A stretch of DNA of 64,000 nucleotides. Origin: Sedimentibacter hydroxybenzoicus DSM 7310. Its GTDB lineage: Bacteria; Bacillota; Clostridia; Tissierellales; Sedimentibacteraceae. This document shows positions 1 through 64,000 of this stretch, one piece after another. Position 1 is the first letter of the stretch. Every line of letters begins with the position of its first letter. Position numbers and translations under genes: made by a program. The notes under the pieces are model-generated. The model saw only the letters and a program-made list of their open reading frames with translations. It did not search any database and had not been told where the DNA came from. The stretch lies in contig NZ_JACBNQ010000002.1 of assembly GCF_013403245.1 (NCBI RefSeq), forward strand, positions 310,001 through 374,000. Direction: 5' to 3'.

Positions 1-499
1 AATTACCAACTATAAAATCCTTTTTTTCACCGCTGCAAATAAATTGGTCTCCGGAAGCGATGGTTCCCACAACTACGTTGGTTCCTTCGATTGTATCCGC
101 AGCTTCTTTGATTTTCTGAACCAGCTCTTTAGGGCAAGGTATTTTAACTAAATTAATACCTGATATAAGTCCCATAGGATCACCGAATGCCGACGTGTCA
201 AAATCATGCTGCACCACATTATCGGATATAACAATGTCGGCAATATCCAAATCAGCGTTCAGGCTTCCGGCTACACCCGTGTTTATAATTGCATCCGGAG
301 CATATTTTAATATCATTGTTTGAGTGCAAATGCCTGAATGAACCTTTCCCACTCCGCATCTTGCAACGATAACATTCTTACCCTGCAGCGTTCCGCTGTA
401 AAAGGTAATACTGCTTATTGTTTCTTCTTTTATATTTTCCATGTTTTCGATAAGTTCCTGAACCTCTACTTCCATGGCTCCAAGTATACCTATTTTCAT
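1..499 (-). CDS. mtnN: 5'-methylthioadenosine/S-adenosylhomocysteine nucleosidase, 3' end cut by window
   Basis: Cytosolic enzyme that splits adenine from methylthioadenosine and S-adenosylhomocysteine (methionine salvage and SAH detoxification). Reading the minus strand from the ATG at 499 gives a protein beginning MKIGILGAMEVEV, the family's N-terminal GAMxxEV signature, followed by CGVGKVHSG and, near the window edge, GTIASGDQF, the purine-site segment of MtnN/Pfs proteins. About 166 residues are visible of the usual 230, so the C-terminus with its catalytic Asp lies beyond position 1. A purine-rich ribosome site (GAGAGGG) sits just upstream and a consensus-like promoter is visible at 530-558. 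Assignment to the family is firm. Confidence 0.93.
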   Translation of the reverse strand, partial: MKIGILGAMEVEVQELIENMENIKEETISSITFYSGTLQGKNVIVARCGVGKVHSGICTQTMILKYAPDAIINTGVAGSLNADLDIADIVISDNVVQHDFDTSAFGDPMGLISGINLVKIPCPKELVQKIKEAADTIEGTNVVVGTIASGDQFICSGEKKDFIVGN

Positions 500-529
500 T
501 GTTTCCCTCTCTTTAATCATTCTGGTATT

Positions 530-558
530 ATTTTATTATATGAAAATATAAAAGTCAA
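530..558 (-). promoter_or_regulatory. sigma-A promoter of mtnN
   Basis: On the minus strand TTGACT (553-558) and TAAAAT (530-535) are separated by exactly 17 bases, about 30 bases upstream of the mtnN start. Confidence 0.6.
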
Positions 559-624
559 ATATAAGTACTATTCATAAATATTTTGTGTTAAAATAAATAT
601 CATGTTAATAATAAGGATGATACT

Positions 625-867
625 ATGCATTATATATATATCGTGGAATGCAGTGACGGATCATTGTATACGGGGTATACAACTGATCTGAACAGAAGAA
701 TGAAGGAACATAACAGCAATACGGGAGCAAAATACACAAGAGGCAGAACTCCGGTTTCTTTAATGTATTTTGAAGAGTTCAGCAACAGGAGTGATGCAGC
801 TAAAAGAGAGTGCGATATTAAGAAATTAAAAAGAGAAAAAAAGTTGTTATTAATAAATAAAAAGTAA
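625..867 (+). CDS. GIY-YIG nuclease domain protein (YhbQ/UPF0213-like)
   Basis: An 80-residue single-domain GIY-YIG protein. The motif appears as YIYIVECSDGSLYTGYTT at residues 3-20, followed by the Arg-containing helix LNRRMKEHN and a Lys-rich tail. Small stand-alone proteins of this family are widespread in Firmicutes. They carry the nuclease fold, but their cellular role is not well established. The start has an AAGGATG ribosome site a few bases upstream. It is transcribed divergently from mtnN and ends about 70 bases before the DegV gene. Confidence 0.85.
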   Translation: MHYIYIVECSDGSLYTGYTTDLNRRMKEHNSNTGAKYTRGRTPVSLMYFEEFSNRSDAAKRECDIKKLKREKKLLLINKK

Positions 868-875
868 AATATGAA

Positions 876-904
876 TTGTATAGCATGTCAAATTTTGCTA
901 TAAT
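876..904 (+). promoter_or_regulatory. sigma-A promoter of degV-like gene
   Basis: TTGTAT (876-881), 17-base spacer and a perfect TATAAT (899-904), 35 bases before the start at 940. Confidence 0.55.
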
Positions 905-939
905 TAGTTAAAGAAAATTTAAGCGAAGGGAGAATCTGT

Positions 940-1764
940 ATGAAAGATAATTTAATAGTTGACAGTTGTGTTGACTTTAACGAAGATACCCAGGACATCG
1001 GCAGAGTACCGTTCAGAATTCTAATAGATGAGGAAGAAATAATTGACGAAAATTTAAATATACATAATCTTATAGCGAAAATGAAAAATACAAAGAATCA
1101 GATAAAAACAGCGTGTGCTCCTCCTGAGGACTTTATCAACAAATGGAAGGAGCATAAAAATAATTTTGTGGTAACCATATCCAGTCAATTAAGCGGTTCC
1201 TACAACAGTGCAATGGTAGCTGTCGAAAGCTTTAAGGAGAAATTTCCAAACAGCTTTGTACACATTTTTGATTCAAAGACTGCGGCAACAGGAGAAACAT
1301 TAATTGCCATGAAGGTAAAGCAATTAATAGAAGAAAACTTTAATGCTGCGGAAATTATTGAGCAAACAAACAAGTATATTTCCAAGGTGAGAACAATTTT
1401 TATACTTGAATCTTTAGATAATTTAGCTAAGAACGGAAGAATTTCGAACCTTAAGGCGATACTCGGAAGTATGCTTCACATTGTTCCCATTATGGGGGAA
1501 GACGGCGAAGGAAGAATAGAATTAAAAGAAAGTGTCAGAGGCAAGAAGAGGGCATTTGCGAGATTAGTCGATATGATTGCCGAATACAATGTGGATTTTG
1601 AAAACACTGTATTGGGCATTACACATGTGAATTGTCTTGAAAAAGCAGAAAAGCTTCGTGATGATATAAAGGCAAAATATCCGTTTAAGGATATTAAAAT
1701 ATTTAATTCATCAGGGTTAAGTACTGTTTATGCTGATGATGGTGGGATTGTTATAGCATTTTAA
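940..1764 (+). CDS. DegV family fatty-acid-binding protein (first of two)
   Basis: A 274-residue DegV (EDD-fold) protein. Members bind a fatty acid between two domains, and some act as FakB subunits presenting fatty acids to the FakA kinase. Visible landmarks are the N-terminal DSCVDF (usually DSTxD), TISSQLSGSYNSA near residue 80, FDSKTAATGE near 112, ESLDNLAKNGRIS near 160 and GITHVNCLEKAEKL near 225. The start is preceded by GAAGGGAG. No fakA is next to it. A second, only moderately similar DegV gene lies at 13.7 kb. Family assignment is secure, but the ligand and partner are unknown. Confidence 0.88.
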   Translation: MKDNLIVDSCVDFNEDTQDIGRVPFRILIDEEEIIDENLNIHNLIAKMKNTKNQIKTACAPPEDFINKWKEHKNNFVVTISSQLSGSYNSAMVAVESFKEKFPNSFVHIFDSKTAATGETLIAMKVKQLIEENFNAAEIIEQTNKYISKVRTIFILESLDNLAKNGRISNLKAILGSMLHIVPIMGEDGEGRIELKESVRGKKRAFARLVDMIAEYNVDFENTVLGITHVNCLEKAEKLRDDIKAKYPFKDIKIFNSSGLSTVYADDGGIVIAF

Positions 1765-1840
1765 TGTTTAGAAAATTAATTGTTACTTTTACATAATAAG
1801 TGGGTATAAAAGCTATAATAAATGAATACGGAGGGAATAC

Positions 1841-2704
1841 ATGGAATACAAAGACATTATTTCAAGAATCAAATCAGTAAGAAATTATAAAGAAGATACT
1901 GTAAGTCCGGAAATATTAGAGCAGCTAAAAGCTGATTTTGAAAAAGGGAAAAGATTAATAGATGACATACAGCTTGAAGTTATGCTAAAAAATAAGGATG
2001 AGGTTTATGGAAATCTTAAGAACATTGCAGGTTATAATGATTTGATGATTGAAGCACCTCATTATTTAATCTTTCTTTCAGAGGACAAAGGACATTATAT
2101 AGAAAATACGGGATATGCTGTGCAGAATATAATGCTTAAGGCTTTTGAGTCGGGAGTCGGTTCATGCTGGATAACTATCAAAGACGGGGAAGCAATAAAA
2201 GAAAAGTTAAACATCAATTCAGATAAGAAATTGTCTGCTATCATTGCTCTTGGTTATGATGACAATAAGAACAAGGTATTATATGAAAATGTATCCGAAT
2301 ATAATCCTTCTCGTGCTGAAGTAGAAATAGTGGAAGATAATGTTTCGGAAAGAATGAGAGTAAGAGATTTAGTTTATTTGGGCAAATGGGGTGAAGATGC
2401 TGACCCGGATGAATTGGCAAGAGTAGGGCTTTTGGATGCATTCTTCTATGCTAGGCTAGCGCCGTCAACAAAAAATAGACAGCCATGGAGATTTATTTAT
2501 GACAACGGCACTGTTGTTCTTACTTTGAGAAAAGATGAAAATGTGAACGAATATGAACAAAAAGTCGATACAGGAATAGTGATGCTTTACTTTAAGCTTA
2601 TCGTTGACAGTACGTTGTTTAATTTAGAATGGAAATTTGGCAATCCGGACAAAGACTATGAAATATCGTCAGATTATGAAATTGTAGCATACTGCATCAG
2701 TTGA
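1841..2704 (+). CDS. nitroreductase-like protein, TM1586 type
   Basis: A 287-residue protein resembling the putative TM1586-type nitroreductases, in which two flavin-reductase-like halves are fused. It opens with DIISRIKSVRNYKEDTV, like the N-terminal Arg-rich flavin-binding segment of nitroreductases. It has GYAVQNIMLKAFESGVGSCW near residues 87-106 and, in the second half, a repeated-looking ARLAPSTKNRQPWRF segment near 205-220. It presumably binds FMN and reduces unknown substrates with NAD(P)H. Start choice is clear (GGAGGG, 8 bases upstream). It is a single gene followed by a terminator. Confidence 0.75.
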   Translation: MEYKDIISRIKSVRNYKEDTVSPEILEQLKADFEKGKRLIDDIQLEVMLKNKDEVYGNLKNIAGYNDLMIEAPHYLIFLSEDKGHYIENTGYAVQNIMLKAFESGVGSCWITIKDGEAIKEKLNINSDKKLSAIIALGYDDNKNKVLYENVSEYNPSRAEVEIVEDNVSERMRVRDLVYLGKWGEDADPDELARVGLLDAFFYARLAPSTKNRQPWRFIYDNGTVVLTLRKDENVNEYEQKVDTGIVMLYFKLIVDSTLFNLEWKFGNPDKDYEISSDYEIVAYCIS

Positions 2705-2722
2705 TTATAATATTGATTTTAT

Positions 2723-2746
2723 GGGGCGCAGATGCGTCCTTTTTTT
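2723..2746 (+). terminator. rho-independent terminator
   Basis: GGCGC/GCGTCC-type stem with a four-base loop, followed by seven or more T, 18 bases after the nitroreductase stop codon. Confidence 0.75.
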
Positions 2747-2750
2747 AAGG

Positions 2751-2812
2751 AATGGGGACACACCTCTTTTTGATACGGAAAGTCTATAGGGATAAGAGGA
2801 ACGTCCCCCATT
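2751..2812. repeat. GGGGAC-ended palindromic repeat, copy 1
   Basis: A 62-base imperfect inverted repeat whose ends read AATGGGGACACACCTCTT and, in reverse complement, AATGGGGGACGTTCCTCTT. A relative with the same ends lies at 7747-7804. Such GGGGAC palindromes are familiar dispersed intergenic elements in Clostridia. The copy ends just before the next gene's ribosome site. Confidence 0.7.
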
Positions 2813-2834
2813 TGATAGGAGGAAAATAAGACGT

Positions 2835-3743
2835 ATGAAAATAATAATTGATAAACATTTTTATGAAATAGTTGCAAAAGAATTTCCTGAGATTGAATTT
2901 TACACTGAAATTGATCAGTGTCCTGAGGCCGAAGCGGTAATTGGCCAGCCGGAGTTAATGCAGAAAGAAAGCTTGGAGAAGCTGCCTGACCTAAGATGGC
3001 TGCAGCTTTTCAGAGCGGGGTTTGATATGCTGGATATGGATTACATCAGAAAAAGAGGTCTTATCCTGTGCAACGGAAAGGATATATTCTCCATACCGAT
3101 AGCTGAAGATGTAGTTTGTAAAATATTGATGCACAATACTAATGCATTTAAATATTTAGAGAATAAAAAATCTCATATATGGGATAATCATTTAAAAAGA
3201 AATGAACTTAACGGTCAGACTGTTGGTATAATCGGGACCGGTTCAATTGCCACCGAAATAGCAAAAAGGCTGCAGCCGTTCGGGGTAAACATATTAGGAT
3301 ACAAGAAAACTCCTGTTATCAGCATGCCGTTTTTTGACGAAATATACGCAGGAAAAAAAGGCTTGGAATTTGTAATGTCAAATAGTGATTATATAGTTGT
3401 GACTGCAGATTTAAACAAAGGCACATACCATTTAATCAATAAGGACAATATCAAGCTAATGAAGGAAACTGCTTCAATTATTAATATTGCCAGAGGAGCA
3501 ATCATTAATGAAGGAGATTTAAAGGATGCATTGAGAAATAAGGCAATAAGCTATGCAGGTCTTGACGTATTTGAAGTTGAACCTCTGCTGGAAAATGATG
3601 ATCTTTGGGATATGGATAATGTATATATAACACCTCATGCTTGTGCTTTAGTTAAGCAAAACAAGTACAGATGGGAAAAATTAATTATAAAAAATATAAA
3701 AAACTTTATAGAGAATGAAACATTGATAAATGTAGTCAAATAG
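2835..3743 (+). CDS. D-isomer-specific 2-hydroxyacid dehydrogenase
   Basis: NAD(P)-dependent oxidoreductase of 302 residues, interconverting a 2-hydroxyacid and its 2-oxoacid in the cytosol. The Rossmann motif GIIGTGSIATEIAKRL is at about 131-146. The catalytic Arg is in NIARGAIINEGDL (about 216), the Glu in DVFEVEPL (about 249) and the His in YITPHAC (about 272), so all three catalytic residues are present. It is slightly short for the family (usually 310-330). An AGGAGG site lies 11 bases upstream. It is followed closely by the DmpA-type peptidase and may be co-transcribed with it. Substrate not predictable. Confidence 0.9.
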   Translation: MKIIIDKHFYEIVAKEFPEIEFYTEIDQCPEAEAVIGQPELMQKESLEKLPDLRWLQLFRAGFDMLDMDYIRKRGLILCNGKDIFSIPIAEDVVCKILMHNTNAFKYLENKKSHIWDNHLKRNELNGQTVGIIGTGSIATEIAKRLQPFGVNILGYKKTPVISMPFFDEIYAGKKGLEFVMSNSDYIVVTADLNKGTYHLINKDNIKLMKETASIINIARGAIINEGDLKDALRNKAISYAGLDVFEVEPLLENDDLWDMDNVYITPHACALVKQNKYRWEKLIIKNIKNFIENETLINVVK

Positions 3744-3772
3744 CTGTCGACAAATTGGAGGATATTATAATA

Positions 3773-4795
3773 ATGGGTTTACCAAAGGATGGAAAAATTC
3801 AAATAGGAAAAATAAAAAAGGGTAACAAGAACTTGATTACCGACGTTAAAGGGGTTAAGGTCGGGCATGTAACATTAAATGACGGAAAAATAAAAACCGG
3901 CGTTACTGCCATATTGCCTCATGGAGGCAATATATTCAAGGAAAAGGTAATGGGAGCGGCAAGTGTTATAAACGGTTTTGGTAAGAGCATGGGACTCTTG
4001 CAGATAGAAGAGCTCGGAAGTATCGAAACTCCGATTATGATGACTAATACGCTGAGTGTAGGAACTGTCGCCGAAGGATTGATTAAATATATGCTCAGTG
4101 AAAATGGCGATATAGGCACTACAACCGGAACTGTCAACTGTGTCGTAACTGAATGCAATGACGGTACTCTTAATGATATAAGAGGTCTTCATGTAAAAGA
4201 AGAGCATGTATTTCAGGCAATAAACAATGCTGTCGCTGATTTTGAGGAAGGAGCAGTAGGAGCAGGTACGGGAATGGTTTGCTTTGATTTAAAGGGAGGT
4301 ATAGGCTCATCTTCAAGAATTGTTAAATTAGATAATAAAGAATATACAATTGGTACGTTGGTATTAGCTAACTTTGGTTCAAAAAAATATTTGACTATAA
4401 ACGGCGATAAAATCGGAGAGAGAATCAATAGAAGTGACAATGAAAGTGCTGATCAAGGTTCAATAATAATAATTATCGCAACCGACATGCCTCTTAGTGA
4501 AAGACAATTAAAAAGAATTGCTACTCGTTCTGTTGTAGGGCTTGTAAGAACCGGCTCTTATTTAGGTAATGGAAGCGGAGATATCTGCATATCCTTTACT
4601 ACGGCAAATACATTGAAGCATTATTCAGATACAAAAATAATTGACTTGAAGATGATTGAAGAAAATTCAATGGATTATATATTTAAGGTAGTGGCTGAAT
4701 CGGTTGAAGAATCGATTATAAGCGCTTTGTATCACGCCGAAACCACAACAGGAATTAATGGCAAGACAGTTAAAAGCCTAAAAGAATATTTATAA
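3773..4795 (+). CDS. P1/DmpA family (S58) aminopeptidase-esterase
   Basis: A 340-residue self-processing Ntn-hydrolase-fold peptidase related to DmpA (L-aminopeptidase/D-esterase). The N-terminal block ITDVKGVKVGHVTL is typical. The cleavage site and nucleophile are in GNGSGDICISF, where Gly267-Ser268 would be cut to expose the catalytic Ser. The ATG at 3773 is chosen over an in-frame TTG at 3755, because that TTG lies inside the GGAGG ribosome site. It lies 30 bases downstream of the hydroxyacid dehydrogenase and 16 bases before the LtaS-like gene, suggesting one transcript. Confidence 0.88.
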   Translation: MGLPKDGKIQIGKIKKGNKNLITDVKGVKVGHVTLNDGKIKTGVTAILPHGGNIFKEKVMGAASVINGFGKSMGLLQIEELGSIETPIMMTNTLSVGTVAEGLIKYMLSENGDIGTTTGTVNCVVTECNDGTLNDIRGLHVKEEHVFQAINNAVADFEEGAVGAGTGMVCFDLKGGIGSSSRIVKLDNKEYTIGTLVLANFGSKKYLTINGDKIGERINRSDNESADQGSIIIIIATDMPLSERQLKRIATRSVVGLVRTGSYLGNGSGDICISFTTANTLKHYSDTKIIDLKMIEENSMDYIFKVVAESVEESIISALYHAETTTGINGKTVKSLKEYL

Positions 4796-4810
4796 TGAAA
4801 GAAGATAACA

Positions 4811-6796
4811 ATGATTTCTAAAATGAGAAATATAAAATATTTATTTTTATTGCCCTCAATAATTATATATTTTGAAACGGTTTTAAAAGTATCTGTATAT
4901 GAAGAAGTAATGAATGAGGGTTATATTTTTATGTGTTTGTTTTCTATTCCGGCAGGTATTGCTTTTTACTTGCTGACATCGGGATTTAAAGAAAAAACAA
5001 ACAAAATACTGTTTATATCAATATTATCATTGTTAACAATTTATTATGGTGGACAAATGCTTTACTATAAAATTTTTTCCACCTTTGCTTCGTTATACTT
5101 TTTTATAGGAGCTAAAAAAGCGGCACAGTTTGTATTCATATTATACGATACGATAGGAAATAACCTTATTCCCTTGTTTTTTATAATGCTGCCCTTAATC
5201 GCTGCCGTGATTTTGTTTAAGAAAATAAATTTTATTAAAATACCTAAGGAAAGCATTTATAAAGTTGCTTTTTCTGCTGTGGTTTTACAAGCATCAGTAG
5301 TGTTCCTGGTGGCTTCTTCAGATAATGGAATGCTGAGTCCGTCTTATTTATATACTGAGGTTTTTATAATACAGGATTCCGTTGATAAATTTGGACTTTT
5401 AACAACGGGACGTCTGGATATAAAGAACATATTGAAAAATATAGATGTTTATGCAGATGAAGACATACCGATAAAAATAGTTGAATCTGAGGACATAACA
5501 GATAATGATATGCCTGATGTCATCGAAGCAGAGGAACCGACAGGCGAAAATGAAATTGCTTATGGATACAATAAGCTTAATATTCCTTTTGATGATCTAA
5601 TAGAGAACGAACACAGGTCATCTATCACAGATATGCATAAATATTTTATGAATGTTAAGCCCACTAAGAAAAACAAGTATACGGGAATGTTTAAAGACAA
5701 AAATTTAATATTAATAACAGCAGAAGGATTTTCACCCTATGCTATAGACAAGGACATCACTCCAACACTGTATATGATGCAGGAGGACGGCTTTAAATTT
5801 ACTGACTTCTACACACCTCTTTGGGGGGTCAGCACATCAGACGGAGAATATGTAGCTTGTACAAGTCTTTTGCCGAAGGAAGGTGTTTGGAGTTTTTATA
5901 AGTCAGCAAAAAATTACATGCCTTTCAGTATGGGAAATCAGTTGAAAAGTGTAGGCTACAATACATACGCGTACCATAATCATTATTATGATTATTATTT
6001 CAGGAACGAATCCCATCCTAATATGGGATATATTTACAAGGGGTTAGGCAACGGACTCGATGTAACGGAAACCTGGCCTGAATCAGATATAGAAATGATA
6101 GAATTATCCGTACCTGAATTTATAAACAATCAACCATTTCATGCTTATTATATGACCGTAAGCGGTCACTTGCAGTATAGTTTTACAGGAAATTATATAG
6201 CAGCCAAAAATAGAAGCTTAGTGGAGCATCTGAATTATTCGGAGCATGTTAAAGCGTATCTTGCATGCAATATAGAGCTTGACAGGGCGATGGAAATACT
6301 TATTTCCGAGCTTGAGGAAGCAGGAATTGCTGAGGATACATTAATAGCCATAAGTCCTGACCATTATCCTTACGGTTTAACTAAACAGGAATTAAGTGAG
6401 CTTGCCGGAAAAGAAATTAAATCTGATTTTGAAATTTATAAAGGTGTATTTCTGCTTTGGTCAAAGGGTATGGAGCCAGTTGAAATTAACAAGGTATCTT
6501 CAAGCCTGGATATTATACCTACAATTTCAAATCTGATGGGTTTGGATTACGACTCAAGATTGTTGATGGGCAGGGATATACTGTCTGATGCTGAACCATT
6601 GGTTGTATTTGAAGACAGAAGTTTCGTAACAGATAAAATTATATTTGAAGCAAAGACGGAAAGAGTTACGAATAAAGAGGGATTCAATGTTGACAGCATT
6701 TATATAAATGAAAAAATTAATGAAGTTAAGCAAAAATTTAAATATTCAAGCTTAGTTTTGGATAATAATTATTATAAAGCGGTATTTAATAAATGA
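4811..6796 (+). CDS. LtaS-like membrane phosphoglycerol transferase / sulfatase-fold protein
   Basis: A 661-residue membrane enzyme of the alkaline-phosphatase superfamily resembling lipoteichoic-acid synthases. About five hydrophobic segments occupy residues 8-185, then a linker, then an extracellular sulfatase-like domain from about 300. Metal and catalytic residues can be placed by analogy with LtaS: Glu in LITAEGFSPY, the nucleophile Thr in GVSTSDGEY (compare KTSDSE) and Asp-His in ISPDHYPYG. It probably transfers phosphoglycerol or a similar group to a cell-surface polymer. The ribosome site is weak. It may be translated with the upstream peptidase gene. Confidence 0.85.
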   Translation: MISKMRNIKYLFLLPSIIIYFETVLKVSVYEEVMNEGYIFMCLFSIPAGIAFYLLTSGFKEKTNKILFISILSLLTIYYGGQMLYYKIFSTFASLYFFIGAKKAAQFVFILYDTIGNNLIPLFFIMLPLIAAVILFKKINFIKIPKESIYKVAFSAVVLQASVVFLVASSDNGMLSPSYLYTEVFIIQDSVDKFGLLTTGRLDIKNILKNIDVYADEDIPIKIVESEDITDNDMPDVIEAEEPTGENEIAYGYNKLNIPFDDLIENEHRSSITDMHKYFMNVKPTKKNKYTGMFKDKNLILITAEGFSPYAIDKDITPTLYMMQEDGFKFTDFYTPLWGVSTSDGEYVACTSLLPKEGVWSFYKSAKNYMPFSMGNQLKSVGYNTYAYHNHYYDYYFRNESHPNMGYIYKGLGNGLDVTETWPESDIEMIELSVPEFINNQPFHAYYMTVSGHLQYSFTGNYIAAKNRSLVEHLNYSEHVKAYLACNIELDRAMEILISELEEAGIAEDTLIAISPDHYPYGLTKQELSELAGKEIKSDFEIYKGVFLLWSKGMEPVEINKVSSSLDIIPTISNLMGLDYDSRLLMGRDILSDAEPLVVFEDRSFVTDKIIFEAKTERVTNKEGFNVDSIYINEKINEVKQKFKYSSLVLDNNYYKAVFNK

Positions 6797-6855
6797 GATT
6801 CTTCACTGCGTTCAGGAAGACAAAATTTCGTCATTCCGAACGTAGTGAGGAATCT
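6796..6855. repeat. imperfect inverted repeat between convergent genes, probable bidirectional terminator
   Basis: Arms of 26 bases (6796-6821 and 6830-6855) match with few mismatches around an eight-base loop. The arm core TTCACTGCGTTC / GAACGTAGTGA resembles the half-element at 10563-10594, so this is probably a dispersed repeat. It sits between the LtaS-like gene and the convergent DUF11-like gene. Confidence 0.65.
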
Positions 6856-6867
6856 ATCTGTTAATTC

Positions 6868-7722
6868 TTATTCTACTGTTAAAAGGTGTTCACAGCTTGA
6901 GGGGCATTGAGTGTATGTTGAATTGTTTACGCAATTGGAGTTTAATTTACTTTTCAATACGTTGCCCTGTTCAATATCTTCCTTTACCTTGACCATGTAG
7001 CCTATTCTTTTAATTTCCGAAGGCTGAAGACTTCCCACATTCCATTTTATAATTGTTTTTCCGTTAAAACTATATACTTTTTCAGGTTGAAGATTGCTGG
7101 AATCTCCTATAAATTCCAATCCGTTGTCTAATACACACCTGACATAGACGCTTCTTGCCATATCGTACTGACCGGTGCGGCAATGTATGTAATACTTGGT
7201 TGATTCCCCCTTTTGCAGTTTATCAGCATCACATTTTACTATGAGCTCATAGTCGCAAGCAAGAGATACTGCCGAGCAAGAATCTACATAGCTTTCACAT
7301 ATTAAATGCCCATAGTAATGGATTTTCTCTTTGTGAGATATTTTATCTCCTGTGTTTTCAATGCAATCAATGGTATATTTATCACAAAGACCAATGTCCA
7401 GGGTTATTATATTTGTTGAATTTGGTGATAAGTTAATATTGTTAGCGAATACTATTACATTATTATTGTACACATCTTCACATGGTTCAACAATTTTTAT
7501 TTTGTCAACTATGTTATCGGGTCCGGTATGCTCCATATTTTTTAAATACCGTATTCCATTACCCAGAGTAGAACTAAATGAACATAATCTAGATTGATTA
7601 CTGTTGTTTATAAGTTCAATATTTAATTTATATATGTAAGATGGTATGAATGAAGTATTTGGAATACCTGCACCCTTTAAGATTTTATCAGGCGGCTTGA
7701 TTGAAATAATTAGTTCTTTCAT
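6868..7722 (-). CDS. DUF11-like repeat-domain protein, function unknown
   Basis: About 284 residues from the Met at 7722. The alternative ATG at 7729-7731 is only two bases from the AGGA ribosome site and so less likely. The C-terminal half has the layout of a DUF11 (conserved repeat, Ig-like) domain: a 'xxGESTKYYIHCRTGQYDMAR' type start, a middle LDNGLEFIGDSSNLQ, NGKTIIKWNVGSLQP and LQPSEIKRIGYMVKV. No signal peptide or membrane segment is evident, which is unusual because DUF11 repeats are normally on cell-surface proteins. It is rich in Cys, especially near the C-terminus. Monocistronic. Function not recognised. Confidence 0.7.
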   Translation of the reverse strand: MKELIISIKPPDKILKGAGIPNTSFIPSYIYKLNIELINNSNQSRLCSFSSTLGNGIRYLKNMEHTGPDNIVDKIKIVEPCEDVYNNNVIVFANNINLSPNSTNIITLDIGLCDKYTIDCIENTGDKISHKEKIHYYGHLICESYVDSCSAVSLACDYELIVKCDADKLQKGESTKYYIHCRTGQYDMARSVYVRCVLDNGLEFIGDSSNLQPEKVYSFNGKTIIKWNVGSLQPSEIKRIGYMVKVKEDIEQGNVLKSKLNSNCVNNSTYTQCPSSCEHLLTVE

Positions 7723-7746
7723 GCATTTCATTTCCTTTCATTTTTA

Positions 7747-7804
7747 ATTGGGGACATTCCTTTTAACCCCAAAGACTGTCCCCGTACTAAAGGTGTGTCC
7801 CCTT
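7747..7804. repeat. GGGGAC-ended palindromic repeat, copy 2
   Basis: Ends ATTGGGGACATTCCTT and AAGGTGTGTCCCC form an imperfect inverted repeat, the same family as 2751-2812. It lies in the promoter region of the DUF11-like gene. Confidence 0.65.
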
Positions 7805-7939
7805 ACCGCTGTAATACGCATTTATAAATTATATTATTCTGATTAAGACTATTTGTGAAAAATTCAGTTAAATATTTATGGAGTTCTATTATAAATTATG
7901 GTAAAATAAGCGAAAAGATACTTTCTATAGGAGGAACAT

Positions 7940-8164
7940 ATGAAAAATATAAAAATATTCTCAAGCTCGACATGTCCTAATTGTACATTAGTAAAGGATT
8001 TAATAAAGGAAAAAGGATATGAATATGAAGAAAAAAATGTTTCATTAGATGCTGAAGCAAAAAAGGAACTGATATCGCTTGGTTACATGGGTGTACCTAT
8101 AATATTTGTTGATGATGAGGTTGTTGTTGGATTTAACAAACAAAAATTAGAAGAATTATTGTAA
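7940..8164 (+). CDS. glutaredoxin-like protein (NrdH/YruB type)
   Basis: A 74-residue thioredoxin-fold protein with an N-terminal CPNC redox motif (SSTCPNCTLVKDLI, Cys at about 12 and 15). It has the GVPIIFVDD cis-Pro segment and ends in a VVGFNKQKLEELL helix. This layout is that of small NrdH-redoxin/YruB-type glutaredoxins, which act as cytosolic thiol-disulfide reductants. An AGGAGG site precedes the ATG. It is a single gene with no ribonucleotide reductase nearby, so the partner is unknown. Confidence 0.85.
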   Translation: MKNIKIFSSSTCPNCTLVKDLIKEKGYEYEEKNVSLDAEAKKELISLGYMGVPIIFVDDEVVVGFNKQKLEELL

Positions 8165-8499
8165 AAATGGAATAAACGCAAATTTAATTAACAATTTTAT
8201 CTAAATTAACTAAAATATTTGCATACTATTAAACTAAGAAATGTAAATAATAAATTCATAAGCAGATATTCATTATTTGCTTTTTAAATAGAAAACCGGC
8301 ATTTATTGCAATCCAGTATTTTCAAATGCTTTGCTATGAAAATAAATCGATATTTAAGTGATCCGATAGATATGACATCAGTGTGTGCATTAAGGAAAAC
8401 AAAAATAAGATCGTAATCTGAATTGGAATTTTGCCGGTTTTTGCTTGCTTTATTTACAATATAGCGATTGACACTAAATCAGAAATTTGGGTCGTCTGC
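8165..8499. other. gene-free stretch with a 150-base inverted-end element and a hairpin repeat
   Basis: No credible coding sequence. It holds a pair of perfect ten-base inverted ends (AAAACCGGCA at 8292-8301 and TGCCGGTTTT at 8432-8441) 150 bases apart, and the start of hairpin-repeat copy A at 8462. Confidence 0.5.
8292..8441. repeat. possible 150-base miniature element with 10-base inverted ends
   Basis: AAAACCGGCA and TGCCGGTTTT bound a non-coding 150-base segment. The flanks extend the similarity weakly, and no target-site duplication is obvious. A large terminator-like structure is an alternative. Confidence 0.35.
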
Positions 8500-8502
8500 T
8501 TA
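8462..8502. repeat. dispersed hairpin repeat, copy A
   Basis: Diverged copy of the AAGCGACTGACACC...GGGTCATCTGCTTA element also found at 12831, 12884 and 20403. Its last three bases are the stop codon of the DUF1858 gene on the minus strand. Confidence 0.75.
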
Positions 8503-8685
8503 CTTATTCAATGCGTCCATTAAATGTTGTAAATCCATTCCGTGAACAGCCGCTGCTTCTTCTAATGTTTCCATTTGAGCTCCGGGGCATCCTACACAAC
8601 CCATTCCGTGCGCCATCAATATTTCTGCAGCCTCAGGTTTAGATTGAATAATTTCACGAATAACCATATCCTTAGTTATAGACAT
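8500..8685 (-). CDS. DUF1858 domain protein
   Basis: A 61-residue protein starting MSITKDMVIREII. The domain is recognised from the VIREIIQSKPEAAEILMAHG stretch and the CVGCPGA cysteine pair near residue 32. DUF1858 proteins form a small helical domain, often with this CxxC, and may bind a metal or a redox partner. Their role is not established. The ATG at 8685 is chosen because GAGGAGG lies directly upstream of it, while an earlier in-frame ATG overlaps that site. The terminal TAA is contributed by hairpin-repeat copy A. Confidence 0.88.
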   Translation of the reverse strand: MSITKDMVIREIIQSKPEAAEILMAHGMGCVGCPGAQMETLEEAAAVHGMDLQHLMDALNK

Positions 8686-8794
8686 AATTTTCCTCCTCAT
8701 TAATTGTTAATTTAATTATACATGATGAAAAATGCAGATTCAACAAAAATTATTAATTACCAACGTATTCCTGCAGATTAGTATTAAAAACTGT

Positions 8795-8823
8795 TTGAAT
8801 CGCAAATTAATGTATGATATACT
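8795..8823 (+). promoter_or_regulatory. sigma-A promoter of coiled-coil gene
   Basis: TTGAAT (8795-8800), 17-base spacer, TATACT (8818-8823), upstream of the start at 8937. Confidence 0.5.
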
Positions 8824-8936
8824 TACAAATGTTAAGAACAGTAAAAATTGTTTTACTTAACTGTTGAATGACGGATAGGTTCTTATGGAAAATAATATAT
8901 AACTTATTTATAGGTTGCAATAAAAGGAGAACTAAT

Positions 8937-9875
8937 ATGCATCGTGAATTAAATGAAAGAATCAGTTATGTTAAAGAGTGCATGGAAAAAAAGAATAAGC
9001 TGAATACTCTTTTAAAACAAACTGAACAAGATATGATCAAGGAAAAATTACTTTTAAATAAGCTTTCAGAAGAATTACGAAAAGAGAATGAAGATGTTTT
9101 AAAATTAGAATCTGCAAATATAACTTCATTGTTTTATGCTATATTAGGAACTAAGGATGAAAAATTAGAAAAAGAAAAGCAAGAGGTATTAAAAGCCCGG
9201 CTTAAATATGACCAATGCAAAAATAATGTTGAATATCTTGCGAAGGAATCAAAAAGATTGGTTGATGAGCTTTCAAAGGTTGAGATATGCGAATCTGAAT
9301 ATGAAGATTTAATCAATAAAAAATTAGCACTTATTAATCTTGAAAATAAAGAAATCAGTGACGAGCTTAAAAATATTATTGAACGTAAAGAAAGCATGCA
9401 TGCCAATATAATTGAAATCGATGAGGCAATAAAGGCGGGAGAGGAAGCATTAACTGAAATTGAAAATACGATTAAAGAGCTTGAAAGTGCCGAAGGATGG
9501 GGTATTGCAGATATGCTGGGCGGCGGTCTTATAGTTACTGCCGTAAAATATGATCATATCGATAAGGCAGGTAAATATGTTGATGAAGCTCAACGAGCCT
9601 TAGGCAGATTTAAAAGAGAAATGTCAGACATAAAAATGATTACCGGTACAGAAATTTCCATAGGCACATTTGAAACATTTGCCGATTATTTTTTCGACGG
9701 TTTGATTTTTGACTGGGTTGTTCAATCTGAAATAGGCAAATCCTTAGATGCTGTTAAAGATACTAAGAATCAGATAGATAAAGCAATGTCAAAGCTTTAC
9801 GAAGAAAAGGTAACCGAAGAATTCATGTTAAAACAACTGGAAGAGAAGATAAAGAGTATTATAGAAAGTGTATAA
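8937..9875 (+). CDS. coiled-coil protein of unknown function
   Basis: 312 residues from the ATG at 8937, which has AAAGGAGA just upstream (an earlier in-frame ATG at 8868 lacks one). Residues 1-190 are almost entirely charged heptad-like helix (long Lys/Glu/Leu runs). A Gly-rich break WGIADMLGGGLIVTAVKYDHI follows near 205-225, then a second helical stretch. The break resembles a short amphipathic or hairpin insertion rather than a transmembrane segment. No enzymatic motif, signal peptide or export signal was seen. It is followed directly by the structured leader at 9890-10013. Family not recognised. Confidence 0.7.
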   Translation: MHRELNERISYVKECMEKKNKLNTLLKQTEQDMIKEKLLLNKLSEELRKENEDVLKLESANITSLFYAILGTKDEKLEKEKQEVLKARLKYDQCKNNVEYLAKESKRLVDELSKVEICESEYEDLINKKLALINLENKEISDELKNIIERKESMHANIIEIDEAIKAGEEALTEIENTIKELESAEGWGIADMLGGGLIVTAVKYDHIDKAGKYVDEAQRALGRFKREMSDIKMITGTEISIGTFETFADYFFDGLIFDWVVQSEIGKSLDAVKDTKNQIDKAMSKLYEEKVTEEFMLKQLEEKIKSIIESV

Positions 9876-9889
9876 AATAAAAAAATAAA

Positions 9890-10013
9890 AATCCGGTGAT
9901 GTCTCGGTAGCCTAGAGTTATGTTGAAAGGCGCTAATTCTGACAAAGACTTTCTTTGGGAGATGAGAGACGGTTAAGCAACTATACCCTCTCATCATTGA
10001 GAGGGTTGTTTTT
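9890..10013 (+). promoter_or_regulatory. riboswitch-like attenuator leader upstream of the YbaK gene
   Basis: Three stems make a three-way junction: P1 GTCTC (9901-9905) with GAGAC (9966-9970), P2 TAGCC (9908-9912) with GGCGCTA (9929-9935) and P3 CAAAGA/TCTTTG (9943-9957). A perfect terminator follows: CCCTCTCA (9986-9993), TCAT loop, TGAGAGGG (9998-10005) and a T-rich tail. GATGAGAG (9961-9968) can instead pair with CTCTCATC (9988-9995), breaking both P1 and the terminator. That is classic aptamer/antiterminator/terminator logic. I could not match the junction to a riboswitch class I remember. Confidence 0.6.
9986..10013 (+). terminator. terminator of the 9.9-kb leader
   Basis: Perfect eight-base-pair stem, TCAT loop and TTGTTTTT tail. 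It also ends transcription from the coiled-coil gene. Confidence 0.85.
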
Positions 10014-10086
10014 ATGCGGCTTCAGGAGCAAAAAAATTGTGAATTTGACCGAGAATATATTATGATTACTAAGGAGGGTTTTATAT

Positions 10087-10557
10087 ATGTCAATAGAAAA
10101 GGTTAGAGAATATCTGAAGAGCTTCGGCAAGGACCGGGATATTCTTGAAATGGATGAATCAACAGCTACGGTTGAATTAGCTGCAAGGGCTCTTGGAACT
10201 GAGGAAGCGAGAATAGCTAAATCACTTTCCTTTTATAACGAAGATAGTGCAATGATTATCGTTGTTGCCGGAGATGCTAAAATTGACAACAAGAAGTTTA
10301 AAGAGCATTTCGGATTTAAAGCAAGAATGCTTGTGCCCGAAGATACGGTAAAATTTACAGGGCATGCAATTGGCGGTGTTTGCCCCTTTGCACTTCCTGA
10401 AAAAGTAACAGTGTACTTAGATGATTCGATGAAAAGGTTTGAAACTATGTTTCCTGCCTGTGGCAGCGGTAATTCCGCAATTGAACTTACACTGAATGAA
10501 TTGGAAGAAATATCGAAATCACAAAAATGGATTGATGTGTGCAAGAATTGGGAATAA
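10087..10557 (+). CDS. YbaK/EbsC (aminoacyl-tRNA deacylase, Cys-tRNA(Pro)-editing type) protein
   Basis: A 156-residue stand-alone editing-domain protein. The fold family hydrolyses mischarged aminoacyl-tRNAs (for example Cys-tRNA(Pro) or Ala-tRNA(Pro)) in the cytosol. Seen: IAKSLSFYNEDSAMIIVVAGD near 48-68, the conserved Lys in DNKKFKEHFG, and the substrate-site loop TGHAIGGVCPFALP near residues 95-108. AAGGAGG lies upstream of the ATG. The gene lies behind an attenuator-like leader, so its expression may be signal dependent. The exact tRNA substrate cannot be read from the sequence. Confidence 0.88.
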   Translation: MSIEKVREYLKSFGKDRDILEMDESTATVELAARALGTEEARIAKSLSFYNEDSAMIIVVAGDAKIDNKKFKEHFGFKARMLVPEDTVKFTGHAIGGVCPFALPEKVTVYLDDSMKRFETMFPACGSGNSAIELTLNELEEISKSQKWIDVCKNWE

Positions 10558-10562
10558 TACAT

Positions 10563-10594
10563 TTGTTATTCTGAGCGTAGTTAAGGATAACAAT
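10563..10594. repeat. short palindrome related to the 6.8-kb inverted repeat
   Basis: TTGTTATTC...GGATAACAA bracket a core TGAGCGTAGTTAAGG that resembles the right arm of 6830-6855. Confidence 0.45.
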
Positions 10595-10619
10595 TAAAAA
10601 AATAAAACAGAAGGATAAT

Positions 10620-11375
10620 ATGATAAACGAATTTTCAAGAACCCAGCTTTTATTGGGCAAGGAAGCAATGGATAAATTAAAGAATGCAAGGGTGGCGGTA
10701 TTTGGCATTGGTGGAGTCGGAACATTTGTTGTAGAGGGATTGGCAAGATGCGGAATAGGAAGCTTTACACTCTTTGATGATGATAAAGTGTGTCTGACAA
10801 ATATTAACAGACAGCTTATCGCCACAAGAAAAACGATCGGTAAAAAAAAGGTGGATGTAATGGCTGAAAGGATTATGGAGATAAATCCCAAAGCAGCAGT
10901 GGAAACACATGCATGCTTTTATTTACCGGAAAATGCTGATCAATTTGATTTTTCGGAATATGATTATATAGTTGATGCTATAGATACTGTTTCTGCGAAA
11001 ATTGAATTGATAGTGAGAGCTAAGGCGGCTAATGTGCCCATCATCAGCAGCATGGGTGCAGGAAACAAATTGAACCCTACAATGCTGGAGGTTGCGGATA
11101 TATATAAAACATCCATGGATCCGCTGGCAAAGGTTATGAGGAATGAGCTCAAAAAAAGAGGAATAAAAAAGTTAAAGGTAGTTTATTCAAAGGAAAAGCC
11201 ATTAACACCTATAGATGAAGATAATATAAGCTGCAAGGATAACTGTGTATGTCCCCCGGGTACTACAAGAAAATGCACACACAGAAGAGCTATACCGGGC
11301 AGCGTATCATTTGTTCCTTCCGTAGCAGGATTAATAATAGCAAGTGAGGTTATAAAAGATATAGCAATTGATTAA
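10620..11375 (+). CDS. tcdA: tRNA threonylcarbamoyladenosine dehydratase (TcdA, E1-like)
   Basis: An E1/ThiF-fold ATPase of 251 residues that cyclises t6A37 of tRNA to ct6A. The nucleotide-binding loop VFGIGGVGTFVVEGLARCG is at about 29-47, with the acidic strand LFDDDKVCLTNINRQ after it and DAIDTVSAKIELI near 121. The C-terminal region has CKDNC and the CVCPPGTTRKCTHRRAIPG stretch with FVPSVAGLIIASEVI, as in TcdA/CsdL rather than MoeB. No CsdE/CsdA is adjacent. An AGAAGGA site precedes the ATG. A terminator follows. Confidence 0.87.
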   Translation: MINEFSRTQLLLGKEAMDKLKNARVAVFGIGGVGTFVVEGLARCGIGSFTLFDDDKVCLTNINRQLIATRKTIGKKKVDVMAERIMEINPKAAVETHACFYLPENADQFDFSEYDYIVDAIDTVSAKIELIVRAKAANVPIISSMGAGNKLNPTMLEVADIYKTSMDPLAKVMRNELKKRGIKKLKVVYSKEKPLTPIDEDNISCKDNCVCPPGTTRKCTHRRAIPGSVSFVPSVAGLIIASEVIKDIAID

Positions 11376-11381
11376 TAAGAG

Positions 11382-11420
11382 ATTCTTCGATACATACTGA
11401 CTGTAACGAAGAATTTTTTA
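11382..11420 (+). terminator. terminator after tcdA
   Basis: ATTCTTCG (11382-11389) pairs with CGAAGAAT (11407-11414), followed by a run of T. Confidence 0.7.
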
Positions 11421-11498
11421 TTTATTTTATTGGTAATTCTGTCGAATAATGTTATATAATAAGTAATCAGTAAAAAATACATTAAGGGAATGGACACG

Positions 11499-12776
11499 AT
11501 GGAGAATGTTGATAAAAAAATTTATAATTATTTGACAGACCCGATTAACGATTTGTTCAATAAAATAAGCAATATTGGAATATATAAAGGACAGGTTATA
11601 GAACCTGTTTTGGATGAAATCAATTTAGGATTTAACAAGCTTGACAAATTGATTAATTTAATCGAAAACATGAATCAGAACGTTTCGTTTGAAGGTATAC
11701 TAAATTACATATACTCAACATTTTCAGAGTTTATACCGTATAATCATATTGGTATTGCTCTGTTAAAGGATGAGAGTAAAGTGTTGGAGGCTTCATACGG
11801 AATTTCTGATGTACATTTAGAGGAGTTGCCTAAAAAGCTTGTTGGAATCAGAGCTAAAGTCAGCGAAACAAGCTTAGAAAATATAGTAAAGTACTGCACT
11901 CCAAGAATTATTAACGATTTAGAAGCTTACACCACCAATAAGGATACTGACTATAACAAAATTTTGCTGCAGGCCGGAATAAAATCGTCTATTACATTGC
12001 CTTTAAGAGTTTACGATAAACCTATAGGAATAATATTTTTTTCCAATACCAAGAAAAACATTTATAATGAAAATCATATTGAATTTTTAGTTACATTATC
12101 AAACAGCATAGCCATAAGTTTAAATAAAAATATATTTATAGACGAAATGCTGTATTCAACATTGCTGGCATTAACTAAAATGGCGGAAGCCCGGGATGAA
12201 GAAACAGCCGAGCATCTTGATAGGATGACTGCATATTCCGTAAAAATAACAGAATTTTTGCTACGTGACAATTTATATTGTGATCAGTTAACAGTTCCTT
12301 TTTTAAAGGGAATCGAAAGATTCAGCCCAATGCATGACATAGGTAAGGTAGGTGTTAAGGATGGCATACTATTAAAGCCGGGCAAGCTGACCTCAGAAGA
12401 GTTTGACGAAATGAAAAAGCATGTAATTTATGGAGCTGACGTTTTAAGAACTGCTGAAAGTAACATAGCAAAGCAAAAATACAGTATGTTTAAAATGGGA
12501 ATTGAAATAGTCGAAGGACATCACGAATGGTGGGATGGTTCAGGGTATCCTTATAATAAGAAAGGATATGAAATTCCGTTAAGTGCGAGAATTGTAGCTG
12601 TTGCAGATGTATTTGATGCTTTAACGAGCAAAAGACCGTATAAAAAGCCGTATGAATTTGAAGAAAGTATAAATCAAATTATTGAAGGCAGCGGCAGTCA
12701 TTTTGACCCCCGTATTATAGATTCGCTTTCAAGATATAGGGATGAGCTTTATGAATTATATTTAAGCTTCCATTAA
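11499..12776 (+). CDS. GAF-like / HD-GYP domain phosphodiesterase
   Basis: About 425 residues. An N-terminal sensor with GAF character (residues about 60-215; YIYSTFSEFIPYNHIGIALL, GIKSSITLPLRVYDKPIG) is followed by an HD-GYP domain that would hydrolyse cyclic di-GMP. The HD motif is MHDIGKVGVKDGILLKPGKL. Downstream come EGHHEWWDGSGYP, the GYP signature, and VAVADVFDALTSKRPYK. All metal ligands expected of an active HD-GYP are visible. The ATG at 11499 is preferred over that at 11490, which abuts the AAGGGA site. Single gene. Confidence 0.88.
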   Translation: MENVDKKIYNYLTDPINDLFNKISNIGIYKGQVIEPVLDEINLGFNKLDKLINLIENMNQNVSFEGILNYIYSTFSEFIPYNHIGIALLKDESKVLEASYGISDVHLEELPKKLVGIRAKVSETSLENIVKYCTPRIINDLEAYTTNKDTDYNKILLQAGIKSSITLPLRVYDKPIGIIFFSNTKKNIYNENHIEFLVTLSNSIAISLNKNIFIDEMLYSTLLALTKMAEARDEETAEHLDRMTAYSVKITEFLLRDNLYCDQLTVPFLKGIERFSPMHDIGKVGVKDGILLKPGKLTSEEFDEMKKHVIYGADVLRTAESNIAKQKYSMFKMGIEIVEGHHEWWDGSGYPYNKKGYEIPLSARIVAVADVFDALTSKRPYKKPYEFEESINQIIEGSGSHFDPRIIDSLSRYRDELYELYLSFH

Positions 12777-12783
12777 AGTAGAG

Positions 12784-12815
12784 AAGGCTGTTGAAAATTT
12801 TTTTTCAACAGCCTT
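12784..12815. terminator. stem-loop after HD-GYP gene
   Basis: Perfect 14-base inverted repeat (AAGGCTGTTGAAAA and its complement) with a T-rich loop. It lacks a T tail on either side, so termination is inferred only from position. Confidence 0.5.
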
Positions 12816-12830
12816 GATTGTACTTCCGGC

Positions 12831-12872
12831 ATAAGCGACTGACACCAAATCAAAGATTTGGGTCATCTGCTT
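12831..12872. repeat. dispersed hairpin repeat, copy B
   Basis: ATAAGCGACTGACACC...GGGTCATCTGCTT unit, in tandem with copy C at a 53-base period that includes the flanking ACTTCCRGC. Confidence 0.85.
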
Positions 12873-12883
12873 TCACTTCCAGC

Positions 12884-12926
12884 ATAAGCGACTGACACCA
12901 AATATAAAATTTGGGTCATCTGCTTA
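12884..12926. repeat. dispersed hairpin repeat, copy C
   Basis: Same unit as copy B. Its terminal TTA (12924-12926) is the stop codon of the FMN reductase gene on the minus strand. Confidence 0.85.
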
Positions 12927-13475
12927 CCTTAATACTTTTAGGGCTTTACTCCAGGCTACAACCTGATTTATCATTTCATTTACTTCATCTTCGTGGCGCG
13001 GATCAGGTTTGAATTCGCTCATATTTATAAAATCAGTAAATAAACTTAACATTACCTGAGCTCGGACATCAGCCATATGAAGCTCACCTGCTATTTGTCT
13101 TAAATGTTCCACTGCACGGGCACCGCCTGCACTACCGTAGCTGACAAAACCCGCAGCTTTATTTTTCCATTCAACATTAAGATAATCAATGGCATTTTTC
13201 AATGCACCCGGTACGCTGTGATTATATTCTGCAGTTACAAATATGTAACCGTCAAATTCATTTATTTTTTGTGACCATTTTTTAGTGTGTTCCTTCTGAT
13301 ATTGCTGCATCATTGCAGGATACGGTTCATCATAAAGCGGCAAATTATATTCAGCCACATCAACTAATTCAAACTGTACGTCATTTCTTTTCTTTGATAT
13401 ATCATAAACCCATTTAGCAACGGCTTCTCCGTTTCTCCCCGGCTTTGTGCTTCCTAAAATTATAGCTATTCTCAT
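12924..13475 (-). CDS. NADPH-dependent FMN reductase family protein
   Basis: A 183-residue flavodoxin-like-fold flavoprotein (ChrR/azoreductase-type family), expected to bind FMN and use NAD(P)H to reduce quinones, azo compounds or metal ions. The phosphate-binding loop ILGSTKPGRNGEAVAKWV is at residues 6-23, followed by FVTAEYNHSVPGALKNAIDYL near 77-97 and GFVSYGSAGGARAVEHLR near 110-127, all typical. An AGGAGG site is upstream. The stop codon lies within hairpin-repeat copy C. Monocistronic. Confidence 0.9.
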   Translation of the reverse strand: MRIAIILGSTKPGRNGEAVAKWVYDISKKRNDVQFELVDVAEYNLPLYDEPYPAMMQQYQKEHTKKWSQKINEFDGYIFVTAEYNHSVPGALKNAIDYLNVEWKNKAAGFVSYGSAGGARAVEHLRQIAGELHMADVRAQVMLSLFTDFINMSEFKPDPRHEDEVNEMINQVVAWSKALKVLR

Positions 13476-13695
13476 AATTTTAAACCTCCTATTAATAAAT
13501 GTTATGCCTTATTAATACCCTAAAAATTAAAATTTAAACACCTCGGTATATAATAGAAAATCGATTGGACAACATGTAAATTAATTAGAAAATAAATGTT
13601 TGCTTGATTATTATGTATTGTAAAGGATGTAAAAATATGTTAATATTAATTTAAATAAAAAGCTTTATGATATGAATAGAAGGGAAATTAAGATT

Positions 13696-14568
13696 ATGAA
13701 AAATTATGTTATTGTAACAGATTCTACGGCAGATCTACCTGTTGATATTATTGAAGAATATAATTTGACGGTAGTTCCTTTGAGTTATAGCTTTGAAAAT
13801 GAAAATTATATAAATTATCCTGATCATAGACAATTGGGGATAAAGGAATTCTATGAAAGAATTAAAAAAGGTGAACGTTCAACTACTACTCTTGTAAATG
13901 CAAAAACATTTGAAGATTATTTAACCCCTTTATTAGAAGCTGGAAATGATATTTTATATTTAGCATTTTCATCACCTCTTAGCGGTACGTATAGCTCTTC
14001 CTTAATAGCAAGGCAAGAACTGTTGGAAAAATATACGGATGCAAGAATAGAATGTATTGATACCCTGTCTGCATCAATGGGTGAAGGTCTTCTGGTTTAT
14101 TATGCCGCTAAAATGAAACAGGAAGGTAAAAGCCTCGATGAAGTAAGTAAGTGGATTTCAGACAATAAGCTTCAATTATGTCATTGGTTCACCGTAGACG
14201 ACTTAAATCATTTGAAGCGTGGAGGCAGAATAAATGCAATGACTGCAACCATAGGTACAGCTCTTGGTGTTAAGCCGATATTACACGTTGATAATGGAGG
14301 ACACTTGGTACCTGTTACAAATGTCAGAGGCAGAAAAAAGTCTATAAATGCCTTACTGGAGCAAATGGAAGCAACGTGTATAAATCCTGAAGAAAATTCG
14401 GTTTTTATAAGTCATGCTGATTGTCTGGAAGATGCTGAATACTTAGGTAATTTAATTAAAGAAAAACTAAACGTAAAAGAGGTTGCAATCAACTTTATTG
14501 GTCCCGTAATAGGGTCTCATACAGGACAGGGAGCTTTGGCATTGTTTTTCTTCGGTAAAGAAAGATAA
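13696..14568 (+). CDS. DegV family fatty-acid-binding protein (second of two)
   Basis: 290 residues from the ATG at 13696, chosen because AGAAGGGA sits 11 bases upstream of it (an earlier ATG at 13672 lacks a site). Landmarks: VTDSTADLPVDII at the N-terminus, FSSPLSGTYSSS near 98, TVDDLNHLKRGGRI near 171, ISHADCLEDAEYL near 238 and the C-terminal IGSHTGQGALALFF. It conforms better to the DegV consensus than the gene at 940. It probably binds a fatty acid for FakA or another kinase. The CPBP gene follows 29 bases later. Confidence 0.9.
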   Translation: MKNYVIVTDSTADLPVDIIEEYNLTVVPLSYSFENENYINYPDHRQLGIKEFYERIKKGERSTTTLVNAKTFEDYLTPLLEAGNDILYLAFSSPLSGTYSSSLIARQELLEKYTDARIECIDTLSASMGEGLLVYYAAKMKQEGKSLDEVSKWISDNKLQLCHWFTVDDLNHLKRGGRINAMTATIGTALGVKPILHVDNGGHLVPVTNVRGRKKSINALLEQMEATCINPEENSVFISHADCLEDAEYLGNLIKEKLNVKEVAINFIGPVIGSHTGQGALALFFFGKER

Positions 14569-14597
14569 TAAGATAGTAAAATTATATTAATGAGGCT

Positions 14598-15278
14598 ATG
14601 AATAATTATAAAAGAAGGATAATAACATCAGGCATAATGATTATAGCATGTATATTAATGTACTTGGTAGAATCCTATATCAGGCCTGACTATGCAATTA
14701 AATCACTTTACAAAATAATTATATTTGCAGGACTGCCTTTAATTTATTGTGCATTTGACAAGGAAGTAAGGTTTAAAGAATATTTCAGAATAAATGATAA
14801 AAAACAAATAAAATTTGCTGTGATGCTCGGGCTGGGTGTTTATCTGCTTATACAGGCAGGCTATTATATTCTCAAAGGATTTATTGATTTAGATAATATT
14901 GCAATGAATCTTGAAAATAACCTGAGCATCAACAAGGACAATTTTATCTTTGTTTCACTTTATATATCATTTATTAATTCTCTGCTTGAGGAATTGTTCT
15001 TCAGAGGATTCGGTTTCATAACTCTCCGTAAGTTCTCATCGAAAAGGTATACATACATAATCAGTTCACTTGCATTTTCTGTTTACCATGTGTCCATACT
15101 TGCCAATTGGTTTAACATAATAATTTATGCATTGTTTATAACAGGCTTATTTGTAACGGGCTTATTCTTTAACCGGCTGAACGACAGATATAACAATATA
15201 CTTAACTCGTGGATTGTGCATATGTGTGCAAATTTTTCTATCAATACCATAGGCCTTATGATGTTCGGGATGATATAA
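14598..15278 (+). CDS. CPBP (CAAX/Abi) family intramembrane metalloprotease
   Basis: A 226-residue protein with about six or seven hydrophobic segments. The first CPBP motif is LLEELFFRGFGF (Glu-Glu and Arg, near residues 130-141), followed by AFSVYHVSILANWFN (His near 160) and the later FNRLNDRYNNILNSWIVHMCANF with a third His. These are the catalytic residues of glutamate-type intramembrane proteases. Bacterial members process or protect against peptides, or have unknown roles. There is no bacteriocin gene nearby. Probably co-transcribed with the DegV gene. Confidence 0.87.
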   Translation: MNNYKRRIITSGIMIIACILMYLVESYIRPDYAIKSLYKIIIFAGLPLIYCAFDKEVRFKEYFRINDKKQIKFAVMLGLGVYLLIQAGYYILKGFIDLDNIAMNLENNLSINKDNFIFVSLYISFINSLLEELFFRGFGFITLRKFSSKRYTYIISSLAFSVYHVSILANWFNIIIYALFITGLFVTGLFFNRLNDRYNNILNSWIVHMCANFSINTIGLMMFGMI

Positions 15279-15296
15279 CTGTATAATAACTATAAG

Positions 15297-15337
15297 AAAA
15301 ATACTGCAAACTAAAAAGATGTTTGCAGTATTTTTTA
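15297..15337. terminator. bidirectional terminator
   Basis: AATACTGCAAAC and GTTTGCAGTATT flank a nine-base loop, with A-run and T-run on the two sides. It serves the CPBP gene and the convergent small gene. Confidence 0.85.
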
Positions 15338-15339
15338 TA

Positions 15340-15468
15340 CTATTTCATTTCACCGCCGCCTGAAGGGTTTTGTGCTTGATAAGCAACTAATACACAGCCT
15401 AATTCACTTTCCATTTTTTTAATCTTTTTTTCCTGTTCGTCAGTTAATTTTGCTATTTGCTGTTTCAT
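15340..15468 (-). CDS. small 42-residue hypothetical protein
   Basis: Begins MKQQIAKLTDEQEKKIKKME and ends NPSGGGEMK. The ATG at 15468 has AAGGAG seven bases upstream, which decides the start. The longer in-frame extension has none. The N-terminal half is a charged helix and the tail has a GGG stretch. Similar very short Lys/Glu-rich proteins are seen in Clostridia, but I do not recognise a family. It lies alone, followed by the bidirectional terminator. Confidence 0.65.
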   Translation of the reverse strand: MKQQIAKLTDEQEKKIKKMESELGCVLVAYQAQNPSGGGEMK

Positions 15469-15688
15469 ACATACTCCTTGTATTGTTCTGTTTTTCCATG
15501 CTGTTTCAATTGCAGTATATATTGGAAGAAGCATCACGGATGCCTTTAAAATATACATTTAGTATTGCATGACGAATTAAAAATATTTAATTTTTTTATT
15601 ACATTTATATTAATTATTTATTTTAAGTTTTTCTAATTTTTTTGGTTTATCGCAAGATAATACTTTTCAATAAGATTAAATAAGATAA

Positions 15689-17032
15689 TCATATACCTTT
15701 TACGCAACTATGTCTCCTGCTCAATAATACATAAGCTACAGGCAGAGTTAATATTTCTGCAAGTGGTACGGATATCCATATACCGTTATTTCCTAAAAAC
15801 ATAGGTAATACCATCAATAACGGAAGAAGTAAAAGCAAACACCTGCATAAGGATATAACCACAGACTCCTTCCAATGCCCTATAGATTGCATATATGAGG
15901 CTAAAAGAATGTTCATACCGGATACAAACAAAGCCGGAAAATAATAAATAGTTGCAGTAGCAGCCGCTTCAACAAGCTCTATATCATTATCAGCAAATAC
16001 ATTCACCGGAATTTCAGGATATTTAAATAAAAGTAAATATGCTATTATTCCAATTGCCGAAGATATGCAAAGGCTGATTTTTAAAATTGTTCGTATATTG
16101 TTTTTTTCATTGGCTCCATGGTAAAAGCTTATTAGCGGTTGTGAACCTTCTGCCATACCTAAAAATACCGACAAGACTATTAAAGCTATATATCCGACTA
16201 TCCCAAATGCCGCAAAGCCTAAAGCACCTATGTGTATTCCTATTGCAATATTAACGCACAGTGTTGTTATACCAAGTGCGAATTCCATAATAAATGAAGG
16301 TATTCCCCTTAAAAGTATTTCATAGATAATTTTCAAATCCATTTTTACATTTTCAAGATATAAATTACCTTTTTTCAACATAAAATGCGGCAGCATTATT
16401 ATTATACTAATTAACGGACCCAGGCCGGTAGCTATTGCAGCGCCTCCAATCCCCATTTTTAAAGGCCCCATGAAATACCAGTCTAAAAATACATTAGACA
16501 GTGCGCCGATAATCTGAGCAGTCATTGCAAGCCTTGGCTGAGAATCATTTCTAAGCCAGGTGCACATGGCATAGCTGAACATAAAGGCAGGAGAAAATGC
16601 AAAAAAATATGACAAATATTCAACTACCAAAGCCATTATGTCCGAAGTAGCTCCTAACATCCTTGCGAGGGGATTTATAAATATCAAGCTGATTGCTGCT
16701 ATCAGTACAGAAGCTATGGCCAACAATCTGACAGATATATTAAAAATATCTCTTGCTTTTTTATGCTCTCTTCTGCCGTTTTTAACTGAAATCAGCACAC
16801 CTGCCCCCACTGATACAAGCATACTTAAAGAAAGCAATACTTCTACGACGGGCACACCGACAGTTACTGCTGCCAGAGGTTCTCTTCCAAGCATTCTTGC
16901 CACGAAAATTCCGTCAACTACGATGTATAACGAGTTAAAAATGAGACCTGCTATTCCGGGTATAATGTAGGACAATAATTGCCTTAATATACTTATTGAC
17001 TGATTTTCCGCTGCTGTTTTACAATTTTTCAT
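15689..17032 (-). CDS. MATE family multidrug/antimicrobial efflux transporter
   Basis: A 447-residue, twelve-segment cation-coupled exporter of the MATE superfamily (MepA/DinF-like). It starts MKNCKTAAENQS at 17032, where GGGAGG precedes the ATG. The family pattern PGIAGLIFNSLYIVVDGIFVAR occurs in the first helix pair, and GIGGAAIATGLG-type and GIPSFIMEF segments follow. The internal repeat of two six-helix halves is visible. Upstream lies a 150-base leader with its own terminator, so expression is probably attenuated in response to some signal. Substrate unknown. Confidence 0.9.
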   Translation of the reverse strand: MKNCKTAAENQSISILRQLLSYIIPGIAGLIFNSLYIVVDGIFVARMLGREPLAAVTVGVPVVEVLLSLSMLVSVGAGVLISVKNGRREHKKARDIFNISVRLLAIASVLIAAISLIFINPLARMLGATSDIMALVVEYLSYFFAFSPAFMFSYAMCTWLRNDSQPRLAMTAQIIGALSNVFLDWYFMGPLKMGIGGAAIATGLGPLISIIIMLPHFMLKKGNLYLENVKMDLKIIYEILLRGIPSFIMEFALGITTLCVNIAIGIHIGALGFAAFGIVGYIALIVLSVFLGMAEGSQPLISFYHGANEKNNIRTILKISLCISSAIGIIAYLLLFKYPEIPVNVFADNDIELVEAAATATIYYFPALFVSGMNILLASYMQSIGHWKESVVISLCRCLLLLLPLLMVLPMFLGNNGIWISVPLAEILTLPVAYVLLSRRHSCVKGI

Positions 17033-17049
17033 ACTAATCCTCCCAAGAT

Positions 17050-17097
17050 AAAAATAAAAACGGCAGACCTGATGCAACCTCAGGCCTACCGTTGCGA
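17050..17097 (-). terminator. leader terminator just ahead of MATE gene
   Basis: In minus-strand sense, AACGGTAGGCCTGA pairs with TCAGGTCTGCCGTT and is followed by TTTTTATTTTT, ending about 10 bases before the ribosome site. Confidence 0.75.
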
Positions 17098-17170
17098 TTT
17101 TGTTTTCTCATTTTAAAGATATATTATTCTCCGGCGAGCATAATATATGAGATGTATTCACTTTACATTG
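17098..17170 (-). promoter_or_regulatory. structured 5' leader of MATE gene (possible riboswitch)
   Basis: Between promoter and terminator the RNA can form a long hairpin: TCTCAT (17147-17152, minus sense) with ATGAGA (17106-17111), and the inner stem ATATATTAT with ATAATATAT, capped by a loop containing CTCGCCGGAG. Terminator-controlled leaders of MATE genes in Clostridia include the guanidine-IV (mepA) class. Membership here is not shown. Confidence 0.45.
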
Positions 17171-17175
17171 ACCAC

Positions 17176-17204
17176 ATGATATCAAAGCAGAATATTTTTG
17201 TCAA
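17176..17204 (-). promoter_or_regulatory. sigma-A promoter of MATE gene
   Basis: Minus-strand TTGACA (17199-17204), 17-base spacer, TATCAT (17176-17181), about 145 bases before the coding start. Confidence 0.75.
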
Positions 17205-17264
17205 GATATTTACAACTAAAAATTCTTTTTAGCGTTTCTTTTTAGTATAAGCTTCAAAAAGCCA

Positions 17265-17294
17265 TTGACATATACCTGTTTTTTAGGATATAAT
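17265..17294 (+). promoter_or_regulatory. sigma-A promoter of tRNA-Ser
   Basis: TTGACA (17265-17270), 18-base spacer, TATAAT (17289-17294), 22 bases before the tRNA. Confidence 0.75.
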
Positions 17295-17316
17295 AACATC
17301 TGCTGTAAAGCATTTT

Positions 17317-17403
17317 GGAGAGTTGTCCGAGTGGTTGAAGGAGCACGCCTGGAAAGCGTGTGTACGGGAAACTGTATCGAGGGTTCGAATCCCTCATTCT
17401 CCG
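17317..17403 (+). tRNA. tRNA-Ser (GGA anticodon)
   Basis: An 87-base class II tRNA. The acceptor GGAGAGT pairs with ATTCTCC (one G-T) and is followed by discriminator G, the serine identity base. The anticodon loop is CTGGAAA (anticodon GGA, reading TCC/TCT). A long variable arm TACGG-GAAA-CTGTA and a normal T arm GAGGGTTCGAATCCCTC are present. The 3' CCA is not encoded; cca is at 20.5 kb. Confidence 0.97.
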
Positions 17404-17410
17404 TCAGGTT

Positions 17411-17459
17411 ATCAAGCTGAAACAGATGCAGAACTGCTTCTGTTTCAGCTTGATTTTTT
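17411..17459 (+). terminator. terminator of tRNA-Ser
   Basis: Perfect 16-base-pair stem (17411-17426 with 17439-17454) followed by TTTTT. Confidence 0.9.
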
Positions 17460-17535
17460 ATACTATACTTTAAATAATACAGAGCAAAAAGCTATTTCAT
17501 TTTACATGATTTATGTAACAGAAGGGACTGCAGAA

Positions 17536-18051
17536 ATGGAGATTAAACTTGTTTTACCATCTATTGATTACAAAGAAAAGCTTTTAAGATACAAGGCAGA
17601 TTTTATTAAAAATGGTGACAGCATGGATGGGAGCGCAGGGCTGGAAGATGCGCTTACATTTGAAGAATGGTATGCTGTATGGAAAGATAACTTGTCAGAA
17701 TCAACTGTGCGTGATGGCTCAGTCCCGGCAACTACATTCTTGGCAGTTGATGAGAACGATGATTTAGTCGGAATGATTGATATTAGACACAGATTAAATG
17801 ATTATTTAATGAATTTTGGCGGTCACATTGGATATAGCGTTATAAAATCGCAAAGACAAAAAGGTATCGCAACAAAAATGTTGGCACTTGCATTAGAGCA
17901 ATGCAGGGAACTTGGGATATTTAAGGTTCTCGTTACTTGTGATAAGCAAAATATTGCTTCTGCTAAAACGATTCAGAATAATGGTGGAATTTTAGAAAAT
18001 GAAATTTCTGAGATGGAAAGTATTACGCAACGATACTGGATTACCTTGTAG
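17536..18051 (+). CDS. GNAT family N-acetyltransferase
   Basis: A 171-residue acetyl-CoA-dependent acyltransferase. The GNAT core is clear: TTFLAVDENDDLVGMIDIRH (strand pair near 68-87), GHIGYSVIKSQRQKGIATKML with the acetyl-CoA-binding Q/RxxGxA (RQKGIA, about 114) and VTCDKQNIASAKTIQNNGG (motif B, near 140-158). The ATG at 17536 follows GAAGGGA. The reading frame stays open upstream through the tRNA, but that is not coding. Similar to clostridial GNATs of unknown substrate. Co-transcription with the tRNA is unlikely given the terminator. Confidence 0.88.
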   Translation: MEIKLVLPSIDYKEKLLRYKADFIKNGDSMDGSAGLEDALTFEEWYAVWKDNLSESTVRDGSVPATTFLAVDENDDLVGMIDIRHRLNDYLMNFGGHIGYSVIKSQRQKGIATKMLALALEQCRELGIFKVLVTCDKQNIASAKTIQNNGGILENEISEMESITQRYWITL

Positions 18052-18120
18052 TCATATCTTGTAGAAGGCAACTTTATCTGGAAAGTTTCAAAGCCGAAGA
18101 GAATAAGCGCTGTATCAGCG

Positions 18121-18157
18121 AAAAAATTACGCTTATTGACATTGCGTAATTTTTTTA
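18121..18157. terminator. bidirectional terminator overlapping end of EAL gene
   Basis: AAAAAATTACGC (18121-18132) with GCGTAATTTTTT (18144-18155). The last codons of the EAL gene form the loop. Confidence 0.75.
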
Positions 18158-19785
18158 TGGTTAAGAAATTCTTCCGGTGGCAGAGGTTTACTGTAAAAGT
18201 AGCCTTGAATGATATCACAGCCGATTTTTCTTAATATTTCAACCTGAACTTCTGTTTCGACACCCTCGGCAACTACCTCCATGCCTAAGGTGTGAGCCGT
18301 ATTTATTATTCCCTCTACTAAAACTTCATTTTGTTTTTCGTCTATATTATCGATGAAAATTTTATCAATTTTTATATAATCAAATTGGTTTGATGATTTC
18401 ATCAGATGGCTCAGGGAATTGTGACCTGATCCATAGTCATCTAAAGATATTTTTATTCCCTTTTCTCTCATCTTTTTTAAAACAAATAAAGCCCTTTCAA
18501 CATCCTCAATAATAGATCTTTCGGTAAGCTCGAATTCTATAAGAGATGAATCTATATGATTTTCATCTAAGCAATCAATGGTAAAGTCAATAATGGACTC
18601 ATCATTTAAATCGATGGATGACAGGTTAACGGATACCTTCGTATGAATTCCTGATTCCTTCCATTTCTTTATTTGTAATATTGAATTTGTAATGACCCAT
18701 TTGGTTATTTCATTTATAAATCCTACTTCTTCGGCCATTTCAATCAATTGTGATATTGAAATATTACTGTATTCATCATTTTTTATTCTTAATAATGCTT
18801 CAGTTCCCACTATCTCATTTGTATCTATTTTTATCTTTGGCTGATATACTAAATAGAACATATCATTTTGCAATGAAAAGTATAATGAAACCAATGTATC
18901 ATAGTACTTCATACGTTCTGCTTCTATAATATTATCGTAAATAGTTATGATTTTTTGAGTTTTTACTGATTGGGTCATAACCTTTTCTAATTTTGATGTA
19001 ATTTCATTTATGTGGTTTCCATGCATCGGATAATTAACTATTCCTCCTCTTACAATGAGGGAAATAGGAAGGGTATCAACAAACATTGGCTTTCTTGTTT
19101 TTTCCTCAAATTTGTTTGCCATATGATTTGCTCTGCTGCAGTCTGTTTCAGGTATTATTATAATAAATTTATTTGTGCTGATAGTATATATATTGCAGTG
19201 TTTAAAATGCTTATCAGCATGCTTTAATAAATTAATAAATGATTTTTTTCCCACCTCATGATTAACATATTGATTTATCATTTCCATATTTTTATATTCA
19301 AATACTATAATTGACAGTGTATTGAATCTGCCTTCATTTATCATAAAGTTTAAATCTTCTACAAATTTATTGGTGTTGGGGTAACCGGTTATGACATCAA
19401 TATATGCTTTTTCTTTTTCTCTCTCATGCATTCTTTTTATATATTCAAGTAAGATGCCCACCACCAATACTATTGTAATAAACATGAATATACGGAACAC
19501 CCAGGATTTTGTGTCTTGCATTATTCCCTGGCTTACAACGAATGGCATGGAAGGTCCAAGAAGTATTCCTGCTATTATGGAGGCAGCTATTCCGGCCTTT
19601 ATACCTAATATAAACACAGATGAAAGAATAGGAATATACATTATGTGTACAAATGCTGTAGTTCCACCTGATAAATATATGATAAAGCGAAATAAAATTA
19701 TCATTGCTATTATTGCCAAGCCCGCCACTATTTTAAAGGGCCTGTTTTCTTTATATTTGCCGAAACCTATCAAATCAAACAGCAT
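18133..19785 (-). CDS. membrane-anchored EAL phosphodiesterase with degenerate GGDEF domain
   Basis: A 550-residue c-di-GMP protein. About four or five hydrophobic segments span residues 20-120. A GGDEF-type domain follows (about 130-290), in which the signature is replaced by STNKF (TISTNKFIIIIPE), so cyclase activity is unlikely. The EAL domain (about 305-545) keeps GTEALLRI, the Asn in SVNLSSIDL, the Glu in EFELTERS, SLDDYGSG, IKIDK and AEGVET, so it should hydrolyse c-di-GMP. GTGGAGG is upstream. Together with the HD-GYP gene at 11.5 kb, the window holds two hydrolases and no intact cyclase. Confidence 0.9.
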   Translation of the reverse strand: MLFDLIGFGKYKENRPFKIVAGLAIIAMIILFRFIIYLSGGTTAFVHIMYIPILSSVFILGIKAGIAASIIAGILLGPSMPFVVSQGIMQDTKSWVFRIFMFITIVLVVGILLEYIKRMHEREKEKAYIDVITGYPNTNKFVEDLNFMINEGRFNTLSIIVFEYKNMEMINQYVNHEVGKKSFINLLKHADKHFKHCNIYTISTNKFIIIIPETDCSRANHMANKFEEKTRKPMFVDTLPISLIVRGGIVNYPMHGNHINEITSKLEKVMTQSVKTQKIITIYDNIIEAERMKYYDTLVSLYFSLQNDMFYLVYQPKIKIDTNEIVGTEALLRIKNDEYSNISISQLIEMAEEVGFINEITKWVITNSILQIKKWKESGIHTKVSVNLSSIDLNDESIIDFTIDCLDENHIDSSLIEFELTERSIIEDVERALFVLKKMREKGIKISLDDYGSGHNSLSHLMKSSNQFDYIKIDKIFIDNIDEKQNEVLVEGIINTAHTLGMEVVAEGVETEVQVEILRKIGCDIIQGYFYSKPLPPEEFLNHKKITQCQ

Positions 19786-19832
19786 AATACCTCCACGAAA
19801 TTGATAACGTTTTACTTATTATGATATAATGC

Positions 19833-19899
19833 ATATATCATACCATCGCCTCGGCAATGCAAGCGAGCTTGCGCTGCACTCGGCTCAGATATGATATAT
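19833..19899. repeat. possible MITE-like cloverleaf palindrome
   Basis: ATATATCAT (19833-19841) and ATGATATAT (19891-19899) enclose GC-rich DNA with a central GCAAGC-GA-GCTTGC hairpin and two copies of CTCGG. This is much more GC-rich than its surroundings and non-coding. Confidence 0.55.
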
Positions 19900-20060
19900 T
19901 ATTGCTCCATGTCAAATGTTGTTAATTATTGTCATTACCATATATATACCAATATAATATACGCCAAAACATATATTTCATAAAATTAGCAAAAAAAAGA
20001 ATTTTATTTATGCATGTGGTCATCCTAAATATGAATTAGAACAATTTTAGGGAGGGTTAT

Positions 20061-20363
20061 ATGTCTGAAACAGTTTTAGAAAGAATGGAAGGTCGTGTCT
20101 CGTATTTACCGATTGCGGTTACGGCCCACGAATGGATGGAGCAAAAAGCTACCATTGACGGTTTGTTTGCAGTTGCTTATGGCTGTTACACTCATTTGTC
20201 TCCTACACCTTTTATAACCGGAGCTCCAAATTTAGTTAAGCTTCTTACGGAAGATGTGGAGAGCCTGACAGGCGGTAAGGTTGCAGTGGGTGATGACCCT
20301 GTTGAAGCTGCCAACGGTATTGAGGCCCATATAATGATGAAGAGACAGAAGATGGGAATATAA
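20061..20363 (+). CDS. small protein resembling the C-terminal domain of carbon monoxide dehydrogenase
   Basis: A 100-residue protein with its own strong site (GGGAGGG) and ATG. The stretches LPIAVTAHEWMEQKA, THLSPTPFITGAPNLVKLL and DVESLTGGKVAVGDDP, with a C-terminal HIMMKRQKMGI, match what I remember of the last ~100 residues of the anaerobic Ni-Fe CO dehydrogenase catalytic subunit (CooS). That subunit is normally about 630 residues. None of the cluster-binding part is present, and the upstream 275 bases show no remnant, so this is a stand-alone gene rather than an obvious truncation. It cannot be a CO dehydrogenase by itself. Function unknown. Confidence 0.75.
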   Translation: MSETVLERMEGRVSYLPIAVTAHEWMEQKATIDGLFAVAYGCYTHLSPTPFITGAPNLVKLLTEDVESLTGGKVAVGDDPVEAANGIEAHIMMKRQKMGI

Positions 20364-20367
20364 ATAT

Positions 20368-20391
20368 AGCTGCCAACATGGCAGCTTTTTT
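20368..20391 (+). terminator. terminator
   Basis: AGCTGCC-AACAT-GGCAGCT followed by TTTTTT. Confidence 0.9.
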
Positions 20392-20402
20392 GCACTTACA
20401 GT

Positions 20403-20444
20403 ATAAGCGACTGACACCAAATTAAAATTTGAGTCATCTGCCTA
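20403..20444. repeat. dispersed hairpin repeat, copy D
   Basis: ATAAGCGACTGACACC...GAGTCATCTGCCTA, the fourth copy, lying between the CODH-like gene's terminator and cca. Confidence 0.8.
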
Positions 20445-20509
20445 AAAAACAGCTTGAATTCATTTTCGCATAGGTTATAATTATATAAAAAGGAAAATGG
20501 CGGGAAATT

Positions 20510-21733
20510 ATGAATGTACAAATAAATATGCCAAAAGAAGTTGAAACAGCATTAAATACTCTGAAGAAAAGTGGTTATGAAGCATACGTTGTAGGAGGCT
20601 GTGTAAGAGACAGCTTATTGGGTACTGCTCCTCATGATTGGGATATTACCACATCGGCTAAACCGGATGAAATTATAAATTGCTTTAACAACTATAGGAC
20701 TATTAATACGGGTCTTAAGCACGGAACGGTTACGGTGCTTATTGATCATGTCCAGATTGAGGTTACCACCTACAGGATTGACGGCAAGTATACTGATAAC
20801 AGGCGGCCTGATAACGTGGTATTCACCGATGATGTATATCATGATTTAAAGCGAAGAGATTTTACCATAAATTCTCTCGCATACAATAATAATGGAATTG
20901 TGGACTTGTTTGATGGAATAAAGGATTTGCAAAGCAAAGTAATAAAATGTGTTGGAAATCCCGATGAAAGATTCAATGAGGACGGTCTCAGAATTTTAAG
21001 AGCACTCCGTTTCGCATCCGTCTTAAATTTCATCATAGATGATGAAACATCATACAGTGTACATAAGAACAAAGAGCTTCTGAAAAATATTTCCAGGGAA
21101 AGAATAAGCGTAGAGTTGAATAAGCTTATTAACGGGGAAAATTTTTTAAATATTTTAAATAAATACAGGGATGTCATAGAGATATTCATACCTGAAATAA
21201 AAAATTATACCCGGATGGAATGGGACCATGCGTTAAAATCCATGTGCTTTGCAGATAATCAAACTGTCAAATTGGCATTATTGCTGTTATATACAAACAG
21301 AACAGAGTCCATTTTAAAGGATTTAAAATATGATAATGCAACAATCACCACAGCAGTATTATTAAACAGTAATGTAAATGAAATGATTATAGCTGATAAA
21401 ATTAAATTAAAAAAGCAATTAAATAAATTTGGTCATGATAATTTATTTTTATTGTTAAATTTTAAGACTGCGGCTGCCTTGGCCGATAATATCGTCAATG
21501 AGGTTATAATTATTAAAAATTCTAAAAAAATGATAGATGAAATCATAGAAAAAAATGAAGCATACGACTTAAAATCATTAGCAATAAACGGCGGTGATTT
21601 AATAAAGGAAGGTTTCAAAAAAGGTAAGGAAGTAGGTGTGACTTTAAACGATGTTTTGAATCTCGTAATAGAAGAGAAATTAGAAAATCAAAGGGATGTA
21701 TTGATTGATTATGTGAAGAATCATAGAAAATAG
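20510..21733 (+). CDS. cca: CCA-adding tRNA nucleotidyltransferase
   Basis: A 407-residue class II nucleotidyltransferase that builds or repairs the 3' CCA of tRNAs, which is needed here since the tRNA-Ser gene lacks encoded CCA. The N-terminal signature is VGGCVRDSLLG (about 27-37), with the catalytic DWDITTSA just after it. Then come KRRDFTINSLAYN (about 111-123) and the RNA-binding RFNEDGLRILRALRFAS (about 149-165). The C-terminal half is less conserved and degenerates to Lys/Asn-rich helix, as usual. The start lacks a strong ribosome site (GGCGGGA). A terminator follows the stop. Confidence 0.93.
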   Translation: MNVQINMPKEVETALNTLKKSGYEAYVVGGCVRDSLLGTAPHDWDITTSAKPDEIINCFNNYRTINTGLKHGTVTVLIDHVQIEVTTYRIDGKYTDNRRPDNVVFTDDVYHDLKRRDFTINSLAYNNNGIVDLFDGIKDLQSKVIKCVGNPDERFNEDGLRILRALRFASVLNFIIDDETSYSVHKNKELLKNISRERISVELNKLINGENFLNILNKYRDVIEIFIPEIKNYTRMEWDHALKSMCFADNQTVKLALLLLYTNRTESILKDLKYDNATITTAVLLNSNVNEMIIADKIKLKKQLNKFGHDNLFLLLNFKTAAALADNIVNEVIIIKNSKKMIDEIIEKNEAYDLKSLAINGGDLIKEGFKKGKEVGVTLNDVLNLVIEEKLENQRDVLIDYVKNHRK

Positions 21734-21775
21734 GCCGTTTAAAAAGATGAGCCTTTTAAACAGCCTATAATTTTT
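21731..21775 (+). terminator. terminator after cca
   Basis: TAGGC(C)GTTTAAAA pairs with TTTTAAAC(A)GCCTA. A T-rich tail follows, and the stem includes the stop codon. Confidence 0.75.
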
Positions 21776-21796
21776 ATCATATTACTATTTTATATA

Positions 21797-22888
21797 TTAA
21801 AACTTATCGTAATATATTTTTTCTAAAGGAATTTCTTTTTTCAATAATGCCTCTACTATAGAGTCGATCATTTGTGGACTGCCGCAAAGGTAGGCAGTAT
21901 AGTTTCCGCCCTTTTCTACATATTTATCTATTGCTATAGTTACTCTGCCCTTTTCGCCTTTCCATTCCTGTGATTCTTCACGGGAAAGAGTTGGAATAAA
22001 TTTAAAGTCATACAGCTTTTCTTCAAGCATTTTCAGTTTATCCAACAAAAACAAATCATCCACGGTCCTCGCACCAAAGAAAAATATTGCCTTACGCTTA
22101 ATATCATTATCTGCCATGTACTGCAGAATTGACATAATGGGTGCCATGCCTGTTCCGGCTCCCGCAAGTATGATTGGTCCCCCGTCGTCCTCATGGTAAT
22201 AAAAATCTCCGTAAGGTCCGTTTACATGGGCCTGATCCCCTTCTCTTAAATGATGGTGTACATATGTGGTTGCAATACCTCCTGTATATCCGATAAGAAG
22301 CTCCACCGCATGCGTATCATTTACGGATGATGCAATTGAGTAGGCTCTGTAGACCTCTTCTTCGTTGCCTTCGTACGCAGGGGCTTTAAGCTGTACGTAT
22401 TGACCCGGTTTAAATGATATTTCCTCATCGCCGAAATTAAATCGCAGCAGCTTTATTGTAGATGTAAGCTGTTCAATTTTTTCAATGTAGACAGCATACT
22501 CCTTTACATTAAACAGCTCTTCGGGAATTTCTATCTTAATGTTTTGTTTTACCTTGCATTGACATGTCAATCTTACATTACTATCGAGCTCTTCTTTTGA
22601 AAGCAAGGGCTTTTCCGTTGCAAGAACAGGACCTCCGCCCTCAAGCACCCTTGCTTTGCAGTAGCCGCATGAGCCCTTGCCGCCGCATGCCGACGGTATA
22701 AAAATACTTTCTGCTCTGAGAGTGTCCAACAGGGTGTTGCCGCCTTGAACAATATATTCCTTATCATCATTTATAGTTAAGGTTACTTCACCGTAATTAC
22801 CGATGGTTTTATTCGATATGGTCAGCAATGTGGCAAGTATCGCAGTAATGCAAGTAACAATAAATATGGTTGTCAGTATTGTATTCAT
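21797..22888 (-). CDS. nqrF: Na+-translocating NADH:quinone oxidoreductase subunit F
   Basis: The NADH-oxidising entry subunit, 363 residues. One N-terminal membrane helix (about 5-25) is followed by a [2Fe-2S] domain with ACGGKGSCGYCKARVLEGG (Cys near 69, 75, 78) and a fourth Cys in RLTCQCKV (about 111). Then comes an FAD domain with RAYSIASS and a NADH domain with GGPIILAGAGTGMAP and AYLCGSPQMID. This order is diagnostic of NqrF, and no Rnf subunit has it. It is the last gene of the minus-strand nqrBCDEF cluster, nine bases after nqrE. Confidence 0.93.
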   Translation of the reverse strand: MNTILTTIFIVTCITAILATLLTISNKTIGNYGEVTLTINDDKEYIVQGGNTLLDTLRAESIFIPSACGGKGSCGYCKARVLEGGGPVLATEKPLLSKEELDSNVRLTCQCKVKQNIKIEIPEELFNVKEYAVYIEKIEQLTSTIKLLRFNFGDEEISFKPGQYVQLKAPAYEGNEEEVYRAYSIASSVNDTHAVELLIGYTGGIATTYVHHHLREGDQAHVNGPYGDFYYHEDDGGPIILAGAGTGMAPIMSILQYMADNDIKRKAIFFFGARTVDDLFLLDKLKMLEEKLYDFKFIPTLSREESQEWKGEKGRVTIAIDKYVEKGGNYTAYLCGSPQMIDSIVEALLKKEIPLEKIYYDKF

Positions 22889-22897
22889 TGCCGCCTC

Positions 22898-23488
22898 CTA
22901 TTGAATTTGTACCATGCCGCTGAATCCTACGAATGCAAGTGCCATGATACCCGTTATAATTAAGGTGATGGGTGTGCCTCTCAGACCTTCGGGTATGGAT
23001 TTTTCATTTAATCTTGACCTGATTCCCGCCATTGCGGTAATAGCAAGCAGCCATCCTATCCCTGAACCTACGGCATATCCCAGTGTCTGCATAAAATTAT
23101 ACTGTCTCGTTACCATAAACAGAGAAATCCCCAATATTGCACAGTTCACTGTTATTAGCGGCAAAAATATTCCTAACGAGTAATATAGAGTTGGCAGATA
23201 ACGTTCCAGCACCATTTCCAACAGCTGTACAAATGCAGCTATAATCAGAATAAATATTATGAACATCAGATATTCTAAATTAAAACGAACCAGGACGGTC
23301 CAATATATTATGTAATTCAATATTGTTGTGACAGTCATAACCATTGTAACGGAAATACCCAGACCTATTGCCGTGGGAATCTCTTTTGAAACGGCTATGA
23401 AGGAGCACATTCCAAGGAAGTTTGAGAAAATCATGTTGCTTGTGAATATGGCTGCAAAGATTATTATAATCGGGTTAACTTCTATCAT
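22898..23488 (-). CDS. nqrE: Na+-translocating NADH:quinone oxidoreductase subunit E
   Basis: A 196-residue membrane subunit (six hydrophobic segments) of the NqrE/RnfA family, forming with NqrD the inverted pair that holds an Fe centre in the membrane. Cys are present in the first membrane segment (NFLGMCSF, about 28) and in the later one (TVNCAILG, about 114), as expected for that centre. The C-terminal GLRGTPITLIITGIMALAFV segment is the family's conserved end. It overlaps the 3' end of nqrD by four bases, consistent with translational coupling. Confidence 0.92.
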   Translation of the reverse strand: MIEVNPIIIIFAAIFTSNMIFSNFLGMCSFIAVSKEIPTAIGLGISVTMVMTVTTILNYIIYWTVLVRFNLEYLMFIIFILIIAAFVQLLEMVLERYLPTLYYSLGIFLPLITVNCAILGISLFMVTRQYNFMQTLGYAVGSGIGWLLAITAMAGIRSRLNEKSIPEGLRGTPITLIITGIMALAFVGFSGMVQIQ

Positions 23489-24111
23489 CTTTTCTCAACT
23501 CCTTTTCTTTCAAGCTTTAATCTTCTGTTGTTTGTTACCCACATGATGCATGCAAGTATGAAAAATGCAGATGGAGGCATTACCATGAGAGTCCATTTCG
23601 TTATTGTTTCCGGTAATATTTGAAAACCGAACACGGTACCAAAGCCTAAGATTTCCCTTATTGATGATATCATCAATAAAACCAAGGTATAGCCAAGTCC
23701 TGAAGCTATGCCGTCCAGAAATGATAAAATAGGAGGATTAGCTTGTGCAAAGCCCTCTGCTCTTCCCATTATGATGCAGTTTGTTATAATTAATCCCACG
23801 TATGGTCCCAGTGACTTGCTCATATTGGGCATATATGCTTTCAAATAGATATCAACAATAATTACAAAGGATGAAATTATTAATACCTGAACCATCATGC
23901 GTATATGCTTAGGAGTATAGGATTTTAAAAGTGATACGGTCAAACAAGAAAAAGCAGTTACAAATGAAAGTGCAATTCCCATAATTAATGAGTTCATCAT
24001 CAGGTTAGTTACGGCAAGAGCAGAGCATATTCCGATAACCTGAACAAACACGGGGTTTTCCGTATAAATTCCTTTTTTAAAGATTTTTTTAACTTCAGAT
24101 TTTTTAATCAA
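23485..24111 (-). CDS. nqrD: Na+-translocating NADH:quinone oxidoreductase subunit D
   Basis: A 208-residue, six-segment membrane protein of the NqrD/RnfE family, partner of NqrE. The NPVFVQVIGICSALAVTN (about 20-37) and GLIITNCIIMGRAEGFA (about 106-122) segments contain the paired Cys of the membrane Fe centre. It ends in a basic tail RRLKLERKG. nqrC ends immediately upstream (24112), so the cluster is tightly packed. Confidence 0.92.
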   Translation of the reverse strand: MIKKSEVKKIFKKGIYTENPVFVQVIGICSALAVTNLMMNSLIMGIALSFVTAFSCLTVSLLKSYTPKHIRMMVQVLIISSFVIIVDIYLKAYMPNMSKSLGPYVGLIITNCIIMGRAEGFAQANPPILSFLDGIASGLGYTLVLLMISSIREILGFGTVFGFQILPETITKWTLMVMPPSAFFILACIMWVTNNRRLKLERKGVEKR

Positions 24112-24714
24112 TTATCTCACCCCCGTCGATTCAAAAAATGTATTAAGGTCTTCGTTTATCATCTTGACAACCGCAGATGAAGTTTGTGTTGCACCTGCTA
24201 TGGCATCCACATTACTTCCCGGCTGAGGAGATGATATAATATAATTTCCATCTGCAGCACCTTCAATATCAATGTTTCTGAACTGATTCTTATATATGTC
24301 CTCTGATATTCTGCCGCCAAGTCCCGGAGTTTCGGATTGGGTTATAAATTCTATACCTATTATTTTTGTAAAATCCTTATTGAGTCCTATATAAGCGTTT
24401 ATAGATCCCCAAAGACCGGGTCCGTTTATCGGAACAGCATAAGCTGCCTCCTGGTTGTTCTCAATAAGGGTATATACCTCAATATCATTAATAGTTTTTT
24501 GCTTTATTTTTTCATCAAAAGCACGCTTGATTTCCTGCGGGTCGTCATTTTCCGGCAAGACATCGAATATGTAAAGTATTTTTTGCCTTAGTTCACTTTC
24601 CTGATTGAATGCTATGGTGTCGGTGAGCATGTAATTAATTGATGCAAGTATTGCAATAAATACTACTGTGACTGCTATCATAAATAAAATCGGGTAATAT
24701 AATGAATTTTTCAT
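24112..24714 (-). CDS. nqrC: Na+-translocating NADH:quinone oxidoreductase subunit C (FMN-linked)
   Basis: A 200-residue subunit with one N-terminal membrane helix (about 8-28) and an extracytoplasmic FMN-binding domain. The covalent FMN attachment motif is near the C-terminus, DAIAGATQTSS, with the acceptor Thr at about 178. GPGLWGSINAYIGL and ITQSETPGLGGRI are typical NqrC/RnfG segments. It is shorter than the 250-260 residues of proteobacterial NqrC and closer to RnfG in length. Its start overlaps nqrB by four bases. Confidence 0.9.
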   Translation of the reverse strand: MKNSLYYPILFMIAVTVVFIAILASINYMLTDTIAFNQESELRQKILYIFDVLPENDDPQEIKRAFDEKIKQKTINDIEVYTLIENNQEAAYAVPINGPGLWGSINAYIGLNKDFTKIIGIEFITQSETPGLGGRISEDIYKNQFRNIDIEGAADGNYIISSPQPGSNVDAIAGATQTSSAVVKMINEDLNTFFESTGVR

Positions 24715-25676
24715 GAAATTGCCTCCAATTTATTTTTCTTTCTTGCTGCGCTTTCCTTTACGAAGTAATCGATTATTGGAGCAAATGTATTACCTATAAG
24801 AATTGCAAACATCATACCACCGTTAAAAAGAGATAATATCCGGATTAACAGCGTAACCGAGCCGATAATTATTCCGTAAATCCATTTTCCTGTCTTGGTT
24901 TTTGGAGCGCTGATAGGATCTGTTGCCATAAAGACTGTTCCGAATAAAAATCCACCCATCAGTATTCCGTGAAGGGGATTTAAAACAGGCAGATTGAAAA
25001 AATAAAATACAACATTTGTGGCAATAAATCCAATTATCGTTCCGGTCATAATTTCCCATGATGCAACCTTTTTATATATCAAATATAATCCTGCCAATAT
25101 TATGAGCAGCTTGGCTGTCTCTCCTATTGCACCGGGTACGGTACCCAATAAAAGAGATTGAATATCATATAACTTTGCAGTATTGTTGTATAATATCATT
25201 GGAGTTGCTTCTGATACTGCATCAATGTGGTCGGTCAGATATGTACTGAATCCGCCGGGAAATATCGATGCAGCATTATTCCACGAATTTGTCAGGGGTT
25301 CCGGAAAATTCACATATATAAAAATCCTTCCGACGAGTGCAGGGTTAAAAGTATTTTTACCAAATCCACCGAAGAAAAGCTTGCCGAAAAAAAGACCAAA
25401 CAATATACCTGAAATTGCAATCCATACAGGAGTAGATACAGGCAGTGTTAATGTATAAAGAACGCATGTGACAAATACTGCCTCAGACGCTTTGTTACCA
25501 TAGTGCTTTTCCCATAGATATTCTGTAATGGTTCCCGTGGCTGCAACTGCCGCAAGCAGAACAAGGACTCTGATTCCAAAAAGATATGTAGAAAAAATAA
25601 TAATTGGAATTAAGGATATAAGTACTGTACGCATTAATTTTTGTTTAATAAAAATTTTTTTATAAAATTCATTCAA
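24711..25676 (-). CDS. nqrB: Na+-translocating NADH:quinone oxidoreductase subunit B (FMN-linked)
   Basis: A multispan membrane subunit of about 321 residues. A TTG start at 25676 is proposed, because GGAGGT lies seven bases upstream of it. The ATG at 25691 contains that site and is less plausible. Covalent FMN attachment is expected at the Thr of SEATP (about 158). FGGFGKNTFNPALVGR (about 102-117) is a conserved NqrB/RnfD block. Canonical NqrB is about 410 residues, so this subunit has RnfD-like length. The first gene of the cluster is normally nqrA, but here nqrB is first and a divergent T-box operon begins upstream. Confidence 0.88.
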   Translation of the reverse strand: MNEFYKKIFIKQKLMRTVLISLIPIIIFSTYLFGIRVLVLLAAVAATGTITEYLWEKHYGNKASEAVFVTCVLYTLTLPVSTPVWIAISGILFGLFFGKLFFGGFGKNTFNPALVGRIFIYVNFPEPLTNSWNNAASIFPGGFSTYLTDHIDAVSEATPMILYNNTAKLYDIQSLLLGTVPGAIGETAKLLIILAGLYLIYKKVASWEIMTGTIIGFIATNVVFYFFNLPVLNPLHGILMGGFLFGTVFMATDPISAPKTKTGKWIYGIIIGSVTLLIRILSLFNGGMMFAILIGNTFAPIIDYFVKESAARKKNKLEAIS

Positions 25677-25710
25677 AATATGCACCTCCATAATAGACCT
25701 ACGTTTTAAC

Positions 25711-25738
25711 TCTATAATATATACCTCACTTTTGGCAA
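25711..25738 (-). promoter_or_regulatory. candidate promoter of nqrBCDEF
   Basis: Minus-strand TTGCCA (25733-25738), 16-base spacer, TATAGA (25711-25716), about 30 bases before the nqrB ribosome site. Confidence 0.4.
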
Positions 25739-25800
25739 GATAAAACATAACAAAAAACATACTTTAAAAAAATAAAAAACACAATTTTTAAAATTAACCA

Positions 25801-25829
25801 TTGACAAAGATAAAAGTGGGTGATAAACT
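25801..25829 (+). promoter_or_regulatory. sigma-A promoter of T-box operon
   Basis: TTGACA (25801-25806), 17-base spacer, TAAACT (25824-25829). Confidence 0.65.
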
Positions 25830-25835
25830 GCATAA

Positions 25836-26108
25836 CAATAATACAAAAACAAACCGTTGAAGCGAAGATTAAACTGATATGTGCACTTACAGAGAGTTGG
25901 GATGGATGAGAGCCCGGCAGAACGCAGTACAGACAAATGGATCGCTGAGGGTGAGGTGAACGGGTTAACACTCTAGTATCTGAAACGTATGCCTACGTTA
26001 CAGGCAGAAAATGTGATGGCATTTTTGTTAAAGTGGATTGAACTTTCAGTCAATTAAGGTGGTACCGCAGGTTATACCTGTCCTTTTATGTAAAGGACAG
26101 GTTTTTTT
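25836..26108 (+). promoter_or_regulatory. T-box leader of ABC transporter operon
   Basis: A tRNA-sensing leader. The stem I landmark AGAGAG is followed by a GA-motif hairpin (GTTGGG...CCCGGC), and an ACGTA-TGCC-TACGT hairpin lies near 25985. The T-box bulge AAGGTGGTACCGC is at 26056-26067 and the terminator at 26076-26108. The UGGU in the bulge pairs with a tRNA ending ACCA (discriminator A). The specifier codon could not be assigned with confidence. Confidence 0.88.
26076..26108 (+). terminator. T-box terminator
   Basis: ACCTGTCCTTT and AAAGGACAGGT with an ATGT-type loop, followed by seven T. Confidence 0.85.
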
Positions 26109-26142
26109 GTTCGTTTTTGTAAATAAAATTCAGGAGAATAAC

Positions 26143-27129
26143 ATGAAAAAAATTATTGCAGTTTTAACATTATTATCAGTACTATTTACATCTTTATCAG
26201 GATGTGCGGCGAAGGCAGATGACAAAGGAGCTTCAGGTGATGACAAAAAATTCAGGATAGGGATAGTGCAGGCGCAAAATCATCCGTCTCTGGACGAAAT
26301 AAGAGAGTATATAATTATAGGACTTGAGGAAGCAGGCATGAAGGACAGCGTGGAAATAATATACAAGGACGCACAAAATGATCCCACAAACGTAACAACC
26401 ATTGTAAATCAGTTTGTGGGAGAAAATGTTGATATGATTATTCCCATTGCAACAGGTGCAGCACAGTCGGCATTGGCGGCGACCAGGGATATACCCATAG
26501 TGTTTGCGGCAGTGAGCTATCCCGTACAGGCAGGGTTGGTTGAGGATATGAATAAAACAGACGGCAACATAACGGGAGTATCCAATGCAATAGCAGTGGA
26601 AGATATATTCAGGCTTTCTGCCGAGCTGACACCTGAGGTTGAAACATACGGCTTCATATACAACCCGGGAGAGGTGAACTCTGCATCAGGCATCAAGAGA
26701 GCAAAGGACTACTGCGATGCAAACGGCCTTAAGTATGTTGAAGCAAATATTGCAAATTCAGGTGAGCTTCAGCAAACGGCACAGTCATTGGCAAGCAAAG
26801 TTGATGCTATATTCGTACCAAATGACAACACCGTGGCTGTTGCAATGTCCGTACTTGCACAGGAGGCAATTGATGCAGGTATACCAGTTTATACGGGAGC
26901 AGATTCCATGGTTAAGGACGGAGGCTTTGCAACAGTAGGTATTGATTACAAGGTTCTGGGAAGACAGACTGCTGCTATGGCAGAAAGAATTTTAAAAGGG
27001 GAGAAAATTTCCGACAATCCTGTTGAAATTATAAGTCAATATTCAAGAATGGTAAACACAACCACAGCAAAATCTCTCGGTATTGAAATTTCCGAGGATG
27101 CATTAAAGGAAATAAAAGTGTTTGAATAA
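26143..27129 (+). CDS. ABC transporter substrate-binding lipoprotein (TrpX-type, PF04392)
   Basis: 328 residues. The signal peptide MKKIIAVLTLLSVLF ends in a lipobox SGCAA (Cys about 22), so it is an exported lipoprotein. The mature part (FRIGIVQAQNHPSLDEIREY, PIATGAAQSALAATRDIPIV, GVSNAIAVEDIF) is the ABC_sub_bind family found in TrpXYZ-type aromatic amino acid importers. The ATG at 26143, preceded by AGGAG, is the start. The longer frame runs back into the T-box and is not coding. First of a three-gene T-box operon. The ligand may be an amino acid matching the T-box tRNA. Confidence 0.9.
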   Translation: MKKIIAVLTLLSVLFTSLSGCAAKADDKGASGDDKKFRIGIVQAQNHPSLDEIREYIIIGLEEAGMKDSVEIIYKDAQNDPTNVTTIVNQFVGENVDMIIPIATGAAQSALAATRDIPIVFAAVSYPVQAGLVEDMNKTDGNITGVSNAIAVEDIFRLSAELTPEVETYGFIYNPGEVNSASGIKRAKDYCDANGLKYVEANIANSGELQQTAQSLASKVDAIFVPNDNTVAVAMSVLAQEAIDAGIPVYTGADSMVKDGGFATVGIDYKVLGRQTAAMAERILKGEKISDNPVEIISQYSRMVNTTTAKSLGIEISEDALKEIKVFE

Positions 27130-27146
27130 TATAAGGGAGGCACAAA

Positions 27147-28049
27147 TTGAGCTTGACATCATTTATAGGAGCGATAGAACTGGGACTGGTTTATTCACTT
27201 CTGGCATTTGGAACATATATATCATTCAAAATATTGAATGTAGCTGATCTGACGGTTGACGGAAGCTTTGTTTTGGGAGCAGCAGCTTCGGCAGTGTTCA
27301 CATTTTCAGGCAATCCGGTTCTGGGACTTATAGTGGCAATTGCAGCAGGGGCACTGGCGGGGACTATCACCGCCGTGCTTCAGACCAAGATGGGTATACA
27401 GCCCATACTTTCAGGTATTCTTACAATGACGGGACTGTATTCAGTGAATCTGACAGTAATGGGAGGAAAAGCAAATATACCACTGCTGAACAAAACAAGC
27501 ATTTTTACCTATGCTGAGCAATTGTTTCCGGGGAGAGGATACAAAATAGCTGCCCTGTTTATAATCATAGCATTTGTATTTGCCATTCTGAACTGGTTTT
27601 TCAGAACTCAGCTGGGTCTGTCCATAAGAGCTACAGGAGATAACGAAGAAATGTGCAAGGCATCATCCATAGATACGGATTTTATTAAAATTGTAGGATT
27701 TTCATTATCAAATGCGATAGTTGCATTATCCGGCGCACTGGTTGCACAAATGCAGCAGTCGGCAGATGTGAATATGGGAGCGGGGATGGTGGTAATAAGC
27801 TTTGCATCAATTATCATAGGAAGCACTATAATAAAAAACAAAAATATAACATTGGGACTTCTTTCTGTAATAATAGGCTCCCTGATATACAGATTTATAA
27901 TCGCACTCATACTTACAACCAATTTCCCGCCGTCATATCTGAAGCTGATATCATCACTGATTGTAATAACGGCACTTTCTTTTCCGAACATTAAAAAGAA
28001 AATGGATGTAAGGAAATTGGAAAGGAGGAGATTGCATGCTAAGAATTGA
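27147..28049 (+). CDS. ABC transporter permease (TrpY-type, BPD_transp_2)
   Basis: A 300-residue permease with about eight or nine hydrophobic segments, LivH-like fold. It starts at a TTG seven bases after GGGAGG. The N-terminal block ELGLVYSLLAFGTYISFKIL and DLTVDGSFVLGAAASA are characteristic of the permease paired with PF04392 binding proteins, and the loop SIRATGDNEEMCKASSI is the ATPase-contacting region. It ends in a basic tail and overlaps the ATPase gene by 14 bases. Confidence 0.9.
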   Translation: MSLTSFIGAIELGLVYSLLAFGTYISFKILNVADLTVDGSFVLGAAASAVFTFSGNPVLGLIVAIAAGALAGTITAVLQTKMGIQPILSGILTMTGLYSVNLTVMGGKANIPLLNKTSIFTYAEQLFPGRGYKIAALFIIIAFVFAILNWFFRTQLGLSIRATGDNEEMCKASSIDTDFIKIVGFSLSNAIVALSGALVAQMQQSADVNMGAGMVVISFASIIIGSTIIKNKNITLGLLSVIIGSLIYRFIIALILTTNFPPSYLKLISSLIVITALSFPNIKKKMDVRKLERRRLHAKN

Positions 28050-28785
28050 ATCGGTTCATAAGGTGTTTAATAAAAATACGCCTGACGAGTTCATTGCATT
28101 AAAAAGCTTAAACTTGTCCGTTTCGGAAGGGGAATTTGTAACTGTCATAGGAGGGAACGGTGCAGGAAAATCCACTGTTTTCAATATAATTTCAGGGAGC
28201 ATTTTATGCGATTCAGGAGTGGTAGAATTAGACGGAACGGATATAACCTATATGCCTGTATATAAACGCGCTTCTTATGTTGGGCGGATTTTTCAGGACC
28301 CGATGAAAGGAACTGCTCCAAGCCTGACTGTCGGAGAGAATTTAATCATCGCATATATGAAAAGCATGAAGAAAAACAATCTGAGCATTCCGTCAAGTAA
28401 GGAAAAGAATTATATTAAGGAGCGCCTTGCAGATTTGAAATTAGGGCTTGAGGATAGATTAAACACTAAAATCGGATTGCTTTCAGGCGGCCAAAGACAG
28501 GCGGTAGCCTTAGTCATGGCTACACTGGTCAAACCGAAGCTGTTGCTGCTGGATGAGCATACGGCAGCCTTGGACCCCGTCAGTGCAGAAGCGGTGATGG
28601 AACTTACAGAAAAGATTGTAACGGAAAATAATATAACGACACTGATGATTACCCATAACATAACATCTGCTTTAGATTACGGAAGCAGAACAATAATGAT
28701 GGATCTGGGGGAAATAATTATTGATGTATGCGGAGAAGAAAGAAAAAAACTAACCGTTCAGGAGCTGGTTAGTCAGTATAAATAA
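28036..28785 (+). CDS. ABC transporter ATP-binding protein (TrpZ-type)
   Basis: The 249-residue ATPase of the T-box-controlled importer. Walker A GGNGAGKST is near residue 38, Q-loop IFQDPMKG near 84, signature LLSGGQRQAVALVMA near 152, Walker B LLLLDEHTAALDP near 173 and the H-loop LMITHNI near 207. It uses an ATG at the end of trpY within a GGAGG-rich stretch. Its 3' end overlaps the convergent zinc-ribbon gene by 17 bases. Confidence 0.93.
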   Translation: MLRIESVHKVFNKNTPDEFIALKSLNLSVSEGEFVTVIGGNGAGKSTVFNIISGSILCDSGVVELDGTDITYMPVYKRASYVGRIFQDPMKGTAPSLTVGENLIIAYMKSMKKNNLSIPSSKEKNYIKERLADLKLGLEDRLNTKIGLLSGGQRQAVALVMATLVKPKLLLLDEHTAALDPVSAEAVMELTEKIVTENNITTLMITHNITSALDYGSRTIMMDLGEIIIDVCGEERKKLTVQELVSQYK

Positions 28786-28990
28786 ATATTTCTTCAAATC
28801 CGCATTCAGGGCAGCTTACGGTTACTTCATACGTATAAACAGAGAGCACCTTTACCTTTGTTGCTTCACTGCCGTTTTCATCCTTGCCCTTGAATTTTAC
28901 TTTTTTTTCTGCTTCGGGACCCTTAGCATAGTAATAATTATATCTTTTGCCGCAGTTTTCACATTTGCGTCTGCCTTTAACAGCTATCAT
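28769..28990 (-). CDS. small zinc-ribbon-like protein
   Basis: A 73-residue protein with two Cys pairs, CENCGKRY near residue 10 and SCPECGFEEIF near 59, the arrangement of a zinc ribbon, plus a Lys-rich linker. The ATG at 28990 is preceded by AGGATG. It overlaps the 3' end of the ABC ATPase gene by 17 bases, convergently. Stand-alone zinc ribbons of this size have no fixed function. RNA or DNA binding is possible. Confidence 0.7.
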   Translation of the reverse strand: MIAVKGRRKCENCGKRYNYYYAKGPEAEKKVKFKGKDENGSEATKVKVLSVYTYEVTVSCPECGFEEIFIYTD

Positions 28991-29007
28991 CAATTCACAT
29001 CCTATTC

Positions 29008-29073
29008 AACCTTTTGTGGACGGTCCTTTTTGGGACTGAACTTCGTCCCAAAAAGGACCGTCCACAAAAGGTT
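29008..29073. repeat. perfect 29-base inverted repeat
   Basis: Arms 29008-29036 and 29045-29073 are exact reverse complements, with an eight-base loop. No T tail. It lies between the zinc-ribbon gene and the promoter at 29122. The GGAC/GTCC-rich arms recall, but do not equal, the GGGGAC repeats. Confidence 0.9.
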
Positions 29074-29121
29074 CCATTATAGCCAATTATACATTCTTAT
29101 AAAAAGTTTTTCAAGAATAAA

Positions 29122-29150
29122 TTGAAAAACCAAATTTTAGATGATAATAT
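29122..29150 (+). promoter_or_regulatory. sigma-A promoter of C39-like gene
   Basis: TTGAAA (29122-29127), 17-base spacer, TAATAT (29145-29150), 32 bases before the start at 29182. Confidence 0.6.
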
Positions 29151-29181
29151 GAGGTTAGTGTATTATATAGGGAGGTAAAAA

Positions 29182-30159
29182 ATGGATTGGATATGTGAAA
29201 AAGGTGCGTTGTCTGAAAATATACTTCATAATTTACAGATTAATAATGATTATGTTGAATTAAAAGAAAATCATGAAGAAGGCTATTTGGAAACTCCGAT
29301 AATAGAAACTGAAAGGTTTACAGAGATAACTCCGTCCTGGAATTCAAAAACTAATATTGACAGCTCGGTTGAATTATTAATAAGAATAAGAGCAGAAAAT
29401 AAGTGGACACCATATATTAGCTACGGTGTATGGTCAACAAATGGAAATAATATAGGTATTAAAGAACGCGAATCCCATGACCTTATGAAGGTTACAAGCG
29501 ACAGAATATTTGTTAAGGATGAAAAATTCGGAGATGCCGTTCATATAAAGGTGGTATTTAAAGGAAACAATCCTAAGCTCACGCTTATTGCATTCAGTAC
29601 CGACGGAGGCGAAGATGAGGCTGTTGAAGGAAGTTATCTGAGAATTCTTGAGAATATTCCGCTGATTTCTCAGCTCGCAAGCGGCCATAAGGATGCCCGC
29701 GTGATTTGCAGTCCCACTTCCTTGACAATGGCTTTAAAGTTTCATGGGAAAAATGTTGATTTAGATCAGGTTGCAAGAGGGACACTTGACTCAGGAAACG
29801 GTGCTTACGGAAATTGGCCTCAAAATGTAGCTATGGCAGGCGAATTGGGGATGAGAGCCTACACCAAGAGATGCAAGTCCATCAATCCGGTGAAAAATTT
29901 TATTGCCAAGGGAATTCCGGTTGTTGCTTCCGTATGCGTACAGGATAAAGAACAATTATCAGGAGCCATATCTGCATTTCCTCACGGACACCTGATGGTC
30001 GTTGTCGGCTTTGAAATAAAGGACGGAACAGAATACATAGTTGTAAATGACCCTGCTGCCAATTCCGATGCAGAAGTAAGAAAATCATACCTGCTTGATG
30101 AATGGGTTAAGGTGTGGAGGCATTATGTTTATATCGTAACTCCTGATGTTGAAAAATAA
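29182..30159 (+). CDS. peptidase C39-like (C39_2) family protein
   Basis: A 325-residue two-part protein. The N-terminal 150 residues are a beta-rich domain (SVELLIRIRAENKWTPYISY). The C-terminal half is a papain-like C39_2 domain with the Cys in VICSPTSLTMALKFHG (about 177), the His in PHGHLMVVVGF (about 273) and the Asp in VVNDPAA (about 291). No signal peptide is evident, so the location is uncertain. It might be a bacteriocin-type or peptidoglycan-associated Cys protease, or a cytosolic one. AGGGAGG precedes the ATG. Confidence 0.85.
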   Translation: MDWICEKGALSENILHNLQINNDYVELKENHEEGYLETPIIETERFTEITPSWNSKTNIDSSVELLIRIRAENKWTPYISYGVWSTNGNNIGIKERESHDLMKVTSDRIFVKDEKFGDAVHIKVVFKGNNPKLTLIAFSTDGGEDEAVEGSYLRILENIPLISQLASGHKDARVICSPTSLTMALKFHGKNVDLDQVARGTLDSGNGAYGNWPQNVAMAGELGMRAYTKRCKSINPVKNFIAKGIPVVASVCVQDKEQLSGAISAFPHGHLMVVVGFEIKDGTEYIVVNDPAANSDAEVRKSYLLDEWVKVWRHYVYIVTPDVEK

Positions 30160-30256
30160 ATGAAAACAAAATGATAAAGCAGTATATTACGAACAACATT
30201 TTTAATATTATTGTAATATATTGGGTATACTTTCAAATAAATAAGGAGGTGAAATC

Positions 30257-30523
30257 ATGGGATATATTGCATGGTTGGTTTTAGGAGCACTTGCAGGATG
30301 GATAGCAAGTATGTTTATGGGTAAGGATTCAGAGATGGGTGCTTTTGCAAATATTACGGTTGGTATTGTAGGAGCTTTTGTTGGAGGAGTTATATTTAAT
30401 TTAATAGGAGCATCCGGTGTTACGGGGTTTAATATATGGAGTATAATAGTTGCTGTAATTGGTTCTTGTGTATTATTGTATATAGTAAATAGATTAAAAG
30501 GTAATGAATCTACAAAAGAATAG
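30257..30523 (+). CDS. GlsB/YeaQ/YmgE family membrane protein
   Basis: An 88-residue, three-segment hydrophobic protein of the transglycosylase-associated (GlsB/YeaQ/YmgE) family: YIAWLVLGALAGWIASMFMG at the N-terminus, NITVGIVGAFVGG in the middle and a final hydrophobic helix with short charged tail. Members are general-stress-induced in other bacteria and their role is unclear. AAGGAGGTG precedes the ATG. Single gene with its own terminator. Confidence 0.9.
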   Translation: MGYIAWLVLGALAGWIASMFMGKDSEMGAFANITVGIVGAFVGGVIFNLIGASGVTGFNIWSIIVAVIGSCVLLYIVNRLKGNESTKE

Positions 30524-30542
30524 GGTAATTTTTAGTATAGCT

Positions 30543-30573
30543 AAGGCAGCAGAAATTAATCTGTTGCCTTTTT
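30543..30573 (+). terminator. terminator
   Basis: AAGGCAGCAGA (30543-30553) with TCTGTTGCCTT (30560-30570), then TTT. Confidence 0.8.
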
Positions 30574-30610
30574 AATGCAAGCACATCTATTATATTGGTG
30601 GTTAAAAATA

Positions 30611-30682
30611 ATGGCAAGAGAATTTAGAAAGTTCTACAAATCATCTCGCGGCAGAAGTGCAGAGCTTAGTGAATCTTCATAA
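30611..30682 (+). pseudogene. decayed 5' end of an HNH endonuclease gene
   Basis: The ATG at 30611 opens MAREFRKFYKSS, the usual N-terminus of small phage-type HNH endonucleases (MAxEFxxxFYKSxxWQKCR). After a base loss near 30650 the other frame reads QKCRA and then stops. No ribosome site is present, and the rest of the gene is missing where the minus-strand hydrolase gene ends. Only a 24-codon fragment remains, so it is inert. Confidence 0.5.
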
Positions 30683-30703
30683 GCTCCTCTATAGTAAATT
30701 TAT

Positions 30704-31432
30704 TTATATATTTACTTCCAGCAAATATGATGCTAAAATTATTTCTCCCCTATATTGCTCCTTGGCTTGGGATACCAAATCATCTATGCTTCCGAAGTGG
30801 GGCAAGTGTGTTAGTATTAACTTCTCAGACTTTGACTTTTCTGCCAGCATTCCTGCCTGTGAGCTGTTCAGATGTCCTGCCTGCGTACCGTCCATCTGTG
30901 AATAAAAGCTGCATTCAGCAATTAACAAATCTGAGTTTTTAAAGAAATCAGCCAACTCATCAAAGTATGAAGTATCCGAAGTAAACGACAATATTTTATT
31001 ATCGCATTTGATTTTAATGCTGTAGCTTAAAACAGGATGATTATTTTTCAGAAAGCTGATTTCAAAGGGTCCTAAGTTTAATATGCTGTCTTTATCAAAG
31101 CTCTCGCCGTAGGTATAATTCTCCCACTTCAAAAGCTTGAAGAATTCACCCTCAGGTGCGTAAATAGGCAGAGAGGTATTTATTTCTCCCAGAAGCGTCT
31201 TAATTTGCCGCGCATATTGCAGGGGTCCTATGTCGCAGCAATGGTCATAATGATAATGCGATATAAGAACAGAGTCAATCTTTCCTATGTCCGTAACCTT
31301 TTGAACTGAACTGATTACCCCGCTGCCGCATTCCAGTAACAGTCTGTAATTATCATGCTCTATTAAATATCCCGAGGTTGCTTCCCCTGCCTTGGGGAAA
31401 CCTCCCCAATGTCCTATTATTGTAACCTTCAT
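30704..31432 (-). CDS. metallo-beta-lactamase-fold hydrolase (RNase Z/ElaC-like subgroup)
   Basis: About 242 residues. The metal motif HYHYDHCCDIGPLQ (HxHxDH, near residue 60) is complete, with later His in FLKNNHPVLSYS, Asp in SFTSDTSYFD and His in GHLNSSQAGM and LTHL. It resembles the RNase Z/phosphorylsulfatase-like subgroup more than class B beta-lactamases. Start at 31432 (ATG after AATGGAG). It is 10 bases downstream of the ABC exporter on the same strand, so the two are probably in one operon. Substrate unknown. Confidence 0.87.
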   Translation of the reverse strand: MKVTIIGHWGGFPKAGEATSGYLIEHDNYRLLLECGSGVISSVQKVTDIGKIDSVLISHYHYDHCCDIGPLQYARQIKTLLGEINTSLPIYAPEGEFFKLLKWENYTYGESFDKDSILNLGPFEISFLKNNHPVLSYSIKIKCDNKILSFTSDTSYFDELADFFKNSDLLIAECSFYSQMDGTQAGHLNSSQAGMLAEKSKSEKLILTHLPHFGSIDDLVSQAKEQYRGEIILASYLLEVNI

Positions 31433-31442
31433 AATTTCTCCA

Positions 31443-33164
31443 TTACATATTTTTAAATTGTGAATTGTACAATTCCGCATAAATGCCGTTATTGCTGATT
31501 AAATCCTCGTGCCGTCCTCTTTCTATTATGCCCTTATCTGTTATAACAATTATTTCATCTGCATTTTTTATTGTTGATAATCTGTGAGCTACTACAACTG
31601 TTGTTCTTCCCTTTGAAAGTTCTTCCAATGAATTCTGGATAAGCAATTCTGTAGCATTGTCAAGAGCGGAGGTTGCTTCATCCAATACTAATATAGGAGG
31701 ATTTTTCAAAAATACTCTTGCTATTGAAATTCTTTGCTTCTGTCCGCCTGAAAGCTTTACTCCGCGTTCGCCCACATATGTGTTGTATCCCTCCGGCAAC
31801 GACATTATAAAATCATGAATGTTTGCCATTTTAGCTGCTGCCTGTATTTCCTCTTCGGTTGAATCAAATTTGCCGCACTGTATGTTGTCGGCAATAGTTC
31901 CCGTGAAAAGGAATACATCCTGTTGTACTATACCTATATTTTTTCTCAGGGATTTTCTTGTGAAATCCTTAATGTTTGTATCGTCTATATAAATACTTCC
32001 TTCTTCTACCTCATAAAAGCGGGGAATCAGATGGCAGAGAGTTGTCTTTCCTCCTCCCGAAGGTCCTACAAATGCAACCGTCTTGCCTTGTTCAATATTG
32101 AAGGTTATATCCTTTAAAATTTCTTTGTTATCGTCGTATGAGAAGCTTACATCTTCAAATCTTATATCGCCTCTTACCGATTCAATATCTTTGGCATCAG
32201 GCTCGTCGTATTCAACATTCTTATCCATAATTTCAGTAAATCTTTTGAAGCCTGATACACCGGACTGATATTGCTCCACGAAGTTAATCAGCTTACGTAT
32301 AGGATTTAAAAAATTTCCTATGTATAATATAAATGCCGCAAAATCACCGAAGTTTATATAACCTTTAAAGAAAAATATACCGCCGGCACTCAATACTAAG
32401 ATGTTAAGAAAATCTATTATAAAGGATGAGCTCACATGAAACTCGGCCATGACCTTGTATGCTTTTTCCCTTGCTTTAATGAATTTAACATTGTTGCGTT
32501 CAAATTTTTCAATTTCATTGTCCTTATTGCTGAATGCTTTAGATACCCTTATGCCTGAAATGCTGTTTTCAATTGTAGCATTTACCTCGCCGATGGTTTC
32601 TCTCGTTTCCATAAATGAATCAGACATTCTAATTCTTAATTTCATTGCTAAAAATACAAGAAAAGGAACGACAGAAAACACTATTAAGGCAAGGGGCAGA
32701 TTTATAGTGCTCAGTGCAATAAATGAACCAACCAGCATTACAAGTGAAATAAACAAGTCCTCGGGACCGTGATGAGCTAATTCAGAAACCTCCATCAAAT
32801 CATTGATAATTCTTGAAGTCAGGGTTCCTGTTTTATTCTCGTCAAAAAATACAAAGGGAAGATCCTGCAGATGTTCAAATATATCTCTCCTCATGTTTGA
32901 CTGCATCATAACGCCCATTATGTGACCGTAGTATGTTATATAATAATTCAGTCCTACTTTCAATATATACAAAAAACCAAGGATTACAAGCCATGTAACC
33001 ATCAGCTGGAATTGCTGGTTAGGTACATAGATATTTATTATGTTCCTCGTAATCATAGGGTAAAACAAATCACAAACCGCCATAATAAATGCGCATATCA
33101 TATCTGTAATGAATATTTTCTTGATAGGCTTAGGTTTGTAGTACGATATAAATCTTTTGATCAT
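31443..33164 (-). CDS. ABC exporter, fused permease and ATPase
   Basis: A 573-residue half-transporter: a six-helix membrane domain (about 15-310) and an ATPase domain with Walker A GPSGGGKTT (about 369), Q-loop IVQQDVFLF, signature KLSGGQKQRISIA (about 473), Walker B ILVLDEATSALD and H-loop VVAHRLST. It belongs to the MsbA/BmrA type of homodimeric exporters of lipids or drugs. It is preceded by a small membrane protein gene two bases upstream and followed by the hydrolase gene; all three seem to form one operon. Confidence 0.92.
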   Translation of the reverse strand: MIKRFISYYKPKPIKKIFITDMICAFIMAVCDLFYPMITRNIINIYVPNQQFQLMVTWLVILGFLYILKVGLNYYITYYGHIMGVMMQSNMRRDIFEHLQDLPFVFFDENKTGTLTSRIINDLMEVSELAHHGPEDLFISLVMLVGSFIALSTINLPLALIVFSVVPFLVFLAMKLRIRMSDSFMETRETIGEVNATIENSISGIRVSKAFSNKDNEIEKFERNNVKFIKAREKAYKVMAEFHVSSSFIIDFLNILVLSAGGIFFFKGYINFGDFAAFILYIGNFLNPIRKLINFVEQYQSGVSGFKRFTEIMDKNVEYDEPDAKDIESVRGDIRFEDVSFSYDDNKEILKDITFNIEQGKTVAFVGPSGGGKTTLCHLIPRFYEVEEGSIYIDDTNIKDFTRKSLRKNIGIVQQDVFLFTGTIADNIQCGKFDSTEEEIQAAAKMANIHDFIMSLPEGYNTYVGERGVKLSGGQKQRISIARVFLKNPPILVLDEATSALDNATELLIQNSLEELSKGRTTVVVAHRLSTIKNADEIIVITDKGIIERGRHEDLISNNGIYAELYNSQFKNM

Positions 33165-33166
33165 TA

Positions 33167-33544
33167 TTATTGCTCCTTATTATGTTTAGAAAATATTGCC
33201 GCTGCAATTATGTAAATAAATATTGCTGCTATATTTAATAGTAAAATATAAAAAATATTAAGTTCCTTTAAATAGCAAATAACTGCTACAGCTGTTAACG
33301 CAATCAGCATTGCTATATTTGCTGTTTTGGATTCTTTTAATTTAAAAATTTTTGTTGATAAATCCCCCACACTTCTTAAATGCATAATAAAACTTAATAA
33401 AATTACAGGAAGTGAATAACCCATATTAGTTTTTATCAATGAACATCCTTGCGTGTATACAAATATGGCAGCTGCCAACAGAGCATAGCTCCACCAATTT
33501 TTTTGCTGCATTTCTCTCTGCTTTCTTTTTCGCATTTCGTACAT
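33167..33544 (-). CDS. small membrane protein
   Basis: 125 residues with a charged N-terminus (MYEMRKRKQREMQQ) and four hydrophobic segments (about 18-35, 40-55, 75-90, 95-118), ending FSKHNKEQ. GAGGTG lies four bases from the ATG. Its stop is two bases from the ABC exporter start, so it may assist that transporter. No family recognised. Confidence 0.7.
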   Translation of the reverse strand: MYEMRKRKQREMQQKNWWSYALLAAAIFVYTQGCSLIKTNMGYSLPVILLSFIMHLRSVGDLSTKIFKLKESKTANIAMLIALTAVAVICYLKELNIFYILLLNIAAIFIYIIAAAIFSKHNKEQ

Positions 33545-33630
33545 AGGGCACCTCGGATATACATATTATGTATTTATATTATCATTTTTCAATGTACTTT
33601 ACAACGTCAATTTTGGTCAATTTCCCTGTA

Positions 33631-33674
33631 TACCTTTAAGCAGTATTTAAAATTGTATTGAGCATGTAAAACTT
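33631..33674 (+). promoter_or_regulatory. shared upstream motif, copy at pucR-type gene
   Basis: 44 bases matching 45231-45274 at 37 positions, beginning ACCTTTAAGCA. A -35-like TTGAGC (33658-33663) lies inside it, followed by a 17-base spacer and the weaker TTTTAA (33681-33686). Confidence 0.6.
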
Positions 33675-33787
33675 AAAAACTTTTAAACATATGCATTGTT
33701 TTTCAAACACGAATTTGATATTATCTATAAATAAAAGTGGAATTTGAAAAGTAGGTGAGGGCAATATCAAATAATCAAGGAAAATTT

Positions 33788-35404
33788 TTGCAGGATCTTG
33801 TAAGCAATACTCTAAGTGTTGGAGAAGTATTAAATAATGTAAATTTTGAAAGATATCAACTTATTGCAGGAAAAGGTGGACTTAATAATCGCTGCAGGCA
33901 TATGATTATTTTAGAGACACCGGAAGGAATTGAGTGGCTTCAGGGAGGAGAATTTCTTTTGACGTCCGGATTTGCTTTTAAGGATAATCCTGAGGCTTGG
34001 AAAACTGTAATTGTCAGGGCACACAAGATGGGGATAGCCGCAATAGCTATAAAAGAAAAAAGATATTTATCAAAAATCCCTCAAGAAATGATAGAACAGG
34101 CCGACAAATATAATCTACCAATCATATTGCTACCTATTGACTCTATTTATACTGATAAAATTGCATCTTTTTATGAGGCGCTGTTTTATATCAAAAATGA
34201 GTATCTTGTACAGGCAAAAAACATGGATGAAAGACTGTTGAATCTTGTTTTCGATAAGAATAAAGCGGATGAAGTAATAGTAGGGATTTCCGGACTTACC
34301 AATGTTTCCATAGTTGTATACGATGAAGCATTTTTCGAAATATCAAGTTGTTTGGTTAATGAAACACATAAATTAGTTTTTGAAAGTGCTGAATATAAGG
34401 ATTTGCTTAATAAAAGAAAATTTGGTAAGTGTTATAGATTGGAGGTTGATGACAAGACCTATTTTGTTAAATATTTCCTAATGCCGTCGGATGGGGTTGC
34501 AAGTTATATGTGTGCAGCCGGCGATATGGAAATTAGTATTCTTCAGGAAAAAGCGCTGCAATACGGCAGCATGATATTTTCACTAAAAGAAAAAAAAGAA
34601 GAACGACAAAGTTTAAAAGAGATTAAGTTAAAGCGTTCAATTACGGAATTGATTCTAAACAATGCAAATCTTGGGGAAGATTTTTATAATAGTATTGAAT
34701 ATGATTATTCGTGGAATTCAAAGAAAGGTGCAATCGGTCTGGTAATTACTTCTGAGGACACAAGAAAATTTTCTGTTAATAAAGACGTACAAAAAATGAA
34801 GCAATATATTTACAGAATTATTAATAGAATATTTGAAAAAATTGAATATTTAATTACAGAAAGGCAAAACAGTATAATTGTTTTTTTTGCAATAGACAGT
34901 ATAGAAGATATGGATCGATTGTTAAAAACTATTAAGCTGTATTTAAAAAAGAACTACAATAAAAATATAAGAATAACATTTGGAATATCACGCATGTATG
35001 AGTCAATCAGAGATGTTCTTGAAATGTATAATGATTGTATGATAACAAGAATGTTTGATAAAAAGTATGAAATAACGTATTATGATTCACTTGATACTGT
35101 AAAACTTGTTTATCCTCTTAAAGATGATAAGCAATTTACGGAGTATTATAAAAAAACTATTGATGTGTTGTCAGATTATGATAAAAAGTATGGGCGAGAA
35201 CTAATTAAAACACTTAAATATTATTTTGATTATAATATGAATATGAAAGATACCGCAGACAGTCTATTTATTCATGTTGAAACACTTCGATACAGGTTAA
35301 ATAAAATTGAGCAGCTTACAGGGTACACTTTAGATACATCAGATGGATTGCTTGTCTTACAATTAACTATTAAGCTCCATTTTATAATAGGAGATAATGA
35401 ATAA
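33788..35404 (+). CDS. PucR family transcriptional regulator
   Basis: About 538 residues. An N-terminal PucR domain (LSVGEVLNNVNFERYQLIAG...ILETPEGIEWLQGGEFLLTSG) is followed by a GGDEF-like CdaR middle domain, with an HTH_30 at the C-terminus (NMKDTADSLFIHVETLRYRLNKIEQLTGY). Members control purine, allantoin, hydantoin, sugar-acid or amino-acid catabolism and usually sense the pathway substrate. The TTG at 33788 follows AAGGA; an upstream GTG at 33755 is the alternative. It heads the AOR/Liv island and probably regulates it. Confidence 0.87.
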   Translation: MQDLVSNTLSVGEVLNNVNFERYQLIAGKGGLNNRCRHMIILETPEGIEWLQGGEFLLTSGFAFKDNPEAWKTVIVRAHKMGIAAIAIKEKRYLSKIPQEMIEQADKYNLPIILLPIDSIYTDKIASFYEALFYIKNEYLVQAKNMDERLLNLVFDKNKADEVIVGISGLTNVSIVVYDEAFFEISSCLVNETHKLVFESAEYKDLLNKRKFGKCYRLEVDDKTYFVKYFLMPSDGVASYMCAAGDMEISILQEKALQYGSMIFSLKEKKEERQSLKEIKLKRSITELILNNANLGEDFYNSIEYDYSWNSKKGAIGLVITSEDTRKFSVNKDVQKMKQYIYRIINRIFEKIEYLITERQNSIIVFFAIDSIEDMDRLLKTIKLYLKKNYNKNIRITFGISRMYESIRDVLEMYNDCMITRMFDKKYEITYYDSLDTVKLVYPLKDDKQFTEYYKKTIDVLSDYDKKYGRELIKTLKYYFDYNMNMKDTADSLFIHVETLRYRLNKIEQLTGYTLDTSDGLLVLQLTIKLHFIIGDNE

Positions 35405-35419
35405 AAGCCGTTCGTTCGT

Positions 35420-35462
35420 GGCACCTTTAGCTATGTGATATCATAACTAATGGTGCCTTTTT
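35420..35462 (+). terminator. terminator between pucR-type gene and binding-protein gene
   Basis: GGCACC (35420-35425) with GGTGCC (35452-35457) and TTTTT. Its long loop holds TATGTGATATCATA (35432-35445), which could instead pair with TATGATATCACATA (35464-35477), its exact reverse complement. Confidence 0.65.
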
Positions 35463-35516
35463 CTATGATATCACATAAAAGTATTAACGAGCATTCCTTC
35501 CAAGATGTGATATAAT
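35432..35516 (+). promoter_or_regulatory. repeated ATGTGATATCA sites and alternative hairpin
   Basis: Three copies of a GTGATAT-type sequence: 35432-35445, inverted at 35464-35477, and ATGTGATATA at 35505-35514. The first two form a 14-base hairpin exclusive of the terminator. The third overlaps a TATAAT (35511-35516). Operator or attenuator roles are both possible. Confidence 0.5.
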
Positions 35517-35622
35517 ATTTCAAAATAAATAATAATTATAATTTTTAATTATCAATGATAAGGTTTTCAAATCGATATCCATATGGATGTCGATTAATAT
35601 AATTATTAAGAGGAGGAAAGAG

Positions 35623-36771
35623 ATGGGTAAAAGAATATTAGTATCATTATTTGTGTTTATTATGTTAACTACGATGATGTTTAGTGGATGTTCAAACAGC
35701 GGTAGTAATAGTAAAGAATCTGATGTAAAAGAGATTGAAATAGGAGTTTTCGGTCCTTTAACAGGTACTATGGCAATTGGAGGAACACGTCAGAAAGATG
35801 GTGTTCAATATGCAATTGACAAGATTAATGAAGCGGGCGGAGTTTTAGGTGCAAAACTTGTCCCAATTTTTGAAGATACTGAAGGTAATGCTCAAAATGC
35901 GGTTAATATTATGAATAAGTTTCTTCACAAAGATAAAGTAATTGCAACAATTGGTTCTAATAATAGCCCTGAGGTATTGGCAGTCCTCGATATGATTGCA
36001 GAAACGAAAACTCCTCATATAGTACCATCAGGTGTGGCGGGAGCAATTACACAATCAGGTAATGAATATGTATTTCGTATCACGGCTACAGATGTTGTGT
36101 ATTCAAAAGGTCTTGTTGACTTTGCAGTAAATGAACTAAATGCAAAGAAAATAGCCATAATTCATGATACAAATGACTATGGTCAAGGCGGAAAGGTAAT
36201 GGTAACTGATAATATTAAGGCAGCGGGATTGGAGCCTGTTGTTGTTGAGGGTTATACTACAGGAACTAAAGATTTTTCTCCATCGCTTCTGAAAGTAAAA
36301 TCGGCAGGTGCTGATGCTATAATTATTTGGGGCAATTATACAGAAGGTGCACAGCTTGTTAGACAGATAAAAGAGCTGTCCATTCCGGGTGAAGTACTTT
36401 TATCAACAGGTGTTACTATTGGTAATTTCTTTGAACTTGCCGGTGAAGCTGCAGATAATCTTTACGGAATATCTTCTGGTTTTAGTCCTGAAAGACCGGA
36501 TGATGTTGCTCAGAATTTTGTAAAAGAATACAATGATAAAATGGGTTATATTCCTGATATAAATGTTGTACTGGCTTATGATGCCATAAATGTTTTAGCT
36601 AAGGCTATAAATGATGCAGGAACAACAGACGGAGCTGCTGTACGTGATGCGCTAAGTAAAATTCAGGGTTTTGAGGCAATAAGCGGTCCCGTATCATTCA
36701 GAGAGAACGGTGAAGGCGGTACAAATTCTTTGGTATTCAGGATTGAAAAAGGTAAAATCATACTTTATTAA
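35623..36771 (+). CDS. Liv-type ABC transporter substrate-binding lipoprotein
   Basis: 382 residues. The ATG at 35623 follows AGGAGG. The signal peptide MGKRILVSLFVFIML is followed by a lipobox SGCSN (Cys about 23), anchoring it outside the membrane. The mature protein is a Peripla_BP_6 type I fold: EIGVFGPLTGTMAIGGTRQKDGVQYAIDKINEAGGVLG, TIGSNNSPEVLAVLDM, VFRITATDVVYSKGL. This family binds branched-chain amino acids, amides, urea or short organic acids. The ligand is not predictable. It is separated by about 100 kb-scale-independent neighbours only: ferredoxin and AOR genes lie between it and its permeases at 40.1 kb. Confidence 0.9.
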   Translation: MGKRILVSLFVFIMLTTMMFSGCSNSGSNSKESDVKEIEIGVFGPLTGTMAIGGTRQKDGVQYAIDKINEAGGVLGAKLVPIFEDTEGNAQNAVNIMNKFLHKDKVIATIGSNNSPEVLAVLDMIAETKTPHIVPSGVAGAITQSGNEYVFRITATDVVYSKGLVDFAVNELNAKKIAIIHDTNDYGQGGKVMVTDNIKAAGLEPVVVEGYTTGTKDFSPSLLKVKSAGADAIIIWGNYTEGAQLVRQIKELSIPGEVLLSTGVTIGNFFELAGEAADNLYGISSGFSPERPDDVAQNFVKEYNDKMGYIPDINVVLAYDAINVLAKAINDAGTTDGAAVRDALSKIQGFEAISGPVSFRENGEGGTNSLVFRIEKGKIILY

Positions 36772-36813
36772 AACTTAAATAATAACTATAAAATATCGGA
36801 CAAGGAGGATATA

Positions 36814-37224
36814 TTGATTACTAAATTAAAGGTAAATAAAAAAGCTCAATGTGTTGGATGTCGTCAATGTGAGCTTGCATGCAGCATTTTTCATGAGGGA
36901 GAATTTTCACCATGGCTATCCAGGGTTGTTATTCAACGTAATGAAATAATCAAATTATCCAAACCTTATATTTGTCAACAATGCAAAAATGCAAAATGTC
37001 AGAGCTCTTGCCCTAATAATGCAATTAATCCGGATAAGAATGGTATACTTGCGGTGAATTTAGAATTATGCGATGGTTGCGGTATATGTATCAAAGCGTG
37101 TCCGTTTCGTGCAATGGGTATGGACAACATAAAACAAAAGGCCTATAAATGTGATTTGTGTAATGGGGAAGTTAAATGTGTGAAGGCTTGTCCTGCAAAT
37201 GTTCTGATTGCAGAGGAGGTTTAG
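36814..37224 (+). CDS. four-cluster ferredoxin-like electron-transfer protein
   Basis: 136 residues from a TTG that follows AAGGAGG. Four Cys quartets are visible: CVGCRQCELAC (13-23), CQQCKNAKCQSSC, CDGCGICIKAC and CDLCNGEVKCVKAC. That gives up to four [4Fe-4S] clusters, as in HycB/DmsB-type subunits and AOR-linked electron carriers. It lies directly before the AOR-family gene, three bases apart, so it is the likely electron acceptor (or donor) of that enzyme. Confidence 0.93.
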   Translation: MITKLKVNKKAQCVGCRQCELACSIFHEGEFSPWLSRVVIQRNEIIKLSKPYICQQCKNAKCQSSCPNNAINPDKNGILAVNLELCDGCGICIKACPFRAMGMDNIKQKAYKCDLCNGEVKCVKACPANVLIAEEV

Positions 37225-37226
37225 TT

Positions 37227-39152
37227 ATGCGAAAAGTGAATGAATGTGTGGTTTTACATGTCAATTTGGAGGATAAAAGCCATTTTACAGAAGTGTTTAA
37301 CGAAGAAGACATGAAAAAATATCTAGGCGGTCGTGGTATTGCTTCCTTGATTTTATATCGCGATGTTCCTAAAAATACAGACCCGTATGGGCAGGATAAT
37401 ATACTCGTTTTTGCGCCGGGTACACTTGTAGGTACTAATGCTCCAACGGCCGGGCGTACTACAGTAATAGGGAAAAGTCCTGCAACAGGACTCTTTATGA
37501 AAGCAAATATGGGCGGACATTGGGGTGCTGAACTAAAATATACCGGTTATGACGCTTTGGTTATCCATGGCAACTCAAAAGAGTGGGTTAATTTGGTTAT
37601 AACAGACAACGAAATACTGTTCGAATCCGCAGATTGTTACCTTGGATTGGGTGTACAGGAAACTACAGAACAAATTGAGGAAAAATATAAAGATATGCCC
37701 GGTATTTCTGTGTGCTGCATCGGACAATCAGGAGAAAATTTAGTAAAATATGCAGGTATATTTAACTCTATGTACAATACTGCTGCAAGAGGCGGACTGG
37801 GTACTGTAATGGGTGCTAAAAAGATAAAGGCTATATCATGCTATGGCCGTACCGGTATCCGGCTTCATGATACAAAGAAATATCTTGAAGTTGTGGAGTA
37901 TGTTCAGCAAAAAATCAAAAATATTGGAAGATGCACATATTACAAGGAATATGGAACTGCCGGCGGAATGATTGGATTAAATGAGAGCGGAACATTGCCT
38001 GTTAGGAATTTTCAGGCAGGAAATATGGATAATGTTTATGACATAAGCGGACAAGCAATTATGGAGCAAGGTAATTTTTTGCGGTGGGAATCATGCTTTG
38101 GATGTACAATTTCCTGTAAGCGCTATTGTAAAACAACGACAAAGTATATCGGAACTGAATCCGGTGGTCCTGAATATGAAACAATCAGCGTTTTTGGAGC
38201 AGGCTGTGAGGTAGTTGATATGGATGCGTGCTTAAGGGCTAATTATCTAACCAACGTGTATGGCTTAGATTGTATTTCAACCGGGGCAGTAATTCAATGG
38301 GCAATGGAAACAGCAGAAAACGGGCTATTGCCAAACAAGTTTACGGATCCTGCTACCGGTATAGAATACAATCTCGAATTTGGTAATGCAGAAGCAATGT
38401 TGATTTTAATAGATATGATAGCATTTCGCAGAGGCATAGGAGATTTGCTTGCGGAAGGTGTAAAAATAGCTTCGGAACGTGTGGGCGGTGAATCCTGGAA
38501 GTGGGCGGTTGAATCAAAGGGACTCGAACAATCAAGAGTTGAAACTCGCAATTCCAAGGCTTATGCTCTCGCTTTTGCAACAAATCCGAGAGGACCTGAC
38601 CATCTTTATGGGCAGCCAATGGCTGAAGGCGGATTTTCACCGGAGATGAGAGCAATTATTAAACATATAACAGGGGATGAAAAGTATGCGGTACCAGGCT
38701 CCACGGAGATGAAGCCGGAGATAGTAGTATGGCATGAAGAATCATATGTAATGACTGATGCTCTTGGGTTTTGTTCCCGTGCAACATTGTCAACTTATGC
38801 AATACTCCCTGAGGATATGGCTATGTTATTTGAATCCGGTACGGGTATAAAAATGTCTGAGGATGATATATTCGAATCAGCTCGCAGGGTAATCAATTTA
38901 GAGCGCTCATTTAATATGCGTGAAGGTGTAAGGCGAGCAAGTGATACATTGCCATGGAGACTTATGAATGAGTCAATAAAAAATCCCAAGGGTGATAGGT
39001 CAATGAATTCTACTGAGGAGCTAAACAATATGCTCGATCAATATTATATAATCAGAGAATGGGATGAAACTGGACTTCCCCTTTTAGGAACCATAAAAAA
39101 ATATGGACTGGATACAATTATAAGAGAAGGAGATTATGATAATGGCAATTAA
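37227..39152 (+). CDS. aldehyde ferredoxin oxidoreductase (AOR) family tungsten/molybdenum enzyme
   Basis: A 641-residue AOR-family protein (start ATG 37227 after AGGAGG). The cofactor-binding block NMGGHWGAELKYTGYDA is at 94-110. The [4Fe-4S] ligands are C290, C293 and C297 (CFGCTISC) and C516 (LGFCSR). AARGGLGTVMG (186-196) and NPRGPDH (453-459) are further family motifs. The enzyme should hold a bis-pyranopterin tungsten or molybdenum and pass electrons to the adjacent four-cluster ferredoxin. It may oxidise an aldehyde or reduce a carboxylate. Family includes benzoyl-CoA reductase subunits and functionally unknown members, so the substrate is open. Confidence 0.93.
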   Translation: MRKVNECVVLHVNLEDKSHFTEVFNEEDMKKYLGGRGIASLILYRDVPKNTDPYGQDNILVFAPGTLVGTNAPTAGRTTVIGKSPATGLFMKANMGGHWGAELKYTGYDALVIHGNSKEWVNLVITDNEILFESADCYLGLGVQETTEQIEEKYKDMPGISVCCIGQSGENLVKYAGIFNSMYNTAARGGLGTVMGAKKIKAISCYGRTGIRLHDTKKYLEVVEYVQQKIKNIGRCTYYKEYGTAGGMIGLNESGTLPVRNFQAGNMDNVYDISGQAIMEQGNFLRWESCFGCTISCKRYCKTTTKYIGTESGGPEYETISVFGAGCEVVDMDACLRANYLTNVYGLDCISTGAVIQWAMETAENGLLPNKFTDPATGIEYNLEFGNAEAMLILIDMIAFRRGIGDLLAEGVKIASERVGGESWKWAVESKGLEQSRVETRNSKAYALAFATNPRGPDHLYGQPMAEGGFSPEMRAIIKHITGDEKYAVPGSTEMKPEIVVWHEESYVMTDALGFCSRATLSTYAILPEDMAMLFESGTGIKMSEDDIFESARRVINLERSFNMREGVRRASDTLPWRLMNESIKNPKGDRSMNSTEELNNMLDQYYIIREWDETGLPLLGTIKKYGLDTIIREGDYDNGN

Positions 39153-39801
39153 AATAGTTGGGATTTCAACAAGTCCAAGACATGCAAACTCAGAGATTAT
39201 GGTTAAAGCAGCTCTTGAAGCAGCAAAAGGAATAAATGCTGAGGTGATTACTGAATTTGTATCATTGGCAGGGAAAAATATAAAAGGTTGTACAAACTGC
39301 AGAGCTTGTATTAAGACAGGCTATTGCATTATAAAAGATGATTGGGAGGAATGCTTTAAGCCATTAAGGGATCCTGTTCCTAATGGAGTAATAATTGGAG
39401 CACCGGTTTATTTTTTTAACCTTAATTCCCAGACAAGAGCTTTTTTAGAACGTACAACTTCATTATTAAAAGGAAATTTCTTTTCGGAGGCAAAACAGTT
39501 TCCTCCTGATTGGACCAAGACTGCAGCTGCCGGTATGGCGGTAGGATTTGATAGAAACGGTGGACAGGAGCATGCTATTTCATCACTTGACCATTGGTTT
39601 TTAACAAATAACTTTGTAGTAGTAGGCGGCACTCATGTAGGTTATATCGGTGCACCCGGCTGGCTTATGGAGGAATCTAACAAGGATTCGGTGGAAAAGG
39701 ATGTTAAAGTAGGTATGAAATCGGCACAAATTATAGGAGAAAAAGTAGCAAGGACTGCTCTTATGCTTCAACTTGGAAATGAGGCGTTAAAGAATATGTA
39801 A
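39142..39801 (+). CDS. iron-sulfur flavoprotein / NADPH-dependent FMN reductase family
   Basis: About 219 residues of the flavodoxin-like fold. The phosphate loop GISTSPRHANSEIMVKAAL is at the N-terminus. GCTNCRACIKTGYCIIKDDW (about 49-68) places the Cys set found in iron-sulfur flavoproteins. APVYFFNLNSQTRAFLERT and AVGFDRNGGQEHA are also typical. The ATG at 39142 suits the AAGGAG nine bases upstream better than the ATG at 39136. It overlaps the AOR gene's end, so a redox relay AOR-ferredoxin-flavoprotein is plausible. Confidence 0.85.
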   Translation: MAIKIVGISTSPRHANSEIMVKAALEAAKGINAEVITEFVSLAGKNIKGCTNCRACIKTGYCIIKDDWEECFKPLRDPVPNGVIIGAPVYFFNLNSQTRAFLERTTSLLKGNFFSEAKQFPPDWTKTAAAGMAVGFDRNGGQEHAISSLDHWFLTNNFVVVGGTHVGYIGAPGWLMEESNKDSVEKDVKVGMKSAQIIGEKVARTALMLQLGNEALKNM

Positions 39802-39813
39802 GAGGTATTTGAC

Positions 39814-40086
39814 ATGGCAATTTATATTTCATTAAGCGTATATGGAGGTAAGTTTGCTCCTATTATAAACGAAAAAGTAAAAATTCCTGAACAAATTAGT
39901 GTTAAAGACCTTTTAAACATGCTTCAAAAAGAGAATAGAATGCCACAGAAGTTTGGAAAAGGAGAAGGATTTACAGAATTTCTTGTTTTATTAAACGGAT
40001 ACAATGTAATGATTTCTCCCGGACTTGAGACAGTTCTGAAGGATTCTGACCGCGTGGTTGTTCTTCCTGCTATGGCTGGTGGTTAA
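39814..40086 (+). CDS. MoaD/ThiS family sulfur-carrier protein
   Basis: A 90-residue ubiquitin-like protein ending in the required Gly-Gly (LPAMAGG). The DRVVVLP segment before the tail is the typical MoaD/ThiS beta strand. Its C-terminal glycine would be adenylated and thiocarboxylated to donate sulfur, here most simply to the tungsto/molybdopterin of the neighbouring AOR-family enzyme. AGAGG lies upstream. The presence of a dedicated MoaD in the cluster supports the pterin-enzyme reading. Confidence 0.88.
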   Translation: MAIYISLSVYGGKFAPIINEKVKIPEQISVKDLLNMLQKENRMPQKFGKGEGFTEFLVLLNGYNVMISPGLETVLKDSDRVVVLPAMAGG

Positions 40087-40140
40087 TCGGTAAATTATAG
40101 AACCGTTAACTACATAAAAATTAAATTTGAGGTGATAAAT

Positions 40141-41025
40141 TTGCAAATTGGTTTTTCTGATATATTACAAATTATTGTTGGCGGTCTTGCAATGGGGTGC
40201 GTTTATTCACTTGTTGCATTAGGCTACACTATAACCTATAATTCTCTTCGCGTAATCAATTTTGCGCAAGGTGATATGTTTATGCTGGGTGCAGTTTTTG
40301 GATTAACAATTTATTTAAATTTTGGAGGTTATTATTTTATATCTCTGATATTTGCAGGTTTAGGTGCAGCGTTAGTAGGAATGATTATTGAACGAATCAT
40401 ATTTCGAACACTCAGGAATAGTCCTCCTCTTAACCTGATAATAGCAACTATCGGAGTTTCTATTGTTATTCGTGCTTTAGCACAGATAATTTGGGGTTCA
40501 CAGGCTATGTCATTCCCTCCTGTATTTGGCAGCAGCCCTGTGAAAATCGGCCCCATTGTTATTATGCCTTCTTATCTTTGGATAATTGGTATAGCATTTG
40601 TATCAATTTTATTGCTAACGTTCTTCTTTAAAAAGACGCTGACCGGTAAGGCTATGCTGGCAACAGCACAACATCGGGATGCAGCATCAATTATGGGAAT
40701 CAATATTTTTAAATCGGATTCTTTAGCTGCATCCATAAGTGCGGGTCTCGGCGGCATAGGCGGAGTACTGGTAGGTCCTATTTTCTTCGTTGAAACTGAG
40801 ATGGGTGCCATTGCAGGTCTCAAGGGTTTTGCAGCTGCCGTGCTTGGAGGTTTCGGAAGTGTACCTGGTGCTATAGTTGGAGGGGTTATACTGGGACTCG
40901 CTGAAAATTTTTCTGCAAGTTTTATTTCTTCGGCCTATCGTGACGCTGTTGCATTCTTAATTCTCATTGGTGTACTTGTGTTTAAGCCAAATGGTATTCT
41001 TGGCAAGAAGATAATGAGGGTATAG
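40141..41025 (+). CDS. livH: Liv-type ABC permease LivH
   Basis: A 294-residue permease with about eight hydrophobic segments. TTG start at 40141, seven bases after GAGGTG (a GTG inside that site is rejected). Seen: MGCVYSLVALGYTITYNSLRVINFAQGDMFMLGA, QHRDAASIMGINIFKSDSLA and GLKGFAAAVLGGFGSVPGAIVGG. These are characteristic LivH segments for import of branched-chain amino acids, amides or similar small solutes. It pairs with LivM two bases downstream. Confidence 0.92.
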   Translation: MQIGFSDILQIIVGGLAMGCVYSLVALGYTITYNSLRVINFAQGDMFMLGAVFGLTIYLNFGGYYFISLIFAGLGAALVGMIIERIIFRTLRNSPPLNLIIATIGVSIVIRALAQIIWGSQAMSFPPVFGSSPVKIGPIVIMPSYLWIIGIAFVSILLLTFFFKKTLTGKAMLATAQHRDAASIMGINIFKSDSLAASISAGLGGIGGVLVGPIFFVETEMGAIAGLKGFAAAVLGGFGSVPGAIVGGVILGLAENFSASFISSAYRDAVAFLILIGVLVFKPNGILGKKIMRV

Positions 41026-41027
41026 TA

Positions 41028-42002
41028 ATGAAGAAAATAGCAGATTTACTAACATTAAAAAAACCTTCTATAATATGGATAATTATTCTTGTTACAATTC
41101 CGTTTGTTGTTAAAAGTGTATATTATCTGCATCTGATGAATTATGTATTGATCCTTATTATTTTGACTTTAGGATTAAATTTGCTGACCGGTTTTACAGG
41201 TCAGATATCCATAGGACATGCTGGTTTTTACGGAATCGGCGCATATGTATCTGCATATTTATCTGTAACAATGGGATTATCGTTTTGGATTGCATTTCCT
41301 ATTTCCGGTATTATAACTGCTTTTATAGGCTATTTAATTGGCAAGCCTATATTAAAATTGAAAGGTGCATATCTTTCAATTGCATCAATTGGAATTGGAG
41401 AAATTACCAGACTTGTGCTTATAAACTGGACAAAAGTTACTCATGGCGCAGAGGGCTTTAAGGGGATCCCTTCACCGGTATTTTTTGGAATTGCCATAGA
41501 TAATGACCTGAAATACTATTATTTATTGGTTCCTATAGTTATTATTATATATTTTTTAATAAATTCACTTATTGATTCAGAAGCGGGCAGAGCATTCAGA
41601 GCTATTCGCGATGAAGAAATTGCTGCTGAGTTCATGGGAATTAATGTTGCAAAAATGAAGTTAATGTCTTTTATTATTTCATCATTTTTAGCAGGCATTG
41701 CAGGCAGTCTTTTGGCTCACATGGATGGTTACCTTTCGCCGTTTAGTTTTAGCTTTACTCAATCAGTATCATTTCTTATGATGATTTTGGCAGGAGGACT
41801 TGGTTATAAATGGGGTCCGATAATAGGAGTTTTTCTATTAACATTTGCTAAGGAATGGTTTCGTTTTTTCAATGAGTACCAGCTTATTATATATGGCTTG
41901 ATGCTTGTTTTAATTATAATGTTTATGCCTAAAGGTATTTATGGTTCCTTTAAAGAAATTTTCCTTAAGCTTATGCGAAGGAGGAATGAAGATGCCAGAT
42001 AA
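41028..42002 (+). CDS. livM: Liv-type ABC permease LivM
   Basis: A 324-residue permease with about nine hydrophobic segments. Characteristic LivM stretches are GLNLLTGFTGQISIGHAGFYGIGAY (about 44-68), FRAIRDEEIAAEFMGINVAKMK (about 190-211) and ILAGGLGYKWGPIIGVFLLT (about 249-268). Its end overlaps the livG start by 11 bases. With LivH, LivG and LivF it completes the importer in this island. Confidence 0.92.
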   Translation: MKKIADLLTLKKPSIIWIIILVTIPFVVKSVYYLHLMNYVLILIILTLGLNLLTGFTGQISIGHAGFYGIGAYVSAYLSVTMGLSFWIAFPISGIITAFIGYLIGKPILKLKGAYLSIASIGIGEITRLVLINWTKVTHGAEGFKGIPSPVFFGIAIDNDLKYYYLLVPIVIIIYFLINSLIDSEAGRAFRAIRDEEIAAEFMGINVAKMKLMSFIISSFLAGIAGSLLAHMDGYLSPFSFSFTQSVSFLMMILAGGLGYKWGPIIGVFLLTFAKEWFRFFNEYQLIIYGLMLVLIIMFMPKGIYGSFKEIFLKLMRRRNEDAR

Positions 42003-42795
42003 TGTACTTGAAATTAAAGGAATTACGAAAAAATTCGGAGGGCTGACAGCTCTTTCGAAATTAGATTTAGAAGTTGAGCAAGGATCAATACACGCAATTA
42101 TCGGTCCCAATGGATCAGGAAAAACTACTTTTTTTAATGTCATAACAGGATTGTATGTTCCGGATGAGGGTTCTGTAATTTTCTGCGGAAAGGATGTAAC
42201 CGGAACTGTGCCGTATAAAATGGCACGATTAGGTATGGGACGTACTTTTCAGACTATATTTCTATTTAAACAAATGACAGTATTAGAGAATGTTCTCATA
42301 GGTTTGCAGAGTGAATCGGAATACAAATTAATCAACAATATGATTATGACACCTAAACGCCAATTATATGAAAAAGAATTGCATGAGAAAGCATATGAAC
42401 TTCTTGCCTTTGTAGGATTGTATGATCAAAGAAATGATATTGCATGCAATCTGCCTTATGGGAAGCAGCGTCTTTTGGAAGTTGCACGAGCAATGGGTAT
42501 TAACCCGAAGATCATTTTACTTGATGAACCGGCAGCGGGTATGAATCCGCAAGAAACGTCGGAACTTATTGAGAGAGTAAAAAATATTCGCAATAAATAT
42601 AATATGACAGTATTAATCATTGAGCACGATATGAAGTTAGTTATGCAGCTTGCTGATACTATTACATGTCTTGACCATGGCTCGGTAATAGCTTGCGGTA
42701 ACCCCAAAATAGTAACTAAGGATAGCAAGGTAGTAGAAGCTTACTTGGGGATAGTAGGTGAAAAGGATACAATAGAATATAATAAAGTTGATTAA
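41992..42795 (+). CDS. livG: Liv-type ABC ATPase LivG
   Basis: 267 residues from ATG 41992 (AAGGAGG seven bases upstream). Walker A GPNGSGKTTF is at about 38, Q-loop FQTIFLFKQMTVLENV about 85, and a weak signature segment NLPYGKQRLLEVARAM about 150 (LSxGQ is replaced by LPYGKQ, as is normal for LivG). Walker B IILLDEPAAGMNP is at about 170 and the H-loop IIEHDM near 204. All catalytic elements are present. Confidence 0.93.
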   Translation: MPDNVLEIKGITKKFGGLTALSKLDLEVEQGSIHAIIGPNGSGKTTFFNVITGLYVPDEGSVIFCGKDVTGTVPYKMARLGMGRTFQTIFLFKQMTVLENVLIGLQSESEYKLINNMIMTPKRQLYEKELHEKAYELLAFVGLYDQRNDIACNLPYGKQRLLEVARAMGINPKIILLDEPAAGMNPQETSELIERVKNIRNKYNMTVLIIEHDMKLVMQLADTITCLDHGSVIACGNPKIVTKDSKVVEAYLGIVGEKDTIEYNKVD

Positions 42796-42872
42796 GAAAA
42801 GGATCAACTGATTAAAATGGGGATATAAAATATAAAAGACCGCCCCAACGGTAGAAAGGATATTTTACGACT

Positions 42873-43796
42873 ATGCTTAAACAGATTTTAGAGATTAAAG
42901 ATATTTTGGATGGGATGGTAACAGGTAATGATGTTGCAGATTATCTTCGTGAACGCGGTGCAAAATCAGTTATTATAACTCCTATTGACGGAGAACAAGG
43001 ACATACAGACTTTCTAAAAATACAAATTAACGGTACGATGGGAAAATCTGTGGGAGGAGATGAACCAACATTAGGAATTATTGGAAGATTAGGAGGTATT
43101 GGAGCACGACCTAATCGCATAGGCATAGTATCTGATGCGGATGGTGCGATTGCAGCACTGGCAGTTGCCCTGAAATTAGTAGAAATGCAAGAAAGAGGAG
43201 ATAAACTTCGGGGAGATGTTATTATTTGTACTCATATTTGTCCGAACGCACCAATATTACCCCATAAGCCTGTTCCGTTAATGAATTCTCCTGTTGATAT
43301 GGAAATGTTGAATAAATATGAAGTGTCACAAGAAATGGATGCAATTTTGTCCGTTGATGCGACTAAAGGAAATATTATTTTGAATAACCGGGGTATTGCA
43401 ATAACGCAAACAGTCTTAAACGGTTATATTTTACCTGTAAGCCAGGAATTGCTTGAATTGGAAAGCTACTGTACCGGCATGCTGCCTGTTGTTCTTCCTA
43501 TATGTCAGTATGACATTACTCCTTATGGTAATGGTCTTAGTCACATAAACAGTATTGTTCAGCCATCTGTGGCAGCTAATGTTCCTGTTGTAGGTGTAGC
43601 TATTACTGCACAATCAACGGTACCGGGATGTGCAACCGGCTCATGTCAAGAAACCGATATACGTGATGCAGCTGTGTTTTGTGTTGAGGTAGCAAAATCC
43701 TTTACTAAAGAAACAGATCTTTTTTACAATAAAACAGAATACAATCGTTGTATTGAATTATATGGTGAGTTTACTCATTTTAAAAGATCGGAGTGA
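42873..43796 (+). CDS. DUF1177 family protein
   Basis: A 307-residue protein of the DUF1177 family, whose function is not known to me. It shows GxGxxGG-like IIGRLGGIGARPNRIG (about 70-85), DADGAIAALAVALKL (about 90-104), VIICTHICPNAPILPHKP (about 117-134) and a Cys-rich PGCATGSCQETDIRDAA (about 260-276). No signal or membrane segment was seen, so it is cytosolic. It sits between livG and livF, which normally adjoin, so it is part of the operon. Possibly acts on the imported substrate. Confidence 0.85.
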   Translation: MLKQILEIKDILDGMVTGNDVADYLRERGAKSVIITPIDGEQGHTDFLKIQINGTMGKSVGGDEPTLGIIGRLGGIGARPNRIGIVSDADGAIAALAVALKLVEMQERGDKLRGDVIICTHICPNAPILPHKPVPLMNSPVDMEMLNKYEVSQEMDAILSVDATKGNIILNNRGIAITQTVLNGYILPVSQELLELESYCTGMLPVVLPICQYDITPYGNGLSHINSIVQPSVAANVPVVGVAITAQSTVPGCATGSCQETDIRDAAVFCVEVAKSFTKETDLFYNKTEYNRCIELYGEFTHFKRSE

Positions 43797-43801
43797 TCGT
43801 C

Positions 43802-44506
43802 TTGCTAAGTGTAAAAAACATTCGTTGCAGTTATGGAAACATTGAAGTTTTAAAGGGTATAAGCTTAAAAGTCGAAGAGGGTCAAATAGTTGCTTTAATA
43901 GGTGCTAACGGTGCAGGAAAAACTACTACGTTAAAAGCAATTTCGGGTATTCTCCCAATTACGTCTGGGTCTATAACTATTAATAATGTAGATATCAGCA
44001 GGGAAAAACCTTATAATATGGTTAAACATCGCATGTCACAGGTGCCGGAAGGACGTCAGGTTTTTCCCGAACTTTCTGTATTAGACAATCTGCTTTTAGG
44101 GGGATATGCAATAAAAGACAAGAAATGCGTGAATGATAGAATTGATAATATGCTTGAATTCTTTCCTAGGCTCAGAGAACGTGCAAAACAGCATGCAGGA
44201 ACACTATCCGGAGGAGAACAGCAAATGCTTGCAATTGCACGAGCGTTGGTATCTGATCCAAAGCTGTTGTTAATGGATGAACCTTCAATGGGTCTTTCAC
44301 CTAAGTTGGTTGGTGAGGTTTTTGATATTATTGTTGATTTAAAGAATCAAGGCATCACTATTCTATTGGTAGAACAAAATGCTCATATGGCATTGAATAT
44401 AGCAGATTATGCATATGTCATACAAACCGGTGAAATTGTTATTTCGGGTACGGGTCATGATATGAGTGCAAATGATGAGGTTCGCAAAGCATATCTTTCT
44501 GAATGA
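43802..44506 (+). CDS. livF: Liv-type ABC ATPase LivF
   Basis: 234 residues from the TTG at 43802, after GGAGTGAT at the DUF1177 stop. Walker A GANGAGKTTTLKA is near residue 36 and the family-typical VPEGRQVFPELSVLDNLLLG near 82. The signature TLSGGEQQMLAIARAL is near 138, Walker B LLMDEPSMGLSP near 160 and the H-loop LLVEQNAHM near 191. Partner of LivG. Confidence 0.93.
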   Translation: MLSVKNIRCSYGNIEVLKGISLKVEEGQIVALIGANGAGKTTTLKAISGILPITSGSITINNVDISREKPYNMVKHRMSQVPEGRQVFPELSVLDNLLLGGYAIKDKKCVNDRIDNMLEFFPRLRERAKQHAGTLSGGEQQMLAIARALVSDPKLLLMDEPSMGLSPKLVGEVFDIIVDLKNQGITILLVEQNAHMALNIADYAYVIQTGEIVISGTGHDMSANDEVRKAYLSE

Positions 44507-44646
44507 TTAGGATAAGATACTTATAAACAGATTGAATTATTTTTATTTGAAAAATACTTCTTCCATTTGTTTGTAAGGTGGAATTAGCTTTTAATTGAAC
44601 TTTCTTAATTATAAAATATTCTATAAAAATAAAAGGAGTAAAATAT

Positions 44647-44973
44647 ATGGAAAGAAAGAAAAAAGCAAAAGTAAAAATTACAGTATTAAAAACGTTATAT
44701 CATGAGGATCTTGTTAAGGAATATTTATTACCAGATCAGCAGGCAACATATGGTCCTTGTTATCGCCACCACGTGGGGCAGGAATTCATTATTGACAGCT
44801 TTGACAAACCGGCAGAATTTTGTTCTTGGGCGTGGTCGGATATCCACCGAGAGTTTATTTCAGTGATGTTCAATGCCGATTTTCCAAACTTTAAAGATGG
44901 AGGGACTATCATCGCAACCTGTACGGATGGTTTAAGACCGGTTGTTTTCAAAGTAGAACGAATCGATTGTTAA
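44647..44973 (+). CDS. TIGR04076 family small protein
   Basis: A 108-residue protein of the TIGR04076 family (function unknown), with AAGGAG before the ATG. It starts with a basic VKITVLKTLYHEDLVKEYL and carries a conserved-looking Cys/Trp/His core FCSWAWSDIHREFISVMF, then GGTIIATCTDGLRPVVFKVERI. Conserved Cys at about 37, 60 and 98 might bind a metal or cofactor. It stands 140 bases after livF but on the same strand, before a terminator, so it closes the island. Confidence 0.85.
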   Translation: MERKKKAKVKITVLKTLYHEDLVKEYLLPDQQATYGPCYRHHVGQEFIIDSFDKPAEFCSWAWSDIHREFISVMFNADFPNFKDGGTIIATCTDGLRPVVFKVERIDC

Positions 44974-45060
44974 TTAATGTTAAAATAGTGAAAGACATCC
45001 TTTGCTGTAATCATAGAAAATACGAAAAACTAATTATATTGAAAACAGGTAAATATGAAA

Positions 45061-45108
45061 AAAACCCCGGTAGGCAGAATATATTTTAAGATACTGGGGT
45101 TTTGATTT
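45061..45108 (+). terminator. terminator closing the AOR island
   Basis: AAACCCCGGTA (45062-45072) pairs with TACTGGGGTTT, followed by a T-rich tail. Confidence 0.8.
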
Positions 45109-45230
45109 TGATACTAATAAAACAGTACCTTCAATGAAACCTCTTATTATTATAATCGGAATGTTTGAAAATTTCTTTCCTAAAGCAACCATCAATCTGC
45201 ACTAAGTGCTATATCGGAAATTTTCGATTT

Positions 45231-45274
45231 AACCTTTAAGCAATCTTTAAAATTATATTGCGGATGTAAAATTT
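45231..45274 (+). promoter_or_regulatory. shared upstream motif, copy at gntR-type gene
   Basis: AACCTTTAAGCAATCTTTAA... matches 33631-33674 at 37 of 44 positions. It overlaps the -35 element of the promoter at 45258. Confidence 0.6.
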
Positions 45275-45286
45275 ATGTGTTATAAT
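45258..45286 (+). promoter_or_regulatory. promoter of the frl-type operon
   Basis: TTGCGG (45258-45263), 17-base spacer, perfect TATAAT (45281-45286). Confidence 0.7.
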
Positions 45287-45318
45287 TTTACCGCGTGGTA
45301 TATACCAGCATACCAATT

Positions 45319-46071
45319 ATGAAAGAGTGTGATACTATCAAAAACAAATCATACATTCCTCCGGCTTATATTCAAATCAGGGATATCCTTGTAGAGAAAA
45401 TAAATACAGGGGAATTAAAAAGTGACAATCAGTTACCGTCAGAGAGAGAACTAAGCGAAACATATAAGATTAGCAGGATGACTGCAAGGAATGCGCTTAC
45501 ACAGCTTGTGGACTCCGGCTATGCCTACAGACTTAAAGGAAAAGGTACATTTGTAAGATTTCCGAAAATCGAGAGAGATTTTGTCAGGCTCAGCGGCTTT
45601 TCTCAAATGTTAAAGTCTAAAGGAATCAAGCCAAGCAACAAAATTGTAAAGTCGGGAATTGTTGTGGCTGATAAAAAAATAGCCTCACTGTTGGAAACAA
45701 CAATGGGAACGAAGGTTTATGAGATTGTCCGTATAAGATATGGAAATGATATCGCGCTGGCACTGGAATATTCTTATTTACCTGTCAACTTGTTTGACAA
45801 TTTGCTGCAATATGATTTTGAAAACGATTCACTGTACAAGGTTATAGAAGAAAATTACAACTACAAGCTAAAATATTCCAAGCAATGGATAAAAATAATT
45901 ACCTTAAATAAAGAAGAATCTAAATTATTAAATGTGAAAGAAAATACGCCGGCATTTTTGTTGGAATCTATATCATACGACATGGATGAAAAAGTCGTAG
46001 AGTCTACATTATCATTAAATATTGGTGATAAAACAGCTTTTTATACCGAGCTGTGGCCAAGTAATATTTAA
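45319..46071 (+). CDS. GntR family regulator, HutC/FrlR-like (UTRA domain)
   Basis: About 250 residues. The N-terminal GntR wHTH is YIPPAYIQIRDILVEKINTGELKSDNQLPSERELSETYKISRMTARNALTQL (split over 8-58), with a UTRA ligand domain behind it (about 85-245). The start is uncertain: the ATG at 45319 lacks a good ribosome site, and the -10 box ends only about 30 bases upstream. It heads the transporter and frlBCD-like genes, so a FrlR-type role, sensing an Amadori compound phosphate, is inferred. Confidence 0.82.
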   Translation: MKECDTIKNKSYIPPAYIQIRDILVEKINTGELKSDNQLPSERELSETYKISRMTARNALTQLVDSGYAYRLKGKGTFVRFPKIERDFVRLSGFSQMLKSKGIKPSNKIVKSGIVVADKKIASLLETTMGTKVYEIVRIRYGNDIALALEYSYLPVNLFDNLLQYDFENDSLYKVIEENYNYKLKYSKQWIKIITLNKEESKLLNVKENTPAFLLESISYDMDEKVVESTLSLNIGDKTAFYTELWPSNI

Positions 46072-46094
46072 ATAAATAAAAAATGAGGTGGAAG

Positions 46095-47165
46095 ATGTCT
46101 GATTCGATTGTTTCTTTAATAGATGTTGAAAAAAGTTTCGGAAAAAATAAAGTTGTTAAGAAAATGAATGTTGAAATAAAGGAAGGGGAATTTCTGACTT
46201 TGCTCGGACCTTCGGGATGCGGGAAAACTACAACCCTGAGAATGATCGCAGGGTTTGAAGAAGCCACTTCCGGAGCAATCAAGGTTCAGGGAGAAAGTGT
46301 TGAAGATAAGGAGCCTTTTGAAAGAGATGTAAATACGGTTTTTCAGAACTACGCTCTTTTTCCGCACATGAGTGTATTTGATAACATAGCTTATGGCTTG
46401 AAAATAAGAAAAAGACCCAAGGATGAAATAACAAAACGAGTTAATGAAATGCTGGATCTTGTTCAGCTTAAGGGATATGAAAACAGAAAGCCAGATGCTC
46501 TATCCGGAGGACAAAAGCAAAGAGTCGCAATTGCCAGAGCTCTCATAAACAATCCTAAAGTTCTGCTGTTGGACGAGCCTCTTGGTGCACTTGATCTCAA
46601 GCTTAGAAAGCAGATGCAGGTAGAGCTGAAAAGACTGCAAAAGAAGCTTGGAATTACCTTTGTTTATGTAACTCATGACCAGGAAGAGGCTCTTACAATG
46701 AGTGACAGAATAGCGGTAATGAACGAAGGCGTGATAGAACAGCTTGCAACGCCCAGAGAGATTTATGACAGACCGTTTACTAAATTTGTGGCAGGCTTTA
46801 TCGGAGAATCTAATATTTTTGACGGTAAGGTTAAAGCTTTACACGATGGAATTTTAGACGTGGAAACATCATCAGGTACAATGAAGGTAAAGGGAAGCGG
46901 ATTTGATGTGGGTGAAAGCATCCACGTGTCAATAAGACCGGAGTATGTAAAGGTGAATTCCGATCCTGTGGAAGGATTTGATCTCAAGGGAAATGTCAAG
47001 GATTATATATACATGGGAACTGTTGTAAAAACATCTGTTGATTTAAAAGATAATATTGAAATAAAGTATTCCCGATTTGAAAAGGATGAAGATTTCAAAG
47101 AAGGAGATTCTGTAAACATATACTGGAATCCTGAAAGAGCTGTTGCCATAAAGGCTAAAAAGTAG
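46095..47165 (+). CDS. potA: PotA-type ABC transporter ATPase
   Basis: 356 residues (start MSDSIVSLIDVEKSF at 46095, after GAGGTGG). Walker A GPSGCGKTT is near 38, Q-loop FQNYALFPHMSVFDNIAYG near 81, signature ALSGGQKQRVAIARAL near 136 and Walker B LLLDEPLGALD near 157. The C-terminal TOBE/OB-like region follows (HVSIRPEYVKVN). This is the PotA (polyamine, MOI/TOBE) type ATPase. Given the downstream frlBCD-like genes, the likely cargo is a glycated amino acid such as fructoselysine rather than a polyamine. Confidence 0.92.
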   Translation: MSDSIVSLIDVEKSFGKNKVVKKMNVEIKEGEFLTLLGPSGCGKTTTLRMIAGFEEATSGAIKVQGESVEDKEPFERDVNTVFQNYALFPHMSVFDNIAYGLKIRKRPKDEITKRVNEMLDLVQLKGYENRKPDALSGGQKQRVAIARALINNPKVLLLDEPLGALDLKLRKQMQVELKRLQKKLGITFVYVTHDQEEALTMSDRIAVMNEGVIEQLATPREIYDRPFTKFVAGFIGESNIFDGKVKALHDGILDVETSSGTMKVKGSGFDVGESIHVSIRPEYVKVNSDPVEGFDLKGNVKDYIYMGTVVKTSVDLKDNIEIKYSRFEKDEDFKEGDSVNIYWNPERAVAIKAKK

Positions 47166-47178
47166 CGTGGAGGACCAT

Positions 47179-48045
47179 ATGCAAAAAAATACTTTTAAAC
47201 GAAAAACACTGCCGTCCTTAGCTATGGCCGGACCGGTTTCCTTATGGATGATTTTATTTGTAACACTGCCCATGCTGTATATTATTTATATAAGCTTTAT
47301 GTCCAGAGGAGTGTTTGGCGATGTTGTATATAAATTTTCATTGGAAAGCTATGAAACATTACTGGACAGCACATATTTTAAAGTTATATTAAAATCTATA
47401 AAGGCAGCATTCGTAACAACTGTGCTGTGTATTCTTATAGGATATCCGTTTGCGTATTATATTGCGAAAAAACCAAAGGAAGTAGCGTCAAAGCTTATAA
47501 TGCTCATTATGATTCCTTTCTGGACAAACTCTTTGATGAGACTTAACAGCTGGCTTCTTTTGTTTCAGACAAGCGGACCCGTAAATAATTTTCTTCTGAG
47601 TACGGGTTTTATAGACACACCTATGAGCTTTGTATATACAGATGGTCTTGTAATGGTTGGTATGATAACAAATATGCTTCCGTTTGCGGTGCTCCCAATG
47701 TACAGCTCAATTGAAAAATTAAGCAGGTCTCTTTTGGAAGCATCGGCAGATCTCGGTGCCTCCGGACGCACTACATTTTTCAATATAACACTGCCCCTTA
47801 CATTTCCGGGAATATTTTCTTCTATAATATTGGTATTTATACCTTCTCTTGGTATATATACCGTAACGGACATGCTCGGCGGCGGAAAAGTCCTGTATAT
47901 AGGAAATATTATTAAAAATCAATTCGGGTCAATACGAAACTGGCCTCTCGGGGCTGCACTTTCCGTACTGTTGATTGTTATAACGGGATTGCTTATTTAT
48001 ATATACACCAGATTTGCAAAGATTGAAGATATGGAGGTGTTGTAA
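47179..48045 (+). CDS. potB: PotB-type ABC permease
   Basis: 288 residues from ATG 47179 (GTGGAGG upstream). Six hydrophobic segments are seen, with the binding-protein-dependent loop LLEASADLGASGRTTFFNITLPLTFPG (about 180-207; EAA motif). PotB/PotH-type permeases begin with a short basic tail and a long first periplasmic loop, as here (SRGVFGDVVYKFSLESY). Fits between PotA- and PotC-type genes without gaps. Confidence 0.9.
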   Translation: MQKNTFKRKTLPSLAMAGPVSLWMILFVTLPMLYIIYISFMSRGVFGDVVYKFSLESYETLLDSTYFKVILKSIKAAFVTTVLCILIGYPFAYYIAKKPKEVASKLIMLIMIPFWTNSLMRLNSWLLLFQTSGPVNNFLLSTGFIDTPMSFVYTDGLVMVGMITNMLPFAVLPMYSSIEKLSRSLLEASADLGASGRTTFFNITLPLTFPGIFSSIILVFIPSLGIYTVTDMLGGGKVLYIGNIIKNQFGSIRNWPLGAALSVLLIVITGLLIYIYTRFAKIEDMEVL

Positions 48046-48046
48046 A

Positions 48047-48874
48047 ATGAGTATTTCAAGAAAACAAAAAGGTAAAAGACGGCAGGAGCTGCTGGGAACT
48101 ATTTACTCAGTTGCCATATACACCATACTGTATATTCCGGTATTTGTAATGATGATGTTTTCATTCAACAATCAAAGATATAACTATTACTGGAATGGTT
48201 TTACGACTCAGTGGTATGCAAAATTATTTAATAATTCAGCCGTTATCGGAAGCTTATGGTATTCGGTGGTAATTGCAGTATTAGCAACTGTGATTTCTGT
48301 TACGATAGGTACAATCGGTGCACTCGGATTAAAGAAATATGAATTCAGAGGAAAGAAATTCATTAACAATATGCTGTATATACCCATAATAGTTCCCGAA
48401 ATTGTCATGGCGGTGGCACTGCTTATTATATTCATCAAGATAGGCTTGTCTCTGGGGATGGGAACTATATTAATAGGTCACTGTACTTTCTGCATACCTT
48501 ATGCGGTAGTTACAATCAAGGGTCGTATAAGCGGTGACGGCTACAGCCTTGAGGAGGCATCAATGGATCTCGGTGCCAACAGAATCAAGACATTTTTAAA
48601 CGTAACTCTTCCGAGTATTATGCCGGGAGTAATGAGTGCGGCATTTCTGTCATTTACTCTTTCAATAGATGATGTTGTAATGAGTAATATGCTTGCAGGA
48701 GCAAAAAATTCAACATTGCCGGTTTTGATTCTTTCAATGAACAAGACAGGAGTTACGCCGGATGTAAATGCACTCACAACAATCATGATTCTATTCATTG
48801 TTATAGCAATGATTTTGAATAATTTTATCAGAAATGCGTTAAAGAAACGCGCAAAAATGGAGGAAAACATATGA
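48047..48874 (+). CDS. potC: PotC-type ABC permease
   Basis: 275 residues from ATG 48047 (GGAGGTG upstream). Six hydrophobic segments, with the EAA loop SLEEASMDLGANRIKTFLNVTLPSIMPG (about 165-192) and FSFNNQRYNYYWNGFTTQWY early on, as in PotC/PotI. It overlaps the binding-protein gene by four bases. Second permease of the frl-type importer. Confidence 0.9.
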   Translation: MSISRKQKGKRRQELLGTIYSVAIYTILYIPVFVMMMFSFNNQRYNYYWNGFTTQWYAKLFNNSAVIGSLWYSVVIAVLATVISVTIGTIGALGLKKYEFRGKKFINNMLYIPIIVPEIVMAVALLIIFIKIGLSLGMGTILIGHCTFCIPYAVVTIKGRISGDGYSLEEASMDLGANRIKTFLNVTLPSIMPGVMSAAFLSFTLSIDDVVMSNMLAGAKNSTLPVLILSMNKTGVTPDVNALTTIMILFIVIAMILNNFIRNALKKRAKMEENI

Positions 48875-49929
48875 AAAAACTTATTTCCATGCTATTAATC
48901 TCAGTTTTAATCATGGGGCTTTTTACAGGCTGTGGCTCCAGTACCGATTCTGCTAAAGGCGGAAATGCAGAACCGAGCACGGAGCTCAACATCTATATGT
49001 GGCAGCAATATATATCTGACGATTTGATTGTTGAATTTGAAAAAGATAACAACGCTAAAGTAAATCTGTCATATATGAGTGATAACGCAGATGCTATCAC
49101 TAAGCTTACGGCAGGCGGCGGACAAGAGTATGATCTTATAATGACATGTGATGCTTATATGGAATCACTTGTAGAAGGCGGATATGTTGAAAAAATAAAC
49201 TTTGAAAATATTCCAAATGCAAAAAATATAAATGAATCATACTGGACTGCTAAAGAATACTGCGTACCGTATCTTATGAACTATATTTACATAGTTTATA
49301 ACAAGGATACTAGCCCTGTTGAAATAAAGAGCTACAATGATCTTATAAATCCTGCATTAAAGGGGCAGATAGCTTCAATAGACGGTGCAAGAAACCTGTT
49401 TCCTATAGCACTTGTTGCTCTCGGATATGATCCTAACTCAATAAACGAAAATGAAATAGCCGAAGCTTATGAGTGGCTTGTGAAATATAACGACAATGTT
49501 GTAGCATACGGAAATGCAGAGCAAAATCTTACAAACGGAACTGCATCAGTTGCATTCACATATGACGGTAATGCTTCATGGGCTATGTCAGAGCTTGGAG
49601 ATAAAAACAATCTTGTAATAGCTGATTTTGAAAAAGATCCGGTACAGCTTGGTTTTGACCTCTATGTAGTGCCGAAGGGAGCTAGGCATGTGGATCTTGC
49701 GGAAAAATTCCTTAACTACATCACTGACCCTGAGGTTATGGCTGCAAACCTTGTAGAATATCCATATTCATGCCCGAATGATGCGGCGGTTGAAGCGGCT
49801 TCAGACGATTACAAAAATGACCCTGCAAGAGATTTTGCTTACAAGGAAAATGTGTTTTTCCAAAAGGATGTAGGAAACGTAATTACAATATACAATGATT
49901 ATTATCAGAAATTAAAGGTTGGGGAATAA
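48871..49929 (+). CDS. potD: PotD-type substrate-binding lipoprotein
   Basis: 352 residues. The signal peptide MKKLISMLLISVLIMGLF is followed by TGCGSS (lipobox Cys about 22). The mature chain has the PotD features ELNIYMWQQYISDDLIVEFEKD, DLIMTCDAYMESL, NLTNGTASVAFTYDGNASWA and IADFEKDPVQLGFDLYVVPK. The PotD family binds polyamines and, in some members, other amino compounds. Ligand here is inferred as a glycated lysine only from gene context. Confidence 0.9.
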   Translation: MKKLISMLLISVLIMGLFTGCGSSTDSAKGGNAEPSTELNIYMWQQYISDDLIVEFEKDNNAKVNLSYMSDNADAITKLTAGGGQEYDLIMTCDAYMESLVEGGYVEKINFENIPNAKNINESYWTAKEYCVPYLMNYIYIVYNKDTSPVEIKSYNDLINPALKGQIASIDGARNLFPIALVALGYDPNSINENEIAEAYEWLVKYNDNVVAYGNAEQNLTNGTASVAFTYDGNASWAMSELGDKNNLVIADFEKDPVQLGFDLYVVPKGARHVDLAEKFLNYITDPEVMAANLVEYPYSCPNDAAVEAASDDYKNDPARDFAYKENVFFQKDVGNVITIYNDYYQKLKVGE

Positions 49930-49954
49930 TCAGGTTAAACAGGAGAACATAATA

Positions 49955-50950
49955 ATGCTAAAATTTGACGAACAGAAGCAATTGGACAGCGTTAACGGAG
50001 CATTGGCTCTCAGAAAAGAAATAGAGTCCATTGTAGACGGAATTTGTAATAAAGGATATAAAAACATCTGCTGGCTTGGTATAGGAGGAACATATGCATC
50101 TTCACTGCAGGCGGAAGTGCACATGAAGGAAAGATCGGCAATAAATTTCTTTGTTGAAAATGCTGCAGAATACATTACCACCGGAAACAAAAGGGTGGGC
50201 AAAGGTACCGTAGTGGTTATTTCCTCTGTTACGGGAAGCACAAAAGAAATGATTGACGGAGTCAAAAAGGCTAAGGAAGCAGGTGCCGAGGTTATAGGAT
50301 TTGTTGATTATCCGGATACTGAACTGGCTAAAATGGCTGATTATCTCGTATCGTATCCAAAAAACGAGCAGCTTAAATTTTTTATGACTGCCGACAGATT
50401 TATGTATAATGCCGGAGAATTCGATGAATATAATGAGCTTTATGCCGAACTTGACGCACATCTTGCACAGGGACTTGCAGAGGTTGAAAAATCAGCCGAT
50501 GAACTGGGAGAGAGGCTGGCAAGAAAGCATATGAATGACAGTATACATTATTTTGTTGGGGCAGGTAATCAGTATGGAGCAACGTACTCCTATGCAATGT
50601 GCTATTGGGAAGAGCAGCACTGGATAAGAACAAAATCTATTCACAGCGCGGAATTTTTCCATGGTATGTTTGAAATTATTGACAGGGATACTGCGGTTAC
50701 GGTATTTGTGGGAGAAGACTCTCAGAGAGAACTCAGCGAAAGAGTTGCAAATTTTTTACCGAGAATATGTGCAAACTACAATATAATTGATACAAAGGAT
50801 TATGAACTCAAGGGGATAAGTGAAAAATTCAGAGGACATCTTTCTCATCTGCTTATGAGAGTAATAACTTCAAGAATAGATGTTCACTTAGAAAAATTAA
50901 ACTGTCACCCTATGGAGATAAGACGATATTACAGACAGCTTGATTATTAA
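49955..50950 (+). CDS. frlB: SIS-domain deglycase, FrlB-like
   Basis: 331 residues from ATG 49955 (AGGAGAA upstream). Two SIS domains: ICWLGIGGTYASSLQAEVH and VVVISSVTGSTKEMIDGVK with GAEVIGFVDYPDTELAKMADYLV in the first (about 30-140), and HYFVGAGNQYGATYSYAMCYWEEQHWIRTKSIHSAEFFHG in two pieces in the second (about 195-235). This pattern matches the fructoselysine-6-phosphate deglycase FrlB, which releases glucose-6-phosphate and the amino acid. Immediately after PotD. A terminator follows it. Confidence 0.83.
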   Translation: MLKFDEQKQLDSVNGALALRKEIESIVDGICNKGYKNICWLGIGGTYASSLQAEVHMKERSAINFFVENAAEYITTGNKRVGKGTVVVISSVTGSTKEMIDGVKKAKEAGAEVIGFVDYPDTELAKMADYLVSYPKNEQLKFFMTADRFMYNAGEFDEYNELYAELDAHLAQGLAEVEKSADELGERLARKHMNDSIHYFVGAGNQYGATYSYAMCYWEEQHWIRTKSIHSAEFFHGMFEIIDRDTAVTVFVGEDSQRELSERVANFLPRICANYNIIDTKDYELKGISEKFRGHLSHLLMRVITSRIDVHLEKLNCHPMEIRRYYRQLDY

Positions 50951-50970
50951 GAGCTTGTCATCAATCTTAC

Positions 50971-51006
50971 AGGCTGCTTCTTAATTATGAAGCAGCCTAT
51001 TTTTTA
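50971..51006 (+). terminator. internal terminator between frlB- and frlC-like genes
   Basis: AGGCTGCTTC, TTAATTA loop, TGAAGCAGCCT, then TTTTTT. Strong enough to reduce read-through. Confidence 0.8.
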
Positions 51007-51024
51007 CTTATGAAGGGAGATTTT

Positions 51025-51846
51025 ATGCAGGTTGGAATATTTACGTCGGGATATCAGCGCAGTGATGTGGAGGATATTTTCAGGGACGCCAAAAGATTTG
51101 GATACGACTATATTGAACTGTGGGGAGGCCGTCCTCACGCATATGCATATGACCTTAAGAGAGGACAGACAGATAAATTGCTGAGCCTCAGAGATAAATA
51201 TGAAATTCCCATAAAGGTGTATACGCCGGAGCACAATGCATATCCGTACAATTACATGATAGGTGATGAATATCAAAGAAAAGAATCAATCGAGTATCTT
51301 AAAACCGCAATAGAAATGGGCAAAGCTCTCGGAGCGGAATACACGGTAATATCTGCCGGTCATGCCGGCTATGAAGCCACAAGGAAAGAAATATGGGAAA
51401 GACTGTGCAAAAGCATCAGAGAGCTGGTTGATTATGCGCAGGAAAAAGGGCACATGCTTCTTATTGAAGCGCTTACTCCGTATGAATCCAATGTATGTAC
51501 GACAGCTAATGATCTTTGTGACATAATAGAATACATTGATTCAACTTATTTTGGTGCAATGTGTGATATTGTTCCCGCTTTTGTGCAGCAGGAAAGCATA
51601 ATGAGTTATTTCAAGAAGCTTGGAAAAAATCTTAAGCATCTTCACATAATTGACAGCGACGGAAGCAGTGACACTCACCTTATGCCCGGAGACGGAAGCA
51701 TTCCGCTTAAGGAGCTTATGGAGGAAATTCGCGGTTATGGGTATAATGAAGGTGCAACTATAGAGTTAGTTACGGCATACATTAACGAGCCTTCACTGTA
51801 TGCAAAAAAGGCAATAGACAGATTAAAAAAAATAACAGAGCGTTGA
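51025..51846 (+). CDS. frlC: sugar isomerase/epimerase, FrlC-like
   Basis: 273 residues from ATG 51025 (AAGGGAG upstream). A TIM-barrel xylose-isomerase-like epimerase: IFTSGYQRSDVEDIFRDAK, YDYIELWGGRPHAY, VISAGHAGYEATRKEIW, LIEALTPYESN (metal-binding Glu), MCDIVPAF, HLHIIDSDGSSDTHLMPGDG (His/Asp ligands) and ATIELV. Matches FrlC, which epimerises fructoselysine and psicoselysine. It overlaps nothing and is preceded by the terminator at 50971. Confidence 0.83.
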   Translation: MQVGIFTSGYQRSDVEDIFRDAKRFGYDYIELWGGRPHAYAYDLKRGQTDKLLSLRDKYEIPIKVYTPEHNAYPYNYMIGDEYQRKESIEYLKTAIEMGKALGAEYTVISAGHAGYEATRKEIWERLCKSIRELVDYAQEKGHMLLIEALTPYESNVCTTANDLCDIIEYIDSTYFGAMCDIVPAFVQQESIMSYFKKLGKNLKHLHIIDSDGSSDTHLMPGDGSIPLKELMEEIRGYGYNEGATIELVTAYINEPSLYAKKAIDRLKKITER

Positions 51847-51853
51847 GGATATT

Positions 51854-52651
51854 ATGGATAAAAAAATAAGTATAGCCGCAGTTGGCGACAATTGCATAGA
51901 TTTTTATGATAATACAGGTGAATATTATGCCGGCGGAAATCCGGTCAATGTTGCGGTATATGTAAAAAGGATGAACGGAAATTCATCATATACGGGTGTT
52001 GTCGGTAATGACGATTACGGAAGGTTTATGATTGAAGCCATAACCGCAAAGGGTGTTGACACATCTCACATTAGAATTTTAAACGGCAAGACTGCGATTA
52101 CACACGTTGAAATTAAAAATGGCGACAGAATCCTGGGTGAATATGAAGAAGGCGTCATGGCAGATTTCAAACTGACGGAAGAAGACATAGATTTTTTGTG
52201 CAGCCATGATTTGGTTGTAACCGGCATATGGGGAATGATTGAATCTGAGCTTTATAAAATTAAGGGCAGAGGAGTGCCTGTTGCTTTTGATTTTGCAGAT
52301 AAACTTGATTATGAAATAACACAAAAGGCTGTACCCTTCGTGGACTACGCATTTTTTTCCTGTGACAGCAAAAGTGATGATGAATTGCATGAGTTTATGA
52401 AATTCATTAAGTCCAAAGGTCCTGGCATAGTAGTTGTTACGAGAGGTGAAAAAGGGAGCATTGCTTATGACGGCAATGAATTCAGCAGCTTCGGAATAAT
52501 AGAGTGTGATGTAGTAGACAGTATGGGAGCGGGAGACAGCTACATAGCCGGATTTCTTATGGGTATTCTTGAGGGAAAATCTGTTGAGGATTGCATGAAA
52601 AAAGGTGCTCTGAGCAGCAGTGAAACAATAGAATATTTTGGTGCTTGGTAG
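51854..52651 (+). CDS. frlD: PfkB-family kinase, FrlD-like
   Basis: A 265-residue ribokinase-family (PfkB) kinase. The first signature is YYAGGNPVNVAVYVKRM (about 24-40) and the second DSMGAGDSYIAGFLMG (about 220-235), with catalytic Asp at 227. FrlD phosphorylates fructoselysine at C6, making the substrate of FrlB. Order GntR-transporter-frlB-frlC-frlD matches Amadori operons. Starts 7 bases after frlC. It is somewhat short (usual PfkB 290-310), as FrlD proteins are. Confidence 0.85.
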   Translation: MDKKISIAAVGDNCIDFYDNTGEYYAGGNPVNVAVYVKRMNGNSSYTGVVGNDDYGRFMIEAITAKGVDTSHIRILNGKTAITHVEIKNGDRILGEYEEGVMADFKLTEEDIDFLCSHDLVVTGIWGMIESELYKIKGRGVPVAFDFADKLDYEITQKAVPFVDYAFFSCDSKSDDELHEFMKFIKSKGPGIVVVTRGEKGSIAYDGNEFSSFGIIECDVVDSMGAGDSYIAGFLMGILEGKSVEDCMKKGALSSSETIEYFGAW

Positions 52652-52858
52652 AGATTTTTGGTCAAACTATTGACTTTTTACTGAAATTGTGTTAAACCTA
52701 AAAATGATTTATTATAATATATATTTTCGTGATTTATAACAGATACATATTAATGATTTGATTATAAAGCTTGAAAATAGGCAGAATATTATTATAAATA
52801 AAATAGTTCAGTAAAAGATATTTTACAAAAAATTTTATTAACTGAAAGGAACAAGAAA

Positions 52859-54373
52859 ATGAAAAAATTTAAAACTATTTTGGTTTTAGCTGTTGTGCTT
52901 ATGATTTTAAGTGTAACAGCGTGCGCAAATCAGGAGAACACACCAAACGAAACTGCAGATATCAAGACAAATCTCGTGATGGGTTATACCACAGAGCCCG
53001 AAGGTCTTGATCCTCACAGAACTGCAGCAGCTTCCACATTTACGGTAACAAACAATATTTATGATACTCTTGTCGGAGTAGCACCTGACTGGGAGCTGAT
53101 TCCAAGATTGGCTAAAGACTGGACTCTTTCTGAAGATGGAATGGAAATTACATTTGATTTAAGAGATGATGTAAGCTTTCATAACGGAAGAAAAATGACT
53201 GCAAAGGATGTAGAGTATTCATTTAACAGACTGAAGGATGCAGAAAGCCCGAGAGCGAGGGACTACGCAAATATAATTAAGATAGAAGTTTTAAATGACA
53301 ATACCATAAAATTTATAACAGAAACATTGGATGTTGAATTATTAAAGAATTTTGCCTACCCTTGGGCAGCAGTTGTTCCCGAGGAAGCACAGGCGGATTT
53401 AAAAACAAAACCCGTGGGAACCGGTGCGTTTACATTGAAGGAATGGGTTCCTCAGCAACACCTTACATTGCAGAGAAATGAAAATTACTATAGTGACAAA
53501 GCAAAGCTTGAAACAGTTAAATTGGTACTGATACCTGATGCAACTTCTATGATGGCAAGCTTTCAGTTAGGGGATCTGGATATAGTTCCGTTAACAGGTG
53601 ATCAGGTTACTATGGTTGAAAATAAATCCGAATACAAGGTTATATCTGAACCGATGAATGCTGTTCAGATTATGTCTTTAAATACAAAAAATCCGATATT
53701 GGCGAATGAAAAGGTCAGACAGGCGATGGCCATGGCCATAAACAAGGATGAAGTAATTGATGCTTCGATGTTTGGCTACGGTGATAAAATCGGCTCGCAT
53801 CTGCCTCCTACTTCACCGGATTACTTCGATACGAACGATGTTATAGAATATAATCCCGAAAAAGCAAAGGAACTGCTAAAGGAAGCAGGATACGAAAACG
53901 GATTTGACGTCAGATTGTCACTTCCTAAAAATTATCAGCTTCATGTTGATGCAGGTCAGGTTATTGCGGACCAATTAAGTAAAATCGGAATTAATGCCAA
54001 AATAGAAATAATTGAATGGGGAACATGGCTAAGCGATGTTTACGGAGCAAAGAATTTTGACATGACTGTTGTGGGACACACCGGCCGACTGGATGCTTAC
54101 GCATTTTTATCAAGATATAAATCAACTAGCAATGACTATATCAGCTTAACTACAGGCGAGGTTGATGAACTGTTGGAAAGAGCTCTGCAAGAGCTTGATG
54201 GGGATAAGCGAAAAGAAATATACAAAGATATTCAGGTTATTCTTGCTGAAAAGCTTCCCGCAATATATCTGCAGACACCGAGAACCATGCTTGCTTTGCA
54301 GAAAAATGTAGACGGAATGCAAATATTCCCGTTGGATTATTATGATTTCAAGGAAGTGTATTTTACAGAATAA
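52859..54373 (+). CDS. peptide-type ABC transporter substrate-binding lipoprotein (SBP_bac_5)
   Basis: 504 residues. Signal peptide MKKFKTILVLAVVLMIL with lipobox TACAN (Cys about 22). The mature chain has the SBP_bac_5 order: LVMGYTTEPEGLDPHRTAA, LAKDWTLSEDGMEITFDLRDDVSFHNG, VKPVGTGAF-like KPVGTGAFTLKEWVP and KVRQAMAMAINKDEVI. This family takes oligopeptides, dipeptides, nickel or other solutes. It is the first gene of a five-gene set, with AAAGGA upstream. No peptidase adjoins, so the cargo is open. Confidence 0.92.
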   Translation: MKKFKTILVLAVVLMILSVTACANQENTPNETADIKTNLVMGYTTEPEGLDPHRTAAASTFTVTNNIYDTLVGVAPDWELIPRLAKDWTLSEDGMEITFDLRDDVSFHNGRKMTAKDVEYSFNRLKDAESPRARDYANIIKIEVLNDNTIKFITETLDVELLKNFAYPWAAVVPEEAQADLKTKPVGTGAFTLKEWVPQQHLTLQRNENYYSDKAKLETVKLVLIPDATSMMASFQLGDLDIVPLTGDQVTMVENKSEYKVISEPMNAVQIMSLNTKNPILANEKVRQAMAMAINKDEVIDASMFGYGDKIGSHLPPTSPDYFDTNDVIEYNPEKAKELLKEAGYENGFDVRLSLPKNYQLHVDAGQVIADQLSKIGINAKIEIIEWGTWLSDVYGAKNFDMTVVGHTGRLDAYAFLSRYKSTSNDYISLTTGEVDELLERALQELDGDKRKEIYKDIQVILAEKLPAIYLQTPRTMLALQKNVDGMQIFPLDYYDFKEVYFTE

Positions 54374-54389
54374 CAAATTAAGGTGAAAG

Positions 54390-55346
54390 ATGTTAAAATA
54401 TGTATTAAACAGAGTTAAAAGCTCTTTAGTTATACTGCTGGTTGTATCAATGATTACATTTTTTGTTCTCATGATTATACCGGGAAATCCTGCACAGCTC
54501 ATCCTGGGAACAGACGCAACTGCTGAGGCAATAGAAGACCTTCGCATTGCCATGGGCTTAGACCGACCATACTATCAGCAATATTTAGGGTGGTTACTTG
54601 ATTTGCTTAAATTTGACCTGGGAACATCCTATATTTATGGCGAAGCAGTTACTTCATTAATAATCAGAGCGATACCTGTTACATTTTCAATAGCAGTTTT
54701 CGCCATGCTCATAGCAACGATTACAGCTCTTTTTTTCGGTATTCTGTCTGCTGTGAAAAAGGATTCAATAATAGATTATTTTTCCAGGAGCATTATGCAG
54801 CTTGGAACAGCCATTCCTTCCTTTTGGATAGGAATGGTTTTTATTGTTTATTTTGGTCTCAGATTAAAATGGTTCCCTATATCCGGATTCGTCCCCATAA
54901 GCAGCAGCTTTGCAGGGTTCTTAAAAAGTATCGCCCTTCCTGCAATAGTTCTTGCCATAGGTGAAACGGGGACTCTTCTCAGGATAGTCAGAAGCTCCAT
55001 GCTTGATTCATTAAAGCAGGATTACATGGATGCCGCAAGGATCAAGGGGCTCAACAAATGGAAAATATATATGAAATACGCATTGAGAGGTGCATTGATT
55101 GCACCGGTTACAATTATAGGCATGCAGTTTGCTAAGCTTGCGGGAGGAACGGTGGTTGTAGAAACTATTTTTGCTCTACCCGGTATAGGAAGATTGGTTT
55201 TAACCGCAGTTGAAAGAAGAGACATAGTTCTCTTGCAAGGACTGGTAATGTTTATTACCACGACGGTTATATTTATTACCCTGATGGTTGACTTGCTTAT
55301 AATGACTATAAATCCAAGGATTAAATCCGTCGAAAGAGGAGAATAA
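54390..55346 (+). CDS. peptide-type ABC permease (DppB/OppB)
   Basis: 318 residues, six hydrophobic segments. N-terminal MLKYVLNRVKSSLVILLVVSMITFF (25 aa), GNPAQLILGTDATAEAIEDLRIAMGLDRPYYQQYL is typical (split). EAA loop YMDAARIKGLNKWKIYMKYALRGALI (about 211-236). Starts 17 bases after the binding-protein gene and overlaps the next permease gene by one base. Permease 1 of the set. Confidence 0.92.
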   Translation: MLKYVLNRVKSSLVILLVVSMITFFVLMIIPGNPAQLILGTDATAEAIEDLRIAMGLDRPYYQQYLGWLLDLLKFDLGTSYIYGEAVTSLIIRAIPVTFSIAVFAMLIATITALFFGILSAVKKDSIIDYFSRSIMQLGTAIPSFWIGMVFIVYFGLRLKWFPISGFVPISSSFAGFLKSIALPAIVLAIGETGTLLRIVRSSMLDSLKQDYMDAARIKGLNKWKIYMKYALRGALIAPVTIIGMQFAKLAGGTVVVETIFALPGIGRLVLTAVERRDIVLLQGLVMFITTTVIFITLMVDLLIMTINPRIKSVERGE

Positions 55347-56167
55347 TGAAAAAGAATTTAAGCATAGCTCTTGGAATTTTCCTTGTAATTATAATTTTGA
55401 CAGTTTGCTTATTGTCATTCATATACATGCCCCATGAACCGAATGAAATGAATATTTCACAAAAATTCTTAAAGCCCGGGGTGAACAGTGAGTATATTTT
55501 GGGAACCGATAATTTTGGACGAGATATACTTTCAAGGATTATGTACGGATCAAGGAACGTTCTCCTTGTAGGAATCGGTTCAGTCAGCCTGGGTACATTT
55601 ATCGGGATTATATTGGGGGCAATTGCCGCAATTAACAATAAGCTTTTAAGCGCTGTCATCATGAGAATAATGGATGGGTTAATGGCCTTTCCGGGAATAT
55701 TGCTCGCCCTGATGCTTGTTACGGTTGTAGGAAGGGGTATCAAGGGCTCGGTAATTGCCATAAGCATTTTTATGGTGCCTGTTTTTTCCCGCTTAGTTTA
55801 TTCGATGATATTGGATACCGAAAATCTTTTGTATATAAAGGCTGCAAGGAGCTACGGCAGTTCAAATTTAACAATTTTTATGAGGCATTATATACCTGCG
55901 ATGCTTCCGAGGCTGGTAACTCAATTCAGTTCAGCCATCGGTTCTGCAGTTATGATTGAAACATCACTGTCATTTTTAGGTCTCGGTATACAGCCGCCAT
56001 TTGCCAGCTGGGGGTTGATGCTGAGCGAATCTAGACAGTTTTTTCTCAATTATCCTTATTTAGCTGTGGCTCCGGGAATAGCGATAATTATGACAGTTCT
56101 TGGATTTATACTGATTGGGGACGGATTGAACGATATGCTGATTCATAGGAGGTCCGACGATGAATGA
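55346..56167 (+). CDS. peptide-type ABC permease (DppC/OppC)
   Basis: 273 residues, six hydrophobic segments. It contains YILGTDNFGRDILSRIMYGSRNVLLVG (about 50-76), the DppC N-terminal signature, and the EAA loop YIKAARSYGSSNLTIFMRHYIPAMLPRL (about 163-190). It overlaps the upstream stop by one base and the next ATPase gene by eight bases. Permease 2 of the set. Confidence 0.92.
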   Translation: MKKNLSIALGIFLVIIILTVCLLSFIYMPHEPNEMNISQKFLKPGVNSEYILGTDNFGRDILSRIMYGSRNVLLVGIGSVSLGTFIGIILGAIAAINNKLLSAVIMRIMDGLMAFPGILLALMLVTVVGRGIKGSVIAISIFMVPVFSRLVYSMILDTENLLYIKAARSYGSSNLTIFMRHYIPAMLPRLVTQFSSAIGSAVMIETSLSFLGLGIQPPFASWGLMLSESRQFFLNYPYLAVAPGIAIIMTVLGFILIGDGLNDMLIHRRSDDE

Positions 56168-57104
56168 GACAGTTGTATTAAAAAACCTTCACATAAAAGA
56201 CGGAAAAAATACTCTTGTGAGCAATACATCCCTTACCATTGAAAAGGGAGATATATACGGATTGGTGGGAGAATCGGGTTCGGGAAAAACCCTGACCGCA
56301 AAAGCAATCATCAATTTGCTGCCTGAGGGACTAAAATTTACGGCAGACGAAATAAATGTTGCGGGTAAAAATATATTAAAAGCATCACAAAATGAGGTGA
56401 CTATGTATATAGGTAAAAACGCCGGATATATACCGCAAAATACCGTATTTTTCCTGCATCCCATGATAAAAATCAAAAATCAGATAGCCGATGGATACGT
56501 GCACCATATGAAAAGAAGTAAAGCGGAGGGCTTGAAAATCAGCTTACAGCTTTTGGATATGGTGGGTTTTGAAAATCCGGAAAGCATTCTTAATTTTTAT
56601 CCGTGGCAATTAAGCGGAGGCATGCGCCAAAGAGTAAATATCGCAATGGCATTGATGAATAATCCTGCCTTTATAATAGCAGATGAGCCTACAACCGCAT
56701 TGGACAGTACAGTGCAAAAGCAGGTCATGGAATTGTTTAAGAAAATTAATGGGGATACGGGTATCTCGATATTATTGATATCCCACGACCTGAGCCTGAT
56801 AAAGCATTACTGCCTCAAAATCGGTGTGATGTATGCCGGTCAGATAGTGGAATCCGGGTATTCAAAAGATATATTTGAAAATCCAAAGCATCCCTATACG
56901 CAATTATTAATAAAAATGATGCCTACTATGAATATTAAGAAAAACGAACCGATTCCTGAAATAAAGGGGTTCGTTCCCGAAAAAGGAAGAGACAGCCAAG
57001 GATGCTTGTTTAAAGAGAGATGTCCCTTTGCTATGGATGTTTGCGGCATAAGTGTAAAGGAACATAATGACAGCGGACATTATTACAGATGCAATCTATA
57101 TTAA
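56160..57104 (+). CDS. peptide-type ABC ATPase (DppD/OppD)
   Basis: A 314-residue ATPase. Walker A GESGSGKTLTAKAII is at about 38-52, Q-loop IPQNTVFFLHPMIKIKNQI about 91, signature QLSGGMRQRVNIAMALM about 153 and Walker B FIIADEPTTALD about 172. The C-terminal Cys-rich oligopeptide extension (CLFKERCPFAMDVCG and final YRCNLY, about 282-314) holds a likely [4Fe-4S]-type Cys set, as usual. It overlaps permease 2 by eight bases. Confidence 0.92.
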   Translation: MNETVVLKNLHIKDGKNTLVSNTSLTIEKGDIYGLVGESGSGKTLTAKAIINLLPEGLKFTADEINVAGKNILKASQNEVTMYIGKNAGYIPQNTVFFLHPMIKIKNQIADGYVHHMKRSKAEGLKISLQLLDMVGFENPESILNFYPWQLSGGMRQRVNIAMALMNNPAFIIADEPTTALDSTVQKQVMELFKKINGDTGISILLISHDLSLIKHYCLKIGVMYAGQIVESGYSKDIFENPKHPYTQLLIKMMPTMNIKKNEPIPEIKGFVPEKGRDSQGCLFKERCPFAMDVCGISVKEHNDSGHYYRCNLY

Positions 57105-57112
57105 GAGGAAAA

Positions 57113-57901
57113 ATGAAAACAGTTATTGAAGTAAGAAACATAAGAAAAGAATATATAACAAAAAAGCATTTCCTCACAGGTAGGACACAGGAAAAAGTGA
57201 CGGCAGTTAAAAATTCATCCTTTAAGGTTGAAGAAGGAAAAACTGTAGGGATTGTAGGAGAGTCCGGAAGCGGGAAATCAACAACAGGCGAAATTGCAGG
57301 AGGATTGCAAAACCCATCCTTTGGCAATGTATTTTATTATGGGAAAAATATCGCTGAAATGACGAATGAAGAATGCCACGATTACAGGAAAAATGTCCAA
57401 TTCATATTTCAGGACCCCAAGGGCTCCATGGACCCCAATTATACCGTAGGGGACAATATTGCTTTTCCGTTAATAACTTTTGATATAGAAAAGAACAAAA
57501 AAGATGCAATGCTTAAGGTTGAAGAAATGCTGGAGAAGGTTGGATTGGATAAGGATATAAAAAACAAATATCCTTCTGAAATCAGCGGTGGTCAGTGTCA
57601 GAGGGCAGCTATAGCAAGAGCCCTGGCTGTAAACCCAAAGGTGATAGTCTGCGATGAGCCGGTTTCGGCATTGGACGTTTCGATTCAGGCACAAATACTG
57701 AATTTATTAAAAAGGCTGCAAAAGGAATATAATATTTCCTACCTGTTTATTTCTCACGATATAGGTGTTGTAAACTATATGTCCGATACCATAATCGTAA
57801 TGAGCAAGGGTAATATAGTTGAAATGGGAGATGCAAAGGAAATATTTTTAAACCCAAAAGAAAGCTATACAAAGAAACTGTTGGAGAGCGGATTCTTTTA
57901 A
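57113..57901 (+). CDS. peptide-type ABC ATPase (DppF/OppF)
   Basis: 262 residues from ATG 57113, just after AGAGGAA. Walker A GESGSGKSTTGEIA is at about 47, Q-loop FQDPKGSMDPNYTVGDNI about 98, signature EISGGQCQRAAIARAL about 155, Walker B VIVCDEPVSALDVSI about 176 and the H-loop LFISHDIGVV about 210. Lacks the Cys-rich tail of OppF, being short. Closes the transporter operon; the tRNA methyltransferase gene begins 17 bases later. Confidence 0.92.
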   Translation: MKTVIEVRNIRKEYITKKHFLTGRTQEKVTAVKNSSFKVEEGKTVGIVGESGSGKSTTGEIAGGLQNPSFGNVFYYGKNIAEMTNEECHDYRKNVQFIFQDPKGSMDPNYTVGDNIAFPLITFDIEKNKKDAMLKVEEMLEKVGLDKDIKNKYPSEISGGQCQRAAIARALAVNPKVIVCDEPVSALDVSIQAQILNLLKRLQKEYNISYLFISHDIGVVNYMSDTIIVMSKGNIVEMGDAKEIFLNPKESYTKKLLESGFF

Positions 57902-57918
57902 AGATAGGAGAACAGTAG

Positions 57919-58674
57919 GTGAACATAGAACTAAAAGAAAATGAAAAAATTGAAGACCTGCAGTGCAACGGATTAAAAATCATTCAAAATAAAAAATGGT
58001 TTTGCTTTGGCATGGACGCAGTCCTGCTGACAAATTACTGCGACATAAAAAACAATTCCATCGTAGTCGATTTAGGTACCGGCACAGGAATAATACCTAT
58101 ACTTTTAAGCGGAAAAAGAAATTATTCCAAAGCATACGCAATCGAAATACAGGAGGAAGTTGCAGAGATGGCAAGGCGAAGCGTCATGCTTAATAATCTG
58201 CAGGATAAAATTGAGGTGCTGAATATTGACCTTAAGGATGTTTTGAATTATCTTCAGCCAAATTCCTTTGACGCGGTAATTTCCAACCCGCCCTACAAAC
58301 TGAACAACAGCGGCATTATAAATCCTTCCGATAAAAAGGCAATTTCAAGGCATGAAATAATGTGCTCCTTAGAGGACGTCATAAGCAAGGCATCGTCCCT
58401 CTTAAAGCAATACGGACGTTTTTACATGGTTCACCGCCCCGACAGGCTGGCAGATATAATGTGCCTTTTAAGAAAATACCGTCTGGAGCCGAAACAGATA
58501 CGTTTTGTTCACCCAAGAGCTGCCGAGAAGCCAAACATGATTTTAATCAGAGCTTCCAAAAACGGAAATCCCGAATTGAAATTTGACCCACCGCTTTATA
58601 TTTACGGCGAAGATGGTAAGTACACAAAGGACGTATACGACATATATCAGTGTAAAGCGACACACATTCAATAA
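57919..58674 (+). CDS. trmN6: tRNA1(Val) (adenine37-N6)-methyltransferase-like protein (TrmN6)
   Basis: A 251-residue class I SAM-dependent methyltransferase of the TrmN6/YfiC type, using a GTG start after AGGAG. SAM motif VVDLGTGTGIIPILLS is at about 48-63, an acidic IEIQEEVAEMA follows, and the catalytic NPPY is in AVISNPPYKLN (about 114-124). The target is probably adenine at position 37 of tRNA-Val, but related enzymes methylate other RNA. A terminator at 58695 ends the transcript. Confidence 0.85.
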   Translation: MNIELKENEKIEDLQCNGLKIIQNKKWFCFGMDAVLLTNYCDIKNNSIVVDLGTGTGIIPILLSGKRNYSKAYAIEIQEEVAEMARRSVMLNNLQDKIEVLNIDLKDVLNYLQPNSFDAVISNPPYKLNNSGIINPSDKKAISRHEIMCSLEDVISKASSLLKQYGRFYMVHRPDRLADIMCLLRKYRLEPKQIRFVHPRAAEKPNMILIRASKNGNPELKFDPPLYIYGEDGKYTKDVYDIYQCKATHIQ

Positions 58675-58694
58675 AAATTCTTCTAAGAAATAAT

Positions 58695-58733
58695 ATATGC
58701 AAAACTAAAATCATATTTTAGTTTTGCATATAT
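58695..58733. terminator. bidirectional terminator
   Basis: Perfect 17-base inverted repeat (58695-58711 with 58715-58731) with a CAT loop, between trmN6 and the convergent Rieske protein gene. Confidence 0.85.
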
Positions 58734-58758
58734 TTGACTGGAAAAAGAACTTCGTTTT

Positions 58759-60294
58759 TTATTGTGATATTTTTACATTATGAATCCGATCTAAGGGCTT
58801 AACTGCCGGACCTTCAAGTACATTTCCTTTTATATCGAACCTTGAACCGTGACAGGGACAATCCCATGTTTTTTCAGCTTCGTTAAATGAAAGAGAGCAT
58901 TTCAGGTGAGAGCATACGGGATTGATTACAAAATAATCTCCCTTTTCATCCTTATATACACCAATCTTCATGCTGTGGTAATTTATAATTTTACCTTCTC
59001 CAACCTCAATATCATCTACATCGTCAGGGGGCGGAGCAATTCTTTTTGCAAAGGATTTTAATATGACGCCCACTGAATTAAAAAATTCCTTTGAAGATTG
59101 TGCTACTGTATATCTCGACGGATTGAACACATCAGAAAAATCATCCTCTATATTCAATATTTTATTTCTTAAAATTATGGCTGCGGCGGCAGAATGGGAC
59201 ATACCCCACTTTTTAAAGCCTGTTGCAACATACAAGTTATCTACGCTGCTGGAGTACAAGCCTATAAAAGGTACTTTATCGTAGCTCTTGCAGTCCTGCG
59301 TCGACCATTTTGAAACTATTTCGGCACCCGGGAAGTTTTCGTTTAAGAAATCCTCTAATTCCCTGTAGGAATCCTCTTCATTTTCCTTTTCTCCCGTACG
59401 GTGCTTTCCCCCTCCTAACAATAAAATATTTTCCTTATCAGAAAATTGATATCTCATGGAGTATACAGGTTCAGTGTGATTTATGTACATTCCTTCAAAC
59501 GGTTCTTCTTTTGTTTTAGCAGCAAGAATGTATGACTTTTCCTGATACAACCTTAAAAAGTATAGCCCAAAGCTGTTGTCAAAGGGATAATGTGTCGCTA
59601 CTATTACCTTATCGGCTTTTATTTCTCCTGCATCTGTTGTCACAAGATGTTTACCGTCTGAAGGTTCAATATTAAGAGCCCTTACATTTTCATAAACTTC
59701 ACAATTTTCTGTCCGGTTTATAATGTTATACAGTGTATATAAATATTTAAGAGGATTAAACTGGCCTTGATTTTTAATGCCTATGGCACCCTTTGCTTCT
59801 ATGGGTAGAGGAATGCTTTCGGTGTAAAAACCGTCAACTCCAAGCTTCTCGTAGGCATCAAGCTCTTTTTTTATTTCATCATGCTCCCGGTCGGTTACGG
59901 CATAGACATATGCTGTTTGCTCTTTATAATCACATTGAATATTATTTTCTTCGATTATTTTTTTATATAGCCTTATTCCTTCTTCATTGGCTTTAAGATA
60001 TTTTTTAGCTTCCTCAAGAGAAAAGCTGTTTATTAAATAATCATAAATTAATTCGTGTTGAACCGTAATTTTAGCAGTTGTATAGCCGGTTACTCCATAG
60101 CCGACCGTTGTGGCTTCTATTATTCCTATTTTAAGTCCGCTGTCCTTTAACAAATAAGCAGTGTTAAGTCCGGTTAATCCTGCGCCAATTATTAAAACAT
60201 CATAGCTGCTGCCGTTTACTTTATCACTATTTTGTGTAGCTTCAATTTTATTATCAGCCGATTCATGCCAATATGAACGTCTTGGGTATTCCAT
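58759..60294 (-). CDS. FAD-dependent oxidoreductase fused to a Rieske [2Fe-2S] domain
   Basis: A 511-residue cytosolic fusion. The N-terminal domain is DAO-type, with an FAD-binding VLIIGAGLTGLNTAYLL (about 33-49), GYGVTGYTTAKITVQHE and VDNLYVATGFKKWGMSHS near the end. The C-terminal Rieske domain is at about 430-505, with ligands C and H in NPVCSHLKCS and CPCHGSRFD. This family is widespread in Firmicutes; natural substrate uncertain (amine or sugar oxidation is possible). No signal peptide, and no cytochrome partner nearby. Confidence 0.92.
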   Translation of the reverse strand: MEYPRRSYWHESADNKIEATQNSDKVNGSSYDVLIIGAGLTGLNTAYLLKDSGLKIGIIEATTVGYGVTGYTTAKITVQHELIYDYLINSFSLEEAKKYLKANEEGIRLYKKIIEENNIQCDYKEQTAYVYAVTDREHDEIKKELDAYEKLGVDGFYTESIPLPIEAKGAIGIKNQGQFNPLKYLYTLYNIINRTENCEVYENVRALNIEPSDGKHLVTTDAGEIKADKVIVATHYPFDNSFGLYFLRLYQEKSYILAAKTKEEPFEGMYINHTEPVYSMRYQFSDKENILLLGGGKHRTGEKENEEDSYRELEDFLNENFPGAEIVSKWSTQDCKSYDKVPFIGLYSSSVDNLYVATGFKKWGMSHSAAAAIILRNKILNIEDDFSDVFNPSRYTVAQSSKEFFNSVGVILKSFAKRIAPPPDDVDDIEVGEGKIINYHSMKIGVYKDEKGDYFVINPVCSHLKCSLSFNEAEKTWDCPCHGSRFDIKGNVLEGPAVKPLDRIHNVKISQ

Positions 60295-60594
60295 ACACTA
60301 CCTCTTTCTTATTTAATATGGTTTTAAATATTGTTTCATAAATAAATCAATTTATTCTGATATTAATTTGATGTGCAATCATGTAAAGTTACGCTGGAAG
60401 TATGTCTTATATTGTGGTAAAATTTAATTAATTGTTGTTTTGTTTTAAGACTGTAAGATAAACAGGAGAAATATGTATAGATATATGATATTTATAGTTA
60501 AGTTACAAATAAATCAAGATTAGTTAAAATATAGTACGCAAGTCAAGCAAAAAAAGCTTGTGTAATGGTATTTATATTTTGTGCAGAGGTAAAT
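60295..60594. other. gene-poor intergenic stretch
   Basis: Upstream sequence of the Rieske gene and of the VOC gene. A 16-codon open frame at 60473-60523 (MYRYMIFIVKLQINQD) has a good AGGAG site, but nothing else supports it as a gene. A CAAGC-A6-GCTTG hairpin lies near 60545. Confidence 0.5.
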
Positions 60595-60981
60595 ATGAAA
60601 AATTATACCCAAGTTTATGTGAAAAATAGTTTTGAAGCGGCAGAAATGTATTGCAAAGCTTTTGGCGCAGAAATTACATTTGAAGTGAAAAATGATACCG
60701 AAACTGCTTATGTACACTGTGAATTATCCGTAAATGGTGAAGGTTTTTTAGCATTAGGCGAAGCAGCAAACCCTTGTGACATAAACTTAGTTCACAAAAT
60801 GAAATGGGAAACAATGACTTTTAACGTTTTTGAGATGGGAAGCGAAGAATCGGTTTATAATGCCTTTAATATTTTGAGTAATGGCGGTGTTATTATTAAT
60901 CCCATTCATGAAGTTCCGTGGAGCAAATGTTGTGCCACTGTTATTGATAAATTTGGAGTGTGTTGGTGGATTTCAATTTAA
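60595..60981 (+). CDS. VOC superfamily (PhnB-like) protein
   Basis: A 128-residue glyoxalase/VOC-fold protein. Start at ATG 60595 (GAGGT upstream). Begins NYTQVYVKNSFEAAEMYCKAFG with the PhnB-type first strand and helix. Later FNILSNGGVIINPIHEVPWSKCCATVIDKFGVCWWI ends in the typical DxFGVxW. PhnB-like proteins lack a firm function. Monocistronic, ahead of the ileS leader. Confidence 0.87.
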   Translation: MKNYTQVYVKNSFEAAEMYCKAFGAEITFEVKNDTETAYVHCELSVNGEGFLALGEAANPCDINLVHKMKWETMTFNVFEMGSEESVYNAFNILSNGGVIINPIHEVPWSKCCATVIDKFGVCWWISI

Positions 60982-61071
60982 TAAACAAAAATAAGAATTT
61001 TGTTATTAGTTATTAAAAATATCATAACCACTTGATTGTCGAGAAGTTAGTATGGTTAAAGAAATTTATTC

Positions 61072-61100
61072 TTGACAATATTTTCGATTTAATGTAAGAT
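61072..61100 (+). promoter_or_regulatory. sigma-A promoter of ileS
   Basis: TTGACA (61072-61077), 17-base spacer, TAAGAT (61095-61100). Confidence 0.75.
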
Positions 61101-61106
61101 GATACG

Positions 61107-61355
61107 TATATTAAAATCCAAATACAGTGATTGGAACAGTAGGCGCGGGTCGGTCTCAAAGAGATATAATCGTTTGGTGTGAGGTTATAATTCCAAATGC
61201 GTTGAAAATCATCCATGAGTATAATTTCTGAAATAACAGTAAGAAATTACGTATAAATGCGTTAAATTTTCGAGTGACATATATTTAAAGTATTTATATG
61301 TAATTTGGGTGGTACCGCGATTTTCGTCCCATGTCTTTGACATGGGGCTATTTTA
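61107..61355 (+). promoter_or_regulatory. T-box leader of ileS (isoleucine)
   Basis: tRNA-sensing leader with specifier ATC at 61208-61210 in the context TTGAAAATCA (Ile, reading tRNA-Ile GAT). The T-box bulge GGGTGGTACCGCG is at 61307-61319 and a terminator at 61327-61354 (TCCCATGTC-TTT-GACATGGGG). UGGU pairs with tRNA ending ACCA, matching the discriminator A of tRNA-Ile. Uncharged tRNA-Ile would permit read-through into ileS. Confidence 0.92.
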
Positions 61356-61371
61356 TTACAGGAGGAGAAGA

Positions 61372-64000
61372 ATGAAGCAATTTAAAGATATCTCAAAAGC
61401 AGATTATAAACAGTATGAACAAGAAATATCAAAATATTGGAATGAGATTGATTTATTAAAACAAAGTGTTGAAACAAGAAAAGATAAAGAACCCTTTATT
61501 TTTTACGAAGGACCGCCGACAGCCAACGGCAGACCGGGCATTCACCACGTTATAGCAAGAACATTGAAGGATTCTGTTTGCAGATACAAAACGATGGAAG
61601 GATTTCAGGTAAACAGAAAAGCAGGCTGGGACACTCACGGACTGCCCGTAGAAATCGAGGTTGAAAAGCAATTAGGATTAAAGGACAAAAACGATATTGA
61701 ACAATACGGTATCGATAAATTCAATGAAAAGTGCCGTCATTCGGTATTTACCTATGAAGCACAATGGCGCGAAATGACTGAACGTATGGCTTATTTAATA
61801 GATTTGGATGACCCGTACATCACATTGGAAAATGACTATATTGAGTCAGAATGGTGGATACTTGACAACATGTTCAAGCAGGGACTCATGTATGAAGGTC
61901 ATAAAATACTTCCATACTGCCCGAGATGCGGAACAGGTCTTGCATCTCACGAGGTTGCACAAGGATATGAAGAAATAAAAACAGTAACTGCATATGCAAA
62001 ATTCAAGAGAAAAGATGCAGATGAATATTTTATAGCATGGACAACAACTCCGTGGACTTTATTGTCCAATGTTACCTTAGCGGTACATCCGGAGGTTGAT
62101 TATGTAAAGGTAAAAACAAAAGATAAAGAAGATGTAAAAGGCGAGGTATACATCCTTGCAAAGGCATTGGCAGATAAGGTTGTAAATGAAGAATATGAAG
62201 TGTTGGAGGAAATGAAGGGTAAAGCGTTAGAGTTCATCGAATATGAACAGCTCATGCCTTTCGTTGAAGTACCTGCAAATAAAAAAGCATTCTATGTAAC
62301 GTGTGCCGATTATGTAACAACTGAAGATGGTACGGGTATAGTTCATACTGCTCCTGCATTTGGTGAGGATGACTACAACACGGGAGTTAAATACGGACTT
62401 CCTGTTTTAAATCCTGTCGACGACTCAGGCAGATTCAGAGGAACACCGTGGTCTGATATGTTTGTAATGGATGCAGATCAGCCGATATTAAAATGGTTAA
62501 AGGAAAATAACAAGCTTTATAAAAAGGAACCGGTTCTCCACAACTATCCGCACTGCTGGAGATGTCATACACCTTTATTGTATTATGCGAGACCGAGCTG
62601 GTACATTCAGATGACGAAATTAAAGGATATATTGATTGAAAATAACAATTCTGTTGAATGGTATCCTGAATTTGTCGGTGAAAAGCGTTTTGGCAACTGG
62701 CTTGAAAACTTAAATGACTGGGCTATTTCAAGAAGCCGTTACTGGGGTACTCCGCTGCCGCTGTGGAGATGTGAATGCGGTCATGTGGAAAGCATCGGCT
62801 CAAGAAAAGACTTGGCTGAAAAAGCAGTAGAAAAAATAGATGAAAACACAATAGAGCTTCACAGACCTTATGTTGATGACGTTCATATAGTTTGCCCCGA
62901 ATGCGGTAAGCATATGACAAGAGTCAAGGATGTAATCGACTGCTGGTTTGACTCAGGTGCCATGCCTTATGCACAATGGCACTATCCGTTTGAAAATAAA
63001 GAAAGATTTGACGATTTGTTCCCGGCAGATTTCATATGTGAGGGTATCGACCAGACGAGGGGATGGTTCTATTCATTGATAGCAATTTCCACATTTGTTA
63101 TGGGTAAATCTCCATATAAGAGAGTGCTGGTTAACGACCTTATACTTGATAAATACGGCAAGAAAATGTCTAAATCAAGAGGAAATACGGTTGATCCCTT
63201 CGATTTGTTTGACAGATACGGCGCAGATGCATTGAGATGGTATTTATTATACGTTTCACCTGCATGGTCACCTACAAAATTTGATGAGGACGGATTAAAA
63301 GAAGTATTAAGCAAATATTTCGGAACTATAAAAAATGTTTATACATTCTTCTCGCTTTATGCCAATACAGATTCTATAAATCCTAAGGAATTCTTCATTG
63401 AATACAAGGAAAGACCTGAACTGGACAGATGGATTATATCTAAATTCAACAATTTGGTTAAATATGTAAGAGAAAGCATGGGTGTTTATGACCATAACAA
63501 GTCGGTGAGGGCAATTCAGGAATTTGTAAATGAAGATTTGTCAAACTGGTATATCAGACGTTCAAGAAGAAGATTCTGGGCTACAGAGCTTACTGAAGAC
63601 AAAAAGGCAGTTTACAACACTACTTATGAAATACTGGTTGGCGTTGCGCAATTAACAGCTCCCTTTGCACCTTATTTGTCTGAAGAAATATACAGAAACT
63701 TAACAGGCGAAGCATCAGTTCATTTAAGCTATTATCCTGAAGCTTGCGAAGAATTAATAGACGAAAATGTTGAAAAGAGAATGGACCTTGTAAAGGATCT
63801 CGTTAAGCTTGGAAGAAGCTCAAGAGAAAATGCGAAAATAAAAGTAAGACAGCCAATAAGAAAAATTCATATAGACGGAAAATATCAGGCATTGATAGAA
63901 GATTTAGTTCCGTTGATAAAAGAAGAATTGAACGTTAAGGAAGTTGTGTTCGAACATGATTTGAAGGAATTCATGGATTTCTCACTAAAACCGAACTTTA
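61372..64000 (+). CDS. ileS: isoleucyl-tRNA synthetase (type 2), cut by window end
   Basis: The visible 876 residues begin MKQFKDISKADYKQY at 61372 (AGGAGGAG upstream). The class I HIGH-like motif is GIHH (GRPGIHHVIART, about 58-69), preceded by FYEGPPTANG. CPRCGTGLASHEVAQGY (about 183-199) is characteristic of eukaryote-like, type 2 IleRS. KMSKS appears in GKKMSKSRGNTVDPFD (about 596-611). Length so far fits a 1030-1050-residue protein, so the C-terminal anticodon and zinc part lie beyond 64000. Type 2 enzymes are often naturally mupirocin-insensitive. Confidence 0.95.
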   Translation, partial: MKQFKDISKADYKQYEQEISKYWNEIDLLKQSVETRKDKEPFIFYEGPPTANGRPGIHHVIARTLKDSVCRYKTMEGFQVNRKAGWDTHGLPVEIEVEKQLGLKDKNDIEQYGIDKFNEKCRHSVFTYEAQWREMTERMAYLIDLDDPYITLENDYIESEWWILDNMFKQGLMYEGHKILPYCPRCGTGLASHEVAQGYEEIKTVTAYAKFKRKDADEYFIAWTTTPWTLLSNVTLAVHPEVDYVKVKTKDKEDVKGEVYILAKALADKVVNEEYEVLEEMKGKALEFIEYEQLMPFVEVPANKKAFYVTCADYVTTEDGTGIVHTAPAFGEDDYNTGVKYGLPVLNPVDDSGRFRGTPWSDMFVMDADQPILKWLKENNKLYKKEPVLHNYPHCWRCHTPLLYYARPSWYIQMTKLKDILIENNNSVEWYPEFVGEKRFGNWLENLNDWAISRSRYWGTPLPLWRCECGHVESIGSRKDLAEKAVEKIDENTIELHRPYVDDVHIVCPECGKHMTRVKDVIDCWFDSGAMPYAQWHYPFENKERFDDLFPADFICEGIDQTRGWFYSLIAISTFVMGKSPYKRVLVNDLILDKYGKKMSKSRGNTVDPFDLFDRYGADALRWYLLYVSPAWSPTKFDEDGLKEVLSKYFGTIKNVYTFFSLYANTDSINPKEFFIEYKERPELDRWIISKFNNLVKYVRESMGVYDHNKSVRAIQEFVNEDLSNWYIRRSRRRFWATELTEDKKAVYNTTYEILVGVAQLTAPFAPYLSEEIYRNLTGEASVHLSYYPEACEELIDENVEKRMDLVKDLVKLGRSSRENAKIKVRQPIRKIHIDGKYQALIEDLVPLIKEELNVKEVVFEHDLKEFMDFSLKPNF

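Follow-up and report, generated by a model that had tools for sequence, protein, structure and literature searches.

The described systems closest to the locus presented here are the Class II tungsten oxidoreductases (WORs) PfASOR/WOR5 and CbGOR, which share with it a large pterin subunit, an adjoining four-cluster small subunit and a ThiS/MoaD-like gene nearby (PMC13328260); a ThiS-like gene of this kind, WorX, occurs near some WORs (PMC13328260). Unlike in these systems, the enzyme described here is encoded inside the operon of an ABC importer, together with a PucR regulator, an iron-sulfur flavoprotein (Isf) and a DUF1177 protein, and its large subunit, WorL, belongs to a clade with valine at the position of Tyr427. 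In the Class II context the Isf is an extra flavoprotein, and the word "flavoprotein" does not occur in the main text of PMC13328260. PfAOR is 35% identical to WorL and has in common with it the cofactor cysteine, Thr243, Glu313 and His448, whereas WorL lacks Tyr427 and has a small subunit, WorS, of its own. In the literature covered we found no characterised member of the island WorL clade. According to a 2026 survey, which used Eubacterium limosum as a tungsten-competent expression host, only five of 92 tungsten oxidoreductase clades have a known physiological role (PMC13328260).

An eleven-gene island and its recurrence

We searched the window, a 64,000-nucleotide stretch of the Sedimentibacter hydroxybenzoicus DSM 7310 genome, with Pfam and NCBIfam profiles. 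The twelve co-oriented genes that the original prediction had placed at 33788-44973 were all located (33755-44973), intact and in one orientation:

33755..35404, + strand: PucR-type transcription regulator with a PucR domain and C-terminal HTH_30 (Pfam PF07905 and PF13556 above cut-off; tree)
35587..36771, + strand: LivJ-type ABC binding lipoprotein (Pfam; alignment with PDB chains)
36814..37224, + strand: WorS, small polyferredoxin subunit with 16 Cys for four [4Fe-4S] clusters (Pfam; solved relatives; Cys count)
37227..39152, + strand: WorL, AOR-family tungsto-/molybdopterin oxidoreductase (Pfam PF02730, PF01314; 1aor match; active-site table; tree)
39136..39801, + strand: iron-sulfur flavoprotein (Isf), FMN_red family, with CX2CX2CX5C (Pfam; motif; island identities)
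39814..40086, + strand: MoaD/ThiS-type sulfur carrier (WorX-like) with C-terminal GG (Pfam, NCBIfam)
40132..41025, + strand: LivH-type permease (Pfam BPD_transp_2)
41028..42002, + strand: LivM-type permease (Pfam; NCBIfam)
41992..42795, + strand: LivG-type ATPase (Pfam; NCBIfam)
42873..43796, + strand: DUF1177 protein, between LivG and LivF (Pfam, 399 bits; tree)
43793..44506, + strand: LivF-type ATPase (Pfam)
44647..44973, + strand: TIGR04076 small protein of unknown function (NCBIfam, 69.6 bits, cut-off 33)

WorL, judging by the orthologue in locus L048, probably starts at 37227 in an ORF opening at 37176. LivG probably starts at 41992 in an ORF opening at 41941. As had been predicted, the importer genes are interrupted by the enzyme genes and by DUF1177, the order of the island being PucR-LivJ-WorS-WorL(AOR)-Isf-MoaD-LivH-LivM-LivG-DUF1177-LivF. 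Intergenic gaps from LivJ to LivF range from -62 to +77 bases, and PucR and LivJ are 182 bases apart. Scans of the window for promoters (58 found, against a mean of 54.6 expected from shuffles) and for terminators remained at chance level, and no molybdenum/tungsten cofactor RNA (riboswitch) reached the gathering score within it.

The same eleven-gene order is present in four other genomes, two of them of one genus, so that with the window there are five loci, carried by five bacteria that belong to three families or more. In the genome searches, where a few top candidates were scored in each genome, the only AORs at least 52% identical to the window WorL were those of the four other islands. 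AOR and Liv genes, whose separate occurrence elsewhere would have spoken against a joint unit, thus stay together throughout the island AOR clade and are found apart only at a distance: the next-closest 15 AORs (<=48% identical) are located elsewhere, without the island, and 43 other DUF1177 loci have neither an AOR nor a Liv system. These 15 represent 14 distinct sequences, because the AORs of L091 (a short contig of 7 kb) and L092 are identical, and the counts leave aside the neighbourhoods of twelve more distant AORs (34-38% identical). In a plasmid collection the best AOR among the 25 of 88 matches listed was 34.6% identical. As the order recurs in four genomes while other AOR and DUF1177 loci are without it, the island is genuine as a unit, and rare, and its fixed order in five loci is more than chance. 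In trees, as the original prediction had proposed to establish for the AOR, the island AORs form a single clade (support 100/100), and so do the island DUF1177s (100/97). Compared in pairs across islands, the ten structural genes show identities that fit one history, those of MoaD and LivH singling out no nearest relative of the window island, and the island has probably spread horizontally. TIGR04076 adjoins it in all five loci, following LivF in the window but preceding PucR in the four others. Our literature search gave no paper on this gene cluster, which had been called undescribed, or on the function of DUF1177. Taken as a whole, the conserved block points to a common breakdown pathway for one compound, probably not an ordinary amino acid; the earlier suggestion of a unit serving a single substrate is supported, as an inference, by the order that the window shares with each of the four loci whose AOR is at least 52% identical.

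The company kept by DUF1177, PucR and related tungsten enzymes

Of 299 genomes sampled from the phylum, 33 (the window's own among them) encode DUF1177, which also occurs in archaea; a scan of viral contigs yielded no further sequences. The first search gave 21 matches outside the own genome, of which 17 were covered in 16 stretches (G027, G085, G090 and G099 being left out), and the second covered 27 of 29 further genomes (the genes of G392 and G461, which are broken, being left out); clustering counts the domain in 15 of 16 loci, as the L078 gene is hidden by a longer overlapping ORF. Outside the islands it occurs mostly with peptide importers (OPT or Dpp), AroM, an Asp/Glu/hydantoin racemase, DUF917 and M20/M29 enzymes, often with PucR. 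The island resembles these usual clusters in combining DUF1177 with PucR, but has no AroM, racemase, DUF917 or peptidase gene; it has the Liv importer and the tungsten enzyme instead, and its DUF1177s form a separate clade. A PDB search with DUF1177 gave no match, and an AlphaFold2 model built from two sequences (window and L048) had a pLDDT of 34.9. A reading as an M42-like peptidase, suggested by motifs seen by eye, was not kept after hhalign comparisons with 42 M42-loci sequences and 14 neighbour families returned probabilities below 1%, a weak negative because the alignments are shallow.

The window PucR (PucR domain 91.2 bits, HTH_30 67.3 bits) groups with 100/100 support with three PucRs that lie beside DUF1177 in peptide/hydantoin-type clusters, apart from three island PucRs. 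The tree contains nine DUF1177-linked PucRs, and six of these fall outside its group. Three duplicate loci, rows shorter than 430 aa and the PucR of L083, which a run of N interrupts, are omitted from this tree; its background consists of best-scoring PucRs only, and several rows have long branches. Given the grouping with three DUF1177-linked regulators, the inducer of the window PucR may be related to what DUF1177 handles.

The 15 sister WOR loci encode a related WorL (40-47% identical in the alignment) and a four-cluster ferredoxin and, like the island, an importer and small-molecule enzymes. Their WorLS is accompanied by DUF917, a sugar-type ABC importer, PfkB, KDPG aldolase, an aminotransferase and IclR, each in part of the loci, whereas neither the Liv system nor DUF1177 occurs in any of them, nor does a PucR of the island or DUF1177-cluster families. 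A 29% LivM match in L095 proved to be a permease of the sugar-type importer rather than a Liv protein, and L079 has another PucR-like gene at the locus edge. DUF917, S-Me-THD-like (S-Me-thiohydantoin-like) by its Pfam name, is present in 12 of the 15; the islands have DUF1177 without DUF917, and both halves therefore indicate a single type of chemistry.

A proposed catabolic module and its alternatives

We propose, with a probability of about 0.5, that the island encodes a self-contained catabolic module in which an amide- or ureide-like compound is imported, acted upon by DUF1177 and oxidised to an acid by the tungsten enzyme. PucR would sense an intracellular inducer and activate the LivJ-LivF operon, and the Liv-type importer would take up a small compound that, in view of its lost binding residues, is not a free α-amino acid; as to substrate class, we infer that it is most likely a metabolite of amide or ureide type. 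DUF1177, probably a hydrolase-type enzyme by the company it keeps elsewhere, would act on this compound inside the cell, and WorL with WorS would oxidise what results, in the simplest case an aldehyde or semialdehyde, to the carboxylic acid, the direction, step order and metal all being presumed. Electrons would pass via the four WorS clusters to ferredoxin or the island Isf, and MoaD would supply sulfur for the pterin cofactor. Counterpoints are that shared regulation could be all that connects the transporter, the enzyme and DUF1177, and that just five islands are known, two coming from a single genus. The island would give DUF1177 its first biochemical context. As a dedicated binding protein is encoded in the same operon, one purified protein could fish out the substrate, and the ligand so found could then be offered to the DUF, to the enzyme and to its electron partners.

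The enzyme itself is best read from its subunits as a Class II tungsten oxidoreductase, the metal being predicted. WorL carries AFOR_N and AFOR_C domains and matches 1aor with an E of 3e-93, and for what had been described as its own four-cluster ferredoxin the best reading is the small subunit WorS, its best solved relatives being the tungsten oxidoreductase small subunits 9mqx_E, 8c0z_C and 6x1o_B. Neither WorN (FAD/NAD) nor WorABC bifurcation subunits were found among the island genes by Pfam. Iron-sulfur flavoproteins are members of the FMN_red/flavodoxin family with a compact CX2CX2CX4-7C motif; the Isf (PF03358) has CX2CX2CX5C in all five islands, the window protein is 63-71% identical to the other four, and one weak solved relative, 7d38, was found. 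MoaD ends in GG in 5/5 islands. A metallopterin ergothioneine synthase route (PMC9516567) was considered and set aside, that enzyme resembling acetylene hydratase and DMSO reductase rather than AOR.

In the active-site alignment the cofactor cysteine and four cluster cysteines of WorL are kept, in agreement with the original prediction. Glu313, His448 and Thr243 are likewise retained, and at the position of the cysteine metal ligand of BamB/YdhV (YdhV Cys336, present in YdhV and in the host paralogue C9) every island and sister row has a gap; the aldehyde machinery is thus for the most part in place. Aldehyde oxidation is nevertheless not assured, because the catalytic Tyr427 of ordinary AORs, one of their four second-shell residues (PMC13328260, PMC12096430), is valine in the window WorL, which so keeps three of the four in the set of AOR sensu stricto. 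It is possible, though not what we expect, that the enzyme performs on the imported compound some low-potential two-electron reaction other than aldehyde oxidation, such as C-N or C-S cleavage or oxidation or carboxylate reduction, with Isf as electron partner. Tyr427 is kept in none of the 20 rows (two identical) of the wide WorL clade, all of which have Val, Ile or Cys there, preceded by Arg in 18; the five island WorLs further add the motifs CSRATL and PDHLYGQP, and the sister loci bring in DUF917. According to PMC12096430, the sulfonate-oxidising ASOR has His for this Tyr and also misses the Thr, and WOR4, with no recorded activity, has Trp and an odd cluster too. Besides the retained residues and the absent cysteine ligand, it speaks against such a reaction that the GAPOR clade is without the Tyr/His region and yet oxidises an aldehyde, and that one AOR has His for Tyr (PMC12096430). 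The host also has a separate PfAOR-like paralogue (G000:C33) with the Tyr kept. Still more tentatively, a tungsten enzyme clade marked by LEQSRVET and devoid of the catalytic Tyr might help, with DUF1177 or in the sisters with DUF917, to break down imported amide-, ureide- or thiohydantoin-like compounds, and catalyse something different from the simple oxidation of an aldehyde; if true, this would be the first function for this WOR clade and for DUF1177.

Rather improbable is a role in aldehyde detoxification, in which the compound is taken up as a carbon or nitrogen source, DUF1177 frees an aldehyde by-product that WorLS removes, and the main catabolic route is encoded in another part of the genome. 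Among characterised WORs such a role is common (PMC13328260), and no downstream carbon pathway gene was found by Pfam between PucR and LivF; enzyme genes set within an importer operon in a fixed order in 5/5 loci, however, exceed the needs of clean-up.

In importers of branched-chain and other α-amino acids (HAAT), a Thr and an acidic residue bind the α-amino and carboxyl groups. In an alignment of five island LivJs with four PDB chains, the corresponding positions are Val and Thr in 5/5 islands against Thr and Asp/Glu in 4/4 chains, and the label "branched-chain amino acid" is probably wrong since these two residues are lost; the importer is probably not for α-amino acids. The complete branched-chain-type importer of the original prediction thus stands as to its components (LivJ, H, M, G and F, of the Liv family) and probably not as to the ligand type. 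Ordinary branched-chain amino acid uptake, with the AOR serving branched aldehydes of amino acid fermentation, is very improbable: the window LivJ, LivM and LivG do match NCBIfam branched-chain models best, but all below curated cut-offs, the two binding positions are lost in every island, and no aminotransferase or oxoacid enzyme was found by Pfam between PucR and LivF. A 25% LivJ match in the DUF1177 locus L073 scores as ABC_sub_bind (PF04392) rather than as a Liv protein.

Conservation and rarity of the island

The original prediction described a catabolic island of twelve co-oriented genes, combining a PucR regulator, a Liv-type importer, an AOR-family enzyme, a MoaD-type sulfur carrier and DUF1177. 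All twelve genes were found intact on a single strand. Neighbours from LivJ to LivF overlap or lie at most 77 bases apart, and a gap of 182 bases separates PucR from LivJ. The AOR and LivG probably start at 37227 and 41992 respectively, later than the opening of their ORFs, judging from where the orthologues in Clostridiaceae bacterium BRH_c20a begin. The host genome (3.81 Mb, 71 contigs) carries eight genes of the AOR family, a single DUF1177 gene and a single PucR gene above the family cut-off.

The AOR protein was searched against 249 genomes of the order, 391 of the class and 398 of the phylum, two further orders (13 and 12 genomes) and the GTDB contig collection; these samples overlap, and the scores cover only the best candidates per genome. 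These searches yielded four AORs besides that of the window, 52–62% identical over their full length:

L048: island locus of Clostridiaceae bacterium BRH_c20a, a Bacillota metagenome-assembled genome according to PMC5067608
L083: island locus of genome G370
L084: island locus of genome G335, congeneric with G370
L085: island locus of genome G361

The search for the same neighbourhood elsewhere, proposed with the original prediction, recovered the eleven-gene order PucR-LivJ-WorS-AOR-Isf-MoaD-LivH-LivM-LivG-DUF1177-LivF in all four loci. The MoaD of L085 gave no tblastn match and was located by position; its C-terminal GG is present. The pairwise identities of the ten structural genes are consistent with a single shared history: for every one, L083 and L084 are the closest pair and L085 is nearest to these two. 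In eight of these genes L048 is the window's nearest relative; MoaD and LivH do not settle this point.

Among the best candidates per genome, no other genome of the 249 in the window's order has an AOR above 46% identity. The island occurs in three of the 398 genomes of the phylum sample, the host excluded, and the same genomes account for two of 13 in the order of G370 and one of 12 in that of G361. The island is rare, and its sporadic occurrence together with the fixed gene order suggests spread by horizontal transfer.

Usual settings of the AOR clade and DUF1177

As controls, 7 to 20 kb were read at each of the 15 loci with the next-closest AORs (42–48% identical in the searches, 40–47% in the alignment). 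None contains DUF1177, LivJ, LivH/LivM or PucR of the families clustered here; a weak LivM match at L095 is a sugar-importer permease, and L079 has another PucR-like gene at its edge. DUF917 (Pfam S-Me-THD-like) is the usual neighbour of the wider AOR clade, being present in 12 of these loci by clustering and 13 by tblastn; sugar-type ABC importers, PfkB, KDPG aldolase and aminotransferases are each found in part of them. In the island, DUF1177 takes the place that DUF917 holds in the sister clusters. The predicted association of AOR and Liv genes stood for the four loci with AORs at least 52% identical, but did not extend to these more distant AORs, which lack LivJ and LivH/LivM.

DUF1177 was followed through 43 control loci (16 stretches of relatives and 27 loci from 299 phylum genomes). 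The island AOR, LivH and LivM had no match in any of them, and the only weak LivJ match, at L073, belongs to another family. The 27 loci contain AroM (20), a racemase (18), OPT or Dpp importer genes (18), DUF917 (15) and PucR (14); four of the 27 (L175, L178, L179 and L180) have none of these and gave weak ABC-ATPase matches only. At L072 (G086:C44, 7373–11470) two divergent DUF1177 clusters adjoin; a Dpp-type importer belongs to the first and OPT to the second. Across the control loci DUF1177 usually resides in a peptide/hydantoin-type cluster that frequently includes PucR. The island combines this setting with that of the AOR/DUF917 clusters.

Three plasmid-borne DUF1177 genes (Klebsiella, Paenibacillus and the archaeon Salinigranum) are each accompanied by AroM and by an importer of the OPT or ABC type, two of them also by a racemase and peptidase and one by DUF917; the annotated regulators on these plasmids belong to IclR or Lrp instead of PucR. 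At L116 (plasmid NZ_CP057460.1, typed as conjugative) an OPT-DUF1177-AroM-PepE-racemase set lies between transposase genes, showing that DUF1177 clusters can be mobile. For DUF1177 itself no PDB relative was found, profile comparison with shallow alignments gave no match, and structure prediction gave no usable model.

The window PucR is only 19–25% identical to the other island PucRs. Three sufficiently complete examples of the latter form their own clade (paired supports 100/100), and the window PucR groups (100/100) with three PucRs of DUF1177-peptide clusters, L064 and L065 of the same genus and L069 of the same order; six other DUF1177-linked PucRs are placed elsewhere in this tree, some branches of which are long. 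The simplest reading of these sequences is that the island brought in the structural genes and that a PucR from a DUF1177 cluster took the place of its regulator. Such an origin hints that the inducer resembles the compound handled by DUF1177.

The enzyme, the importer and a proposed pathway

Placing the AOR in a tree, a check proposed with the original prediction, united the island AORs in one clade (100/100), nested in a wider and equally supported clade of 20 rows; PfAOR and the PfAOR-like paralogue of the host branch apart from these. Another of the eight host paralogues (L008, G000:C9:57553–58914) clusters with E. coli YdhV (100/100) and possesses a Cys ligand of the YdhV type. Among solved structures, the island ferredoxin best matches the small subunits 9mqx_E, 8c0z_C (Aromatoleum AOR) and 6x1o_B (WOR5/ASOR); on account of these relatives it is assigned as WorS, and the enzyme as Class II in the scheme of PMC13328260.

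PMC13328260 and PMC12096430 list four second-shell AOR residues, Thr243, Glu313, Tyr427 and His448. In the alignment Thr243, Glu313 and His448 are present in all 20 rows of the wider clade, whereas Tyr427 is kept in none (18 Val, one Ile, one Cys), and an Arg precedes this position in 18. The YdhV/BamB Cys ligand is absent from the aligned island AORs, and the motifs PDHLYGQP and CSRATL are found in 5/5 islands and 0/15 sister rows. In ASOR and WOR4 the Tyr427 position is altered along with other changes, and activity is different or was not found; the GAPOR clade also lacks the Tyr427 region, yet oxidises an aldehyde (both from PMC12096430). The replacement is hence a lead towards another reaction, not proof of one.

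The five island LivJs share the invariant stretches SNNSP, PSGVA, TNDYGQGG, WGNYTEGAQLVRQI and STGVTIGNF. They were compared with four PDB chains whose names identify them as amino-acid binders. In leucine-binding proteins a Thr holds the alpha-amino and carboxyl groups and an acidic residue holds the amine; in all five island LivJs the Thr is replaced by Val and the acidic residue by Thr. With these two changes the ligand is probably not a free alpha-amino acid; it is probably identical across the five islands.

We propose that the imported compound is most likely small and amide- or ureide-like, that DUF1177 would act on it through a putative activity, and that WorLS would oxidise the product; ferredoxin or Isf would accept the electrons, and MoaD would contribute to sulfuration of the cofactor. 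Direct support is limited to the anatomy and constant gene order of the island, the consistent divergence of its structural genes and the altered motifs. The component families are already known and their combination is new: the cluster, predicted to be undescribed, has no account in the literature searched (mostly freely available papers without supplements), whether on DUF1177, AOR/WOR context, or PucR or Isf with AOR. DUF1177 is named in a single paper of that literature, which deals with another subject. On DUF917 and thiohydantoins, the matches listed all concern synthetic or plant thiohydantoins, none the cluster.

Flanking genes and other features of the window

The flanks differ between L048, where AddAB-like nuclease/helicase genes adjoin the island, and the window, where an frl-like operon does. 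A TIGR04076 gene adjoins the island in 5/5 loci; in the window it lies downstream of LivF, whereas the other four have it upstream of PucR. A TIGR04076 match also lies beside the sister WOR cluster of L095 (15535; 32% tblastn match), and the family may therefore be WOR-linked. Other features are:

45295–52651, immediately 3' of the island: frl-like operon with a GntR/UTRA regulator, a spermidine/putrescine-type ABC importer, fructoselysine 3-epimerase (403 bits against a cut-off of 305), an additional ORF at 49919 and, at 51854, a gene that resembles a PfkB sugar kinase on visual inspection
21797–25760 (-): an uninterrupted series of genes for an ion-pumping complex of the Nqr/Rnf type
26038–28785: genes of a TrpX-like ABC importer for tryptophan (302.5 bits, below the curated cut-off of 390)
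61118–61334: T-box leader (134.8 bits)

The frl-like operon is predicted to function in fructoselysine use with an unusual importer, and the Nqr/Rnf-type complex is a possible sink for low-potential electrons.
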